Notes: a model not told the origin generated them from the sequence alone. 64,000 nt of DNA from Cyanobium sp. M30B3 (GCA_018399015.1 CP073761.1:2232001-2296000); one strand, 5' to 3'; shown: positions 1 to 64,000, numbered from the stretch's first letter. Program-made: numbers and translations.

Positions 1-1621
<1,621 letters not shown>

Positions 1622-1711
1622 TCAGCCTCCCGTGGCTGCACACCGTTCCAGATTCCGTAGGGACTGTACAGAATTCACGATGGCTGGGACGCCGATCAGC
1701 CGGAAACCCGA

Positions 1712-2593
1712 TCAGCCAGGAACCAGATCCTCCAGATCGTGCGCCAGGCCGTGGCGGCGGCACCAGGCCACCACGGTGTTCACCAGCAGCATGGTCACCG
1801 TCATCGGGCCCACGCCGCCCGGCACCGGGCTGATGGCGCCGGCGATCGGCTCCACCTCCGCAAAGCGCACGTCGCCGCAGAGGCCGCCGCCGCTGCGGTG
1901 GATGCCCACATCCACCACCACGGCGCCGGGCCGCACGTGCTCGGCGCCGATCATGCGCGGCCTGCCGGCGGCCACCACCAGCACGTCGGCCTGGCGGGTG
2001 AGGCCGGCCAGATCGGCGGTGCGCGAGTGGGCCACGCTCACGGTGGCGTTGGCGGCCTGCAGCATCAGCGCCATCGGCTGGCCCACCAGGATGCTGCGGC
2101 CCACCACCACGGCCCGCTTGCCGGCCAGCTCCACGCCGGCTGCGGCCAGCAGGGCCATCACGCCGGCGGGGGTGCAGCTGCGCGGACCCGGCTCGCCCTT
2201 GAGCAGCCGGCCCAGATTCAGGGTGTGCAGGCCGTCGGCATCCTTCTCCGGATCGATCGCCAGCAGCAGGGGCCCCTCGTCGAGACCGGCGGGCAGGGGC
2301 AGCTGCAGCAGGATGCCGTCGCAGGCGGGGTCGGCGTTGAGCCGTTGCACCGCCGCCAGCACCGCCGCGGCGGGAGTACCGGCAGGCAGGTGCCCCCCCA
2401 GGCTGGTGATGCCCACCCGGGCGCAGGCCTTCTCCTTGTTGGCCACGTACACCCCGCTGGCGGGGTCGTCGCCCACCCGCAGCACGGCCAGGCCCGGGGG
2501 GCGCCCGATCGCCGGCAGCTGCTGGGCGATGGTGTCACGCAGGCGCCGTTCGATCACGGCGGCGAGCTGCTTGCCGTCGAGGCGGATGGCCAT
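1712..2593 (-). CDS. folD: Bifunctional methylenetetrahydrofolate dehydrogenase/cyclohydrolase
   Basis: A 293-residue FolD of normal length. It has a [17 protein letters not shown]-type substrate/NADP segment with the catalytic Lys near residue 55, [12 protein letters not shown] near 100, the [14 protein letters not shown] nucleotide-binding motif and the C-terminal [18 protein letters not shown]. FolD interconverts 5,10-methylene- and 10-formyl-tetrahydrofolate in cytosolic one-carbon metabolism. The frame stays open far upstream, but only because it is antisense to the HD-domain gene; ATG 2593 fits the family N terminus (MAIRLDGK). It is divergent from the HD gene, with about 60 bases between the two starts. 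Confidence 0.97.
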
Positions 2594-2653
2594 GCGGGTG
2601 AGTGCGGGCTGGATTCCAGCTTGCCCTGCGCCCGGGCGGGCTAGCGTTGCAGC

Positions 2654-4711
2654 ATGCGGTGGCGTTGGCTGCGAACCCAGTGGCGGCACCTGCTGCGGGT
2701 GGAGCGCCCCCGGCAGAGCCTGGCCTGCTGGCGCCCGCAGGACACCGTGGCGGTGCTGGTGGTGTGCGCCGTGGTGGCAGTCCTGGCCAGCTGGCCCTGG
2801 CTGGTGGAGCCGAACCTGCGGGCCGGGATGGTGGCGCCGTTCACCGTGCGGGCGCCGCGGGACGCCAGGGTGCTGGACAGCACGGCCCTGGAGCAGCGCC
2901 GTGAACAGATGCTGCCGCGCACCACGGTGCAGGTGGTGGACGAGCAGGCGAGCGGGCTGCTGCGGCAGCGCCTCAATGAGGCCCTGGAGCTGATCGAGGT
3001 GCAGGCCGACAGTGCCGACTCGCTGGTGAAGCCGGTGCAGCTGAGCCTCAGCGAGCAGGCCTGGCTGCGGCAGCTCTCGCCCGCCCAGCGGATGGCCTGG
3101 GAGCGGGAGGTGCGCCAGGCCCAGCTGCGCATGCTCAGCCAGGGGCTGGCGCCCGGAGTCGCCGAGGGGCAACTGCTGCAGGCGGCCACCCTGCAGCTGG
3201 AGAGCCAGGAGGAGCCGGGTCGGGGGCTGGGGGCAAGGCTGGTGGTGCACGCCCTGCAGGGGCAGTCGAACCTGCGCAGCGACCCGGCCCTGAGCCAGCG
3301 GCGGATCGAGGCCCTGATCAGCCAGGAAGGCGTGCCCACCATCGCCGTGAAACAGGACGACCTGGTGGTGCGCCAGGGGGAGCCGATCAGTGCCCAGGCC
3401 TTCGATGTGCTCGATTACTTCGGGCTGGTGAACCGCCGGCCCACGCCCCTGGCCTGGCTGGGCCACTTCCTGGAGGCCCTGGCGGTGAGCGGCGTGCTGA
3501 TCCTGCTGCTGCGGCGCTGGCGGCCGAGCCTGGAGCCGCGCCAGGCGCTGCTGGCCCTGGCCACCCTGCTGGTGGTGCCCGGGGTGACGCTGTGGCTGGG
3601 TCCCCTGGCCAGCCCCCTGCTGCTGCTGGTGCCGCCGGCCCTGCTGCTGGCCCAGGGGCTGGGCACCAGCTGCGGCCTGGCCTGGTTGGCGGCCGCCAGC
3701 CTGCTCTGGCCCGTGCCGCTCACTGGGGCGATTGGTACCCGGCTGCTGCTGGCGGTGGCCACCGGGGCGGTGGCGGCGATGGCCGCCGACCGGCAGCGCA
3801 GCCGGGCCGGCCTGCTGCAGCTGGCGGTGCTGCTGCCGGCGGGGGCGGTGCTGCTGCAGTGGCTGCTGCTGCAGGGGCGGGGGCTGCCGGGGCAGATCGA
3901 TCTGCTCAGCGAGGGGCTGATGCTGGCCGGCCTGCTGATGCTCGGGCTGCTGCTGGCGCCGCTGGTGGAAACCTCCTTCGGGCTCGTGACCAAGGCGCGG
4001 CTGCTGGAGCTCGCCGACCTGGAGCGGCCGCTGCTGCGGCGGCTCTCCTGCGAGGCGCCGGGCACCTTCGAGCACACCCTGATGATCGCCGGCCTGGCCG
4101 AGGAGGGGGCCCGCTGCCTGGGGGCGGATGTGGACCTGGTGCGCACCGGCGCGCTGTATCACGACGTGGGCAAACTGCACGGCCCCCAGTGGTTCATCGA
4201 GAACCAGGAGGGAGACCACAACCCCCACGACAGCCTCGACGACCCCGACGCCAGTGCGGCGATCCTGCAGGCCCACGTGGATGAGGGGCTGCGCCTGGCG
4301 CGCCGCTACCGCCTGCCCCGCCCCCTGGCCGACTTCATCCCCGAGCACCAGGGCACCTTGAAGATGGGCTACTTCCTGCACCAGGCCCGGGAGCGCAACC
4401 CGGCCGTGGCCGAGGAGCGCTTCCGCTACCGCGGCCCCGCCCCACGCAGCCCGGAAACGGCGATCCTGATGCTCGCCGATGGCTGCGAGGCCGCCCTGCG
4501 CTCCCTGCCGCCGGGCACCAGTGAAGACGAGGCCCGCCAGATGGTGCGCCGCATCCTGGAGGCGCGCCAACGGGACGACCAGCTGGCCGGCAGCGGCCTC
4601 AGCCGGGGCGAGCTGGAGCTGCTGGTACGCGCCTTCGTGCGGGTGTGGAAGCGGATGCGCCACCGCCGCATTCCCTACCCGATCCCGGCCCGCAAGGCCT
4701 TCAGCGCCTGA
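2654..4711 (+). CDS. 7TM-HD (PgpH-like) membrane phosphohydrolase
   Basis: A 685-residue protein of the 7TM-7TMR-HD architecture. One N-terminal membrane helix (about residues 32-52) is followed by an extracytoplasmic helical domain (about 60-270). A block of several hydrophobic helices (about 275-440) leads to a C-terminal cytosolic HD domain with [16 protein letters not shown] and YHDVGKL (H503-D504). A second His cluster (GDHNPHDS) and IPEHQGT follow. Characterised family members (PgpH) hydrolyse c-di-AMP, so that activity is the best guess here. Its stop abuts the stop of galE (convergent, 4711/4712). Leucine-rich membrane segments and very high GC are unremarkable for this locus. Confidence 0.9.
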
Positions 4712-5740
4712 TCAGCTGAACCAGCTGCGCTGGTGCCAGCGCCAGGCATCGGCGAGGATCGTGGCCAGCTCGGAGCGCTGGGGCTGCCAGCCCAGCTCCG
4801 TGAACGCCAGGACAGCATCGGCCACCAGCTCGGCCGGATCGCCAGCGCGGCGGGGGGCATCCACCACACTGAGCTCGCGGCCGGTGACGCTGCGCGCCGC
4901 CTCGATCACCTCCTGCACGGAGAAGCCACGGCCGGTGCCGAGGTTGTAGATCCACTGGCCGGGGCTGCGGCGCAGCCGCTCCAGGCCGAGCACGTGGGCG
5001 GCGGCCAGGTCGCTCACGTGGATGTAGTCGCGGATGCAGGTGCCATCGGCGGTGGGGTAGTCGCGGCCATACACCCGGATCGAGGGGCGACGGCCAGCCA
5101 GGGCCTCCAGCACCAGCGGGATCAGGTGGGTTTCCGGGTCGTGGTTCTCGCCGAGGTCGCCGCTGGGATCGGCGCCGGCGGCGTTGAAGTAGCGGAAGAT
5201 CACGCTGGGCTGGCCGTAGGCGGCGCCGAAATCGGCCAGCAGCTGCTCCACCATCCACTTGCTGCGGCCGTAGGGGTTGATCGGCTGCTGGGGGGTGGTT
5301 TCGCGGATGGGAATGTGCTCAGCGGCGGGGATGCCGTAGGTGGCGCAGGTGGAGCTGAACACCAGCGGGATGGCGCTGCCGCGCCGCTGGCTCTCCTCCC
5401 GCAGGGCCTCCAGCAGCACCAGGGTGTCGCCCAGGTTGTTGCGGTAGTACTTGGCCGGCTCGCTGACGCTCTCGCCCACGTAGGCGTAGGCGGCGAAGTG
5501 CAGCACCGCCTGCACCGGCCCGGCGGGCAACAGGGGGTGCGCCCCCCGCAGCAGCCCATCGAGCAGGGCGCGGTCGCCCAGCTGGCCCACCACCAGCGGC
5601 ACCTGCAGCACGTCTTCGGCGATGGCCCGGTGGCCGTACACCAGGTTGTCGAGCACCAGCACGGCCTCGCCGGCCTGCTGCAACGCCCGCACCGTGTGGC
5701 TGCCGATATAGCCGGCGCCGCCGGTCACCAGAACCGTCAT
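4712..5740 (-). CDS. galE: UDP-glucose 4-epimerase
   Basis: A 342-residue extended short-chain dehydrogenase. TGGAGYIGSHTVRAL at residues 6-20 binds NAD, and a catalytic YxxxK appears in NPYGRSKWMVEQL (about residues 158-170). RYFNAAGADPSGDLGE and GTCIRDYIHVSDLA are GalE signatures. It interconverts UDP-glucose and UDP-galactose, supplying galactosyl donors for surface glycans, which fits the accessory glycan region a few kb away. Its ATG overlaps the stop of the DUF6165 gene (ATGA at 5737-5740), so the two are co-transcribed. Confidence 0.95.
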   Translation of the reverse strand: MTVLVTGGAGYIGSHTVRALQQAGEAVLVLDNLVYGHRAIAEDVLQVPLVVGQLGDRALLDGLLRGAHPLLPAGPVQAVLHFAAYAYVGESVSEPAKYYRNNLGDTLVLLEALREESQRRGSAIPLVFSSTCATYGIPAAEHIPIRETTPQQPINPYGRSKWMVEQLLADFGAAYGQPSVIFRYFNAAGADPSGDLGENHDPETHLIPLVLEALAGRRPSIRVYGRDYPTADGTCIRDYIHVSDLAAAHVLGLERLRRSPGQWIYNLGTGRGFSVQEVIEAARSVTGRELSVVDAPRRAGDPAELVADAVLAFTELGWQPQRSELATILADAWRWHQRSWFS

Positions 5741-6132
5741 GGGAAGAGGGTGGTTTGGGGAAGACTGGCATAGCTCTTCTGCTCCACCAGGCCGCTGCCA
5801 CTGGCCAGGTTGATGGCTCGTTTGATCGCCGCCCGGCGGTCGTTGAGCTGATACACCCGCCGGGCCAGGGCAACGAAGGCGTCCCCGAAATCGCCGCGCC
5901 GATCACAGGCCCGGATCTCGTCCTCCACCTCCCACAGGGCGGCATTCACCTGCTGGAGCTCCCGCTGCAGGTGGGGCGGCACCTGGGCCGCCAGAGGCAG
6001 ATAGGCCTCCTGGAGGAGTGCGTGTTCCCGGTTGACGTGGGCCAGGGCCTCGCCAGCCAGGTGGCGCTGCTTGAGATCCAGGATGGTGAGCTTGTCCACC
6101 AGCTCGCCGATGGACACGGGGATCAGGGGCAT
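5737..6132 (-). CDS. DUF6165 family protein
   Basis: A 131-residue soluble, largely helical protein. It starts MPLIPVSIGELVDKLTILDL, which I recognise as the conserved start of the DUF6165 family; the body is rich in charged helices (ALWEVEDEIRACDRRGDF, RRVYQLNDRRAAIKRAIN). The family is often found beside glycosyltransferase and nucleotide-sugar genes, but its function is not known to me. It lies upstream of and overlaps galE by four bases, suggesting a joint role in sugar metabolism. No signal peptide or membrane helix is visible. Confidence 0.8.
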   Translation of the reverse strand: MPLIPVSIGELVDKLTILDLKQRHLAGEALAHVNREHALLQEAYLPLAAQVPPHLQRELQQVNAALWEVEDEIRACDRRGDFGDAFVALARRVYQLNDRRAAIKRAINLASGSGLVEQKSYASLPQTTLFP

Positions 6133-6205
6133 GGGCGCAGGCTAGGGACGTTCCGGCCCGACATCTGATCTGATATCGGTTTCCTCCCGCACATGGTGAC
6201 CTGCC

Positions 6206-7999
6206 TCAACCCTGAGCCACCGGCAGCAGCAGGGGGCTGAGCAGCAGCAGCAGCCAGGGGATCACCAGACCATTGAGCAGCGAGAGGGGCCAGCCGAAGC
6301 GCAGGAAATCGAGGAAGCGGTAGTTGCCGGGGGCGTACACCATCAGGTTGGTCTGATAGCCGATCGGCGAGAGGAAGCTCTGGCTGGCGGCGAACACCAC
6401 CGCATAGATGAACAGCAGCGGCGGCTGGCCCAGGCCCACCGCCAGCTTGGCCACCACCGGCAGCAGCAGCACCACGGTGGCGCCGTTGCTGAGCAGTTCG
6501 GTGCCCACCAGGGTGATGGCGTACACGGCGATCAGAGCCGCCAGCACGGGCCAGCCCCGCAGCCAACCCAGCAGGGCGTCGGCGGCCAGCTGGGCCAGGC
6601 CGCTCTGCTGCAGGGCGGCGCTGAGGCTGAACAGGCCGCCCAGCAGCAGGAACACATCCCAGCGGATCGCCCGCAGGGCGGTGCTGGCATCGAGGCAGTT
6701 GCCCACCACCAGCACCGCCACCCCCAGCAGCACCGCCGCCACCAGCGGGATCAGCTGCAGGCCGGAGAGCAGCAGCACCGCCCCCATGGTGACCAGGGCC
6801 AGGCCCTTGCGGTGGGTGCTGGGCAGGTCGCTGTCGAGCTCGTCGAGCACCACCAGCTCACTGTTCTGCTGCAGGCCGCGGATGGCGTCGAGGGGCGCCT
6901 GCAGCAGCAGCAGGTCGCCCTCGCGCAGCACCAGTCGGCCCAGCCGGTCCTGCAGGGTGGTGTTGGCCCGCTTCACCGCCAGCACGGTGGCGTTGAAGCG
7001 CTGGCGAAAGCGCAGCTCCCGCAAACTCGTGCCGGTGAGCTGGGAGCCGGCGGGCAGCAGCACCTCGGCGTGGCGAATGCCGCTGGCAGGCTGCTCCTCC
7101 AGCAAGGTGCCGGCCAGGGTCACCATGCGGTCCTGCTGGAGGCGCAGCAGCTCCTGGCGGCTGCAGCGCAGCAGCAGCCGGTCGTCCTGGTGCAGGCGCA
7201 GTTCAGCGAGGGGTGGCTGCAGCTTCTGGCCGTCGCGGTGCACCGCCAGCACGTCCACATCGAAGCGCCGCTGCAGGCGGCTGGCATGCAGGGTGCGATT
7301 GCACAGGGGCGAACCCTCCGGCAGCACCACCTCGGTGAGATAGCCCTGGCGGGAGAGTTCCAGGAAGGCGGCGTCGAGATCGTGGCCGCGCTGGGGCAGC
7401 CAGCGGGAGGCCAGCAACAGGTAGGCGCTGCCCAGCAGCCACACCGGAATGCCCACCGCGCTGAAGGAGAACAGCTGGAACTCCCCATAACCCAGCTGGG
7501 CCGACACCTCACTGGCCAGCAGATTGGACGAGGTGCCGATCAGGGTGAGGGTGCCACCGGTGATCGTGGCGAAGGAGAGCGGCATCAGCACCCTGGAGGG
7601 ACTGATGCCGCGCCGCCGGCACCAGTTCTGGAGCACGGGTAGCAGGATGGCCACGATCGGCGTGTTGGGGATCACCCCCGAGAGCGGCGCCACCACCCCC
7701 ACCAGCAGGGCGGTGAGCTGCTGGGGCGTGCGGATGCGCGGCGAGGCCAGCAGCTCCCGCAGGCGGTCGAGGGCACCGCTGTGCAGCAGGCCCTCGGCCA
7801 GCACGAACATGCCCATCAGGGTGATCAGGGCCGGACTGCCGAAGCCGGCCAGCGCCTGGCCGGGCGAGAGCACACCGCCGGCGATCAGCAGGCCGGCGGC
7901 GCTGATCGCCACGAACTCCGGCGCCAGCCAGCCAGTCACAAAACAGGCGATCGCAGCCACCAGCACGGCCAGGGTGATGGCAGCGGAGAGTGTGAACAC
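6206..7999 (-). CDS. SLC13-family (DASS/ArsB-like) permease with two RCK_C domains
   Basis: A roughly 597-residue membrane transporter. N-terminal helices (ITLAVLVAAIACFVTGWLAP) carry family motifs such as SGVIPNTPIVAILLPVL and TITGGTLTLIGTSSNLLAS. The centre is soluble, with two TrkA-C/RCK_C-like domains (LTEVVLPEGSPL; IRHAEVLLPAGSQLTGTSLR). A second helix bundle ends with the ELLSNGATVVLLLPVVAKLA loop. The family includes sodium-coupled sulfate and dicarboxylate carriers; related cyanobacterial proteins have been linked to sulfate uptake, which would suit the sulfotransferase region, but the substrate here is unproven. The start chosen is GTG 7999, which leaves 22 bases after the DUF1501 stop. 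An upstream ATG at 8062 would overlap that gene by 41 bases. Confidence 0.85.
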   Translation of the reverse strand: MFTLSAAITLAVLVAAIACFVTGWLAPEFVAISAAGLLIAGGVLSPGQALAGFGSPALITLMGMFVLAEGLLHSGALDRLRELLASPRIRTPQQLTALLVGVVAPLSGVIPNTPIVAILLPVLQNWCRRRGISPSRVLMPLSFATITGGTLTLIGTSSNLLASEVSAQLGYGEFQLFSFSAVGIPVWLLGSAYLLLASRWLPQRGHDLDAAFLELSRQGYLTEVVLPEGSPLCNRTLHASRLQRRFDVDVLAVHRDGQKLQPPLAELRLHQDDRLLLRCSRQELLRLQQDRMVTLAGTLLEEQPASGIRHAEVLLPAGSQLTGTSLRELRFRQRFNATVLAVKRANTTLQDRLGRLVLREGDLLLLQAPLDAIRGLQQNSELVVLDELDSDLPSTHRKGLALVTMGAVLLLSGLQLIPLVAAVLLGVAVLVVGNCLDASTALRAIRWDVFLLLGGLFSLSAALQQSGLAQLAADALLGWLRGWPVLAALIAVYAITLVGTELLSNGATVVLLLPVVAKLAVGLGQPPLLFIYAVVFAASQSFLSPIGYQTNLMVYAPGNYRFLDFLRFGWPLSLLNGLVIPWLLLLLSPLLLPVAQG

Positions 8000-8021
8000 A
8001 GAGGGAAATCCGCGGGGGCGA

Positions 8022-9125
8022 TCAAGCCCACAGACTCTGCAGCACCTGGCGATAGAGCGCATCGGGGCTGAGGCCGGCGATCAGATCGCCGCGGTTGTCG
8101 AGCTGGCCGAGGCTGGGGTAGCGGCCCAGCCAGGGGTGGGGCAGCTGGCGGCCCACCGGATCGCCGTAGAGGATTGCCACCGAGGCGCTGCCGTGATCGG
8201 TTCCGCCTGAGGCGTTCTCCTGCAGGCGGCGGCCGAATTCACTCACGGCCAGCAGCAACACCCGGGGGCGGGGACGCAGCTGGGCCAGGCCGGCGTCGAG
8301 CAACTGCAGGGCTTCAGCGAGTTGGCTGAGTTGGCGCTGGTGGCGCTGCGTCTGGTTGGCATGGGTGTCGAACCCCCCATGGGACAGGGCCAGCACCGGC
8401 GGACAGTTCGGGGAAGCCAGCAGGCGCAGAGCCAGCGCCATCTGCTGACCGAGGGAGCTGGCGGGAGGCCTCAGGCCGGAGGGCAAGGGTTGCAGTCCCT
8501 TCAGCAAGCGCGCGACTTCGCGGGCGCCAGCGCTCTCCAGCTCCAGCATGCGCCGCAGCACTGGGTTGCCGGCCGCCAGGTTGGGATCAAGCAGCCAGGG
8601 ATTGGGGCGGCGCAAGGTGTCGGCGGCGAGCTGCAGGGCGAGGGCCCGGCCACCCTCCAGACTGGCTGAACCACTGGGACCAAGAGCCACCAGCGGGCCT
8701 GCTGCGGCGCGCTGGTCGAGGGCCGCGGCCAGCCAGCCGGGACCCTCACCGCTGGCCACACCGCTGGACCATTGGTCCATGGCCTTGAAATGGCTGCGGT
8801 TGGGTACAGGCCAGCCCACACCGAGAGCAAAGCTGAGGCGACCCTGGCGCCAGAACGGCTCCAGCGGCGCCAGGGCCGGGTGGAGAGCCAGACCGTCGCT
8901 GAGAGGCAGATCTCCCTCGAGGGCGAGCCTCGGTCGAGCCTGGCGGTAGAGGGGATCCCGCCAGGGCACAACCGTATTGAGGCCATCGTTGCCCCCGCGC
9001 AGCTCCAGCAGCAGCAGCGCCTGTTCCCGGCGGTGGCCGGACTGCTGAGCAACAAACTGCTGGGACAACGCTGGTGTGACCAGAGCTGCGGAAGCCAGCA
9101 GCTGGAGAAGGGAGCGGCGCTTCAT
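8022..9125 (-). CDS. DUF1501 domain protein, probably exported
   Basis: A 367-residue protein. It starts with a Tat-like signal ([19 protein letters not shown]) followed by LLLELRGGNDGLNTVVPWRD, the hallmark opening of DUF1501. Further family motifs are the GGFDTHANQTQRH metal-binding-like segment and VSEFGRRLQENASGGTDHGS near residue 310. DUF1501 resembles sulfatase/alkaline-phosphatase-fold proteins, but its function is not established. ATG 9125 was chosen because it overlaps the stop of the upstream DUF1800 gene (ATGA, 9122-9125). This DUF1800-DUF1501 pairing is common in bacteria, so the two probably act together in the cell envelope. Confidence 0.9.
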   Translation of the reverse strand: MKRRSLLQLLASAALVTPALSQQFVAQQSGHRREQALLLLELRGGNDGLNTVVPWRDPLYRQARPRLALEGDLPLSDGLALHPALAPLEPFWRQGRLSFALGVGWPVPNRSHFKAMDQWSSGVASGEGPGWLAAALDQRAAAGPLVALGPSGSASLEGGRALALQLAADTLRRPNPWLLDPNLAAGNPVLRRMLELESAGAREVARLLKGLQPLPSGLRPPASSLGQQMALALRLLASPNCPPVLALSHGGFDTHANQTQRHQRQLSQLAEALQLLDAGLAQLRPRPRVLLLAVSEFGRRLQENASGGTDHGSASVAILYGDPVGRQLPHPWLGRYPSLGQLDNRGDLIAGLSPDALYRQVLQSLWA

Positions 9126-10288
9126 GTGAGTTGCCACACCGGATCGGCAAACAGCAAGCCCAGGTGGGTCCTATCCGCCGGAGCAGGCAGGTCGACACTG
9201 AGGGGGGCTCGCGATGGAAGCGAGGCCGAGAGCCGGGGCGGGGGTGCCGCCGAAGCCCAGACCTCCTCATCGGCAAGCAGGGCCGCCAGACCGCGACGGC
9301 GGGCCTGCAGCCACCCCAGATTGATCCACTCCTCATTCACTGGCCAGCCCTTGACCGAAGGCGGATCCAGCACCGGCTGGCCCATGCGGGGAAGGTGGCT
9401 GCGGGCGATCTGCAACGCGTCGGGATGACGACTTCCCAGCAGGGCCAGGCTGCGGGTCACCACCAGAATCGGCTCCTGCAGGCGCTGCCCTTGGGCAACA
9501 CGGGCTTCTGGTGAATCCAGAAGGGCCTGCATCAGCCAGGGCAAGGAGAGATCCCGGCGGCGCCAGTCCTCCGCCAGCGCGTTCAGCCGGGATACCGGCG
9601 GCAGCCCCCCCAGCAACGTGCGCCAGACGCGACCGCAGATGTGACGCGCGGTGGCGGGCTGAGCCGCCAGCCAGGCCGCCAGGCTGGGGCCATCGAAGGC
9701 AGCAGTGCGACCCAGAATGGTTTTCAAGCCCGGATCATGGCGACCGGGGTTGAGCACCAGGCGCCCCTCCCGGCTGAGCTGGTAACCGCTCAACGCCCGG
9801 GCCGCCTCTCGCACATCGGCCTCACGGAAGTGGCCCTCACCCACGCTGAACAGCTCCAGCAACTCCCTGGCCAGGTTCTCGTTGGGCCTGGACCTCTGAT
9901 TGCTGGGGCCGTTGAGGGAGATCTGCAGCGCCGGATCGAGCACCATGGCGGCGAGCAACGCACCGAAGCTGCCATTGAGCTTTGACTCGATCGTGGCCAA
10001 CTGCAGCTCCAGCAAGGCCGGATGACCCAGCTGGCGCCAACTCACCGGGAAAATGCCGCTCCATAGCTGCACCAGCCGGGCTCGCTCGGGTTGGGGACCA
10101 AAGGCGAGCCGTTGCAACCAGCGGTCCTGGAGTGTGCGGCCAGCCTCTCTCCGGCAGCGCGCCCTGGCGGGACGATCCTCAATGGTGCTGCATGGGTTGA
10201 CGTTCAAGGCCAGCACGACAACGCCTGGAGTGGATTCAATCCTGGTAGCAAAGCAAAGCGCTGCCAACATCGCCGGCCCGCGGGCCAT
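9122..10288 (-). CDS. DUF1800 domain protein, N-terminally short
   Basis: 388 residues at most. The core DUF1800 signature [19 protein letters not shown] (about residues 140-158) with the following helix [12 protein letters not shown] is clear, as is DPPSVKGWP near the C terminus. The usual N-terminal region of about 100 residues that starts this family is not recognisable. The first ~45 codons ([13 protein letters not shown]...) look unrelated, and the start lies only 31 bases from the divergent gmd start. The gene may therefore have lost its 5' end at the edge of the glycan region, or may start further in. Translationally coupled to the DUF1501 gene. Confidence 0.8.
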
Positions 10289-10319
10289 GCTTGGATCGGT
10301 GCCAGACAGGATGTTCTGT

Positions 10320-11486
10320 ATGCCTCACGACCTTGAGACAGGCCCCGGAAAGACAGCTCTGATCACCGGCATCACAGGCCAGGACGGCAGCTACCTGGCC
10401 GAACTGCTGCTGGAGAAGGGCTACAGCGTGCACGGCATCAAGCGGCGGGCGAGCAGCTTCAACACCACGCGGATCGATCATCTTTATCAGGATCCCCACG
10501 AGCAGGACCAGCGGCTGACGCTGCACTACGGCGACTTAACGGACAGCACCAACCTGATCCGGATCATCCAGCAGGTGCAGCCGGATGAAATCTACAACCT
10601 GGGTGCCCAGAGCCACGTGGCGGTGAGCTTCGAGGCGCCGGAATACACGGCCAACAGCGACGCGCTGGGCACGCTGCGGATCCTGGAGGCGGTGCGGATG
10701 CTGGGCCTGAGCGGCAAAACCCGCATCTACCAGGCCAGCACCAGCGAGCTCTATGGCCTGGTGCAGGAGATTCCCCAGAAAGAGAGCACGCCGTTCTATC
10801 CGCGCAGCCCCTACGGCGTGGCCAAGCTCTATGCCTACTGGATCACGGTGAACTACCGCGAGGCCTACGGCATGTATGCCTGCAACGGCATTCTGTTCAA
10901 CCACGAATCACCGCGGCGGGGCGAGACCTTCGTGACGCGCAAGATCACCCGCGGCCTGGCGCGGATCGATGCAGGCCTGGACGAGTGCCTGTACATGGGC
11001 AACCTCGATTCCCTGCGCGACTGGGGCCACGCCCGGGATTACGTGGAGATGCAGTGGCGGATGCTGCAGCAGGAGGGGCCACCGGAGGACTTCGTGATCG
11101 CCACCGGCCGGCAGGAGAGCGTGCGCCGCTTCATCGAGCTCACGGCCCTGGAGCTGGGCTGGGGAGCGATCCAGTGGGAGGGCGAGGGTGTGAACGAGAC
11201 GGGCCGCCGCAGCACCGGCGAAGTGGTGGTGCGGATCGACCCGCGCTACTTCCGGCCGGCTGAGGTGGAAACCCTGCTGGGGGATCCGAGCAAGGCCCAC
11301 GCCAAGCTGGGCTGGCGGCCCACCACCACCCTGGAGCAGCTGGTGGCGGAGATGGTGGAGCACGATAAGGAGGAAGCCCGCAAGGAGGCGCTGCTGCGGC
11401 TGAAGGGCTTCAAGGTGGTGGGCTCGATGGAGAATCCGCCCACCAACCCCCTGACGGTGGAACAGGCCCGGAGCGGGCAGGGTTGA
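10320..11486 (+). CDS. gmd: GDP-mannose 4,6-dehydratase
   Basis: A 388-residue extended SDR enzyme. [19 protein letters not shown] binds NADP near the N terminus, [14 protein letters not shown] supplies catalytic Ser/Thr-Glu residues, and [20 protein letters not shown] contains the YxxxK pair. [19 protein letters not shown] is a strong Gmd signature. It converts GDP-D-mannose to GDP-4-keto-6-deoxymannose, the first step to GDP-L-fucose. The start at ATG 10320 has AGG at 10308-10310 nine bases upstream; an in-frame ATG at 10311 lacks that spacing. The C-terminal ~30 residues extend slightly beyond the usual family end. It overlaps fcl by one base (TGATG). Confidence 0.96.
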
Positions 11487-12493
11487 TGGCCGCCCGCAAC
11501 CTGCTCCGGTCCGAAGACCGCATCTACGTGGCCGGCCACCGCGGCATGGCCGGCAGCGCCATCTGCCGGGCCCTGCAGCGTGCTGGCTATGGTCAGATCC
11601 TCACGGCAACGCGCGCCGATCTCGATCTGCTCGATGGTCCGGCAGTGCAGCACTGGTTCGCCGAACATCAACCCACGGTGGTGGCCCTGGCGGCGGCCAA
11701 GGTGGGCGGCATTCAGGCCAACAACACCTACCCGGCGGATTTCCTGCTCGACAACCTCAAGATCCAGAACCATGTGATCGAGGCGGCCTGGCGCAGCGGC
11801 GTGCGCCGGCTACTGTTCCTTGGCAGCAGCTGCATCTATCCCAAGTTCGCCGCCCAGCCGATCCGGGAGGAGGCCCTGCTCACCGGCGCCCTCGAGCCCA
11901 CCAATGCGTGGTATGCCCTGGCCAAGATCAGTGGCATCAAGCTCTGCCAGGCCCTGCGCCTGCAGCACGGCTTTGATGCCATCAGCCTGATGCCCACCAA
12001 CCTCTACGGCCCGGGCGACAACTACCACCCCGAAAACAGCCACGTGCTGCCGGCCCTGATCCGCCGCTTCCAGGAGGCGGCGGACAGCGGCGCCGCCAGC
12101 GTGACCTGCTGGGGCACGGGCACACCGCTGCGCGAATTTCTGCACGCCGACGACCTGGGCGAGGCCTGTGTGTTCGCCCTGGAGCACTGGGATCCGTCGG
12201 CGAGCGGTGCCCCCTGCGACACCAAGGGCGCGCCACTGGCGTTTCTCAATGTGGGCACGGGGGTGGACCTGAGCATCCGCGAGCTGGCCGAGGCGGTGGC
12301 CGCCGCCACCGGCTTCGGGGGAGAGATCCTCTGGGACAGCAGCAAACCAGACGGCACCCCCAAAAAACAGCTGGACGTGAGCCGGCTGGTAGAGCTGGGT
12401 TGGCGGGCCCGCATCCCCCTGACCGAGGGACTGCAGCAAGCCGTTGCGGCCTTCCGCCAGGAGCGGGCAAGCGGCGTGATGAGGGCTGCATGA
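11486..12493 (+). CDS. fcl: GDP-L-fucose synthase
   Basis: A 335-residue SDR enzyme. AGHRGMAGSAICRALQRAGY binds NADP, LFLGSSCIYPKFAAQPIREE contains the catalytic Ser, and YALAKISGIKLCQALRLQ contains YxxxK. Other family motifs are PTNLYGPGDNYHPENSHVLP and WGTGTPLREFLHADDLGEA. It performs epimerisation and reduction of GDP-4-keto-6-deoxymannose to GDP-L-fucose. ATG 11486 overlaps the gmd stop (TGATG), so gmd-fcl form a two-gene operon feeding fucosyltransfer. A TTG at 11483 would add only one residue. Confidence 0.96.
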   Translation: MAARNLLRSEDRIYVAGHRGMAGSAICRALQRAGYGQILTATRADLDLLDGPAVQHWFAEHQPTVVALAAAKVGGIQANNTYPADFLLDNLKIQNHVIEAAWRSGVRRLLFLGSSCIYPKFAAQPIREEALLTGALEPTNAWYALAKISGIKLCQALRLQHGFDAISLMPTNLYGPGDNYHPENSHVLPALIRRFQEAADSGAASVTCWGTGTPLREFLHADDLGEACVFALEHWDPSASGAPCDTKGAPLAFLNVGTGVDLSIRELAEAVAAATGFGGEILWDSSKPDGTPKKQLDVSRLVELGWRARIPLTEGLQQAVAAFRQERASGVMRAA

Positions 12494-12774
12494 ATGCAGA
12501 CGACAAGGCTAAAGGATGAAGATTGCCCAGACCAACAAAGCCAATGCCAGACGATCCAGGAACCAGGAGGCGAGGGCAAGAAACAAGCTTTGGCGAGTTT
12601 GGCCTGATTTCCGACATACAACGCTCATCCCACTCCGCTGAATTGAGAAAGCGAAGATCCGCTGATTAACTCGGCCGACAAACCACTGCAATCCCAATAA
12701 AAACACTACTGAAAAGCCTAAAAGGACAGCAAAGGCGAACAAATTGCAGACGACTGGCCAAGAAAGAATAAGCT
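12494..12774. other. AT-rich gap between fcl and a sulfotransferase gene
   Basis: About 280 bases of clearly lower GC than the gmd-fcl side, marking the left edge of the AT-rich stretch. It holds a possible 77-codon frame on the minus strand (12509-12742) that would start with TTG and encode two hydrophobic segments (FAVLLGFSVVFLLGLQWFV and LASWFLDRLALALLVWAIF). There is no ATG or clear ribosome site, so I do not call it a gene. No terminator hairpin is evident. Confidence 0.4.
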
Positions 12775-13800
12775 TCAGTTGCGTTCATCGCTTTCGCATG
12801 CCTTGACGGCAGCCGCCAGTTTATTGTCGAGCTCCAAGATTCTTCTTTCTTGACAGGCTAGCAATTTAAGCAACAACATGTTGAGGGCATCTTGGTCGAT
12901 GACAAAGCCTGAATCAGATATGTCATCATATTGCAATGGCGGTTCGCCACATGACTCAAGAATACGATTCAACCCTTTCAGGTCTTCCGCAGAATCATTT
13001 CGAACCCACTCGATGTCTTCAGCAGTAGGAAGAAGGCTGTTCATCAATGATTCGGAACTGATGACAGGATGCAAATTCTGCGGACGGAAGCACCGCAGAA
13101 GCTTTGGAGGTGTAGGCGATGTTGACGCGTTGTTAAAAATCGCCCTCGCAAGCAGCTCTTCGGGCTTGAGTCTCTTGTTGGCTCGAGGCTTGGGACACGC
13201 ATGATTAATCCCTAGAACCGAAAAGAAGTCTCCAACAATATCATCACGACAGTCAAAGTTACGCAATCCGACATCCGGACCAAATGACACAAGCCACGGG
13301 CTTACATCAGCCATGAATCGGATAGGCCTCACCTTAAAGTACTCTCGGTAAGACTTCACCCTACCGCTGTAGGCTTTATTATTGATACCCCATTGCTCGT
13401 AAGCCGATCGCGACCACGACCCATGCTCTCTCACATAGCATATAATTTTAACCGTATATCCAAGCCCTTTGATAGCTGTCAATGCTGGAATGAATGAGTC
13501 GTGCCTTCCAAACATCCACTCATTGCTCCAAACCAAGACATTCGCCCCATCATCAGCAGTCAATTCACTCGAGAGAACATTAAAAACTTCATTTTGTTGC
13601 CTCAACGCATCAAGATCAAAAAGATCTACTGAGCCCTCGGGGTATTGCCATGAATATGTTTTCTGTCCATTTTCAAGCACCATGCCAAGATATCTAATCT
13701 TATGCTTTGCAAGGATTTGCTCATTCTCCGTGAGGGCCGCTTGAATGGAGGAAGTTCCGGTCTTACCAGCACCAATGTGCACAATCAGTGTTTTCGACAT
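12775..13800 (-). CDS. Sulfotransferase-like protein (ST1)
   Basis: A 341-residue protein of the bacterial P-loop sulfotransferase type. The 5'-phosphosulfate loop is HIGAGKTGTSSIQ at residues 7-19. The probable 3'-phosphate site is YVREHGSWSRSAYEQW, with an Arg and a downstream Ser spaced as in the family. Members transfer sulfate from PAPS to carbohydrates or other acceptors in the cytosol; the acceptor here is unknown. There is no signal peptide or membrane helix, and the C terminus ends in a charged coiled-coil-like helix. The gene is AT-rich compared with flanking core genes. It shares long matching blocks with the sulfotransferase at 17714-18820 (IRYLG, AYxQW, SGxVK, REWF/REYF), so the two are likely paralogs. 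Confidence 0.82.
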   Translation of the reverse strand: MSKTLIVHIGAGKTGTSSIQAALTENEQILAKHKIRYLGMVLENGQKTYSWQYPEGSVDLFDLDALRQQNEVFNVLSSELTADDGANVLVWSNEWMFGRHDSFIPALTAIKGLGYTVKIICYVREHGSWSRSAYEQWGINNKAYSGRVKSYREYFKVRPIRFMADVSPWLVSFGPDVGLRNFDCRDDIVGDFFSVLGINHACPKPRANKRLKPEELLARAIFNNASTSPTPPKLLRCFRPQNLHPVISSESLMNSLLPTAEDIEWVRNDSAEDLKGLNRILESCGEPPLQYDDISDSGFVIDQDALNMLLLKLLACQERRILELDNKLAAAVKACESDERN

Positions 13801-14752
13801 GATTCAATGCAGTGCAATGGGGTTAACTACAGGGATTATGATTAGTGCATGGACTTGAGCCTGGATCTCGAGACTTGGATACCAATTCCAGAAAGCGAAG
13901 AACATGGAATGAATGTCAGACATTTGCGGTTGCGGTTGCAACTCTTACAACCACAATGAAGCGAGGAGATTGACTTGTCAAGTGCTTTGTCCCATCGCAG
14001 ATAGAATGACAGATGGGTAACACCATGCAGCCAGGGAATGAACGCAGGCCTATTGCCTGGGCTATGCATCTCAGGGGCGCTGGGAAACGGCTGGTTTGGG
14101 TGCCTTAAACCCTCTAGCTGCCAGCACCCGCACTGGTTCAGCAGCAACGCGAACAGCTGGCGTGTGCTGGCGATGCAGCTGCGGTAAAATAAGCTCGCTA
14201 TGGTTGGCTGCTGAACTGACCAAGTCATGACTCGGAGCGAAGATGATTCAGTGCGCATTATGGTGTTCCAGTTTGTGAACTTGTCGCTCGTACAGGTGGT
14301 TTCAATCCCAGTTGTACTGTTGCGAACGGGGTGCATATGAGCTACTGAGATACGATGTCTCCTGAGAGCAACTGATCCCAACTCCGTGTCTCTTGAGGAT
14401 GAGGCGCAGCCAACCTTACAGCTCATCCTCAATAGTCTGCAAAAGCAACCGAGCAGGAGAGATGATGGGCGCTGTAAATGCCTAAAGTGCAATCCTGGTG
14501 CGCCTTCTGTGAAAGCTAATACGCTACAGACTGATCATCTCTGACCCGCTGCAGCGCGGCTAATCGGGTGCTTCCATGCAAGCTGAAGATTCAGATCCAA
14601 GATCGTCGACCATTGAACTTTTTCTCATGCATCAAGGCTTAAGCTAAGGACTACCCTAGGACCATCAACCAATGAATGCATTCAAGAGAATGAACCGGAA
14701 AAGGCCAGGGACATTCCATATTTGCAACACCAACTGCCAGAGCTGATCTGAA
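13801..14752. other. 952-base stretch without a recognised gene
   Basis: Moderate GC. The only long open frame is 13842-14492 on the minus strand (216 codons), whose translation is rich in Ser, Cys and Arg and matches no family I recognise. It could be chance, an antisense frame of a decayed gene, or a novel protein. The last ~100 bases should contain the promoter and leader of the plus-strand sulfotransferase starting at 14753. No insertion-sequence ends or tRNA were seen. Confidence 0.4.
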
Positions 14753-15829
14753 ATGACTGTAATCATCCATGCGGGCATGCACAAGACTGGAAGTAGTTCC
14801 ATTCAAAACCACTTCAACACAACTACTTACCCGAGCATAAAGTATGCAAGATGGAAAGAGCCTAATCATAGCGGCATGTATGCGCTTCTAACGAAAGACG
14901 ACCAATCATCTCGGGAGCATTTTGCATTCAAACAGCGCGGCGAGAAGTTCCTCGAGCAATTACCAATGATGAGGTCACAGTGGCGTGAGTCATTGATCGA
15001 AGACCTCGAGACATTAGGAGATAGAAGACTGCTTTTTTCGGCCGAGCTGATATCAGCTCCACCTGGCAGGCCCTGGCTCGAGAGATTTGCTACGTTCTTG
15101 CGTCAATACACTGACTCAATCGAAGCAATTGCCTATGTGAGATCGCCGAGGTCTTATGCAGTAAGTACATTCCAGCAGCAATTGAAAGGCCCCAACTATC
15201 GCGAACTGAAGCTAGAGTTTCTCTGGCCAAAATACAGAGAAAGGTTTTCACAGCTTGATGACATAGTTGGTCGTTCTTCAGTAACCCTTAGACATTTTTC
15301 TCCTCAAGTGCTGCTTGGGGGAGATGTAGTACAGGACTTTGCAAATATTATTGGCATAACACTGCAGAGCTATTCTCGTCATCAATTAAACACAACATTA
15401 AGTGCCGAGTCAACTGCATTATTGTATGTACAACGACGTCTCGGTCAAGGCTTCGTAGGTGGATTTGATGGAGCCTTTAGAGTGAACAGGATCTTTCTAG
15501 ATTATTTGCGTCCTATCGGGAATGGCAAGCTATATTTCGATGACAGGGCTTGGGACGATGTTGAAAATTTCAATAGACCCGACCAAGCCTGGATGGAAGG
15601 CAGGTTAGGGCAAGATTTAGCTGAACATCCGCCTGCTGACGTGATTAGTATCTCGTCAGAGCAAGAACTCTTTGATGTAGCAGTTGCGAACCAAGATGCA
15701 CTTTATGCTGCGGTTCCTGAGGAAGTGCACTGCAACCATCACGACCCACTGAAACGGATAACCCTCACTTTGGATGCATTGCAACAGCACTGTCTACAGT
15801 CTATAAAGCAGACAAGGCAGGCGTCCTAG
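14753..15829 (+). CDS. Sulfotransferase-like protein (ST2)
   Basis: 358 residues. The N-terminal P-loop HAGMHKTGSSSIQ (residues 6-18) is the 5'-phosphosulfate site, and a YVRSPRSYAVSTFQQQL segment near residue 130 provides the Arg/Ser 3'-phosphate site. The family uses PAPS to sulfate small molecules or glycans. It is the only one of the four sulfotransferase-like genes here on the plus strand and is flanked by long gaps, so it is probably its own transcription unit. AT-rich with no leader or membrane helix. Sequence outside the motifs differs from the other three, so it probably has a different acceptor. Confidence 0.82.
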   Translation: MTVIIHAGMHKTGSSSIQNHFNTTTYPSIKYARWKEPNHSGMYALLTKDDQSSREHFAFKQRGEKFLEQLPMMRSQWRESLIEDLETLGDRRLLFSAELISAPPGRPWLERFATFLRQYTDSIEAIAYVRSPRSYAVSTFQQQLKGPNYRELKLEFLWPKYRERFSQLDDIVGRSSVTLRHFSPQVLLGGDVVQDFANIIGITLQSYSRHQLNTTLSAESTALLYVQRRLGQGFVGGFDGAFRVNRIFLDYLRPIGNGKLYFDDRAWDDVENFNRPDQAWMEGRLGQDLAEHPPADVISISSEQELFDVAVANQDALYAAVPEEVHCNHHDPLKRITLTLDALQQHCLQSIKQTRQAS

Positions 15830-15941
15830 ACAGCATTGTACTCAAGCCCAGAGATTAATCACAGACAGCTCTTTTGTTAGCAGGATGAGCAAGCAAGCTT
15901 TACTTCGCTCGCAAACAGATCCATCTATATATTTACAAGAA

Positions 15942-17015
15942 TTATTCTATTTCGTGACATAACTTTTCATTTTTTTTCAGCATTGAAGTTTTGTTGATCC
16001 AGATAGACGCAACAAGTTCGGAAAGCTCAATCTCATAGTCTTCATAAATGATGTCGCCATTTACAGGTCTTTCAGCTACAGACTTAGGCCTTGACCATAG
16101 CTCTTGCCCCGAATCTGGAAAGAATTCCTCTCGAATATAGCGAATTGATGGTTCATAGTACTTGTCGAATGCTTGCAAGCATTGAACAGACGGCAAGTAA
16201 CGGGGTGCATGCTGGAAATAGCTAGCAACAAACTTGTTGAGATTGGTACGTATGGGATTCACACGTAAACCCAAATGTGTGGGTATCTTTTTGTTTAACA
16301 ACAGCATGAGCCTCAGCGCGGGCAAAGACAGAGATTCATTCGCCTTTGCAGGACGAGAAAGTGAACTGGTTTTGAGATCATTTCCTTTAAAGAAATCAGT
16401 GACAACATCACCTCCATAGAGTTTGGCGCGATCGTACAGTCGCACATCTAATTGATGTCTTGGGACGACCGAGAGCCAGCGTTGAATAATCTTCTTGTGA
16501 TTACAATTATTTTCATATCTTGCTGGGTCAATGAGTAGACTTGACGGAGTGGCTCCATTTTTTATCCGAGTACTAAATGAGGCATACGCCGTATAAGCTG
16601 GATCCCTAAGATAGATAACAACATTGATATCATCGTAATAATGCCGAAGAAATGTCCAGAGATTAGCAACTTCACTGCCGGAAGTGAGCCGTGACTGGAA
16701 ATGCTCCGAAGAAATAATCCATTTTTTATAGTCGGTGTCGCGAAGCTGGCTGATCCATTTTTGTTTGGTAACACGCTTAAACTTCAGTTTTTCTTCTTTG
16801 TCGTTGCAAAGACCCATATTTTTATCGAAGCGGTCCTGTTTGTTGGCTGCTTGAAAGACATAAGCAGCACTCCTATGATTAAAACGGCCGAATATATCGG
16901 GAACGTAGATGGAGTGCTCTGCTAGTGTCGCTCGATTTATCGCCAGAGCCTCCTGAATGGCAGTAGTTCCCGTTTTTTCCGTTCCAATATGCAAGACAAG
17001 ATTTGGCTTTCTCAT
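15942..17015 (-). CDS. Sulfotransferase-like protein (ST3)
   Basis: 357 residues. HIGTEKTGTTAIQ at residues 9-21 is a near-consensus PAPS 5'-phosphosulfate loop, and YLRDPAYTAYASFSTRI near residue 135 is the 3'-phosphate motif. WIISSEHFQSRL before it is typical of this bacterial family. A cytosolic carbohydrate sulfotransferase is the most likely role, but the acceptor is unknown. The gene is AT-rich and lysine-rich at the 3' end (TSMLKKNEKLCHEIE), clearly unlike the GC-rich core genes and suggesting acquisition by transfer. It is convergent with ST2, with about 110 AT-rich bases between the stops. Confidence 0.82.
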   Translation of the reverse strand: MRKPNLVLHIGTEKTGTTAIQEALAINRATLAEHSIYVPDIFGRFNHRSAAYVFQAANKQDRFDKNMGLCNDKEEKLKFKRVTKQKWISQLRDTDYKKWIISSEHFQSRLTSGSEVANLWTFLRHYYDDINVVIYLRDPAYTAYASFSTRIKNGATPSSLLIDPARYENNCNHKKIIQRWLSVVPRHQLDVRLYDRAKLYGGDVVTDFFKGNDLKTSSLSRPAKANESLSLPALRLMLLLNKKIPTHLGLRVNPIRTNLNKFVASYFQHAPRYLPSVQCLQAFDKYYEPSIRYIREEFFPDSGQELWSRPKSVAERPVNGDIIYEDYEIELSELVASIWINKTSMLKKNEKLCHEIE

Positions 17016-17713
17016 AGACTCCAGAAAAGAAAGTGATGCTATCGCACTTTGTAGAGTGATTATTTATTTAGACGATGCCTTTAAGTCTTGATTCATAAAT
17101 AATACAGAGCTTTGCTGGCAATGGCAAGACTCACACTTGGAGTAAAGGGCAAGAGCTTGGGAGAAGGGGGATGGAACTGCATCAGGATTGATTGGCAGCG
17201 AAGACGTCATGAACGAGTCGAAGAATACTTGACGCCACGAACTGGACAATGACGACACTATGCTCAATGGCGCTGATGCCGAGCAATGCTAGAGCGACTG
17301 GTAGACTTGAACACAGAGCGCCATGGCAAGAGGAACAAGCATCCTGCGGGGAAGTCTTCAAGGAGATTAGCTGCTGAAATCGATCGATCAGAAGAGGGTA
17401 GCTGCGGCAGCAGTCCCTGGCCGAGGGGCACAGGGGAGGAGGGAAGATCGGATGAGAAGTCAACGCTGGCAAGCATCACTGAAACTGGGATCAATTCATC
17501 GATATACTGCGACCCTCACCTAATCATTATCGGATAGCAGAGCACCACGTCGGCAAGTTGTGTGGTCTGCAGCATCTGGATTCGCTCATGAGCCTTGATT
17601 GCAAACTGGTCATCAAAATCAATCACAACGGTGTCGTGAGGAGGCGATGATCGAACGCAAATCACTCTGCCAATAGAGGTACTGGTCGGGTGAGACCTTG
17701 ATGATCAGGAAGC
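17016..17713. other. Gap between ST3 and ST4 with likely gene debris
   Basis: About 700 bases with no intact gene. On the minus strand a reading of about 60 codons (about 17700 down to a TGA at 17516) looks protein-like if one frameshift near 17640 is allowed: SPDQYLYWQSDLRSIIASS continues into DTVVIDFDDQFAIKAHERIQ and then LADVVLCYPIM. The rest (17016-17500) contains only short frames of unconvincing composition on both strands. This looks like remains of an older gene inside the AT-rich stretch. Confidence 0.45.
17516..17700 (-). pseudogene. Possible frameshifted coding remnant
   Basis: Two adjoining minus-strand frames join across roughly 17640 to give a coherent hydrophilic-hydrophobic pattern (YLYWQSDLRSIIASS, then VVIDFDDQFAIKAHERIQML and ADVVLCYPIMI) before a TGA. 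The first frame stops soon after the junction. There is no start codon and the fragment is too short to assign; its place between two sulfotransferase genes suggests it came from a surface-polysaccharide gene. Called only because both frames read like protein on the same side of one indel. Confidence 0.3.
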
Positions 17714-18820
17714 TTATGGACAATCAGGAGGAGTGCCTGGGTGCGCGCTGCTTTCCAGTTGCTGTACTCTCTTTGAAAGTTGATTCAAGCGTGCATTTTG
17801 GCTCTGGCATATATCAAGAAGAATGCTTATCAGCTCGAGAGTCCGTGTGTCTTCATCTACTATGTAGCTATCTAGATCTATAAGGTTTTTCGGCGGAATA
17901 AGCGGCTTTTGCTTCGCGTCTAAAAAACGAATATTAGCATAACCATTGCTGCTCAATAACTCATTGATCTTTTGCGCTTGCTTGTCACAGTGAGTTGCAA
18001 ACTCTTGCTGAATCCATTCCATATCAATGAATGGTTTCATTCTATCCTCTAATAGTGTATTGATTGCATTCGAAGCCAAAGATTTTTCTGCAAATACAAA
18101 TCGAGAAGGAGGACTCCTGCCATCTTGAAGTCTCTGATAGAGAAAACGCGCAATCAACGCCATAGAGTCGTCACTCTCGTTTGTCCTAGTATTATCAAGA
18201 GCAACGCATAGTGATGAGGGCAGATTAACTTCTCTGAACAAATCTCCAAGTCTTGATGTTGGACTGTCTAGTTGGTGGATGACCAGCCTATGCGTATAAG
18301 GAGAATCAAGCCACCGACTTAACTCTTCTGCATATCCAGGAGGCTTAGAATAGAACCACTCACGCACATTTTTGACACCCCCTGAGTTGGTTTTATCTTT
18401 TAGTGCCCATTGTTGATATGCAGAAAAGAACCACTCGTGAGGCCTGCGGATCACCAATAGGACAACTATATTTATACCATGGCTGCTAAGCGTCCTGATG
18501 GCAGGCTCAATGAAGGAATAAGTTCCAAATATGCTCTCATTGGAAAGCAGAAGATCTTTGCCAGTATTACGCTCAAACGTCTCAAGAATAATGCTGGTAA
18601 ATTGATCTATTGGGTCCCGAGAACCTAGCCAGCTGTGCCACCCTCCAGTGCGCTGCCAATCATGCTTTCTCGCATTGGAGGCATACTCAAGGTTGAGTCC
18701 GAGATACCTGATTCCATTTTCCTCAAGCTCACTTGAACGTTCTCTTAACACATGCTGAATACTGGACGAGGCACATTTAGCCATTCCAATATGCACAAAA
18801 AGATTGCTTGGCAGTTTCAT
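17714..18820 (-). CDS. Sulfotransferase-like protein (ST4), divergent P-loop
   Basis: 368 residues. The P-loop position reads HIGMAKCASSSIQ (residues 10-22), keeping the Lys but replacing the usual Thr-Gly after it with Cys-Ala, as some sulfotransferases do. The 3'-phosphate motif is VIRRPHEWFFSAYQQW. Matching blocks with ST1 (IRYLGLNLEY; AYQQWALKDKTNSGGVKNVR) indicate a common origin with the gene at 12775-13800. The C terminus forms a probable coiled coil (LNQLSKRVQQLESS). The start ATG directly follows the TAG of the GT4 gene (18820/18821), so it is co-transcribed with the two glycosyltransferases upstream. This links sulfation to glycan assembly. Confidence 0.8.
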   Translation of the reverse strand: MKLPSNLFVHIGMAKCASSSIQHVLRERSSELEENGIRYLGLNLEYASNARKHDWQRTGGWHSWLGSRDPIDQFTSIILETFERNTGKDLLLSNESIFGTYSFIEPAIRTLSSHGINIVVLLVIRRPHEWFFSAYQQWALKDKTNSGGVKNVREWFYSKPPGYAEELSRWLDSPYTHRLVIHQLDSPTSRLGDLFREVNLPSSLCVALDNTRTNESDDSMALIARFLYQRLQDGRSPPSRFVFAEKSLASNAINTLLEDRMKPFIDMEWIQQEFATHCDKQAQKINELLSSNGYANIRFLDAKQKPLIPPKNLIDLDSYIVDEDTRTLELISILLDICQSQNARLNQLSKRVQQLESSAHPGTPPDCP

Positions 18821-20110
18821 CTAAGCAGCTGAAGAATTTACAGCAAGATCTAGTTTTTCGCGGTCTACCAGAAGAGAGTAGATTTTCTTGTGGGATAATG
18901 CACAGGCTTTGGCAGTAAATGGGCGGGGTATCTGATTCGATAGAGCCTGATGAAGGGATGAGTTTCGGATCGCTTTTTCGATGAGCATTGCCAGTGAGGT
19001 TTCACTCCCTGTCGTGAACGTCAGTCCACCACGGCCATCAATCTTCTCAGCAGTGCCGCCAATATCGCTGCCAATCACCGGCCGGCCGTAAAACAAGGCT
19101 TCTTGAATCACAACTGGTGAATTTTCCCACCAAATTGAAGGAACGACAACCCAGTCATTCTCTTGCATCAGCGTTTCCAGCTCCGTCTGCCGATAAGTGC
19201 CTCGCAAAACCACTCGATCGCGTACCTTCCCATGTAGGAAGTTGAATTCATCCTGGAACTCCTGTGGCTGCTGCTCCAAATTAGCACCATAGATATTGAC
19301 AAGAAAATCCTTAATTCCCCGATCTTGGAGTAGGGATACCGCTTTAAGTAACACCAATGGACCCTTGTAGAGGTTTAGCTGGCCAAAATAACCAAAGCGG
19401 TTTAGATCAGCCGAATAGCTAGTGGAAATCTGCTCCCGCCTACTCAAGTTAAACTGAGGAGGCAAACCATTTTCGAGCAACACAAACTGTCGATGGTCAA
19501 TCCCGCAGCAGCGGTAGCGATCAATCAGGAATTGACTGGGACTGATTAAGGCATCGCAACTCTCAAGGATTGTCTTAATGTAATGGTGCCTCAAAAAGAA
19601 ATCAGCAGTATTCCAGTCTGGGTAGCACATTGAGCAAGCCAGAGGAGTAGAGCGCTCGCATAACTTATGTTGATGCGTGGTGACCATTTGACCATTATGT
19701 CGACAGAGAGCGAGATATTCATGCAAGGTCACGAGAACACGCGCATTTGGACAAATGCTCTGTAGCAGAGGGATGATATCAATTCCGAAATGCACATAGT
19801 GCTGCAGATGAATCACATCGGGTCGGATGTGATCAAGAAGTCGTTGCAGACTTCGCTTCATGCTCGGGATATGGGAATTACTGAAGCGAAGCCAGTCGCA
19901 ACTGGTACCAATCAAGTACTCACGATCACTACCGTCAACACTGCGCAGCTCAGCATGGGCCAGTACTCCCTTACTGGTGTGCACTGCAGCCAGGATCCAA
20001 GCTTGAATTTCAATGTGGCTTTGCAGCTCACGGAACAAGGAGAACGCCGCATTCTCGGCACCTCCTATGGAAAACTGTTCGTGGCCATGAATCAGGAAGA
20101 GCACTCTCAC
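18821..20110 (-). CDS. Glycosyltransferase family 4
   Basis: 429 residues with the GT-B fold pattern. The N-terminal MRVLFLIHGHEQFSIGGAEN holds the acceptor-side Gly-Gly-Ala-Glu loop, and a central DVIHLQHYVHFG follows. The C-terminal donor domain contains FGYFGQLNLYKGPLVLLKA and VVPSIWWENSPVVIQEALF with the E-x7-E type motif, then GRPVIGSDIGGTAEKI. It transfers a sugar from an NDP-sugar to a growing glycan; the sugar cannot be predicted. A short Cys cluster (CERSTPLACSMCYP near residue 160) occurs in several polysaccharide GT4 enzymes. It overlaps the upstream GT2 gene by four bases (20107-20110) and abuts ST4, so the three form an operon. Confidence 0.9.
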   Translation of the reverse strand: MRVLFLIHGHEQFSIGGAENAAFSLFRELQSHIEIQAWILAAVHTSKGVLAHAELRSVDGSDREYLIGTSCDWLRFSNSHIPSMKRSLQRLLDHIRPDVIHLQHYVHFGIDIIPLLQSICPNARVLVTLHEYLALCRHNGQMVTTHQHKLCERSTPLACSMCYPDWNTADFFLRHHYIKTILESCDALISPSQFLIDRYRCCGIDHRQFVLLENGLPPQFNLSRREQISTSYSADLNRFGYFGQLNLYKGPLVLLKAVSLLQDRGIKDFLVNIYGANLEQQPQEFQDEFNFLHGKVRDRVVLRGTYRQTELETLMQENDWVVVPSIWWENSPVVIQEALFYGRPVIGSDIGGTAEKIDGRGGLTFTTGSETSLAMLIEKAIRNSSLHQALSNQIPRPFTAKACALSHKKIYSLLVDREKLDLAVNSSAA

Positions 20111-22335
20111 TGCGGCACCTCACTACGCTGCAATCGCTCGATAGCACTACACCAGCGCTGGTGATGTGTGATTGCATTGGCAGCAATGATCTTGATTTTC
20201 ATGCCATTACTGGAAGTAGCCAGATCTACGCTTTGACGCTCAAGATGATAAAAAGTTGCCGAATTGTCAACCAAAACAGGCAAGCCCTTGTCGCGTAGCA
20301 TTAAACATAAGTCTGAGTCCTCGAAATCGCCAACAATATAATGAAGACCAAAACCACCAAGTTGCTTGAAGGTCTCTGTTTCCAGCATCATGCAGGCAGC
20401 TGTGACGGCCTCCATCTCCACGAGTTGCAGAGATTCGCTTTCGGATGCTGGCAACTTCACCCCTTTGAAGGGGTGTTCATTCAGCCAGACTCGGCTCAAT
20501 TCCCCATCCAAATCCGTTTCCTTCACAAAGGCCATACCCAGGTGCTGAATAGCGCCGTTATCAAACAGCAACATCGCACCGAGCGCCCCTATCTGGCCAG
20601 GATGTTGCTGCATTGCCCTCAGCATCAGCTCCAGGCTGTCGTCCTGGGCGGGCAGCACATCCGAGTTGAGCAGCAACAGCAGAGGCGCTTTGGCGAATTC
20701 AACTCCACGATTGTTGGCACCGGCAAAGCCAAGATTATCAGGATTAATGACCAACTCAAATGGCATGGAATAGAGCGTATGACATCGCTTGGCAAGGGCA
20801 AGGCACTCCTGTTCAAGCCGAGGGTCGTCGAGCACATAGATCAGCTGCAACTGGACCCGGTCCGGGCCCTTCCTCCGCTGCCAGGCGTTGAGCCAGTTGA
20901 GCTGGTACTCCATGAAGTCAATCCGACCGTAGAGTGGTATCACCATGCTCAGCTGGGGATTGACCGGTTGGGCGCCAAATAGCTTGTGCTGGGGTGGGCG
21001 CTGCAGCTTGCGAGATAAAGCATCACACCAGAGATCCCGCGCCCGGTGTAGCAAGTTAGCCGACACGAGGCGACAAGGTGCCTGGATCGCGGAAGCCAGG
21101 ACCGCCTTTACATGATCGCTAGAAAGTTCGGCACCCTGAAGCGTACGTCGCAGACAGAATTGATGACCGTTGGCCAGCACCGCAAACAGCTCCGCCGCCT
21201 CACCGGCCTGCAGCGGTACTGCCTCCTCCGAAGCGGCGACATGTGTGAGGGTGAGGCCAGCATGCAGGCCTGCATCGCCGCCGCAGCGCGCCACCACCTC
21301 CGCAAGGTCGGGCCTGTCGGTGTAGACAGCATGACCCAGATTCAGCCGCCACACCCGCTCGCCCCGCACCAGACTCAGCTCGCGCAGCTGGTGACCCGGA
21401 TCCACCAGCCAACCTTGCACCTGCAACACCCGCCCGCACCGGCTCAATCGGATGGCATCGATCGCCGCCACCAGTCCATCGCTGTTGGCTCGATCCACAG
21501 CATGGCTGAGCTGATCGCGGGGATTGCTCCCCAGCCATTCCAGGGTGGAGAGAACCCGGCCGAGCAGATCCAGCTCACCAAGGATGCTGCTGGACTGTGG
21601 GTGCCTACGCAGCAGCTCCAGATTGCTTGCCGCGTCATGGGGCGCGCCGGCGTTGAGATCCAACCAGGCCAGCGCCACCAGGGCATGCAAGCAGGCATCG
21701 TGGCTCTGGTGTTTGGCCACCAGAGCGCCCAGCTGCTCCCGGGCTCTGCCGATCTCGCCCAACCCCCTGCAGCTCAGCCCCAGGAACAGCACGCTCCATG
21801 GCAGCAGGTCGCCCAACGGCTCTGCCGCAAAGGCCACAGCTGCAAGCAAGGGCACCGCCACTTCAAAACGCTCATGCGCATAAGCCCAGTGGCCCAGGCC
21901 ATAGGCTGCCGCCACAGGCAGCTGAGAAGCCAGTGGCTCCACAAGATCGTGGCCCAGTCCCTCCAGAACGGTCTCAAACCGCCCCAGTTCGGCCTGGGCT
22001 CTCAGCTCAGCCAGCTGCTCCCTGTGCACCACTTGGGCCTCGCTGCTGCAAGCTGAAAAAAAACGTCGCTGAATCGGGCGGGGGGTGCCCGGTGTGATCC
22101 CATCTCGCGACGATGAGGAGCCGGGGACTTTGGAACTGGCTTGAGCGACTGGCGCGGGGCGGAGAGTCGGGTCTGGATGAGCGACCCGACCCTGTGGGTT
22201 GGCCGAAGTCTCCCTCTGCTGATCTCCCCTGATGCTCTGGTTCAGCTGCTGCCAAAGGCGAGTCTGCAGCGGATCCTCCAGCAAGCGCCGCTGAAGATCG
22301 TGCCGGTGGGGGGTCTGCACAATCACTGCCGGCAA
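20107..22335 (-). CDS. Large GT2 glycosyltransferase with N-terminal helical region
   Basis: Up to 742 residues. The C-terminal third is a GT-A/GT2 domain: QLSMVIPLYGRIDFMEYQLN starts it, NPDNLGFAGANNRG and LLLLNSDVLPAQDDSLELM (metal-binding D-x-D position) follow, then GDFEDSDLCLMLRDKGLPV. Before it lies an alpha-helical repeat-like region (about residues 95-270) and a beta-rich segment with VQGWLVDPGHQLRELSLV seen in other cyanobacterial surface-glycan transferases. The first ~90 residues are low-complexity. The start is uncertain: TTG 22335 is used, with GTG 22326 next; no ATG is near. It heads an operon with GT4 and ST4. Confidence 0.85.
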   Translation of the reverse strand: MPAVIVQTPHRHDLQRRLLEDPLQTRLWQQLNQSIRGDQQRETSANPQGRVAHPDPTLRPAPVAQASSKVPGSSSSRDGITPGTPRPIQRRFFSACSSEAQVVHREQLAELRAQAELGRFETVLEGLGHDLVEPLASQLPVAAAYGLGHWAYAHERFEVAVPLLAAVAFAAEPLGDLLPWSVLFLGLSCRGLGEIGRAREQLGALVAKHQSHDACLHALVALAWLDLNAGAPHDAASNLELLRRHPQSSSILGELDLLGRVLSTLEWLGSNPRDQLSHAVDRANSDGLVAAIDAIRLSRCGRVLQVQGWLVDPGHQLRELSLVRGERVWRLNLGHAVYTDRPDLAEVVARCGGDAGLHAGLTLTHVAASEEAVPLQAGEAAELFAVLANGHQFCLRRTLQGAELSSDHVKAVLASAIQAPCRLVSANLLHRARDLWCDALSRKLQRPPQHKLFGAQPVNPQLSMVIPLYGRIDFMEYQLNWLNAWQRRKGPDRVQLQLIYVLDDPRLEQECLALAKRCHTLYSMPFELVINPDNLGFAGANNRGVEFAKAPLLLLLNSDVLPAQDDSLELMLRAMQQHPGQIGALGAMLLFDNGAIQHLGMAFVKETDLDGELSRVWLNEHPFKGVKLPASESESLQLVEMEAVTAACMMLETETFKQLGGFGLHYIVGDFEDSDLCLMLRDKGLPVLVDNSATFYHLERQSVDLATSSNGMKIKIIAANAITHHQRWCSAIERLQRSEVPQ

Positions 22336-22853
22336 AGGGACAGCCCAAGGCTGGACGGAGGTTTCATCACTTTAGAGCTTATCCTAGCAGTCTTGATCGT
22401 CCAGAACGAGTTGATCCCATCGACCAGCTCTATCGCCTCATCGGCTCGGTTTGCGGAGCCAGACGGATCAGACATGTTGAGAAAAAGCCCCACAACCTTC
22501 CATCGAAAACGGCTAAAATGTAGTGCAGCATAGACAATACGGCATAGACAAAACGGCATAGACAACCAGGGCAACGTGGCAACATCGCATCAAGAACAGC
22601 TTGTGAACCACGTTCAGCATTTACCAAGATTAACTTGACAAAGGCAATCGCGGGACATTTACTTTGAGCCGAAACAGCTTAAACCTTGGGCCTGCACAAA
22701 AACGAGGCTGTTGCGTTGCTGTCAGTTGTCGGCCAGCGCGGCCGAATGGAGAGCATGGTTCTTGCTGGCAAAGCACAAGCACTGGGCAGCGTCATCAGCC
22801 ACCCCAGCCGCTGAGCGTTGATCAACACCAGCAACCTCTCTGGTCAATGCAGT
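22336..22853. other. Gap between two GT2 operons
   Basis: 518 bases without a convincing gene. It contains the 14-base triple repeat at 22528-22569. A minus-strand frame starting at about 22474 (MSDPSGSANRADEAIELVDG) runs 50 codons into the start of the downstream GT2 gene; it could be a small leader peptide but has no family match. The region should contain the promoter for the GT2-GT4-ST4 operon. Lower GC than the flanking GT2 gene at 22854. Confidence 0.45.
22528..22569. repeat. 14-base tandem repeat, three copies
   Basis: GCATAGACAATACG, GCATAGACAAAACG and GCATAGACAACCAG sit head to tail at 22528-22541, 22542-22555 and 22556-22569. The first ten bases are identical in all three. They lie about 190 bases upstream of the GT2 gene start (minus strand). 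Three phased copies of a short word upstream of an operon could be a regulator-binding array, or simple slippage. Confidence 0.8.
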
Positions 22854-24662
22854 TCAAGCCGTACCGGTACGGACCTGGTCGTACTCCAGATCAACCAGCA
22901 CCGCCAGCAACTGGCGACGATCATTTGAATGCACCGACTGCACCCATGGTGAACTGCGCAAGTCGATCACCATACAATCCCTTAGCAGCGGCTCTGGGCA
23001 GTGCAGCACAACCGGATTAGGACCAGGTTTGAGCACCTGACAGAGTGGATCTCCAGGCGAATTCAGTTGAATCACCAGCGTGGGCTTGACCGCCATCGGC
23101 GCTGCCTCGGGCAGATAGAGAACCAGGCGGAGGGCATTCATCCGATCTTCCCCTACTCGCAGCATCTGGATCACCAGTCGGCTCGGTGTCTCCAACCAAC
23201 CATCCGGATGAAGCCCGCTCGAGCTGGCCAGGATGCGCAGATCATCCCGGTCCCATCCCGGTAGTGCCGGGAGTTGCATCGCTTGCGGCTGCTGCGGCAG
23301 CTCTGCGGCTCTGGCCGCCAACCGCCAGTTGGGTCTGGCCTGATGCAGTCGCATGGCGATCTCCCCAGCGGATCCCTCCAGTGCTCCCACCAACACCACC
23401 TCAGCTCCAGGCGTCCCAGGCAGCTGCTCCAGCAACCAGCATTCCAGACCTCCCCACCTCAGGGGCAACCCCAGCACATCAGCCTGCGGGCTATCCCCCA
23501 TTGCCAGCACCCCCATACCCTTCTGGCGACAGGTGGCAATCGCCTCGGCCGTGGGTTGCAGCAGCAGCGCCAGCGGCCGGCCCAGCAACTGCCGATCGGC
23601 CGCCAACAGCCAGGGGTGGCCCGTCGGTGGCTGCTCCCGATCCAACGTGGTTCGCCACTGCTGCTTCAGCTGCTCCAGGTTGCGCAGCTGATGGGCCTTG
23701 AGGCCCTGCTCAGTACTCCGCGAGTGGCTCAAGCCCTCCAGATGCATCACCCGGGCGGCCGGTTGCACCCACACCACCTGCCCGGCTTGGCGTACCCGCA
23801 GGCACAGATCCGTGTCCTCTGCATAGGCCGGCTGGTAGCGGGGGTCAAACCCCTCCAGCTCCTGCCAGAGCTGCCGGCGGATCGCCAGGGCGCAGCCGCT
23901 CACGTAATCACACTGGCGCTCGTAGGCCATGGCGAAGCCGTACTCCGGCGGCGCGTTGCGGCCGTGGTTCCACACCTGCCCATCGGCCCACACGATGCCG
24001 CCCGCCTCCTGCAGCCGGCCATTGGCGCTCCACAGGGCCGCCCCCACCACACCCACCTGCGGCTGGCGCGCAAAGCTGCCGGCAAGCCGGTCAAGAGCGT
24101 GATCGCCCACCAGCACGTCGTTGTTGAGCAGCAGCAGCAATTCCCCCCTTGCGAGCGCAGCGGCGCTGTTGCAGGTGGCCAGAAAGCCCTCGTTCTGCTC
24201 GCTGCGCCAGATCCGCAGCCAGGGCAGCTGGTGTTCAAGCTGGATGGTGGCATCGCTGGAGGCGTCGTCGGCCACGATCACCTCAAAGCCCGTGCCATTG
24301 GCCATCGCCACCAGGCTGCGCAGCGCATTGAGCGTGATGGCCCAGTGGTTGTGCACCGGAATCAGCACGCTGATCAGCGGTGGTTCGTGGCGATCAGCCG
24401 CCACCAGGTGCGCAGGCGCCGGCAGCGCCTCCAGGCCCCGCAGCGCCAGGCCGTAGTAGAGGAGCCGAAACGCTCCCTCAGGGTCGTGGCGCAGACTGTT
24501 CTGCACCTCGCTCCAGCCCGGCCCCCCCGGTAGCAGGGCGGCGATGTCGAGATCGGGGAGGGCGGACAGATCACCCATCCGAGCGATGGCGTCCGGCCCT
24601 TCCCCCAGGCAGTGGGTCCAGTGGCGCAGCAGCGGCAGCCAGGCCAGTGGGTCGCGAGCCAT
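22854..24662 (-). CDS. GT2 glycosyltransferase with C-terminal beta-rich domain
   Basis: 602 residues from ATG 24662, chosen because GAGGAG ends six bases upstream; an in-frame upstream start at 24689 would overlap the methyltransferase. The GT2 domain (about residues 90-330) has ISVLIPVHNHWAITLNALRS, EVIVADDASSD, GELLLLLNNDVLVGDHALDR (DxD-like position NND), GGIVWADGQVWNHGR, YAEDTDLCLRVRQAG and ARVMHLEGLSHS. The C-terminal ~120 residues form a beta-sandwich-like domain (LRLVLYLPEAAP, LKPGPNPVVLHCPE, VQSVHSNDRRQLLAVLVDLE) that may bind sugar or membrane partners. It closely resembles the GT2 part of the 29607-32612 protein. It follows the methyltransferase by ten bases. Confidence 0.9.
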   Translation of the reverse strand: MARDPLAWLPLLRHWTHCLGEGPDAIARMGDLSALPDLDIAALLPGGPGWSEVQNSLRHDPEGAFRLLYYGLALRGLEALPAPAHLVAADRHEPPLISVLIPVHNHWAITLNALRSLVAMANGTGFEVIVADDASSDATIQLEHQLPWLRIWRSEQNEGFLATCNSAAALARGELLLLLNNDVLVGDHALDRLAGSFARQPQVGVVGAALWSANGRLQEAGGIVWADGQVWNHGRNAPPEYGFAMAYERQCDYVSGCALAIRRQLWQELEGFDPRYQPAYAEDTDLCLRVRQAGQVVWVQPAARVMHLEGLSHSRSTEQGLKAHQLRNLEQLKQQWRTTLDREQPPTGHPWLLAADRQLLGRPLALLLQPTAEAIATCRQKGMGVLAMGDSPQADVLGLPLRWGGLECWLLEQLPGTPGAEVVLVGALEGSAGEIAMRLHQARPNWRLAARAAELPQQPQAMQLPALPGWDRDDLRILASSSGLHPDGWLETPSRLVIQMLRVGEDRMNALRLVLYLPEAAPMAVKPTLVIQLNSPGDPLCQVLKPGPNPVVLHCPEPLLRDCMVIDLRSSPWVQSVHSNDRRQLLAVLVDLEYDQVRTGTA

Positions 24663-24672
24663 CAGCTGCTCC

Positions 24673-25560
24673 TCAGCGCTCGGCCTCAATCACCAGCACG
24701 CCCGGCAGATCCGAGCCCAGAACCCCATGCTTCCAGCTGGCGATGTGGTGCATCCGGGTTTCCGAGAAGCCGGCGGCCTGCAGCTGCTCCAGGATCTCCC
24801 AGCCCGGAATCCGGTACACCAGCGAGCCCTGCTTGGGGCGCACTGGATCGCCGTGGTAGTCGGGTTCGCCGCTCACCTCTGCCTCACCGGTTGCGCGGTT
24901 GTAATTGGCTTTCACAATCGATTCATACTGGCCGAACGCAAGCGGGCAGGTGGCCAGAAGGCGCCCGCACGGCCGCAGCACCCGGGCAATCTCGCGGAAC
25001 GCCAGCTCCAGATCCTGGACGTGCTCGAACAGCTCGTTGCAGAGCACCAGATCAAAGCTGGCATCGCTGAAGGTGAGAGCACAGAGGTCCTGGTGGGGTA
25101 TGCCGGAATAGACCTGTTCGGCATCCTCCAGGAATTCACTGCAGATCAGCCGTTGCTCCCCCAGCTGCCGCCGCAGCCACAGGGCAAAGCCGGTGAGTGC
25201 CTCAGCCAGGAAGATCTCCTGCTGGCCTAAACGCTCGAGTGTTCCATACAGCTGCTCAAGCACGACCAGCACGGCCCGGTTACGGCTCAGCAACCCATGG
25301 GCAATCAACGACTCGCGATAGTTCGGCCCACCAAAATGAATCGCCTCCGGCGGGATGTGCTGGGCGGTGAAGGGCTCCAGCAGACCAAGGTTCCTGCTTA
25401 CCCGCACGCACTCGTCCAGCCGGCTGCCCTGCTGCAGCAGCACCGTGAGCTGTGGCTGAAAGGCGCCCAGATCGGCGTAGACCTGGCGAAGGTTGTGCAG
25501 CGCCAGCACCTCTTCGCCAGGCATCGGAGATTGCCAATCCCTTACCTGAACCACTGCCAT
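24673..25560 (-). CDS. SAM-dependent methyltransferase (type 11-like)
   Basis: 295 residues. The C-terminal half shows the class I methyltransferase end motifs DASFDLVLCNELFEHVQDLE (motif II/III) and FREIARVLRPCGRLLAT, followed by YRIPGWEILEQLQAAGF. A classic glycine-rich motif I is not obvious, as is common in surface-polysaccharide methyltransferases of this group. It probably O-methylates a sugar or glycan end, given its place between a TPR-like small gene and a GT2 gene on the same strand. Stop and next start are ten bases apart, indicating one operon. The substrate is unknown. Confidence 0.8.
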   Translation of the reverse strand: MAVVQVRDWQSPMPGEEVLALHNLRQVYADLGAFQPQLTVLLQQGSRLDECVRVSRNLGLLEPFTAQHIPPEAIHFGGPNYRESLIAHGLLSRNRAVLVVLEQLYGTLERLGQQEIFLAEALTGFALWLRRQLGEQRLICSEFLEDAEQVYSGIPHQDLCALTFSDASFDLVLCNELFEHVQDLELAFREIARVLRPCGRLLATCPLAFGQYESIVKANYNRATGEAEVSGEPDYHGDPVRPKQGSLVYRIPGWEILEQLQAAGFSETRMHHIASWKHGVLGSDLPGVLVIEAER

Positions 25561-25606
25561 ATCTGCGGTTGGGTAATAACCTTAGGCACAGCCAGCCATC
25601 CGCTCT

Positions 25607-25882
25607 TCATCCCAGCACCAGACGTTGCAATGCCTGCTGCAGGCATCGACGCAGCACCTGCCGCTGCATCGCCTGCACCTGCTCGACCCGCGCCCCCTGC
25701 CGCTTGGCCTGCTCAAACGCCAGGGCAGCCTGCTGCTGCTGCTTGCCCTGCTGAGGCCCCGGCTCGATCGTGAGCAGCAGCGCCGCCCCGTAGCGCAGCC
25801 ACTCCGCAGGGTCGTGGCTCTCCAGTGGATGGGCGTCGATCACTGCCTGCCAGTCACCCCGCTCGAATGCCTGCTTGCTCAT
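25607..25882 (-). CDS. Small helical protein, TPR-like
   Basis: 91 residues from ATG 25882, which has GGAAGG a few bases upstream; a frame start at 25909 would add nine residues. The sequence (MSKQAFERGDWQAVIDAHPL, DPAEWLRYGAALLLT, AALAFEQAKRQGA) fits one or two tetratricopeptide-like helix pairs with a Gln-rich linker. Similar short proteins occur next to glycosyltransferases in picocyanobacteria. It may be a scaffold; no catalytic motif is visible. First gene of the operon with the methyltransferase and GT2 gene. Confidence 0.65.
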   Translation of the reverse strand: MSKQAFERGDWQAVIDAHPLESHDPAEWLRYGAALLLTIEPGPQQGKQQQQAALAFEQAKRQGARVEQVQAMQRQVLRRCLQQALQRLVLG

Positions 25883-26345
25883 GAACCCTTCCATCCTGCA
25901 GGAGATCATTATCGCCAGGATTGCTCCTCATCCACACTGCCCTCAGCAACAAACACAGCCTGAGCATGCAGACCGGTCGCGACCGGCTCAGGGAGGCCAG
26001 GGAGCGTTGAAAGCGTCGGGGGCCGACATGGGAGTTGCCGCAGCCTTTGCCCCTGCAAGCATCTGAGCAAGGTTCGCGGCCGCGCGGCATTCAGGCGCAG
26101 CCAGAAATCACCTGCCCCAGCAGCAAGAAAGCAGATGAATTTCAGGTTTCGTCACCATCCAATACCGAGAGATCGACCCGTGCCCGACGACACTGCTACC
26201 CAGCGGTATTGATGATGACAACACAACACCAAGATGAATGCAGGCAATGGCCGATATTATAACGACTGTCCTCTCAAAACAAAGCAACCAGTCGTGTCGG
26301 TCTATCTGTGTTCTAAACATACCGCATATTCTTAAGGTTATAGCC
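25883..26345. other. Promoter-bearing gap between GT61 and the TPR-like gene
   Basis: About 460 bases of lower GC. On the minus strand a perfect TATAAT lies at 26261-26256, but no good -35 sits at 17 bases, so this is a suggestive promoter only. It would give a leader of about 370 bases before the TPR-like gene. No gene of credible composition is present; short plus-strand frames here have no family features. Confidence 0.4.
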
Positions 26346-27557
26346 TCAACGCCAGCCCATCGCACCCACCAGCAGGGCCACCACCGCGTCAGGATCCACC
26401 TCCAGGTCCGGAAAGTTCAGCCCGTGGGCGCTGGGCACGTTGGATCCCACCTGGATGCAGTGCTCAATGCCCAGCCGGCTGGAGATCAGGGCAAAGGTCA
26501 AGCTCCCCATCCCCTCCGCCATCAGCTCCACAGCCACCTGCGGGGCCTCGCGGGCAAACAGCAGGTGGGTGAATCCAGCCCCATGGGGCCCGAGCAGCAC
26601 CCGGTGGCGGCCCACCAACTCCGCCTGATCGCGCACGCCGAACGCCTCAAGCCTGTCGATCACCTGCAGCCGCGGCGTAAGCCGCTGCAGCGCGGCGATC
26701 AAGGCCGGTTCATTCAGCACTCGGCGGCGCTGGCGCCGCAGCACCAGCACACTCCCCGGCGGCGCCGGTGGCGGCCGAGCATCCACCAGTTGGCGCACCC
26801 AGCCGATCGCCAAGCCGCTGCAACGCAGCAGCGGGTGGGTGTGCCCCGCCCGGCGCAGATAGAAGAGGCGCTGCACGGTCAGCTCCAGACCGGGCTCCAG
26901 CGGCACGATCCAGTGCCCCAGTCTCTCCGCCACCCGCGCCAGCAGCTCCTGCTGAAAGGCTGTGCTGGGCGGCTCGATCACGATCGGGATCCGGCGGCGG
27001 CACTCCCGGGCCAGGGCGATCTTGGGGAGAAGATCGCACACGAAGTGGCAGAAGTTGGTGGTGTCGAGGTCGTCGCAAACGAGGAATGCCTCCGCCAGCT
27101 CCTCACGCCGCGACGGCTCCGCCGGTTGCCCCACCCCATCACCGCGGAGGGCGCCGCCGGCCAGAGGCCAATAGGCACTGCTGCCATCCGGCACCAGCCC
27201 ACCCTGCTGATCCTCCAGCAGGTGATAGCCCTGCCACTCCCGAACTCGGCCACCCTTCAGCAGCGCCACCTCCAGGCTGAGCGGGCTGGCATCCAGCCCA
27301 GGCAGCCCTCCCTGGACGGGGAAATGGAGCCGCTCCGGTGCAGCGCAGCGAACGCTGTAGGCCAGATCCAGAGGGGTATCCAAGCGCAGGGCGGTAGGCG
27401 GGATTTCCGCGGCGCACCGCGGCAGGGGGGCTGTCACCGCCGCTACGGCCTGCCTGGCCGCCTCGGCGGCCCCCTCACCCCAGATCGCCGCCGTCAACCC
27501 ATGGCGGTTGTTGTGGGCCAGCAGCGCCTCAAGCAACGCCCCCCGTACCGCGGCCAT
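26346..27557 (-). CDS. Glycosyltransferase family 61 (DUF563)
   Basis: 403 residues from ATG 27557, which overlaps the upstream stop by one base (TGATG). DUF563/GT61 features are visible in order: DTTNFCHFVCDLLPKIAL near residue 180, RRQRRRVLNEPALIAAL, and VGRHRVLLGPHGAGFTHLLF with the catalytic-type His-Gly-Ala-Gly-Phe. The family transfers xylose, GlcNAc or other sugars in eukaryotes and acts in surface polysaccharides in bacteria. The N-terminal ~150 residues are less conserved. It lies in one unit with the 27557-29581 protein, presumably acting on the same glycan. Confidence 0.88.
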   Translation of the reverse strand: MAAVRGALLEALLAHNNRHGLTAAIWGEGAAEAARQAVAAVTAPLPRCAAEIPPTALRLDTPLDLAYSVRCAAPERLHFPVQGGLPGLDASPLSLEVALLKGGRVREWQGYHLLEDQQGGLVPDGSSAYWPLAGGALRGDGVGQPAEPSRREELAEAFLVCDDLDTTNFCHFVCDLLPKIALARECRRRIPIVIEPPSTAFQQELLARVAERLGHWIVPLEPGLELTVQRLFYLRRAGHTHPLLRCSGLAIGWVRQLVDARPPPAPPGSVLVLRRQRRRVLNEPALIAALQRLTPRLQVIDRLEAFGVRDQAELVGRHRVLLGPHGAGFTHLLFAREAPQVAVELMAEGMGSLTFALISSRLGIEHCIQVGSNVPSAHGLNFPDLEVDPDAVVALLVGAMGWR

Positions 27558-29581
27558 CAGACGCCGAGCCAGCGGGCAAGCGGCCGACCGCTGCTCAACG
27601 CCGCCACCCCATAACGCTGGTGCGCCGCCCGCAGCAGCGGCAGGCGGTAGGCGCCGCAATCGGCCAGCAGCACGGCGAACGGCCGCTGGCGGTAGAGCCC
27701 CTCCACCCCCTCCAGCAGCACCGCCAGGCTTTCCTCAAAGCTCTCCGCCGGGCGCGCCGGCCAGCGGCTAGCTGGCGTCTCCAGCACCCGCAGACCAAAG
27801 GGCTCCTCGCGGAAGGAGCGTCCAGCGCGGTGGGCTGCCTGCACCGCAGAAGATTGATCGCCGACGTACACCACTTCCAAACCGGCGAGCTCCGCCAGCA
27901 ATTGCTCCGGTGGCGGCGGCGCCCCCACCAGCGGAAGCGGGCCAGCCTGCTGCGCCACCAGCTCCTGGCTCACCGCCAGCCAGCGCCCCAGGCAGCCGGC
28001 ATCGTCGGTCCACACCGCGGCCTCCAGGATGGCCTGTACGGCGACCCGGCCCCAGCCCAGCAACCCCTGTAGCGGCTCATGGGTGCGGGCGTAATAGGCC
28101 TGATCCACGTGCAGGCGGCGCAGGGCCTCCAAAGGTGGCGGACACTGCATCCAGGGAAGATCCAGGCGTTCTTGCCAAAAGGCCGGATTCAGATGCTCCC
28201 GCCGCAGCGTGGCGAGAGCCGGCTCCAGCTTGGCCGGCGCCGCCAGCAGTGGCAGCAACACCGCCAGCTCCGTGGCATCCAGCTCGATCAGCAGGCTGTG
28301 CTGCCAGTCGAGCGTCGGCAGGGGCTCCAGCTTCTCCGCCAGACGCCGCTGCCAGGACGCCGCCAGGTAGGCCAGCCGCTCAAACGCCACTGTCGTCAAC
28401 CGCAGCCCGGCACGCCAGGCCGGCTCCAGCGCCAACAACAGGGCTGGGGCCGCCGGCTGGGCCCGGCAACCGCGCGGCAGGTGCCACACAAAATCATCCA
28501 GCGCGTCTTCGATCTGCTGGAAGCCCGCTTGGGAGCCGTCGCATTCCTCGTCCCCGGCCAGAAAGGGGGTGAGATCGAACTGCAGGGTGCTGACCTCTTG
28601 CCCCGCTTCTGGGAGCACCAGCGTGGCCACGGGCTCGGTCTCCGCAGCCACTCGCTCGGGATCCGCCATCACCGCAGCAGCCTGCACGCTGGGCTGGTCG
28701 CCGGCCAGCGCCACGGGCCCCAAGGCCCCCAGCTCGGGAGCCAGCAACTCGAGGGCCAGCCTGGCCCGCGTCAGGGCCTGACCCAGGGCGTGCTCAGCAC
28801 CATCAGGAGGCGGGAAACGCTCCAACAGAGCCAGAAGCTGGGCCAGCTCGGCTGGCTCGGGCTCCTGATGCGCCCCCCCCTGCACCCGATCCACTTCGGC
28901 CTGGAGGTGCTGACGGGCCAACTGCAACACCCAGGCCGGTGCAGGCTCGAGCAGCACCTGCAGCCGCAGCAACAACACAATCGCCCGCTGACGGGTCTGA
29001 GCGGGGGAAGGTGGATCCGGCTGATTGAGCAGGTCCATGCAGCAGGTCGCCCCGTCCTGCACCAGTTGCTGCTCAAGCACAGCCAACCAGTTCGGAGGCT
29101 GAAACGGCAACTGGTGGCCAAGAAGCAACCGCTCCGCCAGCATCCAGCACAGCTCCGCCCGCTGTGTGTCGGGCAGCGGGGTGGCGCTCCTGCGGTTGAC
29201 CGCCCCGTGCACGGCGGCCGTGAGCCCCGCCAGCATCTCGCCGTACCCGGCCCAGATGGGCCCGGTCTGTTTCGGCAGCACCTTCACAAGGCGGGGCACA
29301 AGCTCCAGCACGGCATCGTGGTGCTGCACAGCCACCAGCCATTCTCCCTCGCTCCAGGCGTGTTCGCAGCAGCGCAGGTGCAACCCGGCCAGCTCCGCCA
29401 AAAGTTGCACCCGGGTCGCGCCTGGGGAGGCGCTCGCCTCCAGCTCCCGCAACAGCTCCAGCCGTGCCTCCTGGCCCAGGGGCAGCTGGCGCAGCTGCTC
29501 TAAAGTTATCCAAACTCCCTGCCGCTGCTCCGCGGGGGAGTTGTTGGCAGGACACAAGTCAGGAGACAAGTCAGGAGACAA
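27557..29581 (-). CDS. Large protein of unknown function, glycan cluster
   Basis: Up to 674 residues, mostly alpha-helical and leucine-rich, without membrane helices. The last ~120 residues have a mixed alpha/beta pattern (LEVVYVGDQSSAVQAAHRAG, FAVLLADCGAYRLPLLRAAH, YGVAALSSG) that might be a GT-D or other nucleotide-sugar domain. That is weak inference, and no catalytic motif is certain. The start is doubtful: TTG 29581 inside a 12-base repeat is the first possible, with a TTG near 29557 as an alternative. It is transcribed divergently from the GT2-GT4 fusion gene and is coupled to GT61 downstream. Confidence 0.6.
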   Translation of the reverse strand: MSPDLSPDLCPANNSPAEQRQGVWITLEQLRQLPLGQEARLELLRELEASASPGATRVQLLAELAGLHLRCCEHAWSEGEWLVAVQHHDAVLELVPRLVKVLPKQTGPIWAGYGEMLAGLTAAVHGAVNRRSATPLPDTQRAELCWMLAERLLLGHQLPFQPPNWLAVLEQQLVQDGATCCMDLLNQPDPPSPAQTRQRAIVLLLRLQVLLEPAPAWVLQLARQHLQAEVDRVQGGAHQEPEPAELAQLLALLERFPPPDGAEHALGQALTRARLALELLAPELGALGPVALAGDQPSVQAAAVMADPERVAAETEPVATLVLPEAGQEVSTLQFDLTPFLAGDEECDGSQAGFQQIEDALDDFVWHLPRGCRAQPAAPALLLALEPAWRAGLRLTTVAFERLAYLAASWQRRLAEKLEPLPTLDWQHSLLIELDATELAVLLPLLAAPAKLEPALATLRREHLNPAFWQERLDLPWMQCPPPLEALRRLHVDQAYYARTHEPLQGLLGWGRVAVQAILEAAVWTDDAGCLGRWLAVSQELVAQQAGPLPLVGAPPPPEQLLAELAGLEVVYVGDQSSAVQAAHRAGRSFREEPFGLRVLETPASRWPARPAESFEESLAVLLEGVEGLYRQRPFAVLLADCGAYRLPLLRAAHQRYGVAALSSGRPLARWLGV
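29554..29581. repeat. 12-base tandem repeat at a divergent start region
   Basis: ACAAGTCAGGAG occurs at 29554-29565 and 29566-29577, followed by ACAA to 29581. It encodes SPDLSPDL at the N terminus of the minus-strand protein and lies just before the plus-strand GT2-GT4 gene. It may be slippage, or a duplicated operator between two divergent genes. Confidence 0.7.
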
Positions 29582-29606
29582 AGCAGAACTCCGAGACCGT
29601 GTCAGG

Positions 29607-32600
29607 GTGGCCGGTGCGGATTACTCCATTATCCGGGGCCTGCGGCGGCATGATGGCGCCACAGGCCAGCACGCCAGTACACCAAGACCTGTGCCAGCGG
29701 CACTCCCTCAGGATTTTCAGCATCGCCAGAAGGGCCCGCTGCTGGGTGAACTGGAGGGGTTTGCTCCTGCCGGCGGGGTGGCAGGGTGGGCATGTGCCCC
29801 CGAGGCGGACGGCAACACGCCGCCGTTGCCGGTTCGCCTTGTGCTAGCCGACCTGTTCCATCCCAGCCGCAGCTGGCAGCTGGCCGAACTGCTTGCCCAA
29901 CGCCCCCGGCCCGACCTGCCTGCCCCCGAGCTGAAGCGAGCCTGCGGCTTCCTCTTCCTCGGACACTCCGGGTTGGAGCTGCCGCCCCACAGCGCAGGCA
30001 TGGTGTTGCGCGCCTTCTGTCGGCTGCCGGCCAGTAGCCCCGAAAGCTGGCAGGAGCTGCCGGGTAGCCCCCTGCGTATCGATGGCGAACGCTACGCCGA
30101 ACTCCAAACGATGTGCCGCCTCGGCCTCGGCCGCCGCGCTCGGCTGATGGGCCTGCAGGGCCACCAGCTGCGCGGCTGGGCCAGCGGCGCCAGCCCCCTG
30201 CAGGTGCGCCTCGATGGCGGCGAACAGCTCCTGCAGGTACTGCCCCCCGATCCCGAGCCCAGCGGCGAGTGGCCCTTCCAGCTGGAGCTGCCCGCCGCTC
30301 TCTGCGATGGCGCAGTCCATCACCTGCAGCTGGAGAGCGAAGCAGGAGAACCGATCCACGAGCGCATCGAGCTGGTGCCCTTCCAGCTCACCCCCTGGCC
30401 CGCCCTGCTCCAGCATGGCCCAGCTCCTTTCCCCGACCACCTCTCCCCCCTGGCCCGCGAGCGCCAGCGCAGCCTGCTGCTCTGGCTGGAGCAGGCCGAT
30501 CGCAGCGACCAGCCCCTGCCGGCCCAGCTCCCCCTTTGGCAGCGGCTGCTCAGCCAGCCCCTGCGCCGCGACGGCCGGGGGCTGGCCATGCCCGCGGGCT
30601 CGGAACCCGGCCTCGACGGCGCCCCCGTGCCCCGCCAGCCCCTGCAACTGCCGGTGAGTGAGGCGCCCCGGGTGTCGATCGTGATCCCGGTGCACGGCCA
30701 GTACTCCAGCACCCGCCGCTGCCTGGCTGCGATCGCCTACGCACCCACCGCCGTGCCTTACGAGCTGATCGTGGTCGACGACGGCTCCCCCGATGCCACA
30801 GCCGCCTGGTTGGAAGCCGAGGCCCCGGCCGTGCGCCTGGTGCGCCACGACTTCGCCCGCGGCTTCAACCAGGCCTGCTGCAGCGGCGCCGCCCTCGCCA
30901 GAGGCGACGTGATCGTGCTGCTCAACAACGACACCGAGCCCTGCGCCCGCTGGCTGGAAGAGCTGCTCTTCCCCTTCCAGCGCTGGCCGGACACCGGGCT
31001 GGTGGGTGCCCAGCTGGTGTTTGCCAATGGCCGCCTGCAGGAGGCCGGCGGACTTGTGTGGGGCAATGGCGAGCCCTGGAACTACGGCAGGGGCGGCAAT
31101 CCCTACGAGCCACGCTATGCCTATGCGCGCCAGATCGACTATGCCAGCGGCGCCGCGCTGGCGATCACCGCCGAGCTCTGGCGCCAGGTGGGCGGCTTCA
31201 GCCCCGAATTCTCCCCCGCCTATTACGAGGACACTGATCTGGCCTTCAAGGTGCGCCAAGCCGGCTTCACCGTGCGCTATTCCCCTCTGGCCCGCGTGAT
31301 CCACCACGAGGGGGTGAGCAACGGCAGCGACACCGAATCCGCGGAGAGCCTCAAGCGCTACCAGACGATCAACGCCCCCCTGTTCCAGCGCAAGTGGGCC
31401 AACGCCTTCAGCGGCCCCGACCAGCCCAACCTGGCGGACGCCGAGACGATCAAAGACCGCGGCATCGTGGGGCGTGCCCTCTTCCTCGACCAGGACACCC
31501 CCAGGCCCGACCGCGACGCCGGCAGCCATGCCGCCCTGGTTGAGATGGAGCTGGTGCAGGCCCTGGGCTGGAAGATCAGCTTTATGCCCGCCAACCTGGC
31601 CTGGCTGGGCGCCTACAGCGAGGAGTTGCAGCGCCGCGGAATCGAATTGCTGCACGCTCCCTTCGTGCTCTCCCTCGAGCAGCTGCTGCGCGAGCGAGGC
31701 CCCGAGTTCGGGCTGATCTATCTCACCCGTTACACCGTGGCCCTGCAGGCCTTGCCCCTGATCGCCCGCCACGCCCCCCAGGCCCGCATCCTGTTCTGCA
31801 ACGCCGACCTGCATCACCTGCGCCAGCTGCGCGCCGCCCGCGCCCGGGGCCTGGAGGGCGAGGCCGCCGAGCAGGCCCTGACCGAGGTGCGCGAGGTGCA
31901 GCACCAGGAGCTTGAAGTGATCCGCCAGGTGCATCTCACCTTCAGCTATTCCGATGTGGAGCAAGCGGTGATCGAGGCCGAAACCCTTGGCGCCGCCCCC
32001 ACCGCCACCTGCCCCTGGGTGGTGGAGGGACCCTCCGAGCCCGCCCCCCTGGAGGGGCGCGGCGGCCTGGCCTTCCTGGGCAGCTTCGGCCACCCGCCCA
32101 ATCGCGAGGCGGTGGAGGGCTTCCTGGCCGAGGTGTGGCCTGAGCTGCGCCAGCGCTGCCCCTGGCTGCAGCTGCACCTCTATGGCAGCGGCATGCCCGC
32201 CAATCTCAGCGCCAGCTGGGGGACGATCGAAGGGGTGGTCTTGGAGGGCTGGGTGGCCGATCCGGCCACGGTGTATGCCCGCCACCGCCTGTTCATCGCC
32301 CCCCTGCGCAGCGGTGCGGGCCTCAAGGGCAAGGTGGCCGCGGCCGCCGCCCACGGCATCCCCCAGGTGCTCAGCCCCCTGGCGGTAGAGGCCACCGGCC
32401 TTCGCCACGGGCAGGAGGTGTGGATCGCCGCCAGCCCCGAGCAGTGGCTGGAGGGCATCGAGCGCCTGTGCAGCCACGACGACCTCTGGCGCGCCCACAG
32501 TGAGGCCTCCCACCGCTACGCCCGTACCACCTGGAGCCGCCAGCGCGGCCTGGAGCTGATGGCCGCCGCCCTCAAGCGCCTGCACCTGCCCCTGCTCGAC

Positions 32601-32612
32601 CCTGGTTCATGA
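29607..32612 (+). CDS. GT2-GT4 fusion glycosyltransferase
   Basis: About 1001 residues from GTG 29607; GTG 29691 is an alternative and no in-frame ATG is near. The N-terminal ~330 residues hold beta-rich segments (GVAGWACAPEADG; LRGWASGASPLQVRLDGGEQ). A GT2 domain follows: VSIVIPVHGQYSSTRRCLAA, ELIVVDDGSPDATA, GDVIVLLNNDTEPCARWLEE, GGLVWGNGEPWNYGRGGNPY and YYEDTDLAFKVRQAGF. The C-terminal ~370 residues form a GT4-like GT-B half with LAFLGSFGHPPNREAVEGFL and RLFIAPLRSGAGLKGKVAAA. Two sugar-transfer domains in one chain suggest sequential additions. It is coupled to the PPIase gene (ATGA), tying glycosylation to the secretion operon. Confidence 0.87.
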   Translation: MAGADYSIIRGLRRHDGATGQHASTPRPVPAALPQDFQHRQKGPLLGELEGFAPAGGVAGWACAPEADGNTPPLPVRLVLADLFHPSRSWQLAELLAQRPRPDLPAPELKRACGFLFLGHSGLELPPHSAGMVLRAFCRLPASSPESWQELPGSPLRIDGERYAELQTMCRLGLGRRARLMGLQGHQLRGWASGASPLQVRLDGGEQLLQVLPPDPEPSGEWPFQLELPAALCDGAVHHLQLESEAGEPIHERIELVPFQLTPWPALLQHGPAPFPDHLSPLARERQRSLLLWLEQADRSDQPLPAQLPLWQRLLSQPLRRDGRGLAMPAGSEPGLDGAPVPRQPLQLPVSEAPRVSIVIPVHGQYSSTRRCLAAIAYAPTAVPYELIVVDDGSPDATAAWLEAEAPAVRLVRHDFARGFNQACCSGAALARGDVIVLLNNDTEPCARWLEELLFPFQRWPDTGLVGAQLVFANGRLQEAGGLVWGNGEPWNYGRGGNPYEPRYAYARQIDYASGAALAITAELWRQVGGFSPEFSPAYYEDTDLAFKVRQAGFTVRYSPLARVIHHEGVSNGSDTESAESLKRYQTINAPLFQRKWANAFSGPDQPNLADAETIKDRGIVGRALFLDQDTPRPDRDAGSHAALVEMELVQALGWKISFMPANLAWLGAYSEELQRRGIELLHAPFVLSLEQLLRERGPEFGLIYLTRYTVALQALPLIARHAPQARILFCNADLHHLRQLRAARARGLEGEAAEQALTEVREVQHQELEVIRQVHLTFSYSDVEQAVIEAETLGAAPTATCPWVVEGPSEPAPLEGRGGLAFLGSFGHPPNREAVEGFLAEVWPELRQRCPWLQLHLYGSGMPANLSASWGTIEGVVLEGWVADPATVYARHRLFIAPLRSGAGLKGKVAAAAAHGIPQVLSPLAVEATGLRHGQEVWIAASPEQWLEGIERLCSHDDLWRAHSEASHRYARTTWSRQRGLELMAAALKRLHLPLLDPGS

Positions 32613-33436
32613 ACCCCACCCCCCCCAGCCGCCAGCTGCCCGAACCCCTCTCCGGCCTACCCGAGCAAGCGGTGGTCGAGCTGGGCGCCGGTCACCCCTG
32701 GCTCACCCTCAGCGAGATCAACCGACTCGTGCGCCAGCAGGGCCTGGCCCCCGCCCTGGCCCGGGCCTGGCTGCTCGATCAGCTGCTTCAGGCCATCCCT
32801 CTGGATCCCGGCCATGAGCGGCAGCTGGTGGAGGACTGGCTGAATCGCCAGGGCGCCGGCAATGGCGCCGAACGGGAGGCCTGGTTGCGGCGACAGCGCC
32901 TGCTGCCAGGAGATATCCCGGTGCTGGCCGGTCGCGAGACCCGCCTGCGCCACTTCCGCGAGCAGCGCTTCGCCGCAGAGGTTGAGGTGCAGTTCCTGCG
33001 CCGTAAGCCCGAGCTGGACCAGGCCGTGTATTCATTGCTCCGTGTGCGTGACCGCCAGCTGGCCGAGGAGCTGCACCAGCGCCTGCGCGACGACGGCGCC
33101 GATTTCGGCGAGCTGGCGGCCAGCCATGGTGAAGGGCGCGAGCGCCACAGCCGCGGCCTGTTCGGCCCTCTGCCGCTCACCGCCGCCCACCCCGAGATCA
33201 GCAGCCGCCTGCGGGTGGGACAGCCCGGCCAGCTCTGCCCCCCCTTCGCCGTGAAGGGCTACTGGGTGTTGTTGCGCCTGGAGGAGCATCTGCCTGCCCG
33301 CTTGAACGACGAAACCAGGTCGCGCATGATGGACGAACTGTTTGAGGCCTGGCTCAAGCAGCGCCTCAAACTCCTCCTCAGCGGCGAATCCCTGCCCGAG
33401 ATCGCCCCCCTTCCGCCCGCTACGGCCCAGTCATGA
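32609..33436 (+). CDS. Parvulin-like peptidyl-prolyl isomerase, apparently cytosolic
   Basis: 275 residues. Residues 150-240 match the rotamase (parvulin) core: LYSLLRVRDRQLAEELHQRL-like spacing, DGADFGELAASHGEGRERHS, then SRGLFGPLPLTAAHPEISSR and PFAVKGYWVLLRLEEHLPAR. No signal peptide or membrane helix is seen, so unlike SurA it is probably cytosolic. It lies directly before the ABC exporter with four-base overlaps on both sides (32609-32612; 33433-33436). Holding an export cargo in a secretion-competent state is the natural inference. Confidence 0.85.
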   Translation: MNPTPPSRQLPEPLSGLPEQAVVELGAGHPWLTLSEINRLVRQQGLAPALARAWLLDQLLQAIPLDPGHERQLVEDWLNRQGAGNGAEREAWLRRQRLLPGDIPVLAGRETRLRHFREQRFAAEVEVQFLRRKPELDQAVYSLLRVRDRQLAEELHQRLRDDGADFGELAASHGEGRERHSRGLFGPLPLTAAHPEISSRLRVGQPGQLCPPFAVKGYWVLLRLEEHLPARLNDETRSRMMDELFEAWLKQRLKLLLSGESLPEIAPLPPATAQS

Positions 33437-36381
33437 CCGCCGCACCGGCCCAACCCCTGTTGCGGCAATTCGAGCCCTTCAACACGCTGCCCGATCGGCT
33501 CTCCCCCCTGCTCGATCCACTGCTGGAGCCCTGCCGCTTCCGCCTCGGTCAGACGGTGCTGCGGGCTGATGTGGCTCCGCCCGGCGTGCTGCTGATCCGC
33601 AGCGGCCAGCTGCGCAGCCTGGCCCCCGCCCCCCGTGGCCAGGGCCTGAGGACGATCGAGCGCCTCGGCCCAGGCGCCATCGCCGGCTGGGTTGGTCTGC
33701 TGCGCCAGCAGCCCTGCGAACACCTGCGCGCCAGCACCGAGGTGGCTGCCCTGCTGCTGCCCGCCGCCCGCTTCCAGGAGCTGCTGGCCGGCCATGCCGT
33801 TCTGGCGGCCGCCTTCCAGCAGCGTCCCGCCGCCGCCGAGGTTCATGCCCTCCTGCACGCCCTTGCCCCCGAGCACCCCTGGGCTCAGGAGCAGCTTGAG
33901 CAGTGGCCTGCTCCCCTTTCCAGCTGCTGCGTGCGCAGCCTGGTGCCCGGCGGGGAAACCGCCTTGGCCCTACCCGGCAGCTACAGCTGGTTTGCCAGCA
34001 GCGGCCGCCCCCTGGCCCAGCCCTGGCCCGAGCCAGCGCCGCCGCTCCAGCCCCTGGCCGCCGGCAGCCCCTGGTTGCGCCTGGTGGGCCTCAGTGCCCC
34101 GCCCCCCCGCAGCCAGGCCAGCGCCCCCAATCAGGCGCCGGCGGCCACTCCGGTGACCGCCGAGGTGCTGGCGCCTGACGAATACAGCCCCTCCCCCGAG
34201 CCGCCGCCGGTTCGCGCCCAACCCGGCGAGCTGCGCCTCCAGCCAGCCAGCGGGCCCCGGGCTATCGCCATCGCCCTCTGCACTGCCCTGGCCGACTACT
34301 TCGGCCTGCCCCTCAACCGCGATTCCCTGCTCCAGTTGGTCGACGGCGTCCTCGAGCGCCAGGGTGCCCTCAACCTGGTGAACCTGGGGCAGATCATGGA
34401 CACCCTCGGCCTGAGGGTGACCCTCAACCGGGTGCCTACCGACCGCCTGGCCAGGGTACCCACGCCCGCCGCCCTGCTGCAGAACGGCCGCATCGGCCTG
34501 CTCGACGGCGTCGACAGCGACGGTCAGGCACGCCTGCTGGAGGCCGAACTGGGTGCCCTGCGCGTGCCCTGCAGCGAGCTGGCCACGCACGAGGGCCAGC
34601 TCACCGAACTGCTGCTGTTCGAGCGCAAAGCCGACAGCAAGAGCGCCCGCTTCGGCTGGGGCTGGTTCCGCCCTTACCTTGCCGAGCACCGCCGCGAGCT
34701 GGTGGAAGTGCTGCTCAGCTCGGTGGTGATCAACGTGCTGCGTCTGGTGTTCCCCCTGGGAATGATGGTGCTGATCCGGGAGGTGCGCCCCCAGGGCCAG
34801 CTGGGCCCCCTGTTCAGCATCGCCGCCCTGATGCTGCTGGCGATCGTGGTGGAGGCCCTGCTCAAGAGCCTGCGTACTTACATCTTTGCTGACACGGCCA
34901 ACCGCATTGACCGGCAGGTGAAAAGCACGGTGCTCGACCACCTGATCCGCCTGCCCCAGAGCTTCTTTGACAGCCGTCCCGTGGGCCGGGTGGTGTTCTA
35001 TTTCAACGAGCTCGACCGCCTGCGCGACCTGTTGCTCGGCCCCACTGTTTTGTTTGCGGTTGATCTGGCCTTCGTGCCCCTCTACCTGCTGGTGATGCTG
35101 GCCCTCAGTCCGCTGCTGGCCGTGGTGAAGCTGGCGATGGTGCCGTTGATCCTGGCTATCGGCCTGCTGGCCAACCCGGCGATCAAGGCGCAGATCTCGC
35201 GCAGCAAAGCTGAAGCGGTCAGCACTTACAGCTTCCTCACCGAGGCGATCACCGGCGTGCAGACCATTAAAGCCCAGAACGCTGAACTCAAGACCCGCTG
35301 GGAATTTGAAGACCGCTACACCCGCTTCCTCGGCGAAGACTTCAAGCTGCGCGTGCTCTCCGACTCCAACGCCAACCTGCTGGGCTTCGTGAACGAGTTC
35401 AGCCAGCTGGTGGTGATCGTGATCGCCATCTGGCTGATCATCCAGGGGGAGCTGAACATCGGCGGCCTGTTCGCCATCCGCATCCTCGGCAACTACGTCA
35501 CCGGCCCCCTAACCCAGTTGCCGGCCAAGTGGCAACAGCTGCTGCTCGGCACCCAGGCCCTTCGGATCGTGGCCGATGTGATCGATCGGCCCACCGAGCA
35601 GAGCCTGGCCGAATCCCAGACCATCCCCATGCCGCCGCTGCAGGGCAGGGTGGAGTTCCGCAACGTGAGCTTCCGCTACCGCGACCAGGGCCCCCTCAAT
35701 CTGGAGGGCGTGAACCTCACCATCCCCGCCGGTGCCTTCGTGGGTCTGGTGGGGGGCTCCGGCAGCGGCAAATCCACCCTGCTCAAGCTGCTGCCCCGCT
35801 CCTACGCCCCCCTTGAGGGCAGCGTGCTGGTGGATGGTCTCGACATCGGCAAACTCGAGCTGTACTCCCTGCGCCGCCAGATCGGTGTGGTGCCCCAGGA
35901 GTCGATGCTGTTCGACGGTTCGATCCGCGACAACCTGCTGCTGGTGAAGCCTGATGCCGGCGCTGCCGAGATGATTCGCGCCGCCCGCATCGCCTGTGCC
36001 CACGAGTTCATCATGGAGCTCCCCCGCGGCTACAACACTGACGTGGGCGAGCGCGGTGCCGGCCTCTCCGGTGGCCAGCGCCAACGCATCGCCCTGGCCC
36101 GCGCCGTGCTCCAGAACCCCCGCTTGCTCATCCTCGATGAGGCCACCAGCGCGCTCGATGCCAGCACCGAGCGCCAGGTGTGCATCAACCTGCTGGAGGC
36201 CTTCCGCGGCCGCACGGTGTTCTTCATCACCCACAGGCTCGCTACGGTGCGTCCGGCCGACGTGATCGTGCTGATGGACCGGGGCGCAATCATGGAGATG
36301 GGCAGCCACGCCGACCTGCTCGAACGCCAGGGCTGGTATTACGCCCTCTACCGCAGCCAGATCCAGGAGGGCGACCCCTGA
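33433..36381 (+). CDS. Type I secretion ABC exporter with cNMP-like and C39-like N-terminal domains
   Basis: 982 residues. An N-terminal ~130-residue cyclic-nucleotide-binding-like fold (RFRLGQTVLRADVAPPGVLL; GPGAIAGWVGLLRQ) and a Pro-rich linker come first. A degenerate C39 peptidase-like domain (about 270-400) without an evident catalytic Cys follows. The membrane domain (about 415-700) precedes the ATPase: Walker A GGSGSGKSTLLKL near 775, LSGGQRQRIALARA near 876 and Walker B LLILDEATSALD near 897. The architecture is that of HlyB-type exporters, with a C39-like domain that binds rather than cleaves cargo. It overlaps both neighbours by 1-4 bases. Confidence 0.93.
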   Translation: MTAAPAQPLLRQFEPFNTLPDRLSPLLDPLLEPCRFRLGQTVLRADVAPPGVLLIRSGQLRSLAPAPRGQGLRTIERLGPGAIAGWVGLLRQQPCEHLRASTEVAALLLPAARFQELLAGHAVLAAAFQQRPAAAEVHALLHALAPEHPWAQEQLEQWPAPLSSCCVRSLVPGGETALALPGSYSWFASSGRPLAQPWPEPAPPLQPLAAGSPWLRLVGLSAPPPRSQASAPNQAPAATPVTAEVLAPDEYSPSPEPPPVRAQPGELRLQPASGPRAIAIALCTALADYFGLPLNRDSLLQLVDGVLERQGALNLVNLGQIMDTLGLRVTLNRVPTDRLARVPTPAALLQNGRIGLLDGVDSDGQARLLEAELGALRVPCSELATHEGQLTELLLFERKADSKSARFGWGWFRPYLAEHRRELVEVLLSSVVINVLRLVFPLGMMVLIREVRPQGQLGPLFSIAALMLLAIVVEALLKSLRTYIFADTANRIDRQVKSTVLDHLIRLPQSFFDSRPVGRVVFYFNELDRLRDLLLGPTVLFAVDLAFVPLYLLVMLALSPLLAVVKLAMVPLILAIGLLANPAIKAQISRSKAEAVSTYSFLTEAITGVQTIKAQNAELKTRWEFEDRYTRFLGEDFKLRVLSDSNANLLGFVNEFSQLVVIVIAIWLIIQGELNIGGLFAIRILGNYVTGPLTQLPAKWQQLLLGTQALRIVADVIDRPTEQSLAESQTIPMPPLQGRVEFRNVSFRYRDQGPLNLEGVNLTIPAGAFVGLVGGSGSGKSTLLKLLPRSYAPLEGSVLVDGLDIGKLELYSLRRQIGVVPQESMLFDGSIRDNLLLVKPDAGAAEMIRAARIACAHEFIMELPRGYNTDVGERGAGLSGGQRQRIALARAVLQNPRLLILDEATSALDASTERQVCINLLEAFRGRTVFFITHRLATVRPADVIVLMDRGAIMEMGSHADLLERQGWYYALYRSQIQEGDP

Positions 36382-38006
36382 TGTTGCGCCTTTCCTCCCC
36401 CCTTCAGGACGCCCTGCAGCGCTTGTTCGGCTGGCTCCACCGACCCGCTGGCTCAGGCTCTGGCGAGGTTCCTGGCCCCTTCAGCGAGTCCACCACCACC
36501 TTCGGCCGCACCAGCTCCCTCCACACCGGCACCCGCCACGCCAGCCCACGCTCTACGCCCACCACCAACAGCGGGGCCACCCTGCACTTCGGCGGTGCCT
36601 CAGGCCAAGGACCATCGCCCGCCCCCCCCGTTCCCTCAGCCGGATCCGCAAACACCCCCAGCGGTGCCAGCCCCAGAGCTGCCAACCCCTTCCGTAGCGC
36701 GGGCCTGACCACCAACCCCGGCGGCCCCATGGCCCCCTGGAGCTTCAATCAGACCGTCCTGCTGCGCAAGCAGCGCAGCGGCGCCAGCGTGCTCCTGTGG
36801 ACCGGCATCGGCAGCGTGGTCCTGCTCGGGGTCTGGGCCTTCACGGCTCCGCTGGCCGAAACCATCGCCGTGCAGGGCAAGCTCGAACCCCGCAACAGCA
36901 CCAAGCGGGTCGACGCCCCCGTGCCTGGCGTGGTGGAGGCGGTTCTGGTGAAGGAGGGCCAGGCCGTGCGCCAGGGCGACCCCCTGGTGCGCTTCGACCT
37001 GCGCGAGCCCCGCAGCCGCCTTGAGGCCGCCGAGAGCGTGCGCCAACGGCTGCTCAACGAAAACCAGATCGCCGCCGCCACCCTCGGCGACAGCAGTGCC
37101 ACCGCCGCCCTCACCGCCAACCAGCGCCTGCAGCTCTCAAGCCAGGCCGAGGAGTTCGCCAGTCGCCGCGAGGGTGCCCGCCAGGAACTGGCCAAGGCCC
37201 AGGAGCGCCTGGCCGGCGAGCGCGCCAGCCTGGCCACCTACGAGAACATCGCCAGCCGCATCGCCGGCCTGGTGGCCCAAGGCGCCGCCAGCGAGGTGCA
37301 GCTGCTTGAGGCCCGCCAGAACGTGCAGAAGAGTGAAAGCGCCATCGCCCAGGAGCTCCGCGAGATCGCCCGGCTGGAATCCTCCCTGGTGAACACAAGC
37401 GCCACCACCAACGTGGAGCTGCGCCGCAAGGTGGAGGACAACCTGCGCCAGATCGCCCAACTCGACAACGACATCCGCCAGGCCCGCCAGCAGATCCAGT
37501 TCGGCCTGCTCATCGCCCCCGCCGACGGCACCGTGTTCGACATTGAGGTGAGCCCCGGCAGCGTGGTGGCCCAGGGCACCGGAACCGGCACCAACGCCAC
37601 GGGCAAGTCGCTGATGAAGGTGGTGCCTAACGACGCACTCCAGGCAAGGGTCTACCTCCCCAACCAGGCGATCGGCTTCGTGCAACCCGGCCAGAGCGCC
37701 GACCTACAGATTCAGGCCTTCGACGCCAGCGATTTCGGCACCGTCCCGGCCATGGTTGAGCGCATCGGGTCTGATGCCCTGCCCGCCGAAGAGCAGAAGC
37801 GGGTGCTCGGAACCGATTCCTCCGGTCTGTATTACCCGGCCGTGATGCGTCTTGAGCGCCAGACCATCGAACTGCCCAACAGCACTGCCCCTCTGCAGCC
37901 CGGCATGAGCCTCACCGCCAACATCAAGCTGCGCGAACGCCGTTTCATCAACATCTTCACCGGCTTCTTCGAAGACCAGCGCCGCAACCTCGAGCGCCTG
38001 CGCTGA
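36381..38006 (+). CDS. HlyD-family membrane fusion protein
   Basis: 541 residues from ATG 36381, which overlaps the ABC stop (TGATG); the frame is open further upstream only inside the exporter gene. The first ~120 residues are cytosolic, Ser/Thr/Gly/Pro-rich and unusually long. One membrane helix (SVLLWTGIGSVVLLGVWAFT, about 138-157) leads to a lipoyl-like half (RVDAPVPGVVEAVLVKEGQA), a long coiled coil (about 215-370), the second lipoyl half (FGLLIAPADGTVFDIEVSPG) and a beta-barrel end. It bridges the ABC exporter to an outer-membrane TolC, which is not encoded in the window. Confidence 0.93.
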   Translation: MLRLSSPLQDALQRLFGWLHRPAGSGSGEVPGPFSESTTTFGRTSSLHTGTRHASPRSTPTTNSGATLHFGGASGQGPSPAPPVPSAGSANTPSGASPRAANPFRSAGLTTNPGGPMAPWSFNQTVLLRKQRSGASVLLWTGIGSVVLLGVWAFTAPLAETIAVQGKLEPRNSTKRVDAPVPGVVEAVLVKEGQAVRQGDPLVRFDLREPRSRLEAAESVRQRLLNENQIAAATLGDSSATAALTANQRLQLSSQAEEFASRREGARQELAKAQERLAGERASLATYENIASRIAGLVAQGAASEVQLLEARQNVQKSESAIAQELREIARLESSLVNTSATTNVELRRKVEDNLRQIAQLDNDIRQARQQIQFGLLIAPADGTVFDIEVSPGSVVAQGTGTGTNATGKSLMKVVPNDALQARVYLPNQAIGFVQPGQSADLQIQAFDASDFGTVPAMVERIGSDALPAEEQKRVLGTDSSGLYYPAVMRLERQTIELPNSTAPLQPGMSLTANIKLRERRFINIFTGFFEDQRRNLERLR

Positions 38007-38290
38007 TGCCCGACGACGACGACCCCCGCCAGCACCCCTGGTGGCAGCACCTGCCGGCCGAACGTCAGCAGATCACCCTCTGGGGCCGCCGCCGCCGACT
38101 GCTACAGCAGCTGCTGTTCAGCCGCCGTAGCCAGCTGTTGCTGATGCTCACCCTGCTTGTCCTGCTCACAGCAGGCCTGGCCGTTGCCGGAGCCGGCGGC
38201 TTCAGCCTGGCCCTGCTGCTGCCGTTGCTGCTGTTGCCCGCCCTGGCCGCCCTCAGCTATTGGCTCACCTGGCGGGAGTTTCACCATTAG
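38006..38290 (+). CDS. Small two-helix membrane protein of the secretion operon
   Basis: 94 residues. A charged N terminus (MPDDDDPRQHPWWQHLPAER) with an Arg-rich stretch precedes two hydrophobic helices (QLLLMLTLLVLLTAGLAVAG and SLALLLPLLLLPALAALSYW). ATG overlaps the HlyD stop (TGATG), so it is the last gene of the operon starting at the GT2-GT4 fusion or PPIase gene. Its function is unknown; an assembly or tuning subunit of the exporter is possible. It overlaps the end of the convergent 38287-39519 gene by four bases. Confidence 0.75.
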   Translation: MPDDDDPRQHPWWQHLPAERQQITLWGRRRRLLQQLLFSRRSQLLLMLTLLVLLTAGLAVAGAGGFSLALLLPLLLLPALAALSYWLTWREFHH

Positions 38291-39519
38291 CCGCCACCAC
38301 TGAAGCGTCCAGCTGCGGCCTGGGGCTCGGGCTTGCTACCAAATGCAGCTGGATCGAGCCGGGTGATCTCTCGTACAAGCCAAACGGGCATGTGCTGCTC
38401 ACCCCCGCCGAAAGAGATCTTGCCGGGCGGAAAGAAGGGCAGCACCGCCAGCAGAGCTTGGATCGCGCCTGACCGGCTCATATCTGCCACCCGCTGGGCC
38501 AACTGACGACGCAGGTTGCGGTCAGCGGGGCTGATCTCGCTGCGGGCAAAGCCACTCGCCAGCAGATTGCGATACAGCTCGCCAAAACGGCTGCGGTAAA
38601 GCGGCTCCAGCTGCTCAGTCCGTGCGTCCAGCCACACCTGAGCCAGCTGCCGCCTCAGCCCCGCCAGCTCGACGACAACCTCGGCGTCAGCCGGGTCGAT
38701 GACATGCAGGTTGATCAGGCCTGCCATCCGGTTGAGATAGGCCTCGTCCCGAATCAAGGCCAGGGCCGCCGCTCCCCGTGTGTTGCTCACCTGTAATGGC
38801 TTGGGCTGTGCTCGCCGCGGTTGGGCCTGGTTGAACAGACCGTCAGCCCGGCTGGAAGAACCCGTTCCGGATTCCAGCCCCATCCCCAGGCTGGGCGCCG
38901 GACCCAGGGCCTGGCCGGCGGCGGTCAACAGACCAGCCGGCTGACAGATCCGCTCCAGCAGGTCGGGATCGAACAAGCGGGCATAGTCCTCCTGCAGCCA
39001 GCGCGGCACCTGGCTGAGCGGGCTGTCGACCCGCATCCGCCCTGGCGGGAAGTAGGCGAACACCGCCAGCAGCACGTTGGCCGTCTCCGGCCGGTCGAAG
39101 GCCCGCATCAACCGCTGAGCCAGCTGGTCCCGCCAAGCCTGTTCCTGGGGCAGCAACGGCTCCTGGGCCAGCCGTCCCGCCAGCAGCTCCCGGTAGCACG
39201 CGCCGATGGCCGAGCGATAAAGGAGCTCGAGCTGGTCAACCGGCGCCAACAGCCAGAACTGGGAGAGGCTCTGGCGGGCAAGCCGCGCCTGGCGAAGGGA
39301 TGTGGGGCTGGGGTGATCAGCATGGGTGCGAATAATCGTCAGCAGCCGGGCCACTGTCCAGGGCATGACCCTCGGCTCACCCCAGAGTTGGGTGGGCGAC
39401 ACCTTCGGTTCCGCCACCAGAGAATCCTCGGGCAAAGGGACTTCCTCACCGACAGCCATTCCCTGCGCAGCATCAACTGCAGCAAAGCGGCGAAGCAAGC
39501 GGCTCAAGATCGACTTCAT
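38287..39519 (-). CDS. Unknown protein with an internal duplication (LYRS...FPPG motif)
   Basis: 410 residues from ATG 39519 (frame open to a TTG at 39588). Two similar ~105-residue segments lie at about 75-185 and 285-390. In each, QLELLYRS/QLEPLYRS, then CYRELLAG/LYRNLLAS, LLAVFAYFPPG/LLAVLPFFPPG and PRWLQEDYARLFDP/PVWLVREITRLDP occur in order. A Gly/Ser-rich linker lies between. The protein is soluble with no signal peptide. It faces the secretion operon and follows the TPR/GT9-like gene, so a role in cargo handling or glycan modification is possible. No known family recognised. Confidence 0.7.
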   Translation of the reverse strand: MKSILSRLLRRFAAVDAAQGMAVGEEVPLPEDSLVAEPKVSPTQLWGEPRVMPWTVARLLTIIRTHADHPSPTSLRQARLARQSLSQFWLLAPVDQLELLYRSAIGACYRELLAGRLAQEPLLPQEQAWRDQLAQRLMRAFDRPETANVLLAVFAYFPPGRMRVDSPLSQVPRWLQEDYARLFDPDLLERICQPAGLLTAAGQALGPAPSLGMGLESGTGSSSRADGLFNQAQPRRAQPKPLQVSNTRGAAALALIRDEAYLNRMAGLINLHVIDPADAEVVVELAGLRRQLAQVWLDARTEQLEPLYRSRFGELYRNLLASGFARSEISPADRNLRRQLAQRVADMSRSGAIQALLAVLPFFPPGKISFGGGEQHMPVWLVREITRLDPAAFGSKPEPQAAAGRFSGGG

Positions 39520-39584
39520 TGCGAGAGCCTGGGTTTCCCACGCCCCGATCGTAAGAGGAGCTTCACCGTCCGGCCTTTGCACCC

Positions 39585-40925
39585 TCAACGGCCCTCACCT
39601 CCCCGAACGCCCAGGGGAGACGTGCTCACGGGCAGCCCCTCCGCCGCCAGCACCGCCAGCACCGCTGCTACAACTGGCATCCAGCCCTCTCCCTCCCGCT
39701 GACGGAACAGCCGCAGGCTTGGATACCAGGGGCTGTCGTCGCGCTCCCGCAGCCAGCGCGGCGCAGCACTGAATGGCAACAGCAGCCAGCCGGGCCGCCT
39801 CATCGCCCCCACCAGGTGAGCCAGGGCAGTGTCCACCGTAATCACCAGGTCCAGGCCGGCCACCAGATCGGCGGTTGCGCCGAAGTCGGCCTCAACCGGC
39901 AGAGCCTCCACTCCCTGTTGCATCCAGGCCGCTGCCCAATCCCGATCCTGCCCGAACTGCAGCAGTACCGGCCGGCAGTCACGGGCGACCAGTCCCTCCA
40001 ACAGTGCCTCCAGGGCCGGCTGATCCAGACTGCGGCGCACATATTCCCGCGTGGTCACCGGCTGGCCGAGCTTGCGGCCCGCGGCCCACAGCACCCCCAC
40101 CCGCCGCTGGCCCAGTGGCGCACGCCAGTGGGGCGCCGCCAGCCAGCTGGCCGCCTTCGGCGACGGCGCCTCGTCCAACAACAGCGGCAGGCTGAGCAGC
40201 GAAACCTGCCTGCCCACCCAGGGAGAAGCGGGACCCTCCGCAGGCTTGGCGTGCACCTCAGGTCGTGGCTCCGGCCCGGTCAGGCCATGGCGAAGCAGGG
40301 GCACCAGGCAGGCCTCCACCTCCAAGCGCACAGGCGGTGCCTTCGGTCCGCGCCGAGCCAGCAGCGGCCCCAGCCAACGCAGGTGCTGAATCGTGTCCCC
40401 CAGACCCTGTTCACTCCAGACCAGCAGCGGCTGCTGCCAGCCCTCCGGCTCGCCACTCCAGGACGTGAGGGGATCCCGCCAGGCCTCCAGCCCTGCCATC
40501 TGCCAGCGCCGCTCCGCCATGGCGTAGCCCTCCGCATAGCGCTCGAGCCCGATCAACAGCTGGCTGTGGTTCCACGCCGATTCCGCTGAGTCCTCCAACT
40601 GGCGGCTGCGCAGAAAGGCCCGATCGGCCGCTTCAAACTGCTGAAGATCGGTGAGAGCGTTGCCCAGACCCCGATAGAGCAGCGGCTCATTTGGCGCCAG
40701 CAAAAGGGCCTGGCGCAGGGCAGCCAGAGCCTGGCGCGGCTGATCGGTGATCCAGAGGGCATTAGCCCAATTGGCCAGCAACCGATGGCAGCTCGGCTCG
40801 GCCACCGCCAGCTCGCCCAGCCGAACGGCCTCCTCTCGCCATGATCTCAATGGGTCCAAGACGTCTAGCCCTTGAAGCGCGGGAGGGGCGCTCTCAATGG
40901 TGCTCCAGCACACCATCGAGAGCAT
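39585..40925 (-). CDS. TPR glycosyltransferase (GT9/GT41-like)
   Basis: 446 residues from ATG 40925 (ATG 40916 and GTG 40937 are close alternatives). TPR helices span about residues 30-160 (CHRLLANWANALWITDQPRQ, LLYRGLGNALTDLQQFEAAD). A transferase domain follows with PLLVWSEQGLGDTIQHLRWL, VGVLWAAGRKLGQPVTTREY and LVITVDTALAHLVGAM, the motif set of cyanobacterial TPR/GT9-like enzymes. Proteins of this type often sit beside type I secretion genes and may glycosylate exported proteins. The next gene downstream on the same strand begins about 65 bases further on, so they may be co-transcribed. Confidence 0.85.
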   Translation of the reverse strand: MLSMVCWSTIESAPPALQGLDVLDPLRSWREEAVRLGELAVAEPSCHRLLANWANALWITDQPRQALAALRQALLLAPNEPLLYRGLGNALTDLQQFEAADRAFLRSRQLEDSAESAWNHSQLLIGLERYAEGYAMAERRWQMAGLEAWRDPLTSWSGEPEGWQQPLLVWSEQGLGDTIQHLRWLGPLLARRGPKAPPVRLEVEACLVPLLRHGLTGPEPRPEVHAKPAEGPASPWVGRQVSLLSLPLLLDEAPSPKAASWLAAPHWRAPLGQRRVGVLWAAGRKLGQPVTTREYVRRSLDQPALEALLEGLVARDCRPVLLQFGQDRDWAAAWMQQGVEALPVEADFGATADLVAGLDLVITVDTALAHLVGAMRRPGWLLLPFSAAPRWLRERDDSPWYPSLRLFRQREGEGWMPVVAAVLAVLAAEGLPVSTSPLGVRGGEGR

Positions 40926-41050
40926 TCGCCAACGCACGCGGCAGCCCTATGCAAGCAAATCGGCACAGCAGGGGCCGTGCACGCCGGTCTTCGTGCTAAG
41001 ATTTAAGGGAAGAAATGATTTTCTGATTCGCGAGCAATTTAAACTTAGCT

Positions 41051-41767
41051 ATGTCGACAGAATCTACTTCAGCATTTACTTCGTTTCAGTATGAGCTAGC
41101 GGACCAACCTTCCGAGCTCAATACTCAAGATTCGTCTTACGAAGAACCAATCGGATTTTTCAATTTAGCTGCATCTCCAGCAATTGACAGCCCTGGCATC
41201 AGCGAAGATCCGTTTATAGCTGCAACTTCAAGTTCCGAATTTGTTTCAGGCGATACCGTATACGACGACCAAGGCTCTACACTTATTGATGAAGATTTAT
41301 TGCTCATTGGAAGTACTGAAAGCGCATCAACAGGTTATTCAAGTGACGACGATAGCGAGTTGATCATCGCCAGCGATTCGCCTGACATATCTAGCAATTC
41401 TACAGAAGAAACAAATATTCTCTTGATCGAAAGCGATCTAATTGGCAATCTTGTCAGCAGCGGAGATGGTGATGATTTGGTCGAATTCCTTGGCAACGTC
41501 AGTGGCTCGGTGGTTGAGCTTGGCGCAGGCATGGACACGGCTGTTTTCTATGGAGATATCACTGACACAATGATTGATCTCGGCAGCGACAACGAGCGCG
41601 ACGAGCTGCGCATCGTTGATACCTCGGCTAATCTTGATGGCCTCGTGATAGAGGGAGCAGGCGTCGAGGACGTTCTGTTTATTGGCTCTTCCGAGTACAG
41701 CTACCAAGGCGATTACACCTGGCAAAACATCAATGATCCTGGCGATGAGCGCTTGTTCGGCAATTGA
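41051..41767 (+). CDS. Acidic, AT-rich RTX-like protein, candidate type I cargo
   Basis: 238 residues, very acidic, Ser/Thr-rich, without Cys or a signal peptide. Residues 138-186 hold degenerate RTX-like turns: GDGDDLVEF (about 138-146), GAGMDTAVF (about 158-166) and GSDNERDEL (about 178-186). The end (DYTWQNINDPGDERLFGN) could serve as a C-terminal export signal. The gene is markedly AT-rich against its GC-rich neighbours, and its leader (TAAGAT near 40997, then an AT-rich stretch) suggests its own promoter. It lies 2.8 kb from the type I exporter. Cargo status is inference. Confidence 0.65.
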   Translation: MSTESTSAFTSFQYELADQPSELNTQDSSYEEPIGFFNLAASPAIDSPGISEDPFIAATSSSEFVSGDTVYDDQGSTLIDEDLLLIGSTESASTGYSSDDDSELIIASDSPDISSNSTEETNILLIESDLIGNLVSSGDGDDLVEFLGNVSGSVVELGAGMDTAVFYGDITDTMIDLGSDNERDELRIVDTSANLDGLVIEGAGVEDVLFIGSSEYSYQGDYTWQNINDPGDERLFGN

Positions 41768-41814
41768 TTCGGACCTGAGTCCTGATTTCAGGATGGATTT
41801 GATTCCGCTATTCT

Positions 41815-42798
41815 TTGGATCGCACTGAGGCCAGACTTCAGGCCATCCGCGCTGCCCTCAGGGCAAAAGACCAGCATTCGGCCCGTCTCCTGCTCCTGCA
41901 GTGGTTGCGTGATTTTACTTCGGGTCTTGACGCACGCCCTCCGCGCCACCAACTGCGCGAACCTGAGCTGTGGACGGCCCTTGTGGAGCACGCCCGCGCC
42001 AGTGGCGACCGTTCCCTGATCGAGAGCTATTGGCAACTGCTCGACCGCCTCGCCGCCCCGGCTCCACCGAGCGGTGGCCTGCCTGCACTGCCGCTGCTGG
42101 GCATACCGATCCTGAACCGGTCCGACCTGCTGGAGCGGCTGCTTCACAGCCTCGACTGCCCAGTGGAGATCTTGGCGATCGTGGACAACAGCCCCAATGG
42201 CGACGGAAGCCTCGCTGGTCAGCTAGATCTGATCCGCCAGAAAGGCCATCCCTTGGTGCACACCATCCTGATCGCTCGCCCCTTCTGCAATCTGGGCGTT
42301 GCCGCCAGCTGGAATCTGATCCTGAGCAGCTTCCCTGATGCAGCCTGCGCCCTGCTCGCCAACAACGACGTGCGCTTCGCCCCCGGCGTGCTGGCCACAG
42401 CCTTGGAGCGGATCGATGCCGGCCAAGCCCAGTTCCTCCCGCTGCTGCCGAATCCCCACGCTTTTGCCGCTTTCCTGCTCACCTGCCGCTGCTGGGATCA
42501 ACTCGGCCTGTTCGATCCAGGCTTTCACCCGGCCTACTGCGAGGATCTCGACTACCGCGACAGGCTCCAGCATTCCGCCAGCGTGACCCAGCTGGATGGC
42601 AGCTTTGCCCATACCGCCATGACAGCCTGCAACCCTGCCCACAGCGCCACCATCAAGGCCAGTGCAGACCTTGAAGCCCACAACAGGATGAGCTACCCCC
42701 TCAATCAACTCTGGTATCTCAGCGAGCGCCGGTTGCACCGCGATCCACGCGGCTGCTGGAGAAGGCTCTGGCTGGCCCAATGGAACGACGCGCCATGA
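41815..42798 (+). CDS. GT2-type glycosyltransferase
   Basis: 327 residues from TTG 41815; no ATG fits. After a helical N terminus (about 70 residues), a GT-A pattern is visible: LPLLGIPILNRSDLLERLLH, EILAIVDNSPNGDGSLAG, FCNLGVAASWNLILSS, ACALLANNDVRFAPGVL (the NND metal position) and FHPAYCEDLDYRDRLQH. This is a GT2-like enzyme of the surface-glycan type. It closes the accessory region; its stop is overlapped by an ATGA that could start the small membrane gene downstream. Acceptor and donor are unknown. Confidence 0.8.
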   Translation: MDRTEARLQAIRAALRAKDQHSARLLLLQWLRDFTSGLDARPPRHQLREPELWTALVEHARASGDRSLIESYWQLLDRLAAPAPPSGGLPALPLLGIPILNRSDLLERLLHSLDCPVEILAIVDNSPNGDGSLAGQLDLIRQKGHPLVHTILIARPFCNLGVAASWNLILSSFPDAACALLANNDVRFAPGVLATALERIDAGQAQFLPLLPNPHAFAAFLLTCRCWDQLGLFDPGFHPAYCEDLDYRDRLQHSASVTQLDGSFAHTAMTACNPAHSATIKASADLEAHNRMSYPLNQLWYLSERRLHRDPRGCWRRLWLAQWNDAP

Positions 42799-42886
42799 GC
42801 CAGCCGATCCCCCAGGCAAGTCCGGCAGCTCCCCTCGGCGCAGCTCCGCCAGCGGTCTGGGCCGCAACCTGGGCGCAGGTGCTCTG

Positions 42887-43072
42887 GTGATCGCCGTAGT
42901 GGTAGGCATCCAGCTGGGGAGCATCCCCTGGCGCTACCGGCGCCAGATCTGGAAGCTGCAAGGGTTTCTTCTGGGGGGCCTGGTGGGTTACGTGGTGGGG
43001 AGGATGAGCGGAGCCGCCCCAGACGATCAGACGCGTCGAGGCGACCGGCCGCCTTTGCTGCCGGATCGCTGA
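42887..43072 (+). CDS. Small membrane protein, possibly frameshifted at its start
   Basis: 61 residues from GTG 42887, with two short hydrophobic segments around IPWRYRRQIWKLQGFLLGGL and VGYVVGR. The reading frame stays open upstream with family-like residues (SASGLGRNLGAGALV) back to about 42794, without a start codon. The ATG that overlaps the preceding gene (42795) is in another frame, ending at a TGA after 31 codons. One extra C in the C5 run at 42809-42813 would join them into a protein of about 92 residues. The start as written is therefore uncertain. Confidence 0.6.
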   Translation: MIAVVVGIQLGSIPWRYRRQIWKLQGFLLGGLVGYVVGRMSGAAPDDQTRRGDRPPLLPDR

Positions 43073-43113
43073 GCAGCCACAGACCTCTGCCTACCGGTCG
43101 GAGATCAGTCAAG

Positions 43114-43617
43114 ATGATGACTGTGGCAGCACCCGCGATGGATCCTTTCGCCATGGCACCAAAATCCTCCGGATCTGGTGTCAGCTCCGGATCCCTGCCC
43201 CACCTCCCCGATTGGGTGGCCTGGTTCCAGGTGGCTCTCAGCGCCCTGCTCGCCATACTCTTCCTGGTGATGGTGAGCAAGGCCCGTCACCAGGGCGTCC
43301 GACTCCAGGAACTGCAGGACAGGGTGCAAGGCTTGGAGAATACCCGCGCCCTTGAGCGCACCACCGGCCTGGAAGAGCAGTTGCGCACCACGGTGGAGCG
43401 CCTGCAGGAAGTGGAGCGCAGCACCGCTCGCATCCAAGTGCTCAGTGCGGACAACGAAGCGCTTCGGGCCGAGCTTTCCCAGCTGCGGCGCAGCACCAGC
43501 GCCCGCCCGGATGCGGCACCTGCCCAGGAGCGCCCCGCCGTAAGTCCCTCACAGGCTGAGTCGGGATCCGCCGTCCCCTCTCCCGCAGCACCGCTGCAGC
43601 CACCACCTCCGCCCTGA
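43114..43617 (+). CDS. Membrane-anchored coiled-coil protein
   Basis: 167 residues. One hydrophobic helix near residues 35-55 (WFQVALSALLAILFLVMVSK) is followed by a long heptad-like coiled coil (about 60-125: LQDRVQGLENTRALERTTGL to IQVLSADNEALRAELSQLRR). A Pro/Ala/Ser-rich C terminus completes it. It probably spans the membrane once, with the coiled coil in the cytosol or periplasm. The function is unknown. A second ATG three bases downstream of 43114 would shorten it by one residue. Confidence 0.7.
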   Translation: MMTVAAPAMDPFAMAPKSSGSGVSSGSLPHLPDWVAWFQVALSALLAILFLVMVSKARHQGVRLQELQDRVQGLENTRALERTTGLEEQLRTTVERLQEVERSTARIQVLSADNEALRAELSQLRRSTSARPDAAPAQERPAVSPSQAESGSAVPSPAAPLQPPPPP

Positions 43618-43695
43618 TCCGCCGCCCTGATCCTCTGAAGCGAAACCAGCCGCTCCTCTCAGGTGTCAGCCGTTGGCTGGGAGCAGCAAAGGGAT

Positions 43696-44544
43696 CTAGC
43701 CCTTCACAGCGTCGCCTGAGGCGCTAGGCAGGATGTAGCGCTGCAGGCCCACGAACAACACAAGCACTGGCAGGATCGAGATCACCGATCCTGCCGCCAC
43801 CAGACGCCAGTCGAGCGAGAAGCTGCTGGCGAGCTGCTGCAGGCCCAGGGGCAGGGTGTAGAGCTCCGGTTCATCGAGGATCACCAGCGGCCAGAGGAAG
43901 TCGCTCCAGGTGCCGATGAACACGAACATCGCCAGGGTGATCAGATCGGCCCGGGCCGCCGGGATCATCACGTTCCACCACTCCCCCACCGGGCTGCAGC
44001 CGTCGCTGCGGGCCGCCTCCTCCAGCTCCACCGGCACCCCCAGGAAGCTCTGGCGCAGCAGGAAGATGCCAAACGCCGTGGCCGCCTGGGGAATGATCAG
44101 CGCCCACAGCGTGTTGCGCAGGCCGATCTGCACCATCAGCAGGTAGAGCGGGATCATCACCACCTGAAAGGGGATCAGGATCGTGGCCACCACCAGGGCC
44201 AGCACCAACCCCCGGCCGGCGAAGCGCATCCGCGCCAGCGGGTAGGCCGCCAGCGAGCAGAACAGCAGGTTGGCAAGCACCGCCAGGCCGCTCACGATCG
44301 CGCTGTTGCGCAGGTAGAGCCCCATCGGCTGATCGGCGAACAACCGGCCGTAGGCCTCCAGGCTGGGCTGGGCCGGCAGCAGCGCCGGCGGACTGGTGAA
44401 GATGTCTTCGGCGGGGCCCTTGAGCGAGGTGCTCACCAGCCAGAGCAGCGGCAGCAGCATCGCCAGGGCCGCCAAGAGCAGCAGCCCCAGCTGCAGGGCC
44501 GCCGCCAGGGGCGAGCGGCGTTGGCCGGCGGTGGGTTCGGCCAT
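43696..44544 (-). CDS. Carbohydrate ABC transporter permease (MalG type), orphan
   Basis: 282 residues with six predicted helices. The inner-face EAA loop EEAARSDGCSPVGEWWNVMI near 180-200 contacts the ATPase. TLPLGLQQLASSF follows, as in MalG/UgpE-type sugar permeases. Its ATG overlaps the leuA stop (TAATG at 44544-44546), so it is expressed from the leuA transcript. No second permease, ATPase or binding protein lies beside it, so partners must be elsewhere. Glucosylglycerol or sugar uptake is possible; the substrate is unproven. Confidence 0.87.
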   Translation of the reverse strand: MAEPTAGQRRSPLAAALQLGLLLLAALAMLLPLLWLVSTSLKGPAEDIFTSPPALLPAQPSLEAYGRLFADQPMGLYLRNSAIVSGLAVLANLLFCSLAAYPLARMRFAGRGLVLALVVATILIPFQVVMIPLYLLMVQIGLRNTLWALIIPQAATAFGIFLLRQSFLGVPVELEEAARSDGCSPVGEWWNVMIPAARADLITLAMFVFIGTWSDFLWPLVILDEPELYTLPLGLQQLASSFSLDWRLVAAGSVISILPVLVLFVGLQRYILPSASGDAVKG

Positions 44545-46187
44545 TACACGCGCGGCCGCTCGGCCAGGGGCAGGTCGCCCACCACCGGCAGCGGCGCCTT
44601 CTGGGGGTGCAGGGGCACGCTGCGGTTGCCGGCGATCAGCCGGTTGAGGGCGTTCACAAACGCCTGGGCAGCGGCCACCACGATGTCGGTGTCGGCGGCG
44701 TGGCCGGAATAGAGCACACCGTTCTGGCGCAACCGGATCGTCACCTCACCCATGGCGTCGATGCCCTCTGTCACCGATTTCACCGAGAACTCCACCAGCT
44801 CGTTGGGCACCTGGGCCAGGCGGTTGAGCGCCTGACAAACCGCATCCACCGGCCCGGTGCCGATCGCCGCCTCGCTGAGCTCGGCGCCGTCGGCGTTGGT
44901 GAGGGTCACGGTGGCGGTGGGCTGCAGGCCGGTGCCGCAGCTCACCTGCACGCTCTTGAGCGTGTAGCTGCCATCGCCCTGCTGCTGCACCTGCTCGCTC
45001 ACGATCGCCTCCAGGTCGCGGTCGCTGATCTCGCGCTTGCGGTCGGCCAGCTCCTTGAAGCGGGCGAAGGCGTCGTCGAGGTCGTCGCGGCTGAGCTCGT
45101 AGCCGAGCTCCTCGAGGCGGGCGCGGAAAGCGCTGCGGCCGGAGAGTTTGCCCAGGGAGATGCGGTTGTCGGCCAGACCGACGGTGCGGGCATCGATGAT
45201 CTCGTAGGTGAGCCGGTGCTTGAGCACGCCGTCCTGGTGGATGCCCGATTCATGGGCGAAGGCGTTGGCGCCCACGATCGCCTTGTTGGGCTGCACCGCC
45301 ATGCCGGTGAGGTTGCTCACCAGCCGCGAGGTCTTGGTGATCTCCTCGGTGCGCACGCCGGTGAGCGGCGCGGTGGAGTCGGCCGGCCGGCCTAGGAAGG
45401 GGTTGAAATAGCTGCGGCGCACGTGCAGCGCCATCACCAGCTCCTCGAGCGAGGCGTTGCCGGCCCGCTCGCCGATGCCATTGATCGTGCACTCGAGCTG
45501 GCGGGCGCCGTTCTTCACCGCCTCCAGGAAGTTGGCCACCGCCAGGCCCAGGTCGTTGTGGCCGTGCACCGAGATCACGGCCTGGTCGATGTTGGGCACG
45601 TGGGCGTTGATGCCGGCGATCAGCTCGCCGAATTCGGCGGGCGTGGCATAGCCCACCGTGTCGGGGATGTTGATCGTGGTGGCGCCGGCCCGGATCGCTG
45701 CCTCGATCACCTCATACATGAACGCGGGATCGGAGCGGCCGGCGTCCTCGCAGGAGAACTCCACGTCGTCGACAAGGGAGCGGGCGTAGTCGACCATTTC
45801 GGCGGTGATCGCCAGCACCTCGGCGCGGCTCTTGCGCAGCTTGTGCTCCAGGTGGATGTCGCTGGTGGCGATGAACGTGTGGATGCGTTTGTGGGCGGCC
45901 GGGGCGACGGCATCGGCGCAGGCCTTGATGTCGCCGCTAGCGGCCCGGGCCAGGCCGCAGATGGTGGGTCCGTCGGGGGTGCCCACGCTGTCGGCGATGC
46001 GCTGCACGGCGTTGAAATCGCCCGGGCTGGCGAAGGGGAAGCCGGCCTCGATGATGTCCACCCCCAGACGGGCCAGCTGCTGGGCGATCGCCAGCTTCTC
46101 CTCCAGGTTGAGGCTGGCGCCGGGCGACTGCTCGCCGTCGCGCAAGGTGGTGTCGAAGATCAACACCCGGCCGGGGTCGCGGGCCAT
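44544..46187 (-). CDS. leuA: 2-isopropylmalate synthase
   Basis: 547 residues. [20 protein letters not shown] near the N terminus, [40 protein letters not shown] (metal His-x-His) and [19 protein letters not shown] are LeuA signatures. The C-terminal ~150 residues form the regulatory LeuA dimer domain ([19 protein letters not shown]). It condenses 2-oxoisovalerate with acetyl-CoA, the first step of leucine synthesis, and the family is feedback-inhibited by leucine. AAGGAG at 46195-46200 (minus strand) is seven bases before the ATG. Confidence 0.97.
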
Positions 46188-46194
46188 CGCAGGG

Positions 46195-46232
46195 CTCCTT
46201 ATGCGGAATTGCTATGAGTTAGTCCCATTGTA
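46195..46232 (-). promoter_or_regulatory. leuA leader: ribosome site and likely -10
   Basis: On the minus strand TACAAT (46232-46227) fits a -10 element and AAGGAG (46200-46195) a ribosome site. The distance between them gives a leader of about 30-35 bases. No -35 hexamer is evident 17 bases upstream. Confidence 0.5.
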
Positions 46233-46268
46233 AGCGGCGGGGCGGGCGGCCGGTCCTGCCCTGCCCCC

Positions 46269-46311
46269 GCCCCTGCACAGCCCAAGCCTGGAGCCCGGGC
46301 TGTGCAGGGGC
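46269..46311. promoter_or_regulatory. Perfect 15-base inverted repeat in the leuA/GH57 divergent region
   Basis: GCCCCTGCACAGCCC at 46269-46283 and its exact reverse complement at 46297-46311 are separated by 13 bases. The right arm ends three bases before TAGAAT (46314-46319), a likely -10 for the GH57 gene at 46385, so the arms would cover its -35 region. No T run follows and neither gene ends here, so it is more like an operator or leader hairpin than a terminator. Confidence 0.6.
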
Positions 46312-46384
46312 CATAGAATGGATCTAGTGGAGCCTGCCGATTGCCCAACCTGGCGCGCCACAGTCCAAGCCCCGGGGGCCGCTG

Positions 46385-48088
46385 ATGGCCCGCCCCCAGG
46401 CCCCGCGCAGCACGTCAGCCGCAGGGTCCGAACCCGCACCTGAGCCGGTCGCCGCAGCCGCCACCCGGGGCGCCCCGGACCCGGGCCCCGAACCCTTCAC
46501 CAGCGCCGGCGACCTCGCCCTGGTGCTGCACGCCCACCTGCCTTATGTGCGCTCCAGCGAGCCCGGCTCCCTGGAGGAGGACTGGTACTTCCAGGCCCTG
46601 CAGGAGTGCTACCTGCCCCTGCTGGCCGTGCTGGAGGCCGCCGCCGCCGACAGCGGCCAGCACGCCCGCCTCACCCTGGGGCTCTCGCCCACCCTGCTGA
46701 GCCTGCTGGCCGACCGCCGCCTCAACGCCCGCTTTCTCCCCTGGCTGGTGCAGCGCCAGCAGCTGCTGGAGCAGGCCCCCGCCGGGCACGCCGAGGCCGC
46801 CGCCCACCTCGGCCAGCAGCTGCAACAGGTGGAGCAGCAGTGGCTGGCCTGTGAGGGCCAGTTGGTGCCCCGCTTCCGCCAGCTGCAGCAACAGGGGGTG
46901 GTGGACCTGATCACCTGCGGCGCCACCCACGGCTACCTGCCCCTGCTGCGCGAGGTACCGGAGGCCGTGCGCGCCCAGCTGCTGAACGCCGTGCGCGAGC
47001 ACGAGCGCCAGCTGGGCGAGCGGCCGCTGGGCATCTGGCTGCCGGAGTGCGCCTACTACGAGGGGCTCGACCAGCAGCTGGTGGAGGTGGGCCTGCGCTA
47101 TTCGGTGCTCGACGGCCACGGCCTGCTCCACGCCCTGCCCCGCCCCCGCTACGGCGTGTTCGCGCCGATCTGCTCCCCTGCCGGCGTGGCCTTCTTCGGC
47201 CGCGACGGCAACGCCACCCTGCCGGTGTGGAGCGCCCGCGAGGGCTACCCCGGCGACGGCGTGTACCGGGAATTCCACCGCGACATGGGCTGGGATCTGC
47301 CGGAGGAGGAGCTGCAACAACTGGGCATCCGCAGCCGCCGGCCCCTGGGCCTGAAGCTGCATCGGGTCACCGCCCAGGGCTGCCCCCTCGATCACAAGCA
47401 GCCCTACCAGCCCGAGGCCGCCGCCGCCCGCACGGCCGAGCATGGTGCCGCCTACCTGCAGGGCCGGGCCCGGGAGCTGCAGCAACTGGCGGCGAGCATG
47501 GAGCAGCGGCCCCTGCTGGTGGCCCCCTTCGACGCCGAGCTGTTCGGCCACTGGTGGTTCGAGGGGCCCCGGTTCCTGGCCAGCCTGTTCCAGCAGGCCC
47601 GCAGCGCCGGCGTGCGCCTGGTGACCCTGCGCGAGGTGCTGCAGCAACGCCACACCCTGCAGGTGTGCTGCCCCTCACCCAGCAGCTGGGGCCAGGGCGG
47701 CTACCACGACTACTGGCTCAACGACAGCAACGCCTGGGTGATCCCCGAGTGGCAGCGGGCGGCGCGGGCGATGGTGCGGCGGGTGAACCGGGGCGTGGCC
47801 AGCCCCGAGCAGCGCGACCTGCTCACCCAGGCCGGCCGCGAGCTGCTGCTGGCCCAGAGCTCCGACTGGAGCTTCATCCTGCGCGCCGGCACCACCACCG
47901 AGCTGGCCCGCGAGCGCATCCAGCGCCACCTCGATCGCTTCTGGCGCCTGATCGACGCCATCGAGACCAACACCAGCCCACCGCCCGAGTGGCTGCGGGC
48001 CCTGCAGCACGAGGACGGCCTCTTCCCCCGCCTCAATGCCGCCGACTGGGTGAGTGCGCCCAGCCCGCTCACTACCCCGCCGGCCTGA
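46385..48088 (+). CDS. GH57 alpha-glucan branching-type enzyme (DUF1957)
   Basis: 567 residues. The start DLALVLHAHLPYVRSSEPGS holds the GH57 first motif. E221 in IWLPECAYYEGL is the probable nucleophile and D383 in PFDAELFGHWWFEG the acid/base. C-terminal DUF1957-like helices (SSWGQGGYHDYWLNDSNAWV; SDWSFILRAGTT) are as in cyanobacterial GH57 branching enzymes, which act on glycogen-type alpha-glucans in the cytosol. The N-terminal ~40 residues are Ala/Pro-rich and may be dispensable. Its end overlaps the convergent crtL gene by 17 bases. Confidence 0.93.
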   Translation: MARPQAPRSTSAAGSEPAPEPVAAAATRGAPDPGPEPFTSAGDLALVLHAHLPYVRSSEPGSLEEDWYFQALQECYLPLLAVLEAAAADSGQHARLTLGLSPTLLSLLADRRLNARFLPWLVQRQQLLEQAPAGHAEAAAHLGQQLQQVEQQWLACEGQLVPRFRQLQQQGVVDLITCGATHGYLPLLREVPEAVRAQLLNAVREHERQLGERPLGIWLPECAYYEGLDQQLVEVGLRYSVLDGHGLLHALPRPRYGVFAPICSPAGVAFFGRDGNATLPVWSAREGYPGDGVYREFHRDMGWDLPEEELQQLGIRSRRPLGLKLHRVTAQGCPLDHKQPYQPEAAAARTAEHGAAYLQGRARELQQLAASMEQRPLLVAPFDAELFGHWWFEGPRFLASLFQQARSAGVRLVTLREVLQQRHTLQVCCPSPSSWGQGGYHDYWLNDSNAWVIPEWQRAARAMVRRVNRGVASPEQRDLLTQAGRELLLAQSSDWSFILRAGTTTELARERIQRHLDRFWRLIDAIETNTSPPPEWLRALQHEDGLFPRLNAADWVSAPSPLTTPPA

Positions 48089-49382
48089 GCAACCGCAGCC
48101 CCAGCGCGGCCTCCCGGCCCCGCATGCCCATCAGCCCGGCCTTCACGCTCCACGGTGCCGTGGCGAACAGGCGCAGCATCGCCGCCAGCAGCTCGGGCAC
48201 GCTGGCGGTGTTGGCCAGAAAGCCAGTCCACTGCTCCTGGGGCAGGGAGAAGAAGGTGGCGAAATGGGCGCGCAGCTGGGGCTCGGAGAAGCGCATCAAC
48301 TTCTCCAGTCCGAACTGATACAGGGCGTGCTTGCGGCGCAGCGCCAGCGGCCACAGCGCCTGCCAGCCCGCTCTCGCCAACTGGGCTGAACCCGCCTGGG
48401 GATCGCTGCGCAGCAGCGCTGCCACCGCCGCGGCCACCGCCGGCGCCCGGCGCAGCAGCGAACCCACCATGTAGCCCGACGACGGGTGCACCATCGAGGC
48501 CGCACCGCCGAAGCCCAGCACCGGCTGGTGCAGATCCGGCAGCGGCAGGTTCATCGGAAACAGGCAGAACTCCTCGTGCTCCACCTGCTCCACCCGCACG
48601 CCCCGGTGGGCCAGGCGCCGCTGCAGGCGCTCCTGCAGGGTGGAATAGGGCACCGGCGGCGACAGGGCCAGGGAGGTCTCCTCCACAAAAAAGCGCCCCT
48701 CGCCCAGATCCATCGCATAGAGGAAAGTGGGAGGCTCCAGGCGCTCCTCGGGGCTGAGGTGGTCGCTGCGGTAGTCCATCAGCACGAACTGGCCCGGCTG
48801 CACCGGCGGCGCCGAGAAGCGCCCCACGATCCCGTAGGCCGCCTGGCCGGCCACCGGCCCCTCGTCCGGCCGTTGCACAAACACCGGCTGGTGGCCGGTG
48901 GCATCCACGAGCAGCCTGGTGCGCTGGCTGCTGCCATCGGCACAGCGCAACAGGGTGAGCGTGGTGCCAGAGCCATCGCCCGCGCCGGCCGCCTCCAGCG
49001 CGAAACCGCTGGCCTGGCCCTGCAGGATCGCCACGCCACCGCGTGCGCAGGCCTCCAGCCAGTGGCCCTGCAGCGCAGCGCGGTTGAACAGGCCATAGTC
49101 GCGGCCGTGGGGGGTAGGCCGATTGGCTGGCTCGGCCGGGTCGGCGGAGCCGGCGCCGAAGTAGCTCAGCGTGTGGCTCCAGCGGTGCTCCAGCAGGTGG
49201 CCCAGGCCGAGGGCATCCACCTCATCGCCCCAGATGCCGTAGGTGTTGGGCCAGGGGGCGCGGGGATCGTGGGGGGCCAGCAGGGCCACCCGCAACCCTT
49301 GCTCGCCCAGGGCCGCCGCGATGCACAGGGCGGCCGGGCCGCCGCCCAGCACCAGCCCATCCCAGGGCGCTGCCCCACTCAC
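48072..49382 (-). CDS. crtL: Lycopene beta-cyclase
   Basis: 436 residues from GTG 49382, overlapping the upstream stop (GTGA). GLVLGGGPAALCIAAALGEQ near residue 10 binds FAD/NAD. NTYGIWGDEVDALGLGHLLE, FLYAMDLGEGRFFVEETSLA and LGFGGAASMVHPSSGYMVGS are CrtL-type cyclase motifs. It cyclises lycopene ends to beta-rings in the thylakoid or plasma membrane, complementing crtE in the same window. The third gene of a unit with gyrA and the ALDC-like gene. Confidence 0.95.
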   Translation of the reverse strand: MSGAAPWDGLVLGGGPAALCIAAALGEQGLRVALLAPHDPRAPWPNTYGIWGDEVDALGLGHLLEHRWSHTLSYFGAGSADPAEPANRPTPHGRDYGLFNRAALQGHWLEACARGGVAILQGQASGFALEAAGAGDGSGTTLTLLRCADGSSQRTRLLVDATGHQPVFVQRPDEGPVAGQAAYGIVGRFSAPPVQPGQFVLMDYRSDHLSPEERLEPPTFLYAMDLGEGRFFVEETSLALSPPVPYSTLQERLQRRLAHRGVRVEQVEHEEFCLFPMNLPLPDLHQPVLGFGGAASMVHPSSGYMVGSLLRRAPAVAAAVAALLRSDPQAGSAQLARAGWQALWPLALRRKHALYQFGLEKLMRFSEPQLRAHFATFFSLPQEQWTGFLANTASVPELLAAMLRLFATAPWSVKAGLMGMRGREAALGLRLLRPAG

Positions 49383-50515
49383 ACCGCCACCTCCAGCAGC
49401 TGGCGGTTGTTGGCCTGCAGCTCGGGCCGCTCCAGGATCTCCAGCTGCGGATCGGCGATCACCTCCAGCCGATGGCGGCCAGGCGCCAGCTCCAGCGGCA
49501 CCGTGAAGGCCTCCGCCTCCCCGGCTGCCAGCCAGGGCAAGCGCAGGTAGCGGTGGCTGCTGTAGCGGTCGTCGATCACCAGCGCCACGCCCACATCGCT
49601 CACATCGAGGGCGCCGCGGTTGAACACCCGGAACTGCACCGTGCCCTCGCTGTAGCGCAGCTGGTCCACCCCCAGATCGCTGGCCAGGCTGTGGATCCGC
49701 TGCAGCGGATAGAGCACCAGCCGCTCCAGCTCAGCCAGCTGGGAACCGGGGTGTTCGTGGTGCAGGTGGCCGCCATAGCGCAGGTCGGTGCTGCAGCCAT
49801 GCAGGTGCAGGTGGGCGCCGGGCTGGGGCACCGTCACCCGCCCCTGCACGGGGTCGGTGTCGTAGAAGCCGCAGCACTCCCATTGCAGCGAGGCGCCCAG
49901 GTAGCGGATCGGATCGGCCGGATCGCCGGGATCGTGGGGAGCCAGCCGGTAGTGCTGCAACAGCTGATAGATGCTCTGAGCCGCCGTGGCCTCGCTGGCG
50001 GCACTGCGGGCGATGGCGGTGTTGCGCCGCTGCTGACCCATGCACAGCTTGGAGGCCACCGTGATCACCAGCCCCTGCCAGCGGGCCAGCAGCCGCAGGC
50101 CATAGATCGGCGCCTCGGCGAGCCGGTCCTCGCGGCGCAACCGGGCGATCGCCTCCCCCACCAGCTCCTGCAGGGGCCGCCCGGCCGGATCGCCCAGGCC
50201 ATCCAGATCGGCGGCGGAGAGGGGGGTGCGCAGGGCGGTGGCATCGCCGCTGAAGCACACGTAGGGAAAGTGGCCGCTGCCATCGCCGGGACGCAGGGCC
50301 CGGATGGCGCCGCTGCTGGCCTCGCACTTCCAGATGGTGGTGGTGTCAGCGCCCTGCTGCTGCAGGAAGGTGAGCTCGCCGTTGTCGAGGCTGGTGGTGG
50401 TACCCAGCCCGAGCACGTCGCCCTGGAGGGGAATGCGCTCCAGGGGCAGGTGCTCACGCACATCCCCCTGGATCAGGTCGCTCACCGTGTTGGCGATCCA
50501 GAGATCAGCCGGCAT
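49379..50515 (-). CDS. Acetolactate decarboxylase-like protein with C-terminal CARDB-like domain
   Basis: 378 residues from ATG 50515, overlapping the gyrA end by 11 bases. [20 protein letters not shown] and [20 protein letters not shown] (E47) align in order with the ALDC N terminus (FGLGTFNGLDGE-type). [19 protein letters not shown] provides H237, H239 and H250, matching the HxH-x10-H zinc set of ALDC. The C-terminal ~110 residues ([38 protein letters not shown]) look like a CARDB beta-sandwich. Decarboxylation of a 2-hydroxy-3-keto acid is possible; the activity is untested. Confidence 0.65.
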
Positions 50516-53144
50516 CCGGATCGGCTGACGTCTCGCCTGGGGTCGCCGCAGTGGTCTCGGCGTCCTCCTCCTCGGGGGCCGGGGGCACCAGCACCACCTC
50601 GGCCAGGCGGTCGCGGGCATCGAGCTTCTGCAGGCGCACGCCGGTGGCCGCCCGCGACTGCTGGGGCACGGCATCGGCCTGGGTGCGCACGATCACGCCC
50701 TTCTCGCTCACCAGCAGCAGCTCCTCGCCGGCGCCGAGCACCTTCAGCCCCACCAGCACGTCGTCGGGCTGGCGGAACTTGATCGCCCGCAGGCCCATGC
50801 CGGCCCGCTTCTGCAGCCGGAACTGATCCACCGGCACCCGCTTGCCCAGGCCAGCGGCGGTGGCCACCAGCACCCAGGGGCCCTCGCTGACTGCGGTGTC
50901 GTCGCCGTCGCCCTCGTCGGCCTCGTCGTCGCCGGCGGCAGCGGAGCTGGCCACCCGGTCGGCCAGCTCGGCCGGCAGCACGTCCATGCTCACCAGTCGA
51001 TCGCCTGCGCGCAGGTTCATCGCCCGCACCCCGCGCGCCGTGCGGCCCAGGGGCCGCAGCTCCTCGTCGCTGAGGCGGAAGTGGATGGTCATGCCCTGGC
51101 GGGAGCCGATCAGCACGCTGTCGCCCGGCAGGGCCAGGCGCACCCAGGTGAGGGCGTCGCCCTCCACCAGGTCGATGGCGATCAGGCCATTGGAGCGGAT
51201 GTTGGCGAAGGCCGAGAGGCGCGTGCGCTTGATGAAGCCACCACTGGTGAGCATCACCAGCACGCCGTCGTCGGTGAACTCGCTCACCGCCAGCAGCGAG
51301 GTGATCTGCTCTTCGCGCGGGATCGGCAGCAGCTGCACGATCGGCGTGCCCTTGGCGGCCCGGCTGCCCACCGGCACCCGGTAGGCCGGCACCGTGTACA
51401 CCACGCCGCGGTCGGAGAACAGCAGCAGGTGGTCGTGGTCGTTGCAGCTGATGAACAGCTTCACGGCCTCCTCGCCCTGGCTGCGGGTGCCGGCCTTGCC
51501 GCGGGTGCCGCGGCTGGTGGCCTCGAATTCGCTCACCGGCATGCGCTTGAGGTAGCCGGTTTCGGTGAGCAGCACCACCGAGCGCTCGTTGGCGATCAGG
51601 TCGATGTCGTCGAGCCCGCCCTCCACATCGAGGATCTCGGTGCGGCGGGGGGAGTCGAAGCGGCTGCGGATCGTGGCCAGCTCCTCGCTGATGATCGCCA
51701 GCACCCGCTCCTTGCGGGCCAGGATGTCCTGGTAGTCGGTGATCTTGGCGAGCAGGTCCTCGTGCTCCAGCCGGATCTTGTCGGCCTCCAGGGCCGTGAG
51801 ACGGCGCAGCTGCATCTGCAGGATGGCGTCGGCCTGCAGCTCGCTGAGCCCGAACTGCTCGATCAGGCCGCTGCGGGCGGTGGCCGTGTCGGCGGCCGCG
51901 CGGATCAGGGCAATGATCGCGTCGAGGTTGTCAAGGGCGATCAGCAGGCCCAGCAGGATGTGGTCGCGCTCCTCGGCCTTGCGCAGCAGATAGCGGGTGC
52001 GCCGCTCGATCGTCTCGATGCGGAAGTCGAGGAACACCTGCAGCATGCGCCGCAGGTTGAGCAGCACCGGCTCGCTGCCCACCAGCGCCAGCATGTAGGC
52101 GTTGAAGTTGCTCTGCAGCGGCGTGAGCTTGAACAGGTTGTTGAGCACCACCTGCGGGTAGGCGTCGCGGCGCAGCTCGATCACGATCCGCATGCCGTCG
52201 CGGTCGGATTCGTCGCGGATGTCGGAGATGCCGTCGAGCTTCTTGTCGTTCACCAGCTCGGCGATCCGCTCGATCAGCGCCGCCTTGTTGGTCTGATACG
52301 GCAATTCGGTGATGATCACCGCATCGCGATCGGGGCGCCCCGGCACCTCCAGGGTCTCGATCGCCGCCACGCCGCGCATGGTCACCGAGCCGCGGCCACT
52401 GCTGTAGATCTCGCGGATGCCGCTGCGGCCAAGGATCTGGCCGCCGGTGGGGAAGTCGGGCCCGGGAATCAGGGCCTGCAACTCCCGATCGCTGATCTCG
52501 GGGTCGGCGATCAGGGCCTGCAGGCCGTCGAGCAGCTCGCCCAGGTTGTGGGGTGGAATGTTGGTGGCCATCCCCACGGCGATGCCGGAGGAGCCATTGA
52601 GCAGCAGCTGGGGAATCCGGGCCGGCAGCACCGTGGGTTCCTGCTGGCTGCCGTCGAAGTTGTCGACGAAGTCGACCGTTTCGCTCTCGATGTCCTCCAG
52701 CAGGGCATCGGTGGTGAGGGCCTGCAGCCGCGACTCGGTGTAGCGCATGGCGGCCGGTGGGTCGTTGTCCACCGAGCCGAAGTTGCCGTGGCCGTCGATC
52801 AGCGGCATGCGCAGGGAGAAGTCCTGCGCCATCCGCACCAGGGCGTCGTACACCGCCGTGTCGCCGTGGGGGTGGTACTTGCCGAGCACCTCACCCACCA
52901 CCCGGGCGCACTTGCGGTAGGGCCGATCGCTGGTGAGGCCCAGCTCGTACATCGCGTAGAGGATGCGGCGATGCACCGGCTTGAGGCCGTCGCGGGCATC
53001 GGGCAGGGCCCGGCCCACGATCACGCTCATCGCATACTCCAGGTAGGAGCGCGACATCTCGTTGCGGAGGTCGGTCTGGATGATCCGCAAATCGCCGTCA
53101 GATCCGGAATCGCCGGGATTGACCGGTCCCGTGGGATCCGCCAT
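50505..53144 (-). CDS. gyrA: DNA gyrase subunit A
   Basis: 879 residues. [20 protein letters not shown] and [20 protein letters not shown] lead to the catalytic Tyr135 in [16 protein letters not shown]. The GyrA C-terminal beta-pinwheel contains [10 protein letters not shown] at the GyrA-box position; the usual GyrA-box sequence is degenerate, as is frequent in cyanobacteria. It wraps and cleaves DNA with GyrB to introduce negative supercoils. The C terminus is acidic ([16 protein letters not shown] before the last blades). First gene of the gyrA/ALDC-like/crtL unit; divergent from the DUF39 gene 72 bases away. Confidence 0.98.
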
Positions 53145-53216
53145 GCATGACCGCCTTCAACCCGGCCATTGTATCGACAGTGCCCCGGGTGGACCGATTC
53201 CCCCCGTTCCGGGGCC

Positions 53217-54365
53217 ATGAGCGGCCAGCGGCGTGGGGCCCTGCCGCCCCGCAGCAGCCTGGAACTGCGCCAGCGCCAGGAGCGCGGCGAGCTGCGGGTG
53301 CGCACGGCGGAGGCCTACCGCGACCTGGTGCGGCGCCAGGGCCTGGCCGAGGCCTATGCCGCCACCGACGTGGTGGTGGCGGCCGACGCCGGCTTCAGCG
53401 ACCAGGGCAGCCTGCAGCTCAGCCTGGGGCCCAGCGACCCGCCGATCCGCCTGCGCGAGCTGCAGCTGGGCGGGGTGACGGCCCTGGCCAGCGGCGGCCC
53501 CGGCGAACTGGTGCTGCCGATCGGCGGCGGCGGTGCCCAGGTGCTGGAGGCCCTGCTGGACGGCGCGGCCCTGCCCCTGGCCGCCAGCGGCGAGGCCACC
53601 CCCCTGCACCCCCGCCGTGAGCTGCACACCAACCTGGAGCTCAGCCGCATCGGCCTGGCCCGACTGCTGCTGCAGCGGGCGATCGTGGAAAACGGCGTGG
53701 TGGCCTGCAGCAGCGCCACCGGGCTCTGCGCCAGCCCCTGGGGCCCCCTGCTCGGCCCCCACCACACCGCCCTCTACAGCTGCGGCGGCGCCGGCAGCAT
53801 CGGTCTCACCATGCCCGGCCTGGCCCAGCTCGGGCCGGGGTCGCCCGTGCTGGTGGCCGGCGCCACCGGCTGGGTGCTGGGGGCCGGCAGCGGCCACCAG
53901 CCCGGGGTGCGCCGCCAACCCAGCGGCCACGCCACCAGCCCGGGAGCTGTGGCCGCGGTGGCGGTGGACCTGGCCGGACTCGAGCGGCGCTGGCTGCGCG
54001 CCTGCGCCTTTGAGGGCCACAGCAGCGCCCTGCTGGTGGCCATCGCCGCCCCGGTGCAGCTGCTCGATGCCGGCAGCGCCCGCCGGGCCGCCGCCACCCC
54101 CGAGCAGCTGCAGGCCCCCGTGCTCGATCTGGCGATTCCCCGCCGGGTGAAGCCCTCCCTGGGCACGGTGAGCTATGCCGAGCTGGCCAGCGGCCGCCTG
54201 GCCCTGGGGGGCCAGCAGCTGCGCTGCGCTCCAGCCCACAGCCCGCGCCTGGCGGCCGAGATCGGGGCCGAACTGGTGGCGAGGCTCGAGCAGAACCGCT
54301 TCCCCCTGCAGCTGCCGTTGCAGCCCCTTCCCGAGCACAGCAACCTGCTGCCCCTCGACCCCTGA
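53217..54365 (+). CDS. DUF39/HcyBio family protein
   Basis: 382 residues from ATG 53217. RTAEAYRDLVRRQGLAEAYA and TDVVVAADAGFSDQGSL open it, and the glycine-rich VLVAGATGWVLGAGSGHQPG plus VDLAGLERRWLRACAFEGHS match DUF39, a family tied in some archaea and bacteria to homocysteine formation. Its cyanobacterial role is not settled. VSYAELASGRLALGGQQLRC near the C terminus is family-typical. Divergent from gyrA; followed by the CAAD gene after about 57 bases. Confidence 0.85.
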   Translation: MSGQRRGALPPRSSLELRQRQERGELRVRTAEAYRDLVRRQGLAEAYAATDVVVAADAGFSDQGSLQLSLGPSDPPIRLRELQLGGVTALASGGPGELVLPIGGGGAQVLEALLDGAALPLAASGEATPLHPRRELHTNLELSRIGLARLLLQRAIVENGVVACSSATGLCASPWGPLLGPHHTALYSCGGAGSIGLTMPGLAQLGPGSPVLVAGATGWVLGAGSGHQPGVRRQPSGHATSPGAVAAVAVDLAGLERRWLRACAFEGHSSALLVAIAAPVQLLDAGSARRAAATPEQLQAPVLDLAIPRRVKPSLGTVSYAELASGRLALGGQQLRCAPAHSPRLAAEIGAELVARLEQNRFPLQLPLQPLPEHSNLLPLDP

Positions 54366-54422
54366 GCCCAGCCTGGCGGGTCCCCTTAAGCTCAGCCCAC
54401 ACCGCTGCGTGCCAGCCCTGCC

Positions 54423-54980
54423 ATGGCCGACGTCCAGTCCGACGCCTCCTCCAACACCACCGAAACGCCCACTCCGGCAGCCACCCCTGCAGCGGCGGTT
54501 GAGCCGATACAGGACGTGGATGGGGCAGGGGCGCAGACACGGGCAGCCGAGGTGCCTGCCGCAGCCGAGGTGCCTGCAACGCAAGACGTGGCCAGCGCCG
54601 GCCCCGAGCTGGAGAGCACCACGCTCGTGCCCCCCAGCGCCTCCAGCGAGGCGGGGCCCCAGGACGGTGGCGAGTGGGAGATGCTGCTGGGCAAGGTGAC
54701 GGCCTGGCTGGGCGAGGGCAAGCTCCAGGCCCTGTGGGCCCAGGCCCGCAACCCCATCAGCCTGATCCTGGCCGCCGCCGCCCTGCTGGTGGTGCTGCGG
54801 GTGTACTCCGCCCTGCTGGCGGCAATCGACAGCCTGCCCCTGATCCCCGGCCTGCTGGAGCTGGTGGGGGTGATCTGGGCCGTGCGCTTCGGCGTGCCCA
54901 AGCTGGTGCAGCGCAGCCAGCGCCAGGAGCTGATCAACGGCCTGCAGCAGCGCTGGGAGAGCTTCCGGGGCCGCGGCTGA
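54423..54980 (+). CDS. CAAD domain protein (CurT-like)
   Basis: 185 residues. An N-terminal disordered Ala/Pro/Glu-rich stretch (about 90 residues, with a repeated RAAEVPA/AAEVPAT word) precedes the CAAD domain: two membrane helices (PISLILAAAALLVVLRVYSA and IPGLLELVGVIWAVRFGVPK) and a basic amphipathic end (LINGLQQRWESFRGRG). CAAD/CURT1 proteins bend thylakoid membranes. Here the domain stands alone, not fused to an aminoacyl-tRNA synthetase. Confidence 0.9.
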   Translation: MADVQSDASSNTTETPTPAATPAAAVEPIQDVDGAGAQTRAAEVPAAAEVPATQDVASAGPELESTTLVPPSASSEAGPQDGGEWEMLLGKVTAWLGEGKLQALWAQARNPISLILAAAALLVVLRVYSALLAAIDSLPLIPGLLELVGVIWAVRFGVPKLVQRSQRQELINGLQQRWESFRGRG

Positions 54981-54989
54981 GGGCAGCCG

Positions 54990-55030
54990 GGAGCACCGCT
55001 TCGCTGGCGGCCCGGTTGATACGGTGCTCC
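54990..55030. promoter_or_regulatory. Inverted repeat in the guaB3 leader
   Basis: GGAGCACCG at 54990-54998 and its reverse complement CGGTGCTCC at 55022-55030 flank 23 bases between the CAAD stop and the guaB3 start at 55050. It could be the CAAD terminator, without a T run, or a leader element of guaB3. Confidence 0.4.
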
Positions 55031-55049
55031 GAATATCCGTCTGTTTCCG

Positions 55050-56213
55050 GTGGACATCCAGCTCGGCCGCTCCCGTACCGTCCGTCGCGCCTACGGCATC
55101 GACGAAATTGCCCTGGTACCCGGCGGTCGCACGGTGGATCCGGCCATCACCGACAGCAGCTGGACCCTGGGCGGCATCAACCGCGAGATCCCGATCATCG
55201 CCAGCGCCATGGATGGCGTGGTGGATGTGGGCATGTGCGTCGAGCTCACCAGACAGGGCGCCCTGGGGGTGCTCAACCTGGAGGGGGTGCAGTGCCGCTA
55301 CGACGACCCCAATCCCGTCCTCGATCGCATCGCTGCGGTGGGCAAAGAGGAGTTCGTGCCGCTGATGCAGGAGCTCTACAGCCAGCCGGTGCGCGAAGAC
55401 CTGATCCGCAGACGCATCGCTGAGATCAAGGAGAAGGGCGGCATCGCAGCGGTGAGCGCCACCCCCGTGGCGGCCCTGAAGTTCGGCAAGGCCATCGCCG
55501 AGGCCGGCGCCGATCTCTTCTTCGTGCAGGCCACGGTGGTGAGCACCGAGCACATCGGTCCCGAGGGCCAGGAAAGCCTGGATCTCGAGGCCCTCTGCCG
55601 CGACTTCGGCGTGCCGGTGATCATCGGCAACTGCGTCACCTACGACGTGGCCCTCAAGCTGATGCGCGCCGGTGCCGCCGGCGTGATGGTGGGCATCGGT
55701 CCCGGCGCCGCCTGCACCAGCCGGGGCGTGCTGGGCATCGGCATCCCCCAGGCCACCTCGGTGGCCGACTGCGCCGCCGCCCGCGACGACCACTTCAACG
55801 AGAGCGGCCGCTACGTGCCGATCGTGGCCGATGGCGGCATCGTCACCGGCGGCGACATCTGCAAGTGCCTGGCCTGCGGTGCCGACGCCGTGATGATCGG
55901 CTCACCGATCGCCCGCTCGGCCGAGGCCCCCGGCCGCGGCTTCCACTGGGGCATGGCCACCCCCAGCCCGGTGCTGCCCCGCGGCACCCGCATCAAGGTG
56001 GGCACCACCGGCAGCCTGGAGAAGATCCTGCGCGGCCCCGCCTCCCTCGACGACGGCACCCAGAACCTGCTGGGTTGCATCCGCACCTCGATGGGCACCC
56101 TGGGCGCCCGCACCCTCAAGGACATGCAGCAGGTGGAGGTGGTGGTGGCCCCGTCGCTGCTCACCGAGGGCAAGGTTTACCAGAAGGCGCAGCAACTGGG
56201 CATGGGCAAGTGA
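55050..56213 (+). CDS. guaB3: GuaB3-type IMP dehydrogenase-like protein
   Basis: 387 residues from GTG 55050. The TIM-barrel IMPDH core lacks CBS domains: IPIIASAMDGVVDVGMCVEL, VMVGIGPGAACTSRGVLGIG with the catalytic-loop Cys, and VPIVADGGIVTGGDICKCLA. The GuaB3 family is a cyanobacterial IMPDH-like group in purine-nucleotide metabolism; whether this one acts as IMPDH or a related reductase is not shown by sequence. Followed at once by a strong hairpin (56217-56235). Confidence 0.9.
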   Translation: MDIQLGRSRTVRRAYGIDEIALVPGGRTVDPAITDSSWTLGGINREIPIIASAMDGVVDVGMCVELTRQGALGVLNLEGVQCRYDDPNPVLDRIAAVGKEEFVPLMQELYSQPVREDLIRRRIAEIKEKGGIAAVSATPVAALKFGKAIAEAGADLFFVQATVVSTEHIGPEGQESLDLEALCRDFGVPVIIGNCVTYDVALKLMRAGAAGVMVGIGPGAACTSRGVLGIGIPQATSVADCAAARDDHFNESGRYVPIVADGGIVTGGDICKCLACGADAVMIGSPIARSAEAPGRGFHWGMATPSPVLPRGTRIKVGTTGSLEKILRGPASLDDGTQNLLGCIRTSMGTLGARTLKDMQQVEVVVAPSLLTEGKVYQKAQQLGMGK

Positions 56214-56216
56214 GCT

Positions 56217-56235
56217 GCAGGCGCGCCGCGCCTGC
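56217..56235. terminator. Strong hairpin after guaB3
   Basis: GCAGGCGCG and CGCGCCTGC (56217-56225 and 56227-56235) pair around one base, starting three bases after the guaB3 stop. There is no T run, so it may stabilise the 3' end or help termination together with the next hairpin. Confidence 0.55.
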
Positions 56236-56290
56236 CGGACTATCTTGACAGGGTGGGGGCTTTACGGCTCACACACTCCTCACACCTACG

Positions 56291-56316
56291 GCCCGGCGCG
56301 CCCGGGCTTTCAGTCT
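56291..56316 (+). terminator. Possible rho-independent terminator before trxA
   Basis: GCCCGG (56291-56296) pairs with CCGGGC (56302-56307), followed by TTTCAGTCTTTT. It lies 84 bases after the guaB3 stop and before trxA. The U tract is interrupted, so function is uncertain. Confidence 0.45.
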
Positions 56317-56425
56317 TTTCACGCCCCCGTCAGCCAGCAACCTTGCCGCCTGCAACGCTTGCTGTCATGCAAGGGGCGCGGCAGGGAACCGTTGCTAGAT
56401 TCTGCGGACATCGATCACCCCAAGG

Positions 56426-56749
56426 ATGTCCAGCGCAGCCGCTGTCACCGACGCCTCTTTCGAGCAGGACGTGCTCAAGAGTGATGTGCCCGTGCTGGTG
56501 GATTTCTGGGCCCCCTGGTGCGGCCCCTGCCGCATGGTGGCGCCGATCGTGGATGAGATCGCCAAGGAATTCGAGGGCCAGATCAAGGTGTTCAAACTGA
56601 ACACCGACGAAAACCCCAACGTGGCCAGCCAGTACGGCATCCGCAGTATCCCCACCCTGATGGTGTTCAAGGGCGGTCAGAAGGTGGACACCGTGGTGGG
56701 CGCCGTGCCCAAGACCACCCTCTCCGGCACCATCACCAAGTACCTCTGA
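56426..56749 (+). CDS. trxA: Thioredoxin
   Basis: 107 residues, normal length. The active site WCGPCR is at residues 31-36 (C32, C35). VLVDFWAP precedes it, and the cis-Pro loop [11 protein letters not shown] near 75-85 follows. It reduces target disulfides in the cytosol with thioredoxin reductase. TAGATT at about 56395-56400 could be a -10, giving a very short leader. The upstream region holds two hairpins that insulate it from guaB3. Confidence 0.97.
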
Positions 56750-56871
56750 GCCTCCCGTCCCAACCCTTCCCGTCCACCACCGCCCGCAGCGGTGGCGGGA
56801 TCAGCCCGCTGCAGGCGCTGGCCCAGGCCATTGAGGGCCATCCCCAGCGCCGCACCATCGAACGGGCTGTC

Positions 56872-57837
56872 GTGTCCCTGCTGGAGATCTGCCGGCAGGA
56901 AACCGAGCCGGAGGCCTGGCGGATCATCCACGGCACCCTGGCCGACATCCACGAGGCCCTCACGGTGTTCCGCCCCTCGCGTCCGGTGAGGAAGGTGGCG
57001 GTGTTCGGCTCCGCCCGCACCACCGCCGACCAAGCCACCTACGTCCTGGCCCGGGAACTGGCCGCCGCGGCCGTGGCGGCCGGCTTCGAGGTGATCACCG
57101 GCGCCGGCGGCGGCATCATGGAGGCCGCAAACGAGGGCGCCGGCTGCGACGCCAGCTACGGCCTCAACGTGGACCTGCCGTTCGAGCAGCATCCCAACCC
57201 GATCGTGAGCAGCTGCGAGGGACGCCTGCTGCACTTCCGCTACTTCTTCACCCGCAAGCTGTTCTTCCTGCGCGAGAGCGACGCCGTGGTGGTGCTGCCC
57301 GGCGGCTTCGGCACCCTCGATGAGCTGTTCGAGTCGCTCACCCTGGTGCAGACCGGCCGCACCCCACCGGTGCCCGTGGTGCTGCTGGCCCCAGAGGGCG
57401 ATCACTTCTGGGCAAGCTGGCAGGTGGAGGTGCAGCGCCAGATGACCCACCGCGGCCTGATCTCACCGGAGGACCGCTCGCTGGTGTTCCAGGCCGACAG
57501 CGCCGAGGCGGCCATGGCTTACATCAGCCGCTTCTACCGGGTGTTCCACGCCGCCGAACTGCACAGCGACCGGGTGGAACTGCAGCTGAACGTGGCCGTG
57601 CCTGATACCGAGCTGCGCCAGCTCAACCGCGACTTCGACGACCTGGTGGACCAGGGGGTGATCGTGGCCGGCGAGACCAGCGATGAGGAAGGCCTGCTGC
57701 GGCCCTGCCTGCGCTTCCACTTCAACAGGCGCCGCATGGGCCGGCTTTACCAGCTGATCGAGGCCCTCAACGGCCTGGAGCTGCCCGCCTGCACCGCGCT
57801 GGAGCAACCTGGGCAGCGCCACTGCGTGCTGCCATGA
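56872..57837 (+). CDS. LOG family protein (TIGR00730), start uncertain
   Basis: 321 residues from GTG 56872. VAVFGSARTTADQATYVLAR, ITGAGGGIMEAANEGA (the GGG-ME lysine-decarboxylase-like motif) and DAVVVLPGGFGTLDELFESL (PGGxGTxxE) mark the LOG family, whose members release cytokinin bases from nucleotides in plants; the bacterial substrate is less sure. About 35 protein-like codons (SGGGISPLQALAQAIEGHPQ...) lie in frame upstream without ATG/GTG/TTG, so the true start may be non-canonical near 56750-56790. Overlaps hisH by four bases. Confidence 0.88.
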   Translation: MSLLEICRQETEPEAWRIIHGTLADIHEALTVFRPSRPVRKVAVFGSARTTADQATYVLARELAAAAVAAGFEVITGAGGGIMEAANEGAGCDASYGLNVDLPFEQHPNPIVSSCEGRLLHFRYFFTRKLFFLRESDAVVVLPGGFGTLDELFESLTLVQTGRTPPVPVVLLAPEGDHFWASWQVEVQRQMTHRGLISPEDRSLVFQADSAEAAMAYISRFYRVFHAAELHSDRVELQLNVAVPDTELRQLNRDFDDLVDQGVIVAGETSDEEGLLRPCLRFHFNRRRMGRLYQLIEALNGLELPACTALEQPGQRHCVLP

Positions 57838-58490
57838 CCCGGCTGGGCCTGATCGACTACGGCATGGGCAACCTGCACTCCGTGCAGCGGGCCTTCGAGC
57901 GGCTCGACACCAGCGTGGTGCCGGTGCTCGGCGGCGCAGCGGGCCAGGATCAGCTCTCAGCCTGCCAGGCCCTGATCCTGCCGGGAGTGGGGGCCTTCGA
58001 CCCGGCCATGGAGCGGCTGCACAGCAGCGGTCTCGACCGCCTGCTCACCCGGTGGTGCGCCGCGGGGAAACCGCTGCTGGGCATCTGTCTGGGGCTGCAG
58101 CTGCTGTTCGAGGCCAGCGATGAGGGCAGCAGTGCGGGCCTGGGTGTGCTGCCCGGGCGGGTCAGGGCCCTGCCGCGCCAGCCGGGCCACCCGATTCCCC
58201 ACATGGGCTGGGAGCCGTTGATCGCCTGCAACCCCAGTCCGCTCCTGCCCCTGGACGCTCCCCCCTCCTGGGTGTATTTCGTGCACTCCTTCGCCGCCGA
58301 ACCCAGCGATCCCGCCGTCACCGCCGCCCGGGTGGACTTCGCGGGCACAGCGGTCACCGCCGCCGTATGGAAAGGGGCGATCGGTGCCTGCCAGTTCCAC
58401 CCCGAGAAATCCGGCCCCCACGGCGAAGCCATCCTGCGCCGCTGGCTGCAGTGGCTGCGGGGTGGAGAAGAACCGGCCGGGCAGCCGTGA
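57834..58490 (+). CDS. hisH: Imidazole glycerol phosphate synthase glutaminase subunit
   Basis: 218 residues, class I amidotransferase. LGLIDYGMGNLHSVQRAFER starts it, C85 in LLGICLGLQLLFEAS is the catalytic nucleophile, and ACQFHPEKSGPHGEAIL carries the His/Glu pair. It provides ammonia to HisF for histidine and purine-linked synthesis. ATG overlaps the LOG stop (ATGA); the stop overlaps the rsmD GTG (GTGA), so LOG-hisH-rsmD form one operon. HisF is not in the window. Confidence 0.96.
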   Translation: MTRLGLIDYGMGNLHSVQRAFERLDTSVVPVLGGAAGQDQLSACQALILPGVGAFDPAMERLHSSGLDRLLTRWCAAGKPLLGICLGLQLLFEASDEGSSAGLGVLPGRVRALPRQPGHPIPHMGWEPLIACNPSPLLPLDAPPSWVYFVHSFAAEPSDPAVTAARVDFAGTAVTAAVWKGAIGACQFHPEKSGPHGEAILRRWLQWLRGGEEPAGQP

Positions 58491-59107
58491 GCCTGCGTCT
58501 CAGCGGCGGTCGGCGCCTGCAGAGCCCGAGCGGCGCCACTGCCAGGCCCACTCCCTCCCGGGTGCGCCTGGCGCTGATGAACATCCTGGCGGCCGAGCTG
58601 CCCGGCAGCCGCTGGCTCGATCTCTGCAGCGGCAGCGGCGTGATGGCCTGCGAGGCCCTGCAGCGGGGAGCCGCGGCGGTGGTGGCCGTGGAGCAGGACC
58701 GCCGCCATGTCGCCGTGGCCCGGGCCAACCTGGAGGCGGTGCGGGCTGGCCTGGCCAGCCAACCCAGCGTGCGGGTCGACTGCGCCGAGGTGGGTAGCTG
58801 GCTCCGCCGCCCGCTGAGCCCAGATGCCAGGGGCGCGGAACCGTCCGTAGCTCCCGGCCAACCGGCCTTCCATCTGATCTACGCCGACCCGCCCTACGCC
58901 TCAGCGCTGTACCCGGCGATCTGCGCAGGGGTGGCAGCTGGCCACTGGCTCAGGGCCGATGGCACGCTGATGCTGGAGTGCGCCAGTTCAGCGGTTCCGG
59001 CGCTGGTGGAGCTGCCGGGCCACTGGACCCTGCGCGATCAGCGCCGTTACGGCAGCACAACCGTGATCCTGCTTCAACCGTCGAGCAGGGAGCCGCGGCG
59101 ATACTGA
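58487..59107 (+). CDS. rsmD: 16S rRNA (guanine966-N2)-methyltransferase
   Basis: 206 residues from GTG 58487, overlapping the hisH stop. The N terminus [14 protein letters not shown] and [15 protein letters not shown] match Rsm[21 protein letters not shown] binds SAM and [13 protein letters not shown] is the catalytic D-P-P-Y. It methylates G966 (E. coli numbering) of 16S rRNA in the 30S subunit. The 3' end overlaps petG, which lies on the other strand. Confidence 0.93.
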
Positions 59108-59187
59108 TTCCAGGCAGCCACGAACAGCCCCATCAGGGTCACGGGAATCAGACCGAGCACAATGCCGCAGAGCAGGGGTTCGATCAT
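59074..59187 (-). CDS. petG: Cytochrome b6f complex subunit 5
   Basis: 37 residues, the exact family length. It opens [20 protein letters not shown] and ends with [11 protein letters not shown] after a single membrane helix. PetG is a small structural subunit of cytochrome b6f in the thylakoid membrane. ATG 59187 is well defined; the gene overlaps the rsmD end (convergent) by 34 bases and is divergent from the cytochrome c gene. Confidence 0.93.
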
Positions 59188-59262
59188 GGGGAGGCCCGAA
59201 ACGTCGGTCGAGGCACAATTGTTCCACGTCACAGCCCGGTCGGCCCGCCTTTGTCTCCACCC

Positions 59263-59694
59263 GTGACCATTCCCCCCAGCTCCAGCAGCACCGCGATGGC
59301 CACGCCTGCGCCGCAAGCCCCCGTGGCCGCGCCCGCCCCAGCCCTCTCGCGTGGGCTGGCCGCAGGCCTGGTGCTGGCGGCGGCAACGGCCTGCATCGTG
59401 GTGGTGCTGCTGGTGCTGCCCAGTGCCCGCACCGATCCCTACACCCGCCAGACCCTGGCCCTGCAGGGGTCGGTGGAGCACGGCGCCCTGCTGTTCCGGC
59501 TCAACTGCGCCGGCTGCCACGGCATCGCCGCCCAGGGGCTGGTGGGTCCCGACCTGCATGGCGTGGCCGAGCGCAAGAACCAGCGCCAGCTGATCCAGCA
59601 GGTGGTGAGCGGCCGCACCCCCCCCATGCCCCGCTTCCAGCCCGAACCCCAGGCGATGGCCGACCTGCTCGCCTATCTCAACGGGCTGGTGTGA
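59263..59694 (+). CDS. cytM: Membrane-anchored cytochrome c (cytM-like)
   Basis: 143 residues from GTG 59263 (TTG 59251 or ATG 59296 possible). An N-terminal Pro/Ala-rich stretch and one membrane helix (about 30-52, [20 protein letters not shown]) precede the heme site C82-A-G-C85-H86. The likely axial Met122 lies in TPPMPRF. Size and layout fit cytochrome cM, a low-level electron carrier in cyanobacterial membranes. Stop overlaps the TrmJ-type gene (GTGA). The symbol is a family-level assignment. Confidence 0.75.
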
Positions 59695-60482
59695 GCGAGC
59701 TTCGCCCGGACCCCGGGCTGGTGTTGGTGCTGGTGGAGCCGGCCGGCCCCCGCAACGTGGGCAGCGTGGCCCGGCTCTGCGCCAACTTCCAGGTGGACGA
59801 ACTGCGGCTGGTGGCCCCCCGTTGCGATCACCGCGGCGAGGAGGCCCGCCAGATGGCCGTGCATGGCGCCGCCGTGCTGGAGCGGGCCCGGCTGTTTCCC
59901 ACCCTGGCCGCCGCCCTGGCGGACTGCCGGCGGGTGGTGGCCAGCAGCGGCCGGCGCAGCGGCGAACCCCTGCCGCTGCAGTCCCCGTGCCAGGCCCTGG
60001 CCTGGCTGCTTGAGCCGTCCTCCGCCCCGCATCCTTCGCCGTTGGCCCTGGTGTTCGGCCGGGAGGACCGGGGCCTGAGCAACGCCGAGCTGCTGCAGGC
60101 CGGACGCCTGCTCTGCATCGACACGGGCGCCAGCTACGGCTCGCTCAACCTGGCCCAGGCCGCGGCGATCGTGCTGCACCAGTGGCGGCTGCTGCGCCAG
60201 GGCCCCTCGCTCCAGCCCGAACAGCCCCAGCCCCACCGGGCACCCGAGCCCGGTGCCCGCGGCCCCCTGGAGGCCATGCTCTCCGACGCCGAGGCCCTGT
60301 TGCTGGAGGTGGGCTTCCTCTACCCCCACACCGCCGCTGCCCGGATGGCCAAGCTGCGTGCCCTGCTGCAGAGGGCCCAGCCCGGCAGCGAGGAGGTGGC
60401 CCTGCTGCGGGGCATGGTGCGCCAGCTGCGCTGGGCCAGCAGGCAGGGCTCTGCCGGGAGCCCCCCTGGCCGGACCCCTTAG
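59691..60482 (+). CDS. TrmJ/TrmH-type RNA methyltransferase (SPOUT)
   Basis: 263 residues from GTG 59691. [20 protein letters not shown] (motif 1), [20 protein letters not shown] (motif 2) and [18 protein letters not shown] (motif 3) form the SPOUT knot. A C-terminal helical extension ([34 protein letters not shown]) is as in TrmJ, which 2'-O-methylates tRNA position 32. Coupled to the cytochrome c gene. Whether tRNA or rRNA is the target cannot be read from sequence alone. Confidence 0.88.
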
Positions 60483-60509
60483 CGTCAGTTCACCTCCACC
60501 CCTGGTGCC

Positions 60510-61583
60510 TTGACCACCGGCCGTCCCGCCCGACCACCCCGCAGCAGCTGGGGCCAGCCCGTGCGCCTGTTGCTGCGTCTGATCGTGATGGGGGTGGGCC
60601 TGGGGGTGATCACCGGCACGGGCCTGCGCCTGCTGGCTCCCCACCTGGCCGAGGGGCCGATCAAGCTTCCGGGCAGCCGGGCCAGCGCCGGCCTGAGCAC
60701 CGCGGCGGCCACCCCGAGGGGCCTCAAGGCCGGCAGCTTCGAGGCGCGCAGCGAACTCACCGCCCTCAGCCAGCAGTGGCAGCAGCTGGCGGCGGCCCAG
60801 AAGGACCTGCAGGCCACCGGCTTCCTGCTGGTGCTGGATGACGGCCGCTTTGCCCAGCTCAATGCCGACCAGCCGATGCCGGCGGCCAGCTCGATCAAGA
60901 CGCCGATCCTGCTGGTGGCCCTCGACGCGCTGGACCAGGGCAAGCTGCGCTGGAACCAGCCCCTCCAGCTCACCAAGGAGCTGGTGGGCGGCGGCGCCGG
61001 CTGGATGGGCAGCAAGCCGATTGGCACCCGCTTCCCCCTCCACGAGGCCGCCACCGAGATGATCCGGGTGAGCGACAACAGCGCCACGAATCTGGTGATT
61101 CAGCAACTGGGCGGCAAGGCGTCCGTCAACGACCGCTTCAAGGCCAAGGGGCTCAACGCCACGGTGCTGAACAACTGGCTGCCGGACCTCGACGGCACCA
61201 ACACCTCCAGCAGCCGCGACCTGGCCCGCACGATCGCCCTGGTGGACATCGGCGAGCGGCTCAGTCCCCACGCCCGCGACCTGTTCCGCGAAATCATGGC
61301 CACCTCCCAGACCAACACGATGATTCCGGCCGGCCTGCTCAAGGGCCTGGGCAAGAGCAGCACCGACCCCGATGCTGAGCTGCTCAGCCAGGGCATCACG
61401 GTGTACAACAAAACGGGCGACATCGGCACGGCCTACGCCGACGCGGCCCTGATTCACCTGCCCACCGGCCAGCGGGCCGTGGCCGCCTTCATGGTGAAGG
61501 GCCCCTTCAACGACCCCCGCTCCACCGAACTGATCCGGGCGATGGCCGGCGGAATCTCCAAAACCCTGGTGGGAACGAAATGA
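60510..61583 (+). CDS. Class A beta-lactamase-like serine hydrolase, membrane-anchored
   Basis: 357 residues from TTG 60510. A basic N terminus and a membrane helix (RLLLRLIVMGVGLGVITGTG) are followed by the penicillin-binding fold: S127-S-I-K130, S188-D-N190 and K301-T-G303. The Glu-x-x-Leu-Asn omega-loop motif of true class A enzymes is not clear (WLPDLDGTNTSS is present instead), so it may hydrolyse or sense cell-wall peptides rather than beta-lactams. It probably faces the periplasm. Overlaps the DUF3370 gene start by four bases. Confidence 0.82.
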   Translation: MTTGRPARPPRSSWGQPVRLLLRLIVMGVGLGVITGTGLRLLAPHLAEGPIKLPGSRASAGLSTAAATPRGLKAGSFEARSELTALSQQWQQLAAAQKDLQATGFLLVLDDGRFAQLNADQPMPAASSIKTPILLVALDALDQGKLRWNQPLQLTKELVGGGAGWMGSKPIGTRFPLHEAATEMIRVSDNSATNLVIQQLGGKASVNDRFKAKGLNATVLNNWLPDLDGTNTSSSRDLARTIALVDIGERLSPHARDLFREIMATSQTNTMIPAGLLKGLGKSSTDPDAELLSQGITVYNKTGDIGTAYADAALIHLPTGQRAVAAFMVKGPFNDPRSTELIRAMAGGISKTLVGTK

Positions 61584-63040
61584 TGCGCATCGCCCCCATG
61601 CTCTCCCTGCTGCTGGCCGGCTCGGCCCTGCTGGCGCCCACCGGCCCCGGCCAGGCCCAGGTCAAGGGCCAGCCCCGCAACGCCGCTCCCCAGGCTGCCC
61701 CCGCCCCGCCCGTGCTGCGCCGCCAGGCCGTCGCGCCCCTGCCCGGCAGCCTCGACCAGGTGCTGCTGGTGAACGACAACAACCCCGAGCTGATCAGCGG
61801 GCCGGGGATCCTGCTCTCCACCTTCCCGGCCGCCGGCCGGGGGGTGCCGGAGGCCCACCTCGACGTGGTGCTCAAAGGCCGCTTCGACCTGTTCAGCCAC
61901 CACGTGTTCGCCGGCAAGCCGGAAACCCTCGACTCCACCCTCTGGCTGGCGGTTGTGGCCCAGCCCCGGGGCGATCAGCCCGTGACCCTGCGGCTGCTGG
62001 GCGGCTCCACGGCCCTGTCCCAGTCGCTGGATCCGGCCATGGCCGGAGCCCCCTTCCTGCCCCTGCCGCCCCTGCTGGCCGAGAGCACCACGCCGGCCTG
62101 GGCGGGCCCGGGCAGCCGGGTGGCCACCGAACTGCTGATGCGGCGCAACAGCAGCGAGATCCCCAGCAGCTGGACCCTCCCCCCCGGCACGCCGAGCACC
62201 CTGCTGGTGCTGCCCCTGCCGGTGCGGGGCCTCGACCCCCTGCTCAATGGCCGCAACCTGCAGCTGCGCCTGGAGAGCGACGGGCCGGTGAGCCTGGCCA
62301 CCCTGGCCGCCTTCGGCGGCAACACCACTCCGCCGGCGCCCGAGAGCTGGGCCCGCCTGCTGGATGGCCCGCTCAGCCCCAAGGAGCACCAGCCCACCCC
62401 CCGCGGCGCCAGCGGCCGGATCATCTACTCGCGGGTGAGCGGCGTGCAGGAGGGCAGCGTCTGGCGGGCCACGATCACCGATCCGGGCCAGCGCTGGCTC
62501 AGTGCCGGCGCCGCGCCGATCTCCTGGCCGATCGCCTCCCTGGAGCGCGGCACCCTGGGCACGGGCCAGGTGCAGACCGCCGAGCTCAAGGCCTTCTATC
62601 CCGGCACCGCCTGGGCGGCCCACGGCAACTACGGCGTGGAGTACGACCTCTCCATCCCCCTGCGCAACACCGGCTCAGCCCCGGTGCAGCTGGAGTTGGC
62701 CCTGGAGTCGCCGATCAAGGGCGACCAGGCCCAGGGGGGCCTGCGCTTCAACGTCACCCCCTCGCGGGCGGTGATGTTCCGCGGCCCGGTGGAGGTGAGC
62801 GGCCTCGATGGCCCGGGCGGGCGGCCCTCGGCGCGGCGCCGCTTCCACGTGGTGCAGCGGGCCGGCGACCGCAGCCCGGCCCTGGGCACGATCAGCCTGG
62901 CTCCCGGCGCGATGCGCAATGTGCGCGTGCGGCTGATCTACCCGGCCGATGCCAGCCCGCCCCAGGTGCTGAGCCTGCTGCCGGTGGCTGCTCAAGCGCC
63001 TGTGAAACAATCGGCCCACCAGCCCGCTTCCTCCCTCTGA
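61580..63040 (+). CDS. DUF3370 domain protein, exported
   Basis: 486 residues. A signal-peptide-like start (IAPMLSLLLAGSALLAPTGP) and a Pro/Ala linker are followed by DUF3370 features: NDNNPELISGPGILLS, LFSHHVFAGKPETLDSTLWL and AHGNYGVEYDLSIPLRNTG. The family is found mainly in cyanobacteria and is of unknown function. It may be periplasmic or on the surface. A second ATG (61583) follows the first directly. Overlaps chlI by one base (TGATG), so it shares its transcript. Confidence 0.85.
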   Translation: MMRIAPMLSLLLAGSALLAPTGPGQAQVKGQPRNAAPQAAPAPPVLRRQAVAPLPGSLDQVLLVNDNNPELISGPGILLSTFPAAGRGVPEAHLDVVLKGRFDLFSHHVFAGKPETLDSTLWLAVVAQPRGDQPVTLRLLGGSTALSQSLDPAMAGAPFLPLPPLLAESTTPAWAGPGSRVATELLMRRNSSEIPSSWTLPPGTPSTLLVLPLPVRGLDPLLNGRNLQLRLESDGPVSLATLAAFGGNTTPPAPESWARLLDGPLSPKEHQPTPRGASGRIIYSRVSGVQEGSVWRATITDPGQRWLSAGAAPISWPIASLERGTLGTGQVQTAELKAFYPGTAWAAHGNYGVEYDLSIPLRNTGSAPVQLELALESPIKGDQAQGGLRFNVTPSRAVMFRGPVEVSGLDGPGGRPSARRRFHVVQRAGDRSPALGTISLAPGAMRNVRVRLIYPADASPPQVLSLLPVAAQAPVKQSAHQPASSL

Positions 63041-64000
63041 TGCCAGCCCGCCAGCGCAGGGTCTATCCCTTCACCGCGATCGTGGGCCAGGAGGAGATGA
63101 AGCTGGCCCTGCTGCTCAACGTGATCGATCCGCGCATCGGCGGCGTGATGATCATGGGCGACCGGGGCACGGGCAAATCCACCACGATCCGGGCCCTGGC
63201 CGACCTGCTGCCCGAGATCGACGTGGTGGCCGGCGACCCCTACAACAGCTCCCCCAGCGATCCCGACCTGCAGAGCGCCGAGGTGCGCCAGCGGGCCGAA
63301 CAGGGCGAGCAGCTGCCGGTGGAGCCCCGCCAGGTGCCGATGGTGGACCTGCCCCTGGGCGCCACCGAAGACCGCCTCTGCGGCACCATCGACATCGAGA
63401 AGGCCCTCAGCGAAGGCGTGCGGGCGTTTGAGCCCGGCCTGCTGGCCAAGGCCAACCGCGGCCTGCTCTATGTGGATGAGGTGAACCTGCTCGACGACCA
63501 CCTGGTGGACGTGCTGCTGGATTCGGCGGCCTCGGGCTGGAACACGGTGGAGCGCGAGGGCGTGAGCGTGCGCCACCCGGCCCGCTTCGTGCTGATCGGC
63601 TCCGGCAACCCCGAAGAAGGGGAGCTGCGGCCCCAGCTGCTCGATCGCTTCGGCATGAGCGTGGAGGTGCGCACCGTGCGCGACCCCGAGCTGCGGGTGC
63701 AGGTGGTGGACCAGCGCACCGCGTTTGACAACGACCCCGACAGCTTCAACACCGCCGTTCAGCCCAGCCAGGATGCCCTCCAGGATCGGGTGATCGCGGC
63801 TCAGACTCTCCTGCCACAAGTCCAAATCGACGACGACCTGCGCATCCGCATCAGCGCCATCTGCGGCGAGCTGGATGTGGACGGCCTGCGCGGCGACATC
63901 GTGACCAACCGCGCCGCCCGGGCCCTGGCGGCCTTCGAGGGCCGCACCGAGGTGACGGAAGACGACGTGGCCCGGGTGGCCGCCTGCTGCCTGCGCCACC
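63040..64000 (+). CDS. chlI: Magnesium chelatase subunit I (cut by window end)
   Basis: The first 320 residues of an AAA+ chelatase subunit; the 3' end lies beyond 64000. VYPFTAIVGQEEMKLALLLN, Walker A MIMGDRGTGKSTTIRALADL near 38-57, GLLYVDEVNLLDDHLVDVLL (Walker B) and RFVLIGSGNPEEGELRPQLL (sensor 1) are ChlI/BchI hallmarks. It hydrolyses ATP with ChlD and ChlH to insert Mg2+ into protoporphyrin IX, the first committed step to chlorophyll. Start ATG overlaps the DUF3370 stop. Confidence 0.97.
   Translation, partial: MPARQRRVYPFTAIVGQEEMKLALLLNVIDPRIGGVMIMGDRGTGKSTTIRALADLLPEIDVVAGDPYNSSPSDPDLQSAEVRQRAEQGEQLPVEPRQVPMVDLPLGATEDRLCGTIDIEKALSEGVRAFEPGLLAKANRGLLYVDEVNLLDDHLVDVLLDSAASGWNTVEREGVSVRHPARFVLIGSGNPEEGELRPQLLDRFGMSVEVRTVRDPELRVQVVDQRTAFDNDPDSFNTAVQPSQDALQDRVIAAQTLLPQVQIDDDLRIRISAICGELDVDGLRGDIVTNRAARALAAFEGRTEVTEDDVARVAACCLRH

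Follow-up and report, generated by a model that had tools for sequence, protein, structure and literature searches.

A family of very probable PAPS sulfotransferases, nearly invisible to Pfam, forms variable gene arrays in picocyanobacteria

Four genes in an AT-rich part of the Cyanobium sp. M30B3 genome belong to one divergent protein family which, judging from the sequences of its members, very probably consists of PAPS sulfotransferases. The main interest of this family is that it is nearly invisible to Pfam and forms variable arrays in picocyanobacteria. The genes, called here ST1 to ST4, lie in the window that we analysed, i.e. a stretch of 64,000 nucleotides (GCA_018399015.1 CP073761.1:2232001-2296000). 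We consider it likely that their products are PAPS-dependent enzymes, most plausibly placing sulfate on sugar residues of a glycan which the neighbouring glycosyltransferases would build and which would be secreted or displayed at the surface. The four genes are as follows.

12775..13800, minus strand: ST1, putative divergent PAPS sulfotransferase, sister of ST4 (uninterrupted reading frame and motifs)
14753..15829, plus strand: ST2, putative divergent PAPS sulfotransferase, a separate lineage of its own (reading frame, AlphaFold2 model)
15942..17015, minus strand: ST3, putative divergent PAPS sulfotransferase of a widespread subfamily (sub-threshold Sulfotransfer_3 match, related stretches, tree)
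17714..18820, minus strand: ST4, putative divergent PAPS sulfotransferase (reading frame; family profile A4, ST4 first, matching 3rnl at E 3e-9)

A first-pass annotation of this DNA had placed four sulfotransferase-like reading frames at 12775-18820, and all of them were found there, at exactly the coordinates given and with intact frames coding for proteins of 341-368 aa each. They are indeed mixed in orientation, with ST2 on the plus strand and the other three on the minus strand. The P-loops quoted near the N termini are present in all four proteins, and the Arg/Ser motif proposed to contact the 3'-phosphate can be recognised as an R-x7-S pattern which is conserved in family alignments.

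Standard domain models are of little help in recognising these proteins. When compared with Sulfotransfer_1 and Sulfotransfer_3, the families by which the first-pass annotation had expected them to be placed, and also with Sulfotransfer_4, none of the four reaches the Pfam cut-off, and the same is true for NCBIfam models. In single-sequence Pfam searches ST3 scores 21.7 bits against Sulfotransfer_3 (cut-off 27) and ST1 scores 16.1 bits against Sulfotransfer_4 (cut-off 22.8), while ST2 and ST4 give not even a sub-threshold sulfotransferase hint; in a family alignment of 49 sequences, not one protein has a Pfam match at E<=1e-5. The assignment to sulfotransferases holds nonetheless, on the strength of family profiles, of motifs and of one particular family member. 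Iterated profiles, built with the use of congener relatives and started from any one of the four proteins, pull out the other three, and the pair ST1 and ST4 aligns at E ~1e-27 with 27-30% identity. Family profiles compared with all PDB sequences give as the top match 3rnl, an Alicyclobacillus sulfotransferase (E 3.2e-9 and 4.1e-9), followed by heparan sulfate 3-O-sulfotransferases (E 0.01-0.07) and almost nothing besides. The family profile is needed here, as ST4 used as a single sequence gave no significant sulfotransferase match among solved structures. In the 49-sequence alignment the H, G, K (the 5'PSB lysine) and Q of the N-terminal loop (HxGxxK...Q) are invariant, as are the E of an S-x-E motif and the R of R-x7-S, with the S conserved in at least 90%. 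A 24-sequence alignment, in which the loop H, G and K are again invariant, gives a similar overall picture, and the R-x7-S pattern, with Ala permitted for Ser, occurs in 124 of 131 family rows. We found no family members with a known biochemical function; one member, encoded by the congener G012, scores 25.1 bits against Sulfotransfer_1, above the cut-off of 22, and thus ties the family to known sulfotransferases.

The family is broadly distributed. A genome scan with an alignment of the ST3 subfamily yielded 333 related stretches from many phyla; as this query was narrow, taxonomic breadth is best known for that subfamily. The 80 stretches which were kept come mainly from Alpha- and Gammaproteobacteria, with some picocyanobacteria, and 18 of them hold two or three family frames within 13 kb, some of these probably being fragments. 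At least one family member is present in 87 of 300 sampled genomes of the window's taxonomic family. The Cyanobium genome itself encodes at least four further members as well as about seven canonical Sulfotransfer_3 loci. AT-rich islands near canonical sulfotransferase-like genes were also noticed elsewhere in this genome (L073 at 8-15 kb, L201 at 1-7 kb and L203 at 7-18 kb). In another genome (G362, locus L041) an open frame of about 1089 aa, inspected by eye in translation, appears to be a fusion in which the family domain is joined by another sulfotransferase-like domain and by additional sequence.

The surroundings of the array are rich in genes for glycan synthesis, and the features which matter most are listed below.

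10053..11486, plus strand: GDP-mannose 4,6-dehydratase, GMD (Pfam PF16363, E 7e-153; the true start is probably downstream of 10053)
11483..12493, plus strand: GDP-L-fucose synthase, GMER (Pfam Epimerase), conserved left border of a variable island
12494..43186, no strand: stretch of ~30.7 kb missing in congener G008 (blastn synteny), holding the ST array, several glycosyltransferases and a probable type I secretion set
18821..20110, minus strand: GT4-type glycosyltransferase (Pfam PF00534, E 7e-19), coupled to ST4 and GT2
20107..22335, minus strand: GT2-type glycosyltransferase of 742 aa (Pfam PF00535), first gene of the GT2-GT4-ST4 operon

The start codon of ST4 directly abuts the stop codon of the upstream GT4 gene (TAG followed by ATG), and the GT2 and GT4 genes overlap by GTGA, so that translation of ST4 is coupled to that of both glycosyltransferases. 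ST1 to ST3 lie outside any operon with a glycosyltransferase. No relative of the GT2 protein was found at E<=1e-20 among the other 35 genomes searched.

The left border of the island, GMER, is 69-84% identical in congeners, and what follows it is variable. In G008 the match extends to window position 12433, is followed by about 0.3 kb (gap side L156:1380-1672) and resumes at 43187, all four ST genes being absent; in G009 the GMER junction carries 5.6 kb of other sequence before matching resumes at window position 42016. The border at GMER is thus variable. Integration associated with a tRNA was rejected, since the window has no tRNA, and no RNA features were found between 12.4 and 23 kb. Further inside the island there are a GT61 gene (26346-27659) and, within 29166-38006, a probable type I secretion set consisting of a PPIC rotamase, an ABC exporter with a cNMP-binding domain and an HlyD-like protein, together with a GT2-GT4 double glycosyltransferase. 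A 238-aa reading frame without a Pfam match coincides with a local AT-rich dip (41051-41767, GC 0.49). Of the exporters expected beside sulfotransferases and glycosyltransferases in an xss-like cluster for a sulfated EPS (Wzx/Wzy or an ABC system), Wzx and Wzy were not seen among the window genes scanned. To the left of the GDP-fucose genes, 6206-10288 encodes an SLC13/CitMHS-type transporter with TrkA_C domains and a pair of DUF1501 and DUF1800 proteins.

A family gene is found just downstream of GMER also in the congeners G002, G006 and G012. GMER and the family gene are separated in G002 and G006 by a gene for a canonical Sulfotransfer_4-type enzyme (Pfam was run on the G006 protein), and these two family genes are orthologues with 60% identity; the adjacency thus represents about three independent occurrences, the window included. 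We also observed, at L063, L165 and L166 in three congeners, a conserved pair in which a family gene and a Sulfotransfer_4-like gene are divergently oriented; the pair adjoins GMER in two cases. On one hand, this repeated adjacency and the position of the array beside GDP-fucose genes make a fucose-containing polymer the leading candidate for the acceptor. On the other hand, GMER is a common glycan gene and its adjacency is no proof of a fucose acceptor. More generally, a glycosyltransferase lies within ~6 kb of 50 of the 80 family loci of other genomes, in comparison to 1 of 20 random 13 kb regions, the latter taken from four genomes of the genus, i.e. from congeners and not from the organisms of the 80 loci. 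Among other congener family loci, however, only 5 of 11 have a detectable glycosyltransferase within that distance.

It could be argued that these enzymes act not on a polysaccharide but on small molecules or lipids, as in the tailoring of natural products or sulfolipids, since such substrates are within the range of the sulfotransferase fold and 30 of the 80 family loci lack a detectable glycosyltransferase. We regard this as unlikely, because ST4 shares an operon with two glycosyltransferases, family loci are enriched in such genes, one plasmid relative is located inside an EPS-export-like cluster, and no PKS or NRPS genes were found among the window genes scanned.

Under the preferred reading, namely sulfation of a glycan, PAPS would be supplied by APS kinase, whose gene is present in a single copy in the genome, so that PAPS can be made. 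The N-terminal HxGxxK loop is predicted to bind the 5'-phosphosulfate of PAPS and R-x7-S its 3'-phosphate, while the invariant Glu of S-x-E would be a candidate general base for the attack by a sugar hydroxyl. The array enzymes would then sulfate hydroxyls of the surface or secreted glycan built by the island glycosyltransferases, each paralogue presumably targeting a different hydroxyl or residue.

Structure models of two of the proteins gave different pictures. The best fold match of the AlphaFold2 model of ST2 (pLDDT 81) is 3rnl, and its list also contains heparan 3-O-sulfotransferase, TPST2 and NDST. For the ST4 model (pLDDT 72), Foldseek ranks zeta/PezT toxins and adenylate or nucleotide kinases first, with SULTs appearing at E ~0.02. 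The latter ranking would fit an assignment of ST1 to ST4 to the P-loop kinases, whether acting on nucleotides or sugars or resembling zeta toxins, with only the general P-loop fold in common with sulfotransferases. Such an assignment seems very improbable to us, since the Walker A pattern GxxxxGK[ST] is absent from the N-terminal loops of all four proteins, the Lys occupies the sulfotransferase position, R-x7-S is conserved, and both the profile searches of PDB sequences and the fold match of ST2 lead to sulfotransferases.

Comparable arrays occur in a sister genus. In 11 of its genomes the interval between groEL and gpmI (loci L055, L057, L069, L253-L255, L260, L263-L265 and L267) holds 5, 5, 4, 3, 2, 2, 2, 1, 1, 1 and 1 intact family genes, one of the two-gene genomes having a fragment in addition. 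These arrays are variable and AT-rich and occupy one fixed site. One array gene is common to all 11 genomes; its median pairwise identity is 51% (groEL 97%, gpmI 79%), and its GC3 is ~15-40 points below that of groEL and gpmI in every genome. The earlier view that four copies are unusual thus stands only mildly, given arrays of three to five family genes in relatives and the further members in the Cyanobium genome.

The claim that the four genes are much more AT-rich than the core was borne out. The GC content of ST1 to ST4 is 0.42-0.46 and their GC3 0.40-0.48, far below those of the flanking genes (for DUF1501, DUF1800, GMD and GMER on the left side, GC 0.66-0.70 and GC3 0.78-0.89). Along the window GC falls from ~0.68 to 0.43-0.50 between ~12.5 and 20 kb and is back at 0.63-0.71 to the right of ~22.8 kb; the GT4 gene adjoining ST4 has a GC3 of 0.50. 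As for the long gaps and the debris that had been described, the gaps are there (13801-14752 and 17016-17713, i.e. 0.7-0.95 kb); the debris is not supported, as the family HMM and Pfam, run on read-through frames, picked up neither a recognisable relic of a sulfotransferase nor a member of another family in them. We also consider it very improbable that the cluster is decaying foreign DNA without a current function, which the AT-rich block and the wide gaps might suggest, since all four frames are intact with their motifs kept, the gaps contain no recognisable remnants, ST4 is still tightly coupled to its glycosyltransferases and equivalent arrays persist at one site in 11 genomes.

How the array in the window arose was approached with a careful tree and an AU test on 36 rows. 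A single clade of ST1 to ST4 was rejected (AU p 9e-5), and with it the origin of all four from one local expansion. ST1 groups with ST4 as its sister (support 97/88); the sister of ST3 is a protein of a Synechococcaceae MAG (L074; 95/88). As ST2 and ST4 are long-branched and the ST1-ST4 pair unites long branches, these support values overstate how sure the exact placements are. A phage origin was considered and rejected, no relatives having been found in phage records, viral contigs or PHROGs. Low GC alone cannot be read as a sign of recent import, because in each of the 11 sister-genus genomes the gene at the conserved position exceeds groEL and gpmI in AT content. Nevertheless, three of the four other family members in the same genome have a GC of 0.61-0.74, and import of the window array is thus still likely. 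The proposal of repeated acquisition is supported in part: the four genes are not one clade and congeners lack close relatives of ST1, ST2 and ST4, whereas ST1 is the sister of ST4 and the family keeps its low GC even where its position is conserved.

One may ask, quite tentatively, whether picocyanobacteria in general possess a variable surface-coat locus in the form of such arrays, with one to five sulfotransferases that diverge fast, shifting glycan sulfation and with it strain-specific identity towards phages or grazers; we find this rather doubtful. If it were true, gain, loss and divergence of array genes would alter the sulfation pattern of surface glycans. The groEL-gpmI interval, being a fixed site with one to five copies, makes it possible to compare array content with glycan sulfation strain by strain.

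In comparison to the known sulfotransferase superfamily (PF00685, PF13469, PF17784; 3rnl), the four proteins have in common the 5'PSB loop, the R-x7-S 3'PB motif, profile similarity and, for the ST2 model, similarity in fold; they differ in being too divergent for the cut-offs and in having long, variable C-terminal halves. Homologues of ST3 on Rhodobacteraceae plasmids (NC_009040.1, NZ_CP083559.1) show ~28% identity over 90% of the protein and, like the array, have glycan genes nearby: an NAD-epimerase in the neighbourhood or, in the EPS-export-like cluster mentioned above, glycosyltransferases, UDP-galactopyranose mutase (Glf) and an ABC exporter. Unlike the array genes they are single copies located on plasmids, and nearly all of these plasmid relatives are annotated as hypothetical protein. 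The groEL-gpmI arrays resemble that of the window in family, AT-richness, mixed orientation and copy number, but occupy another chromosomal site, are flanked by housekeeping rather than glycan genes and contain other subfamilies.

A parallel in gene context is the synechan (xss) cluster of Synechocystis 6803, where two cluster-encoded sulfotransferases, XssA and XssE, accompany an EPS whose sulfation was demonstrated (PMC8205485). The survey of cyanobacterial sulfotransferases in that work used PF00685, PF03567 and PF13469, models which would miss nearly all members of the present family. The capacity of picocyanobacteria for sulfated polymers may thus be underestimated, as a family to which Pfam is nearly blind is present in more than a quarter of the genomes sampled. 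In both systems cyanobacterial sulfotransferases, putative ones in our case, adjoin glycosyltransferases, and compared with an xss-like cluster the window offers adjacent glycosyltransferases and GDP-fucose genes and, within the island, a set of genes probably for type I secretion.
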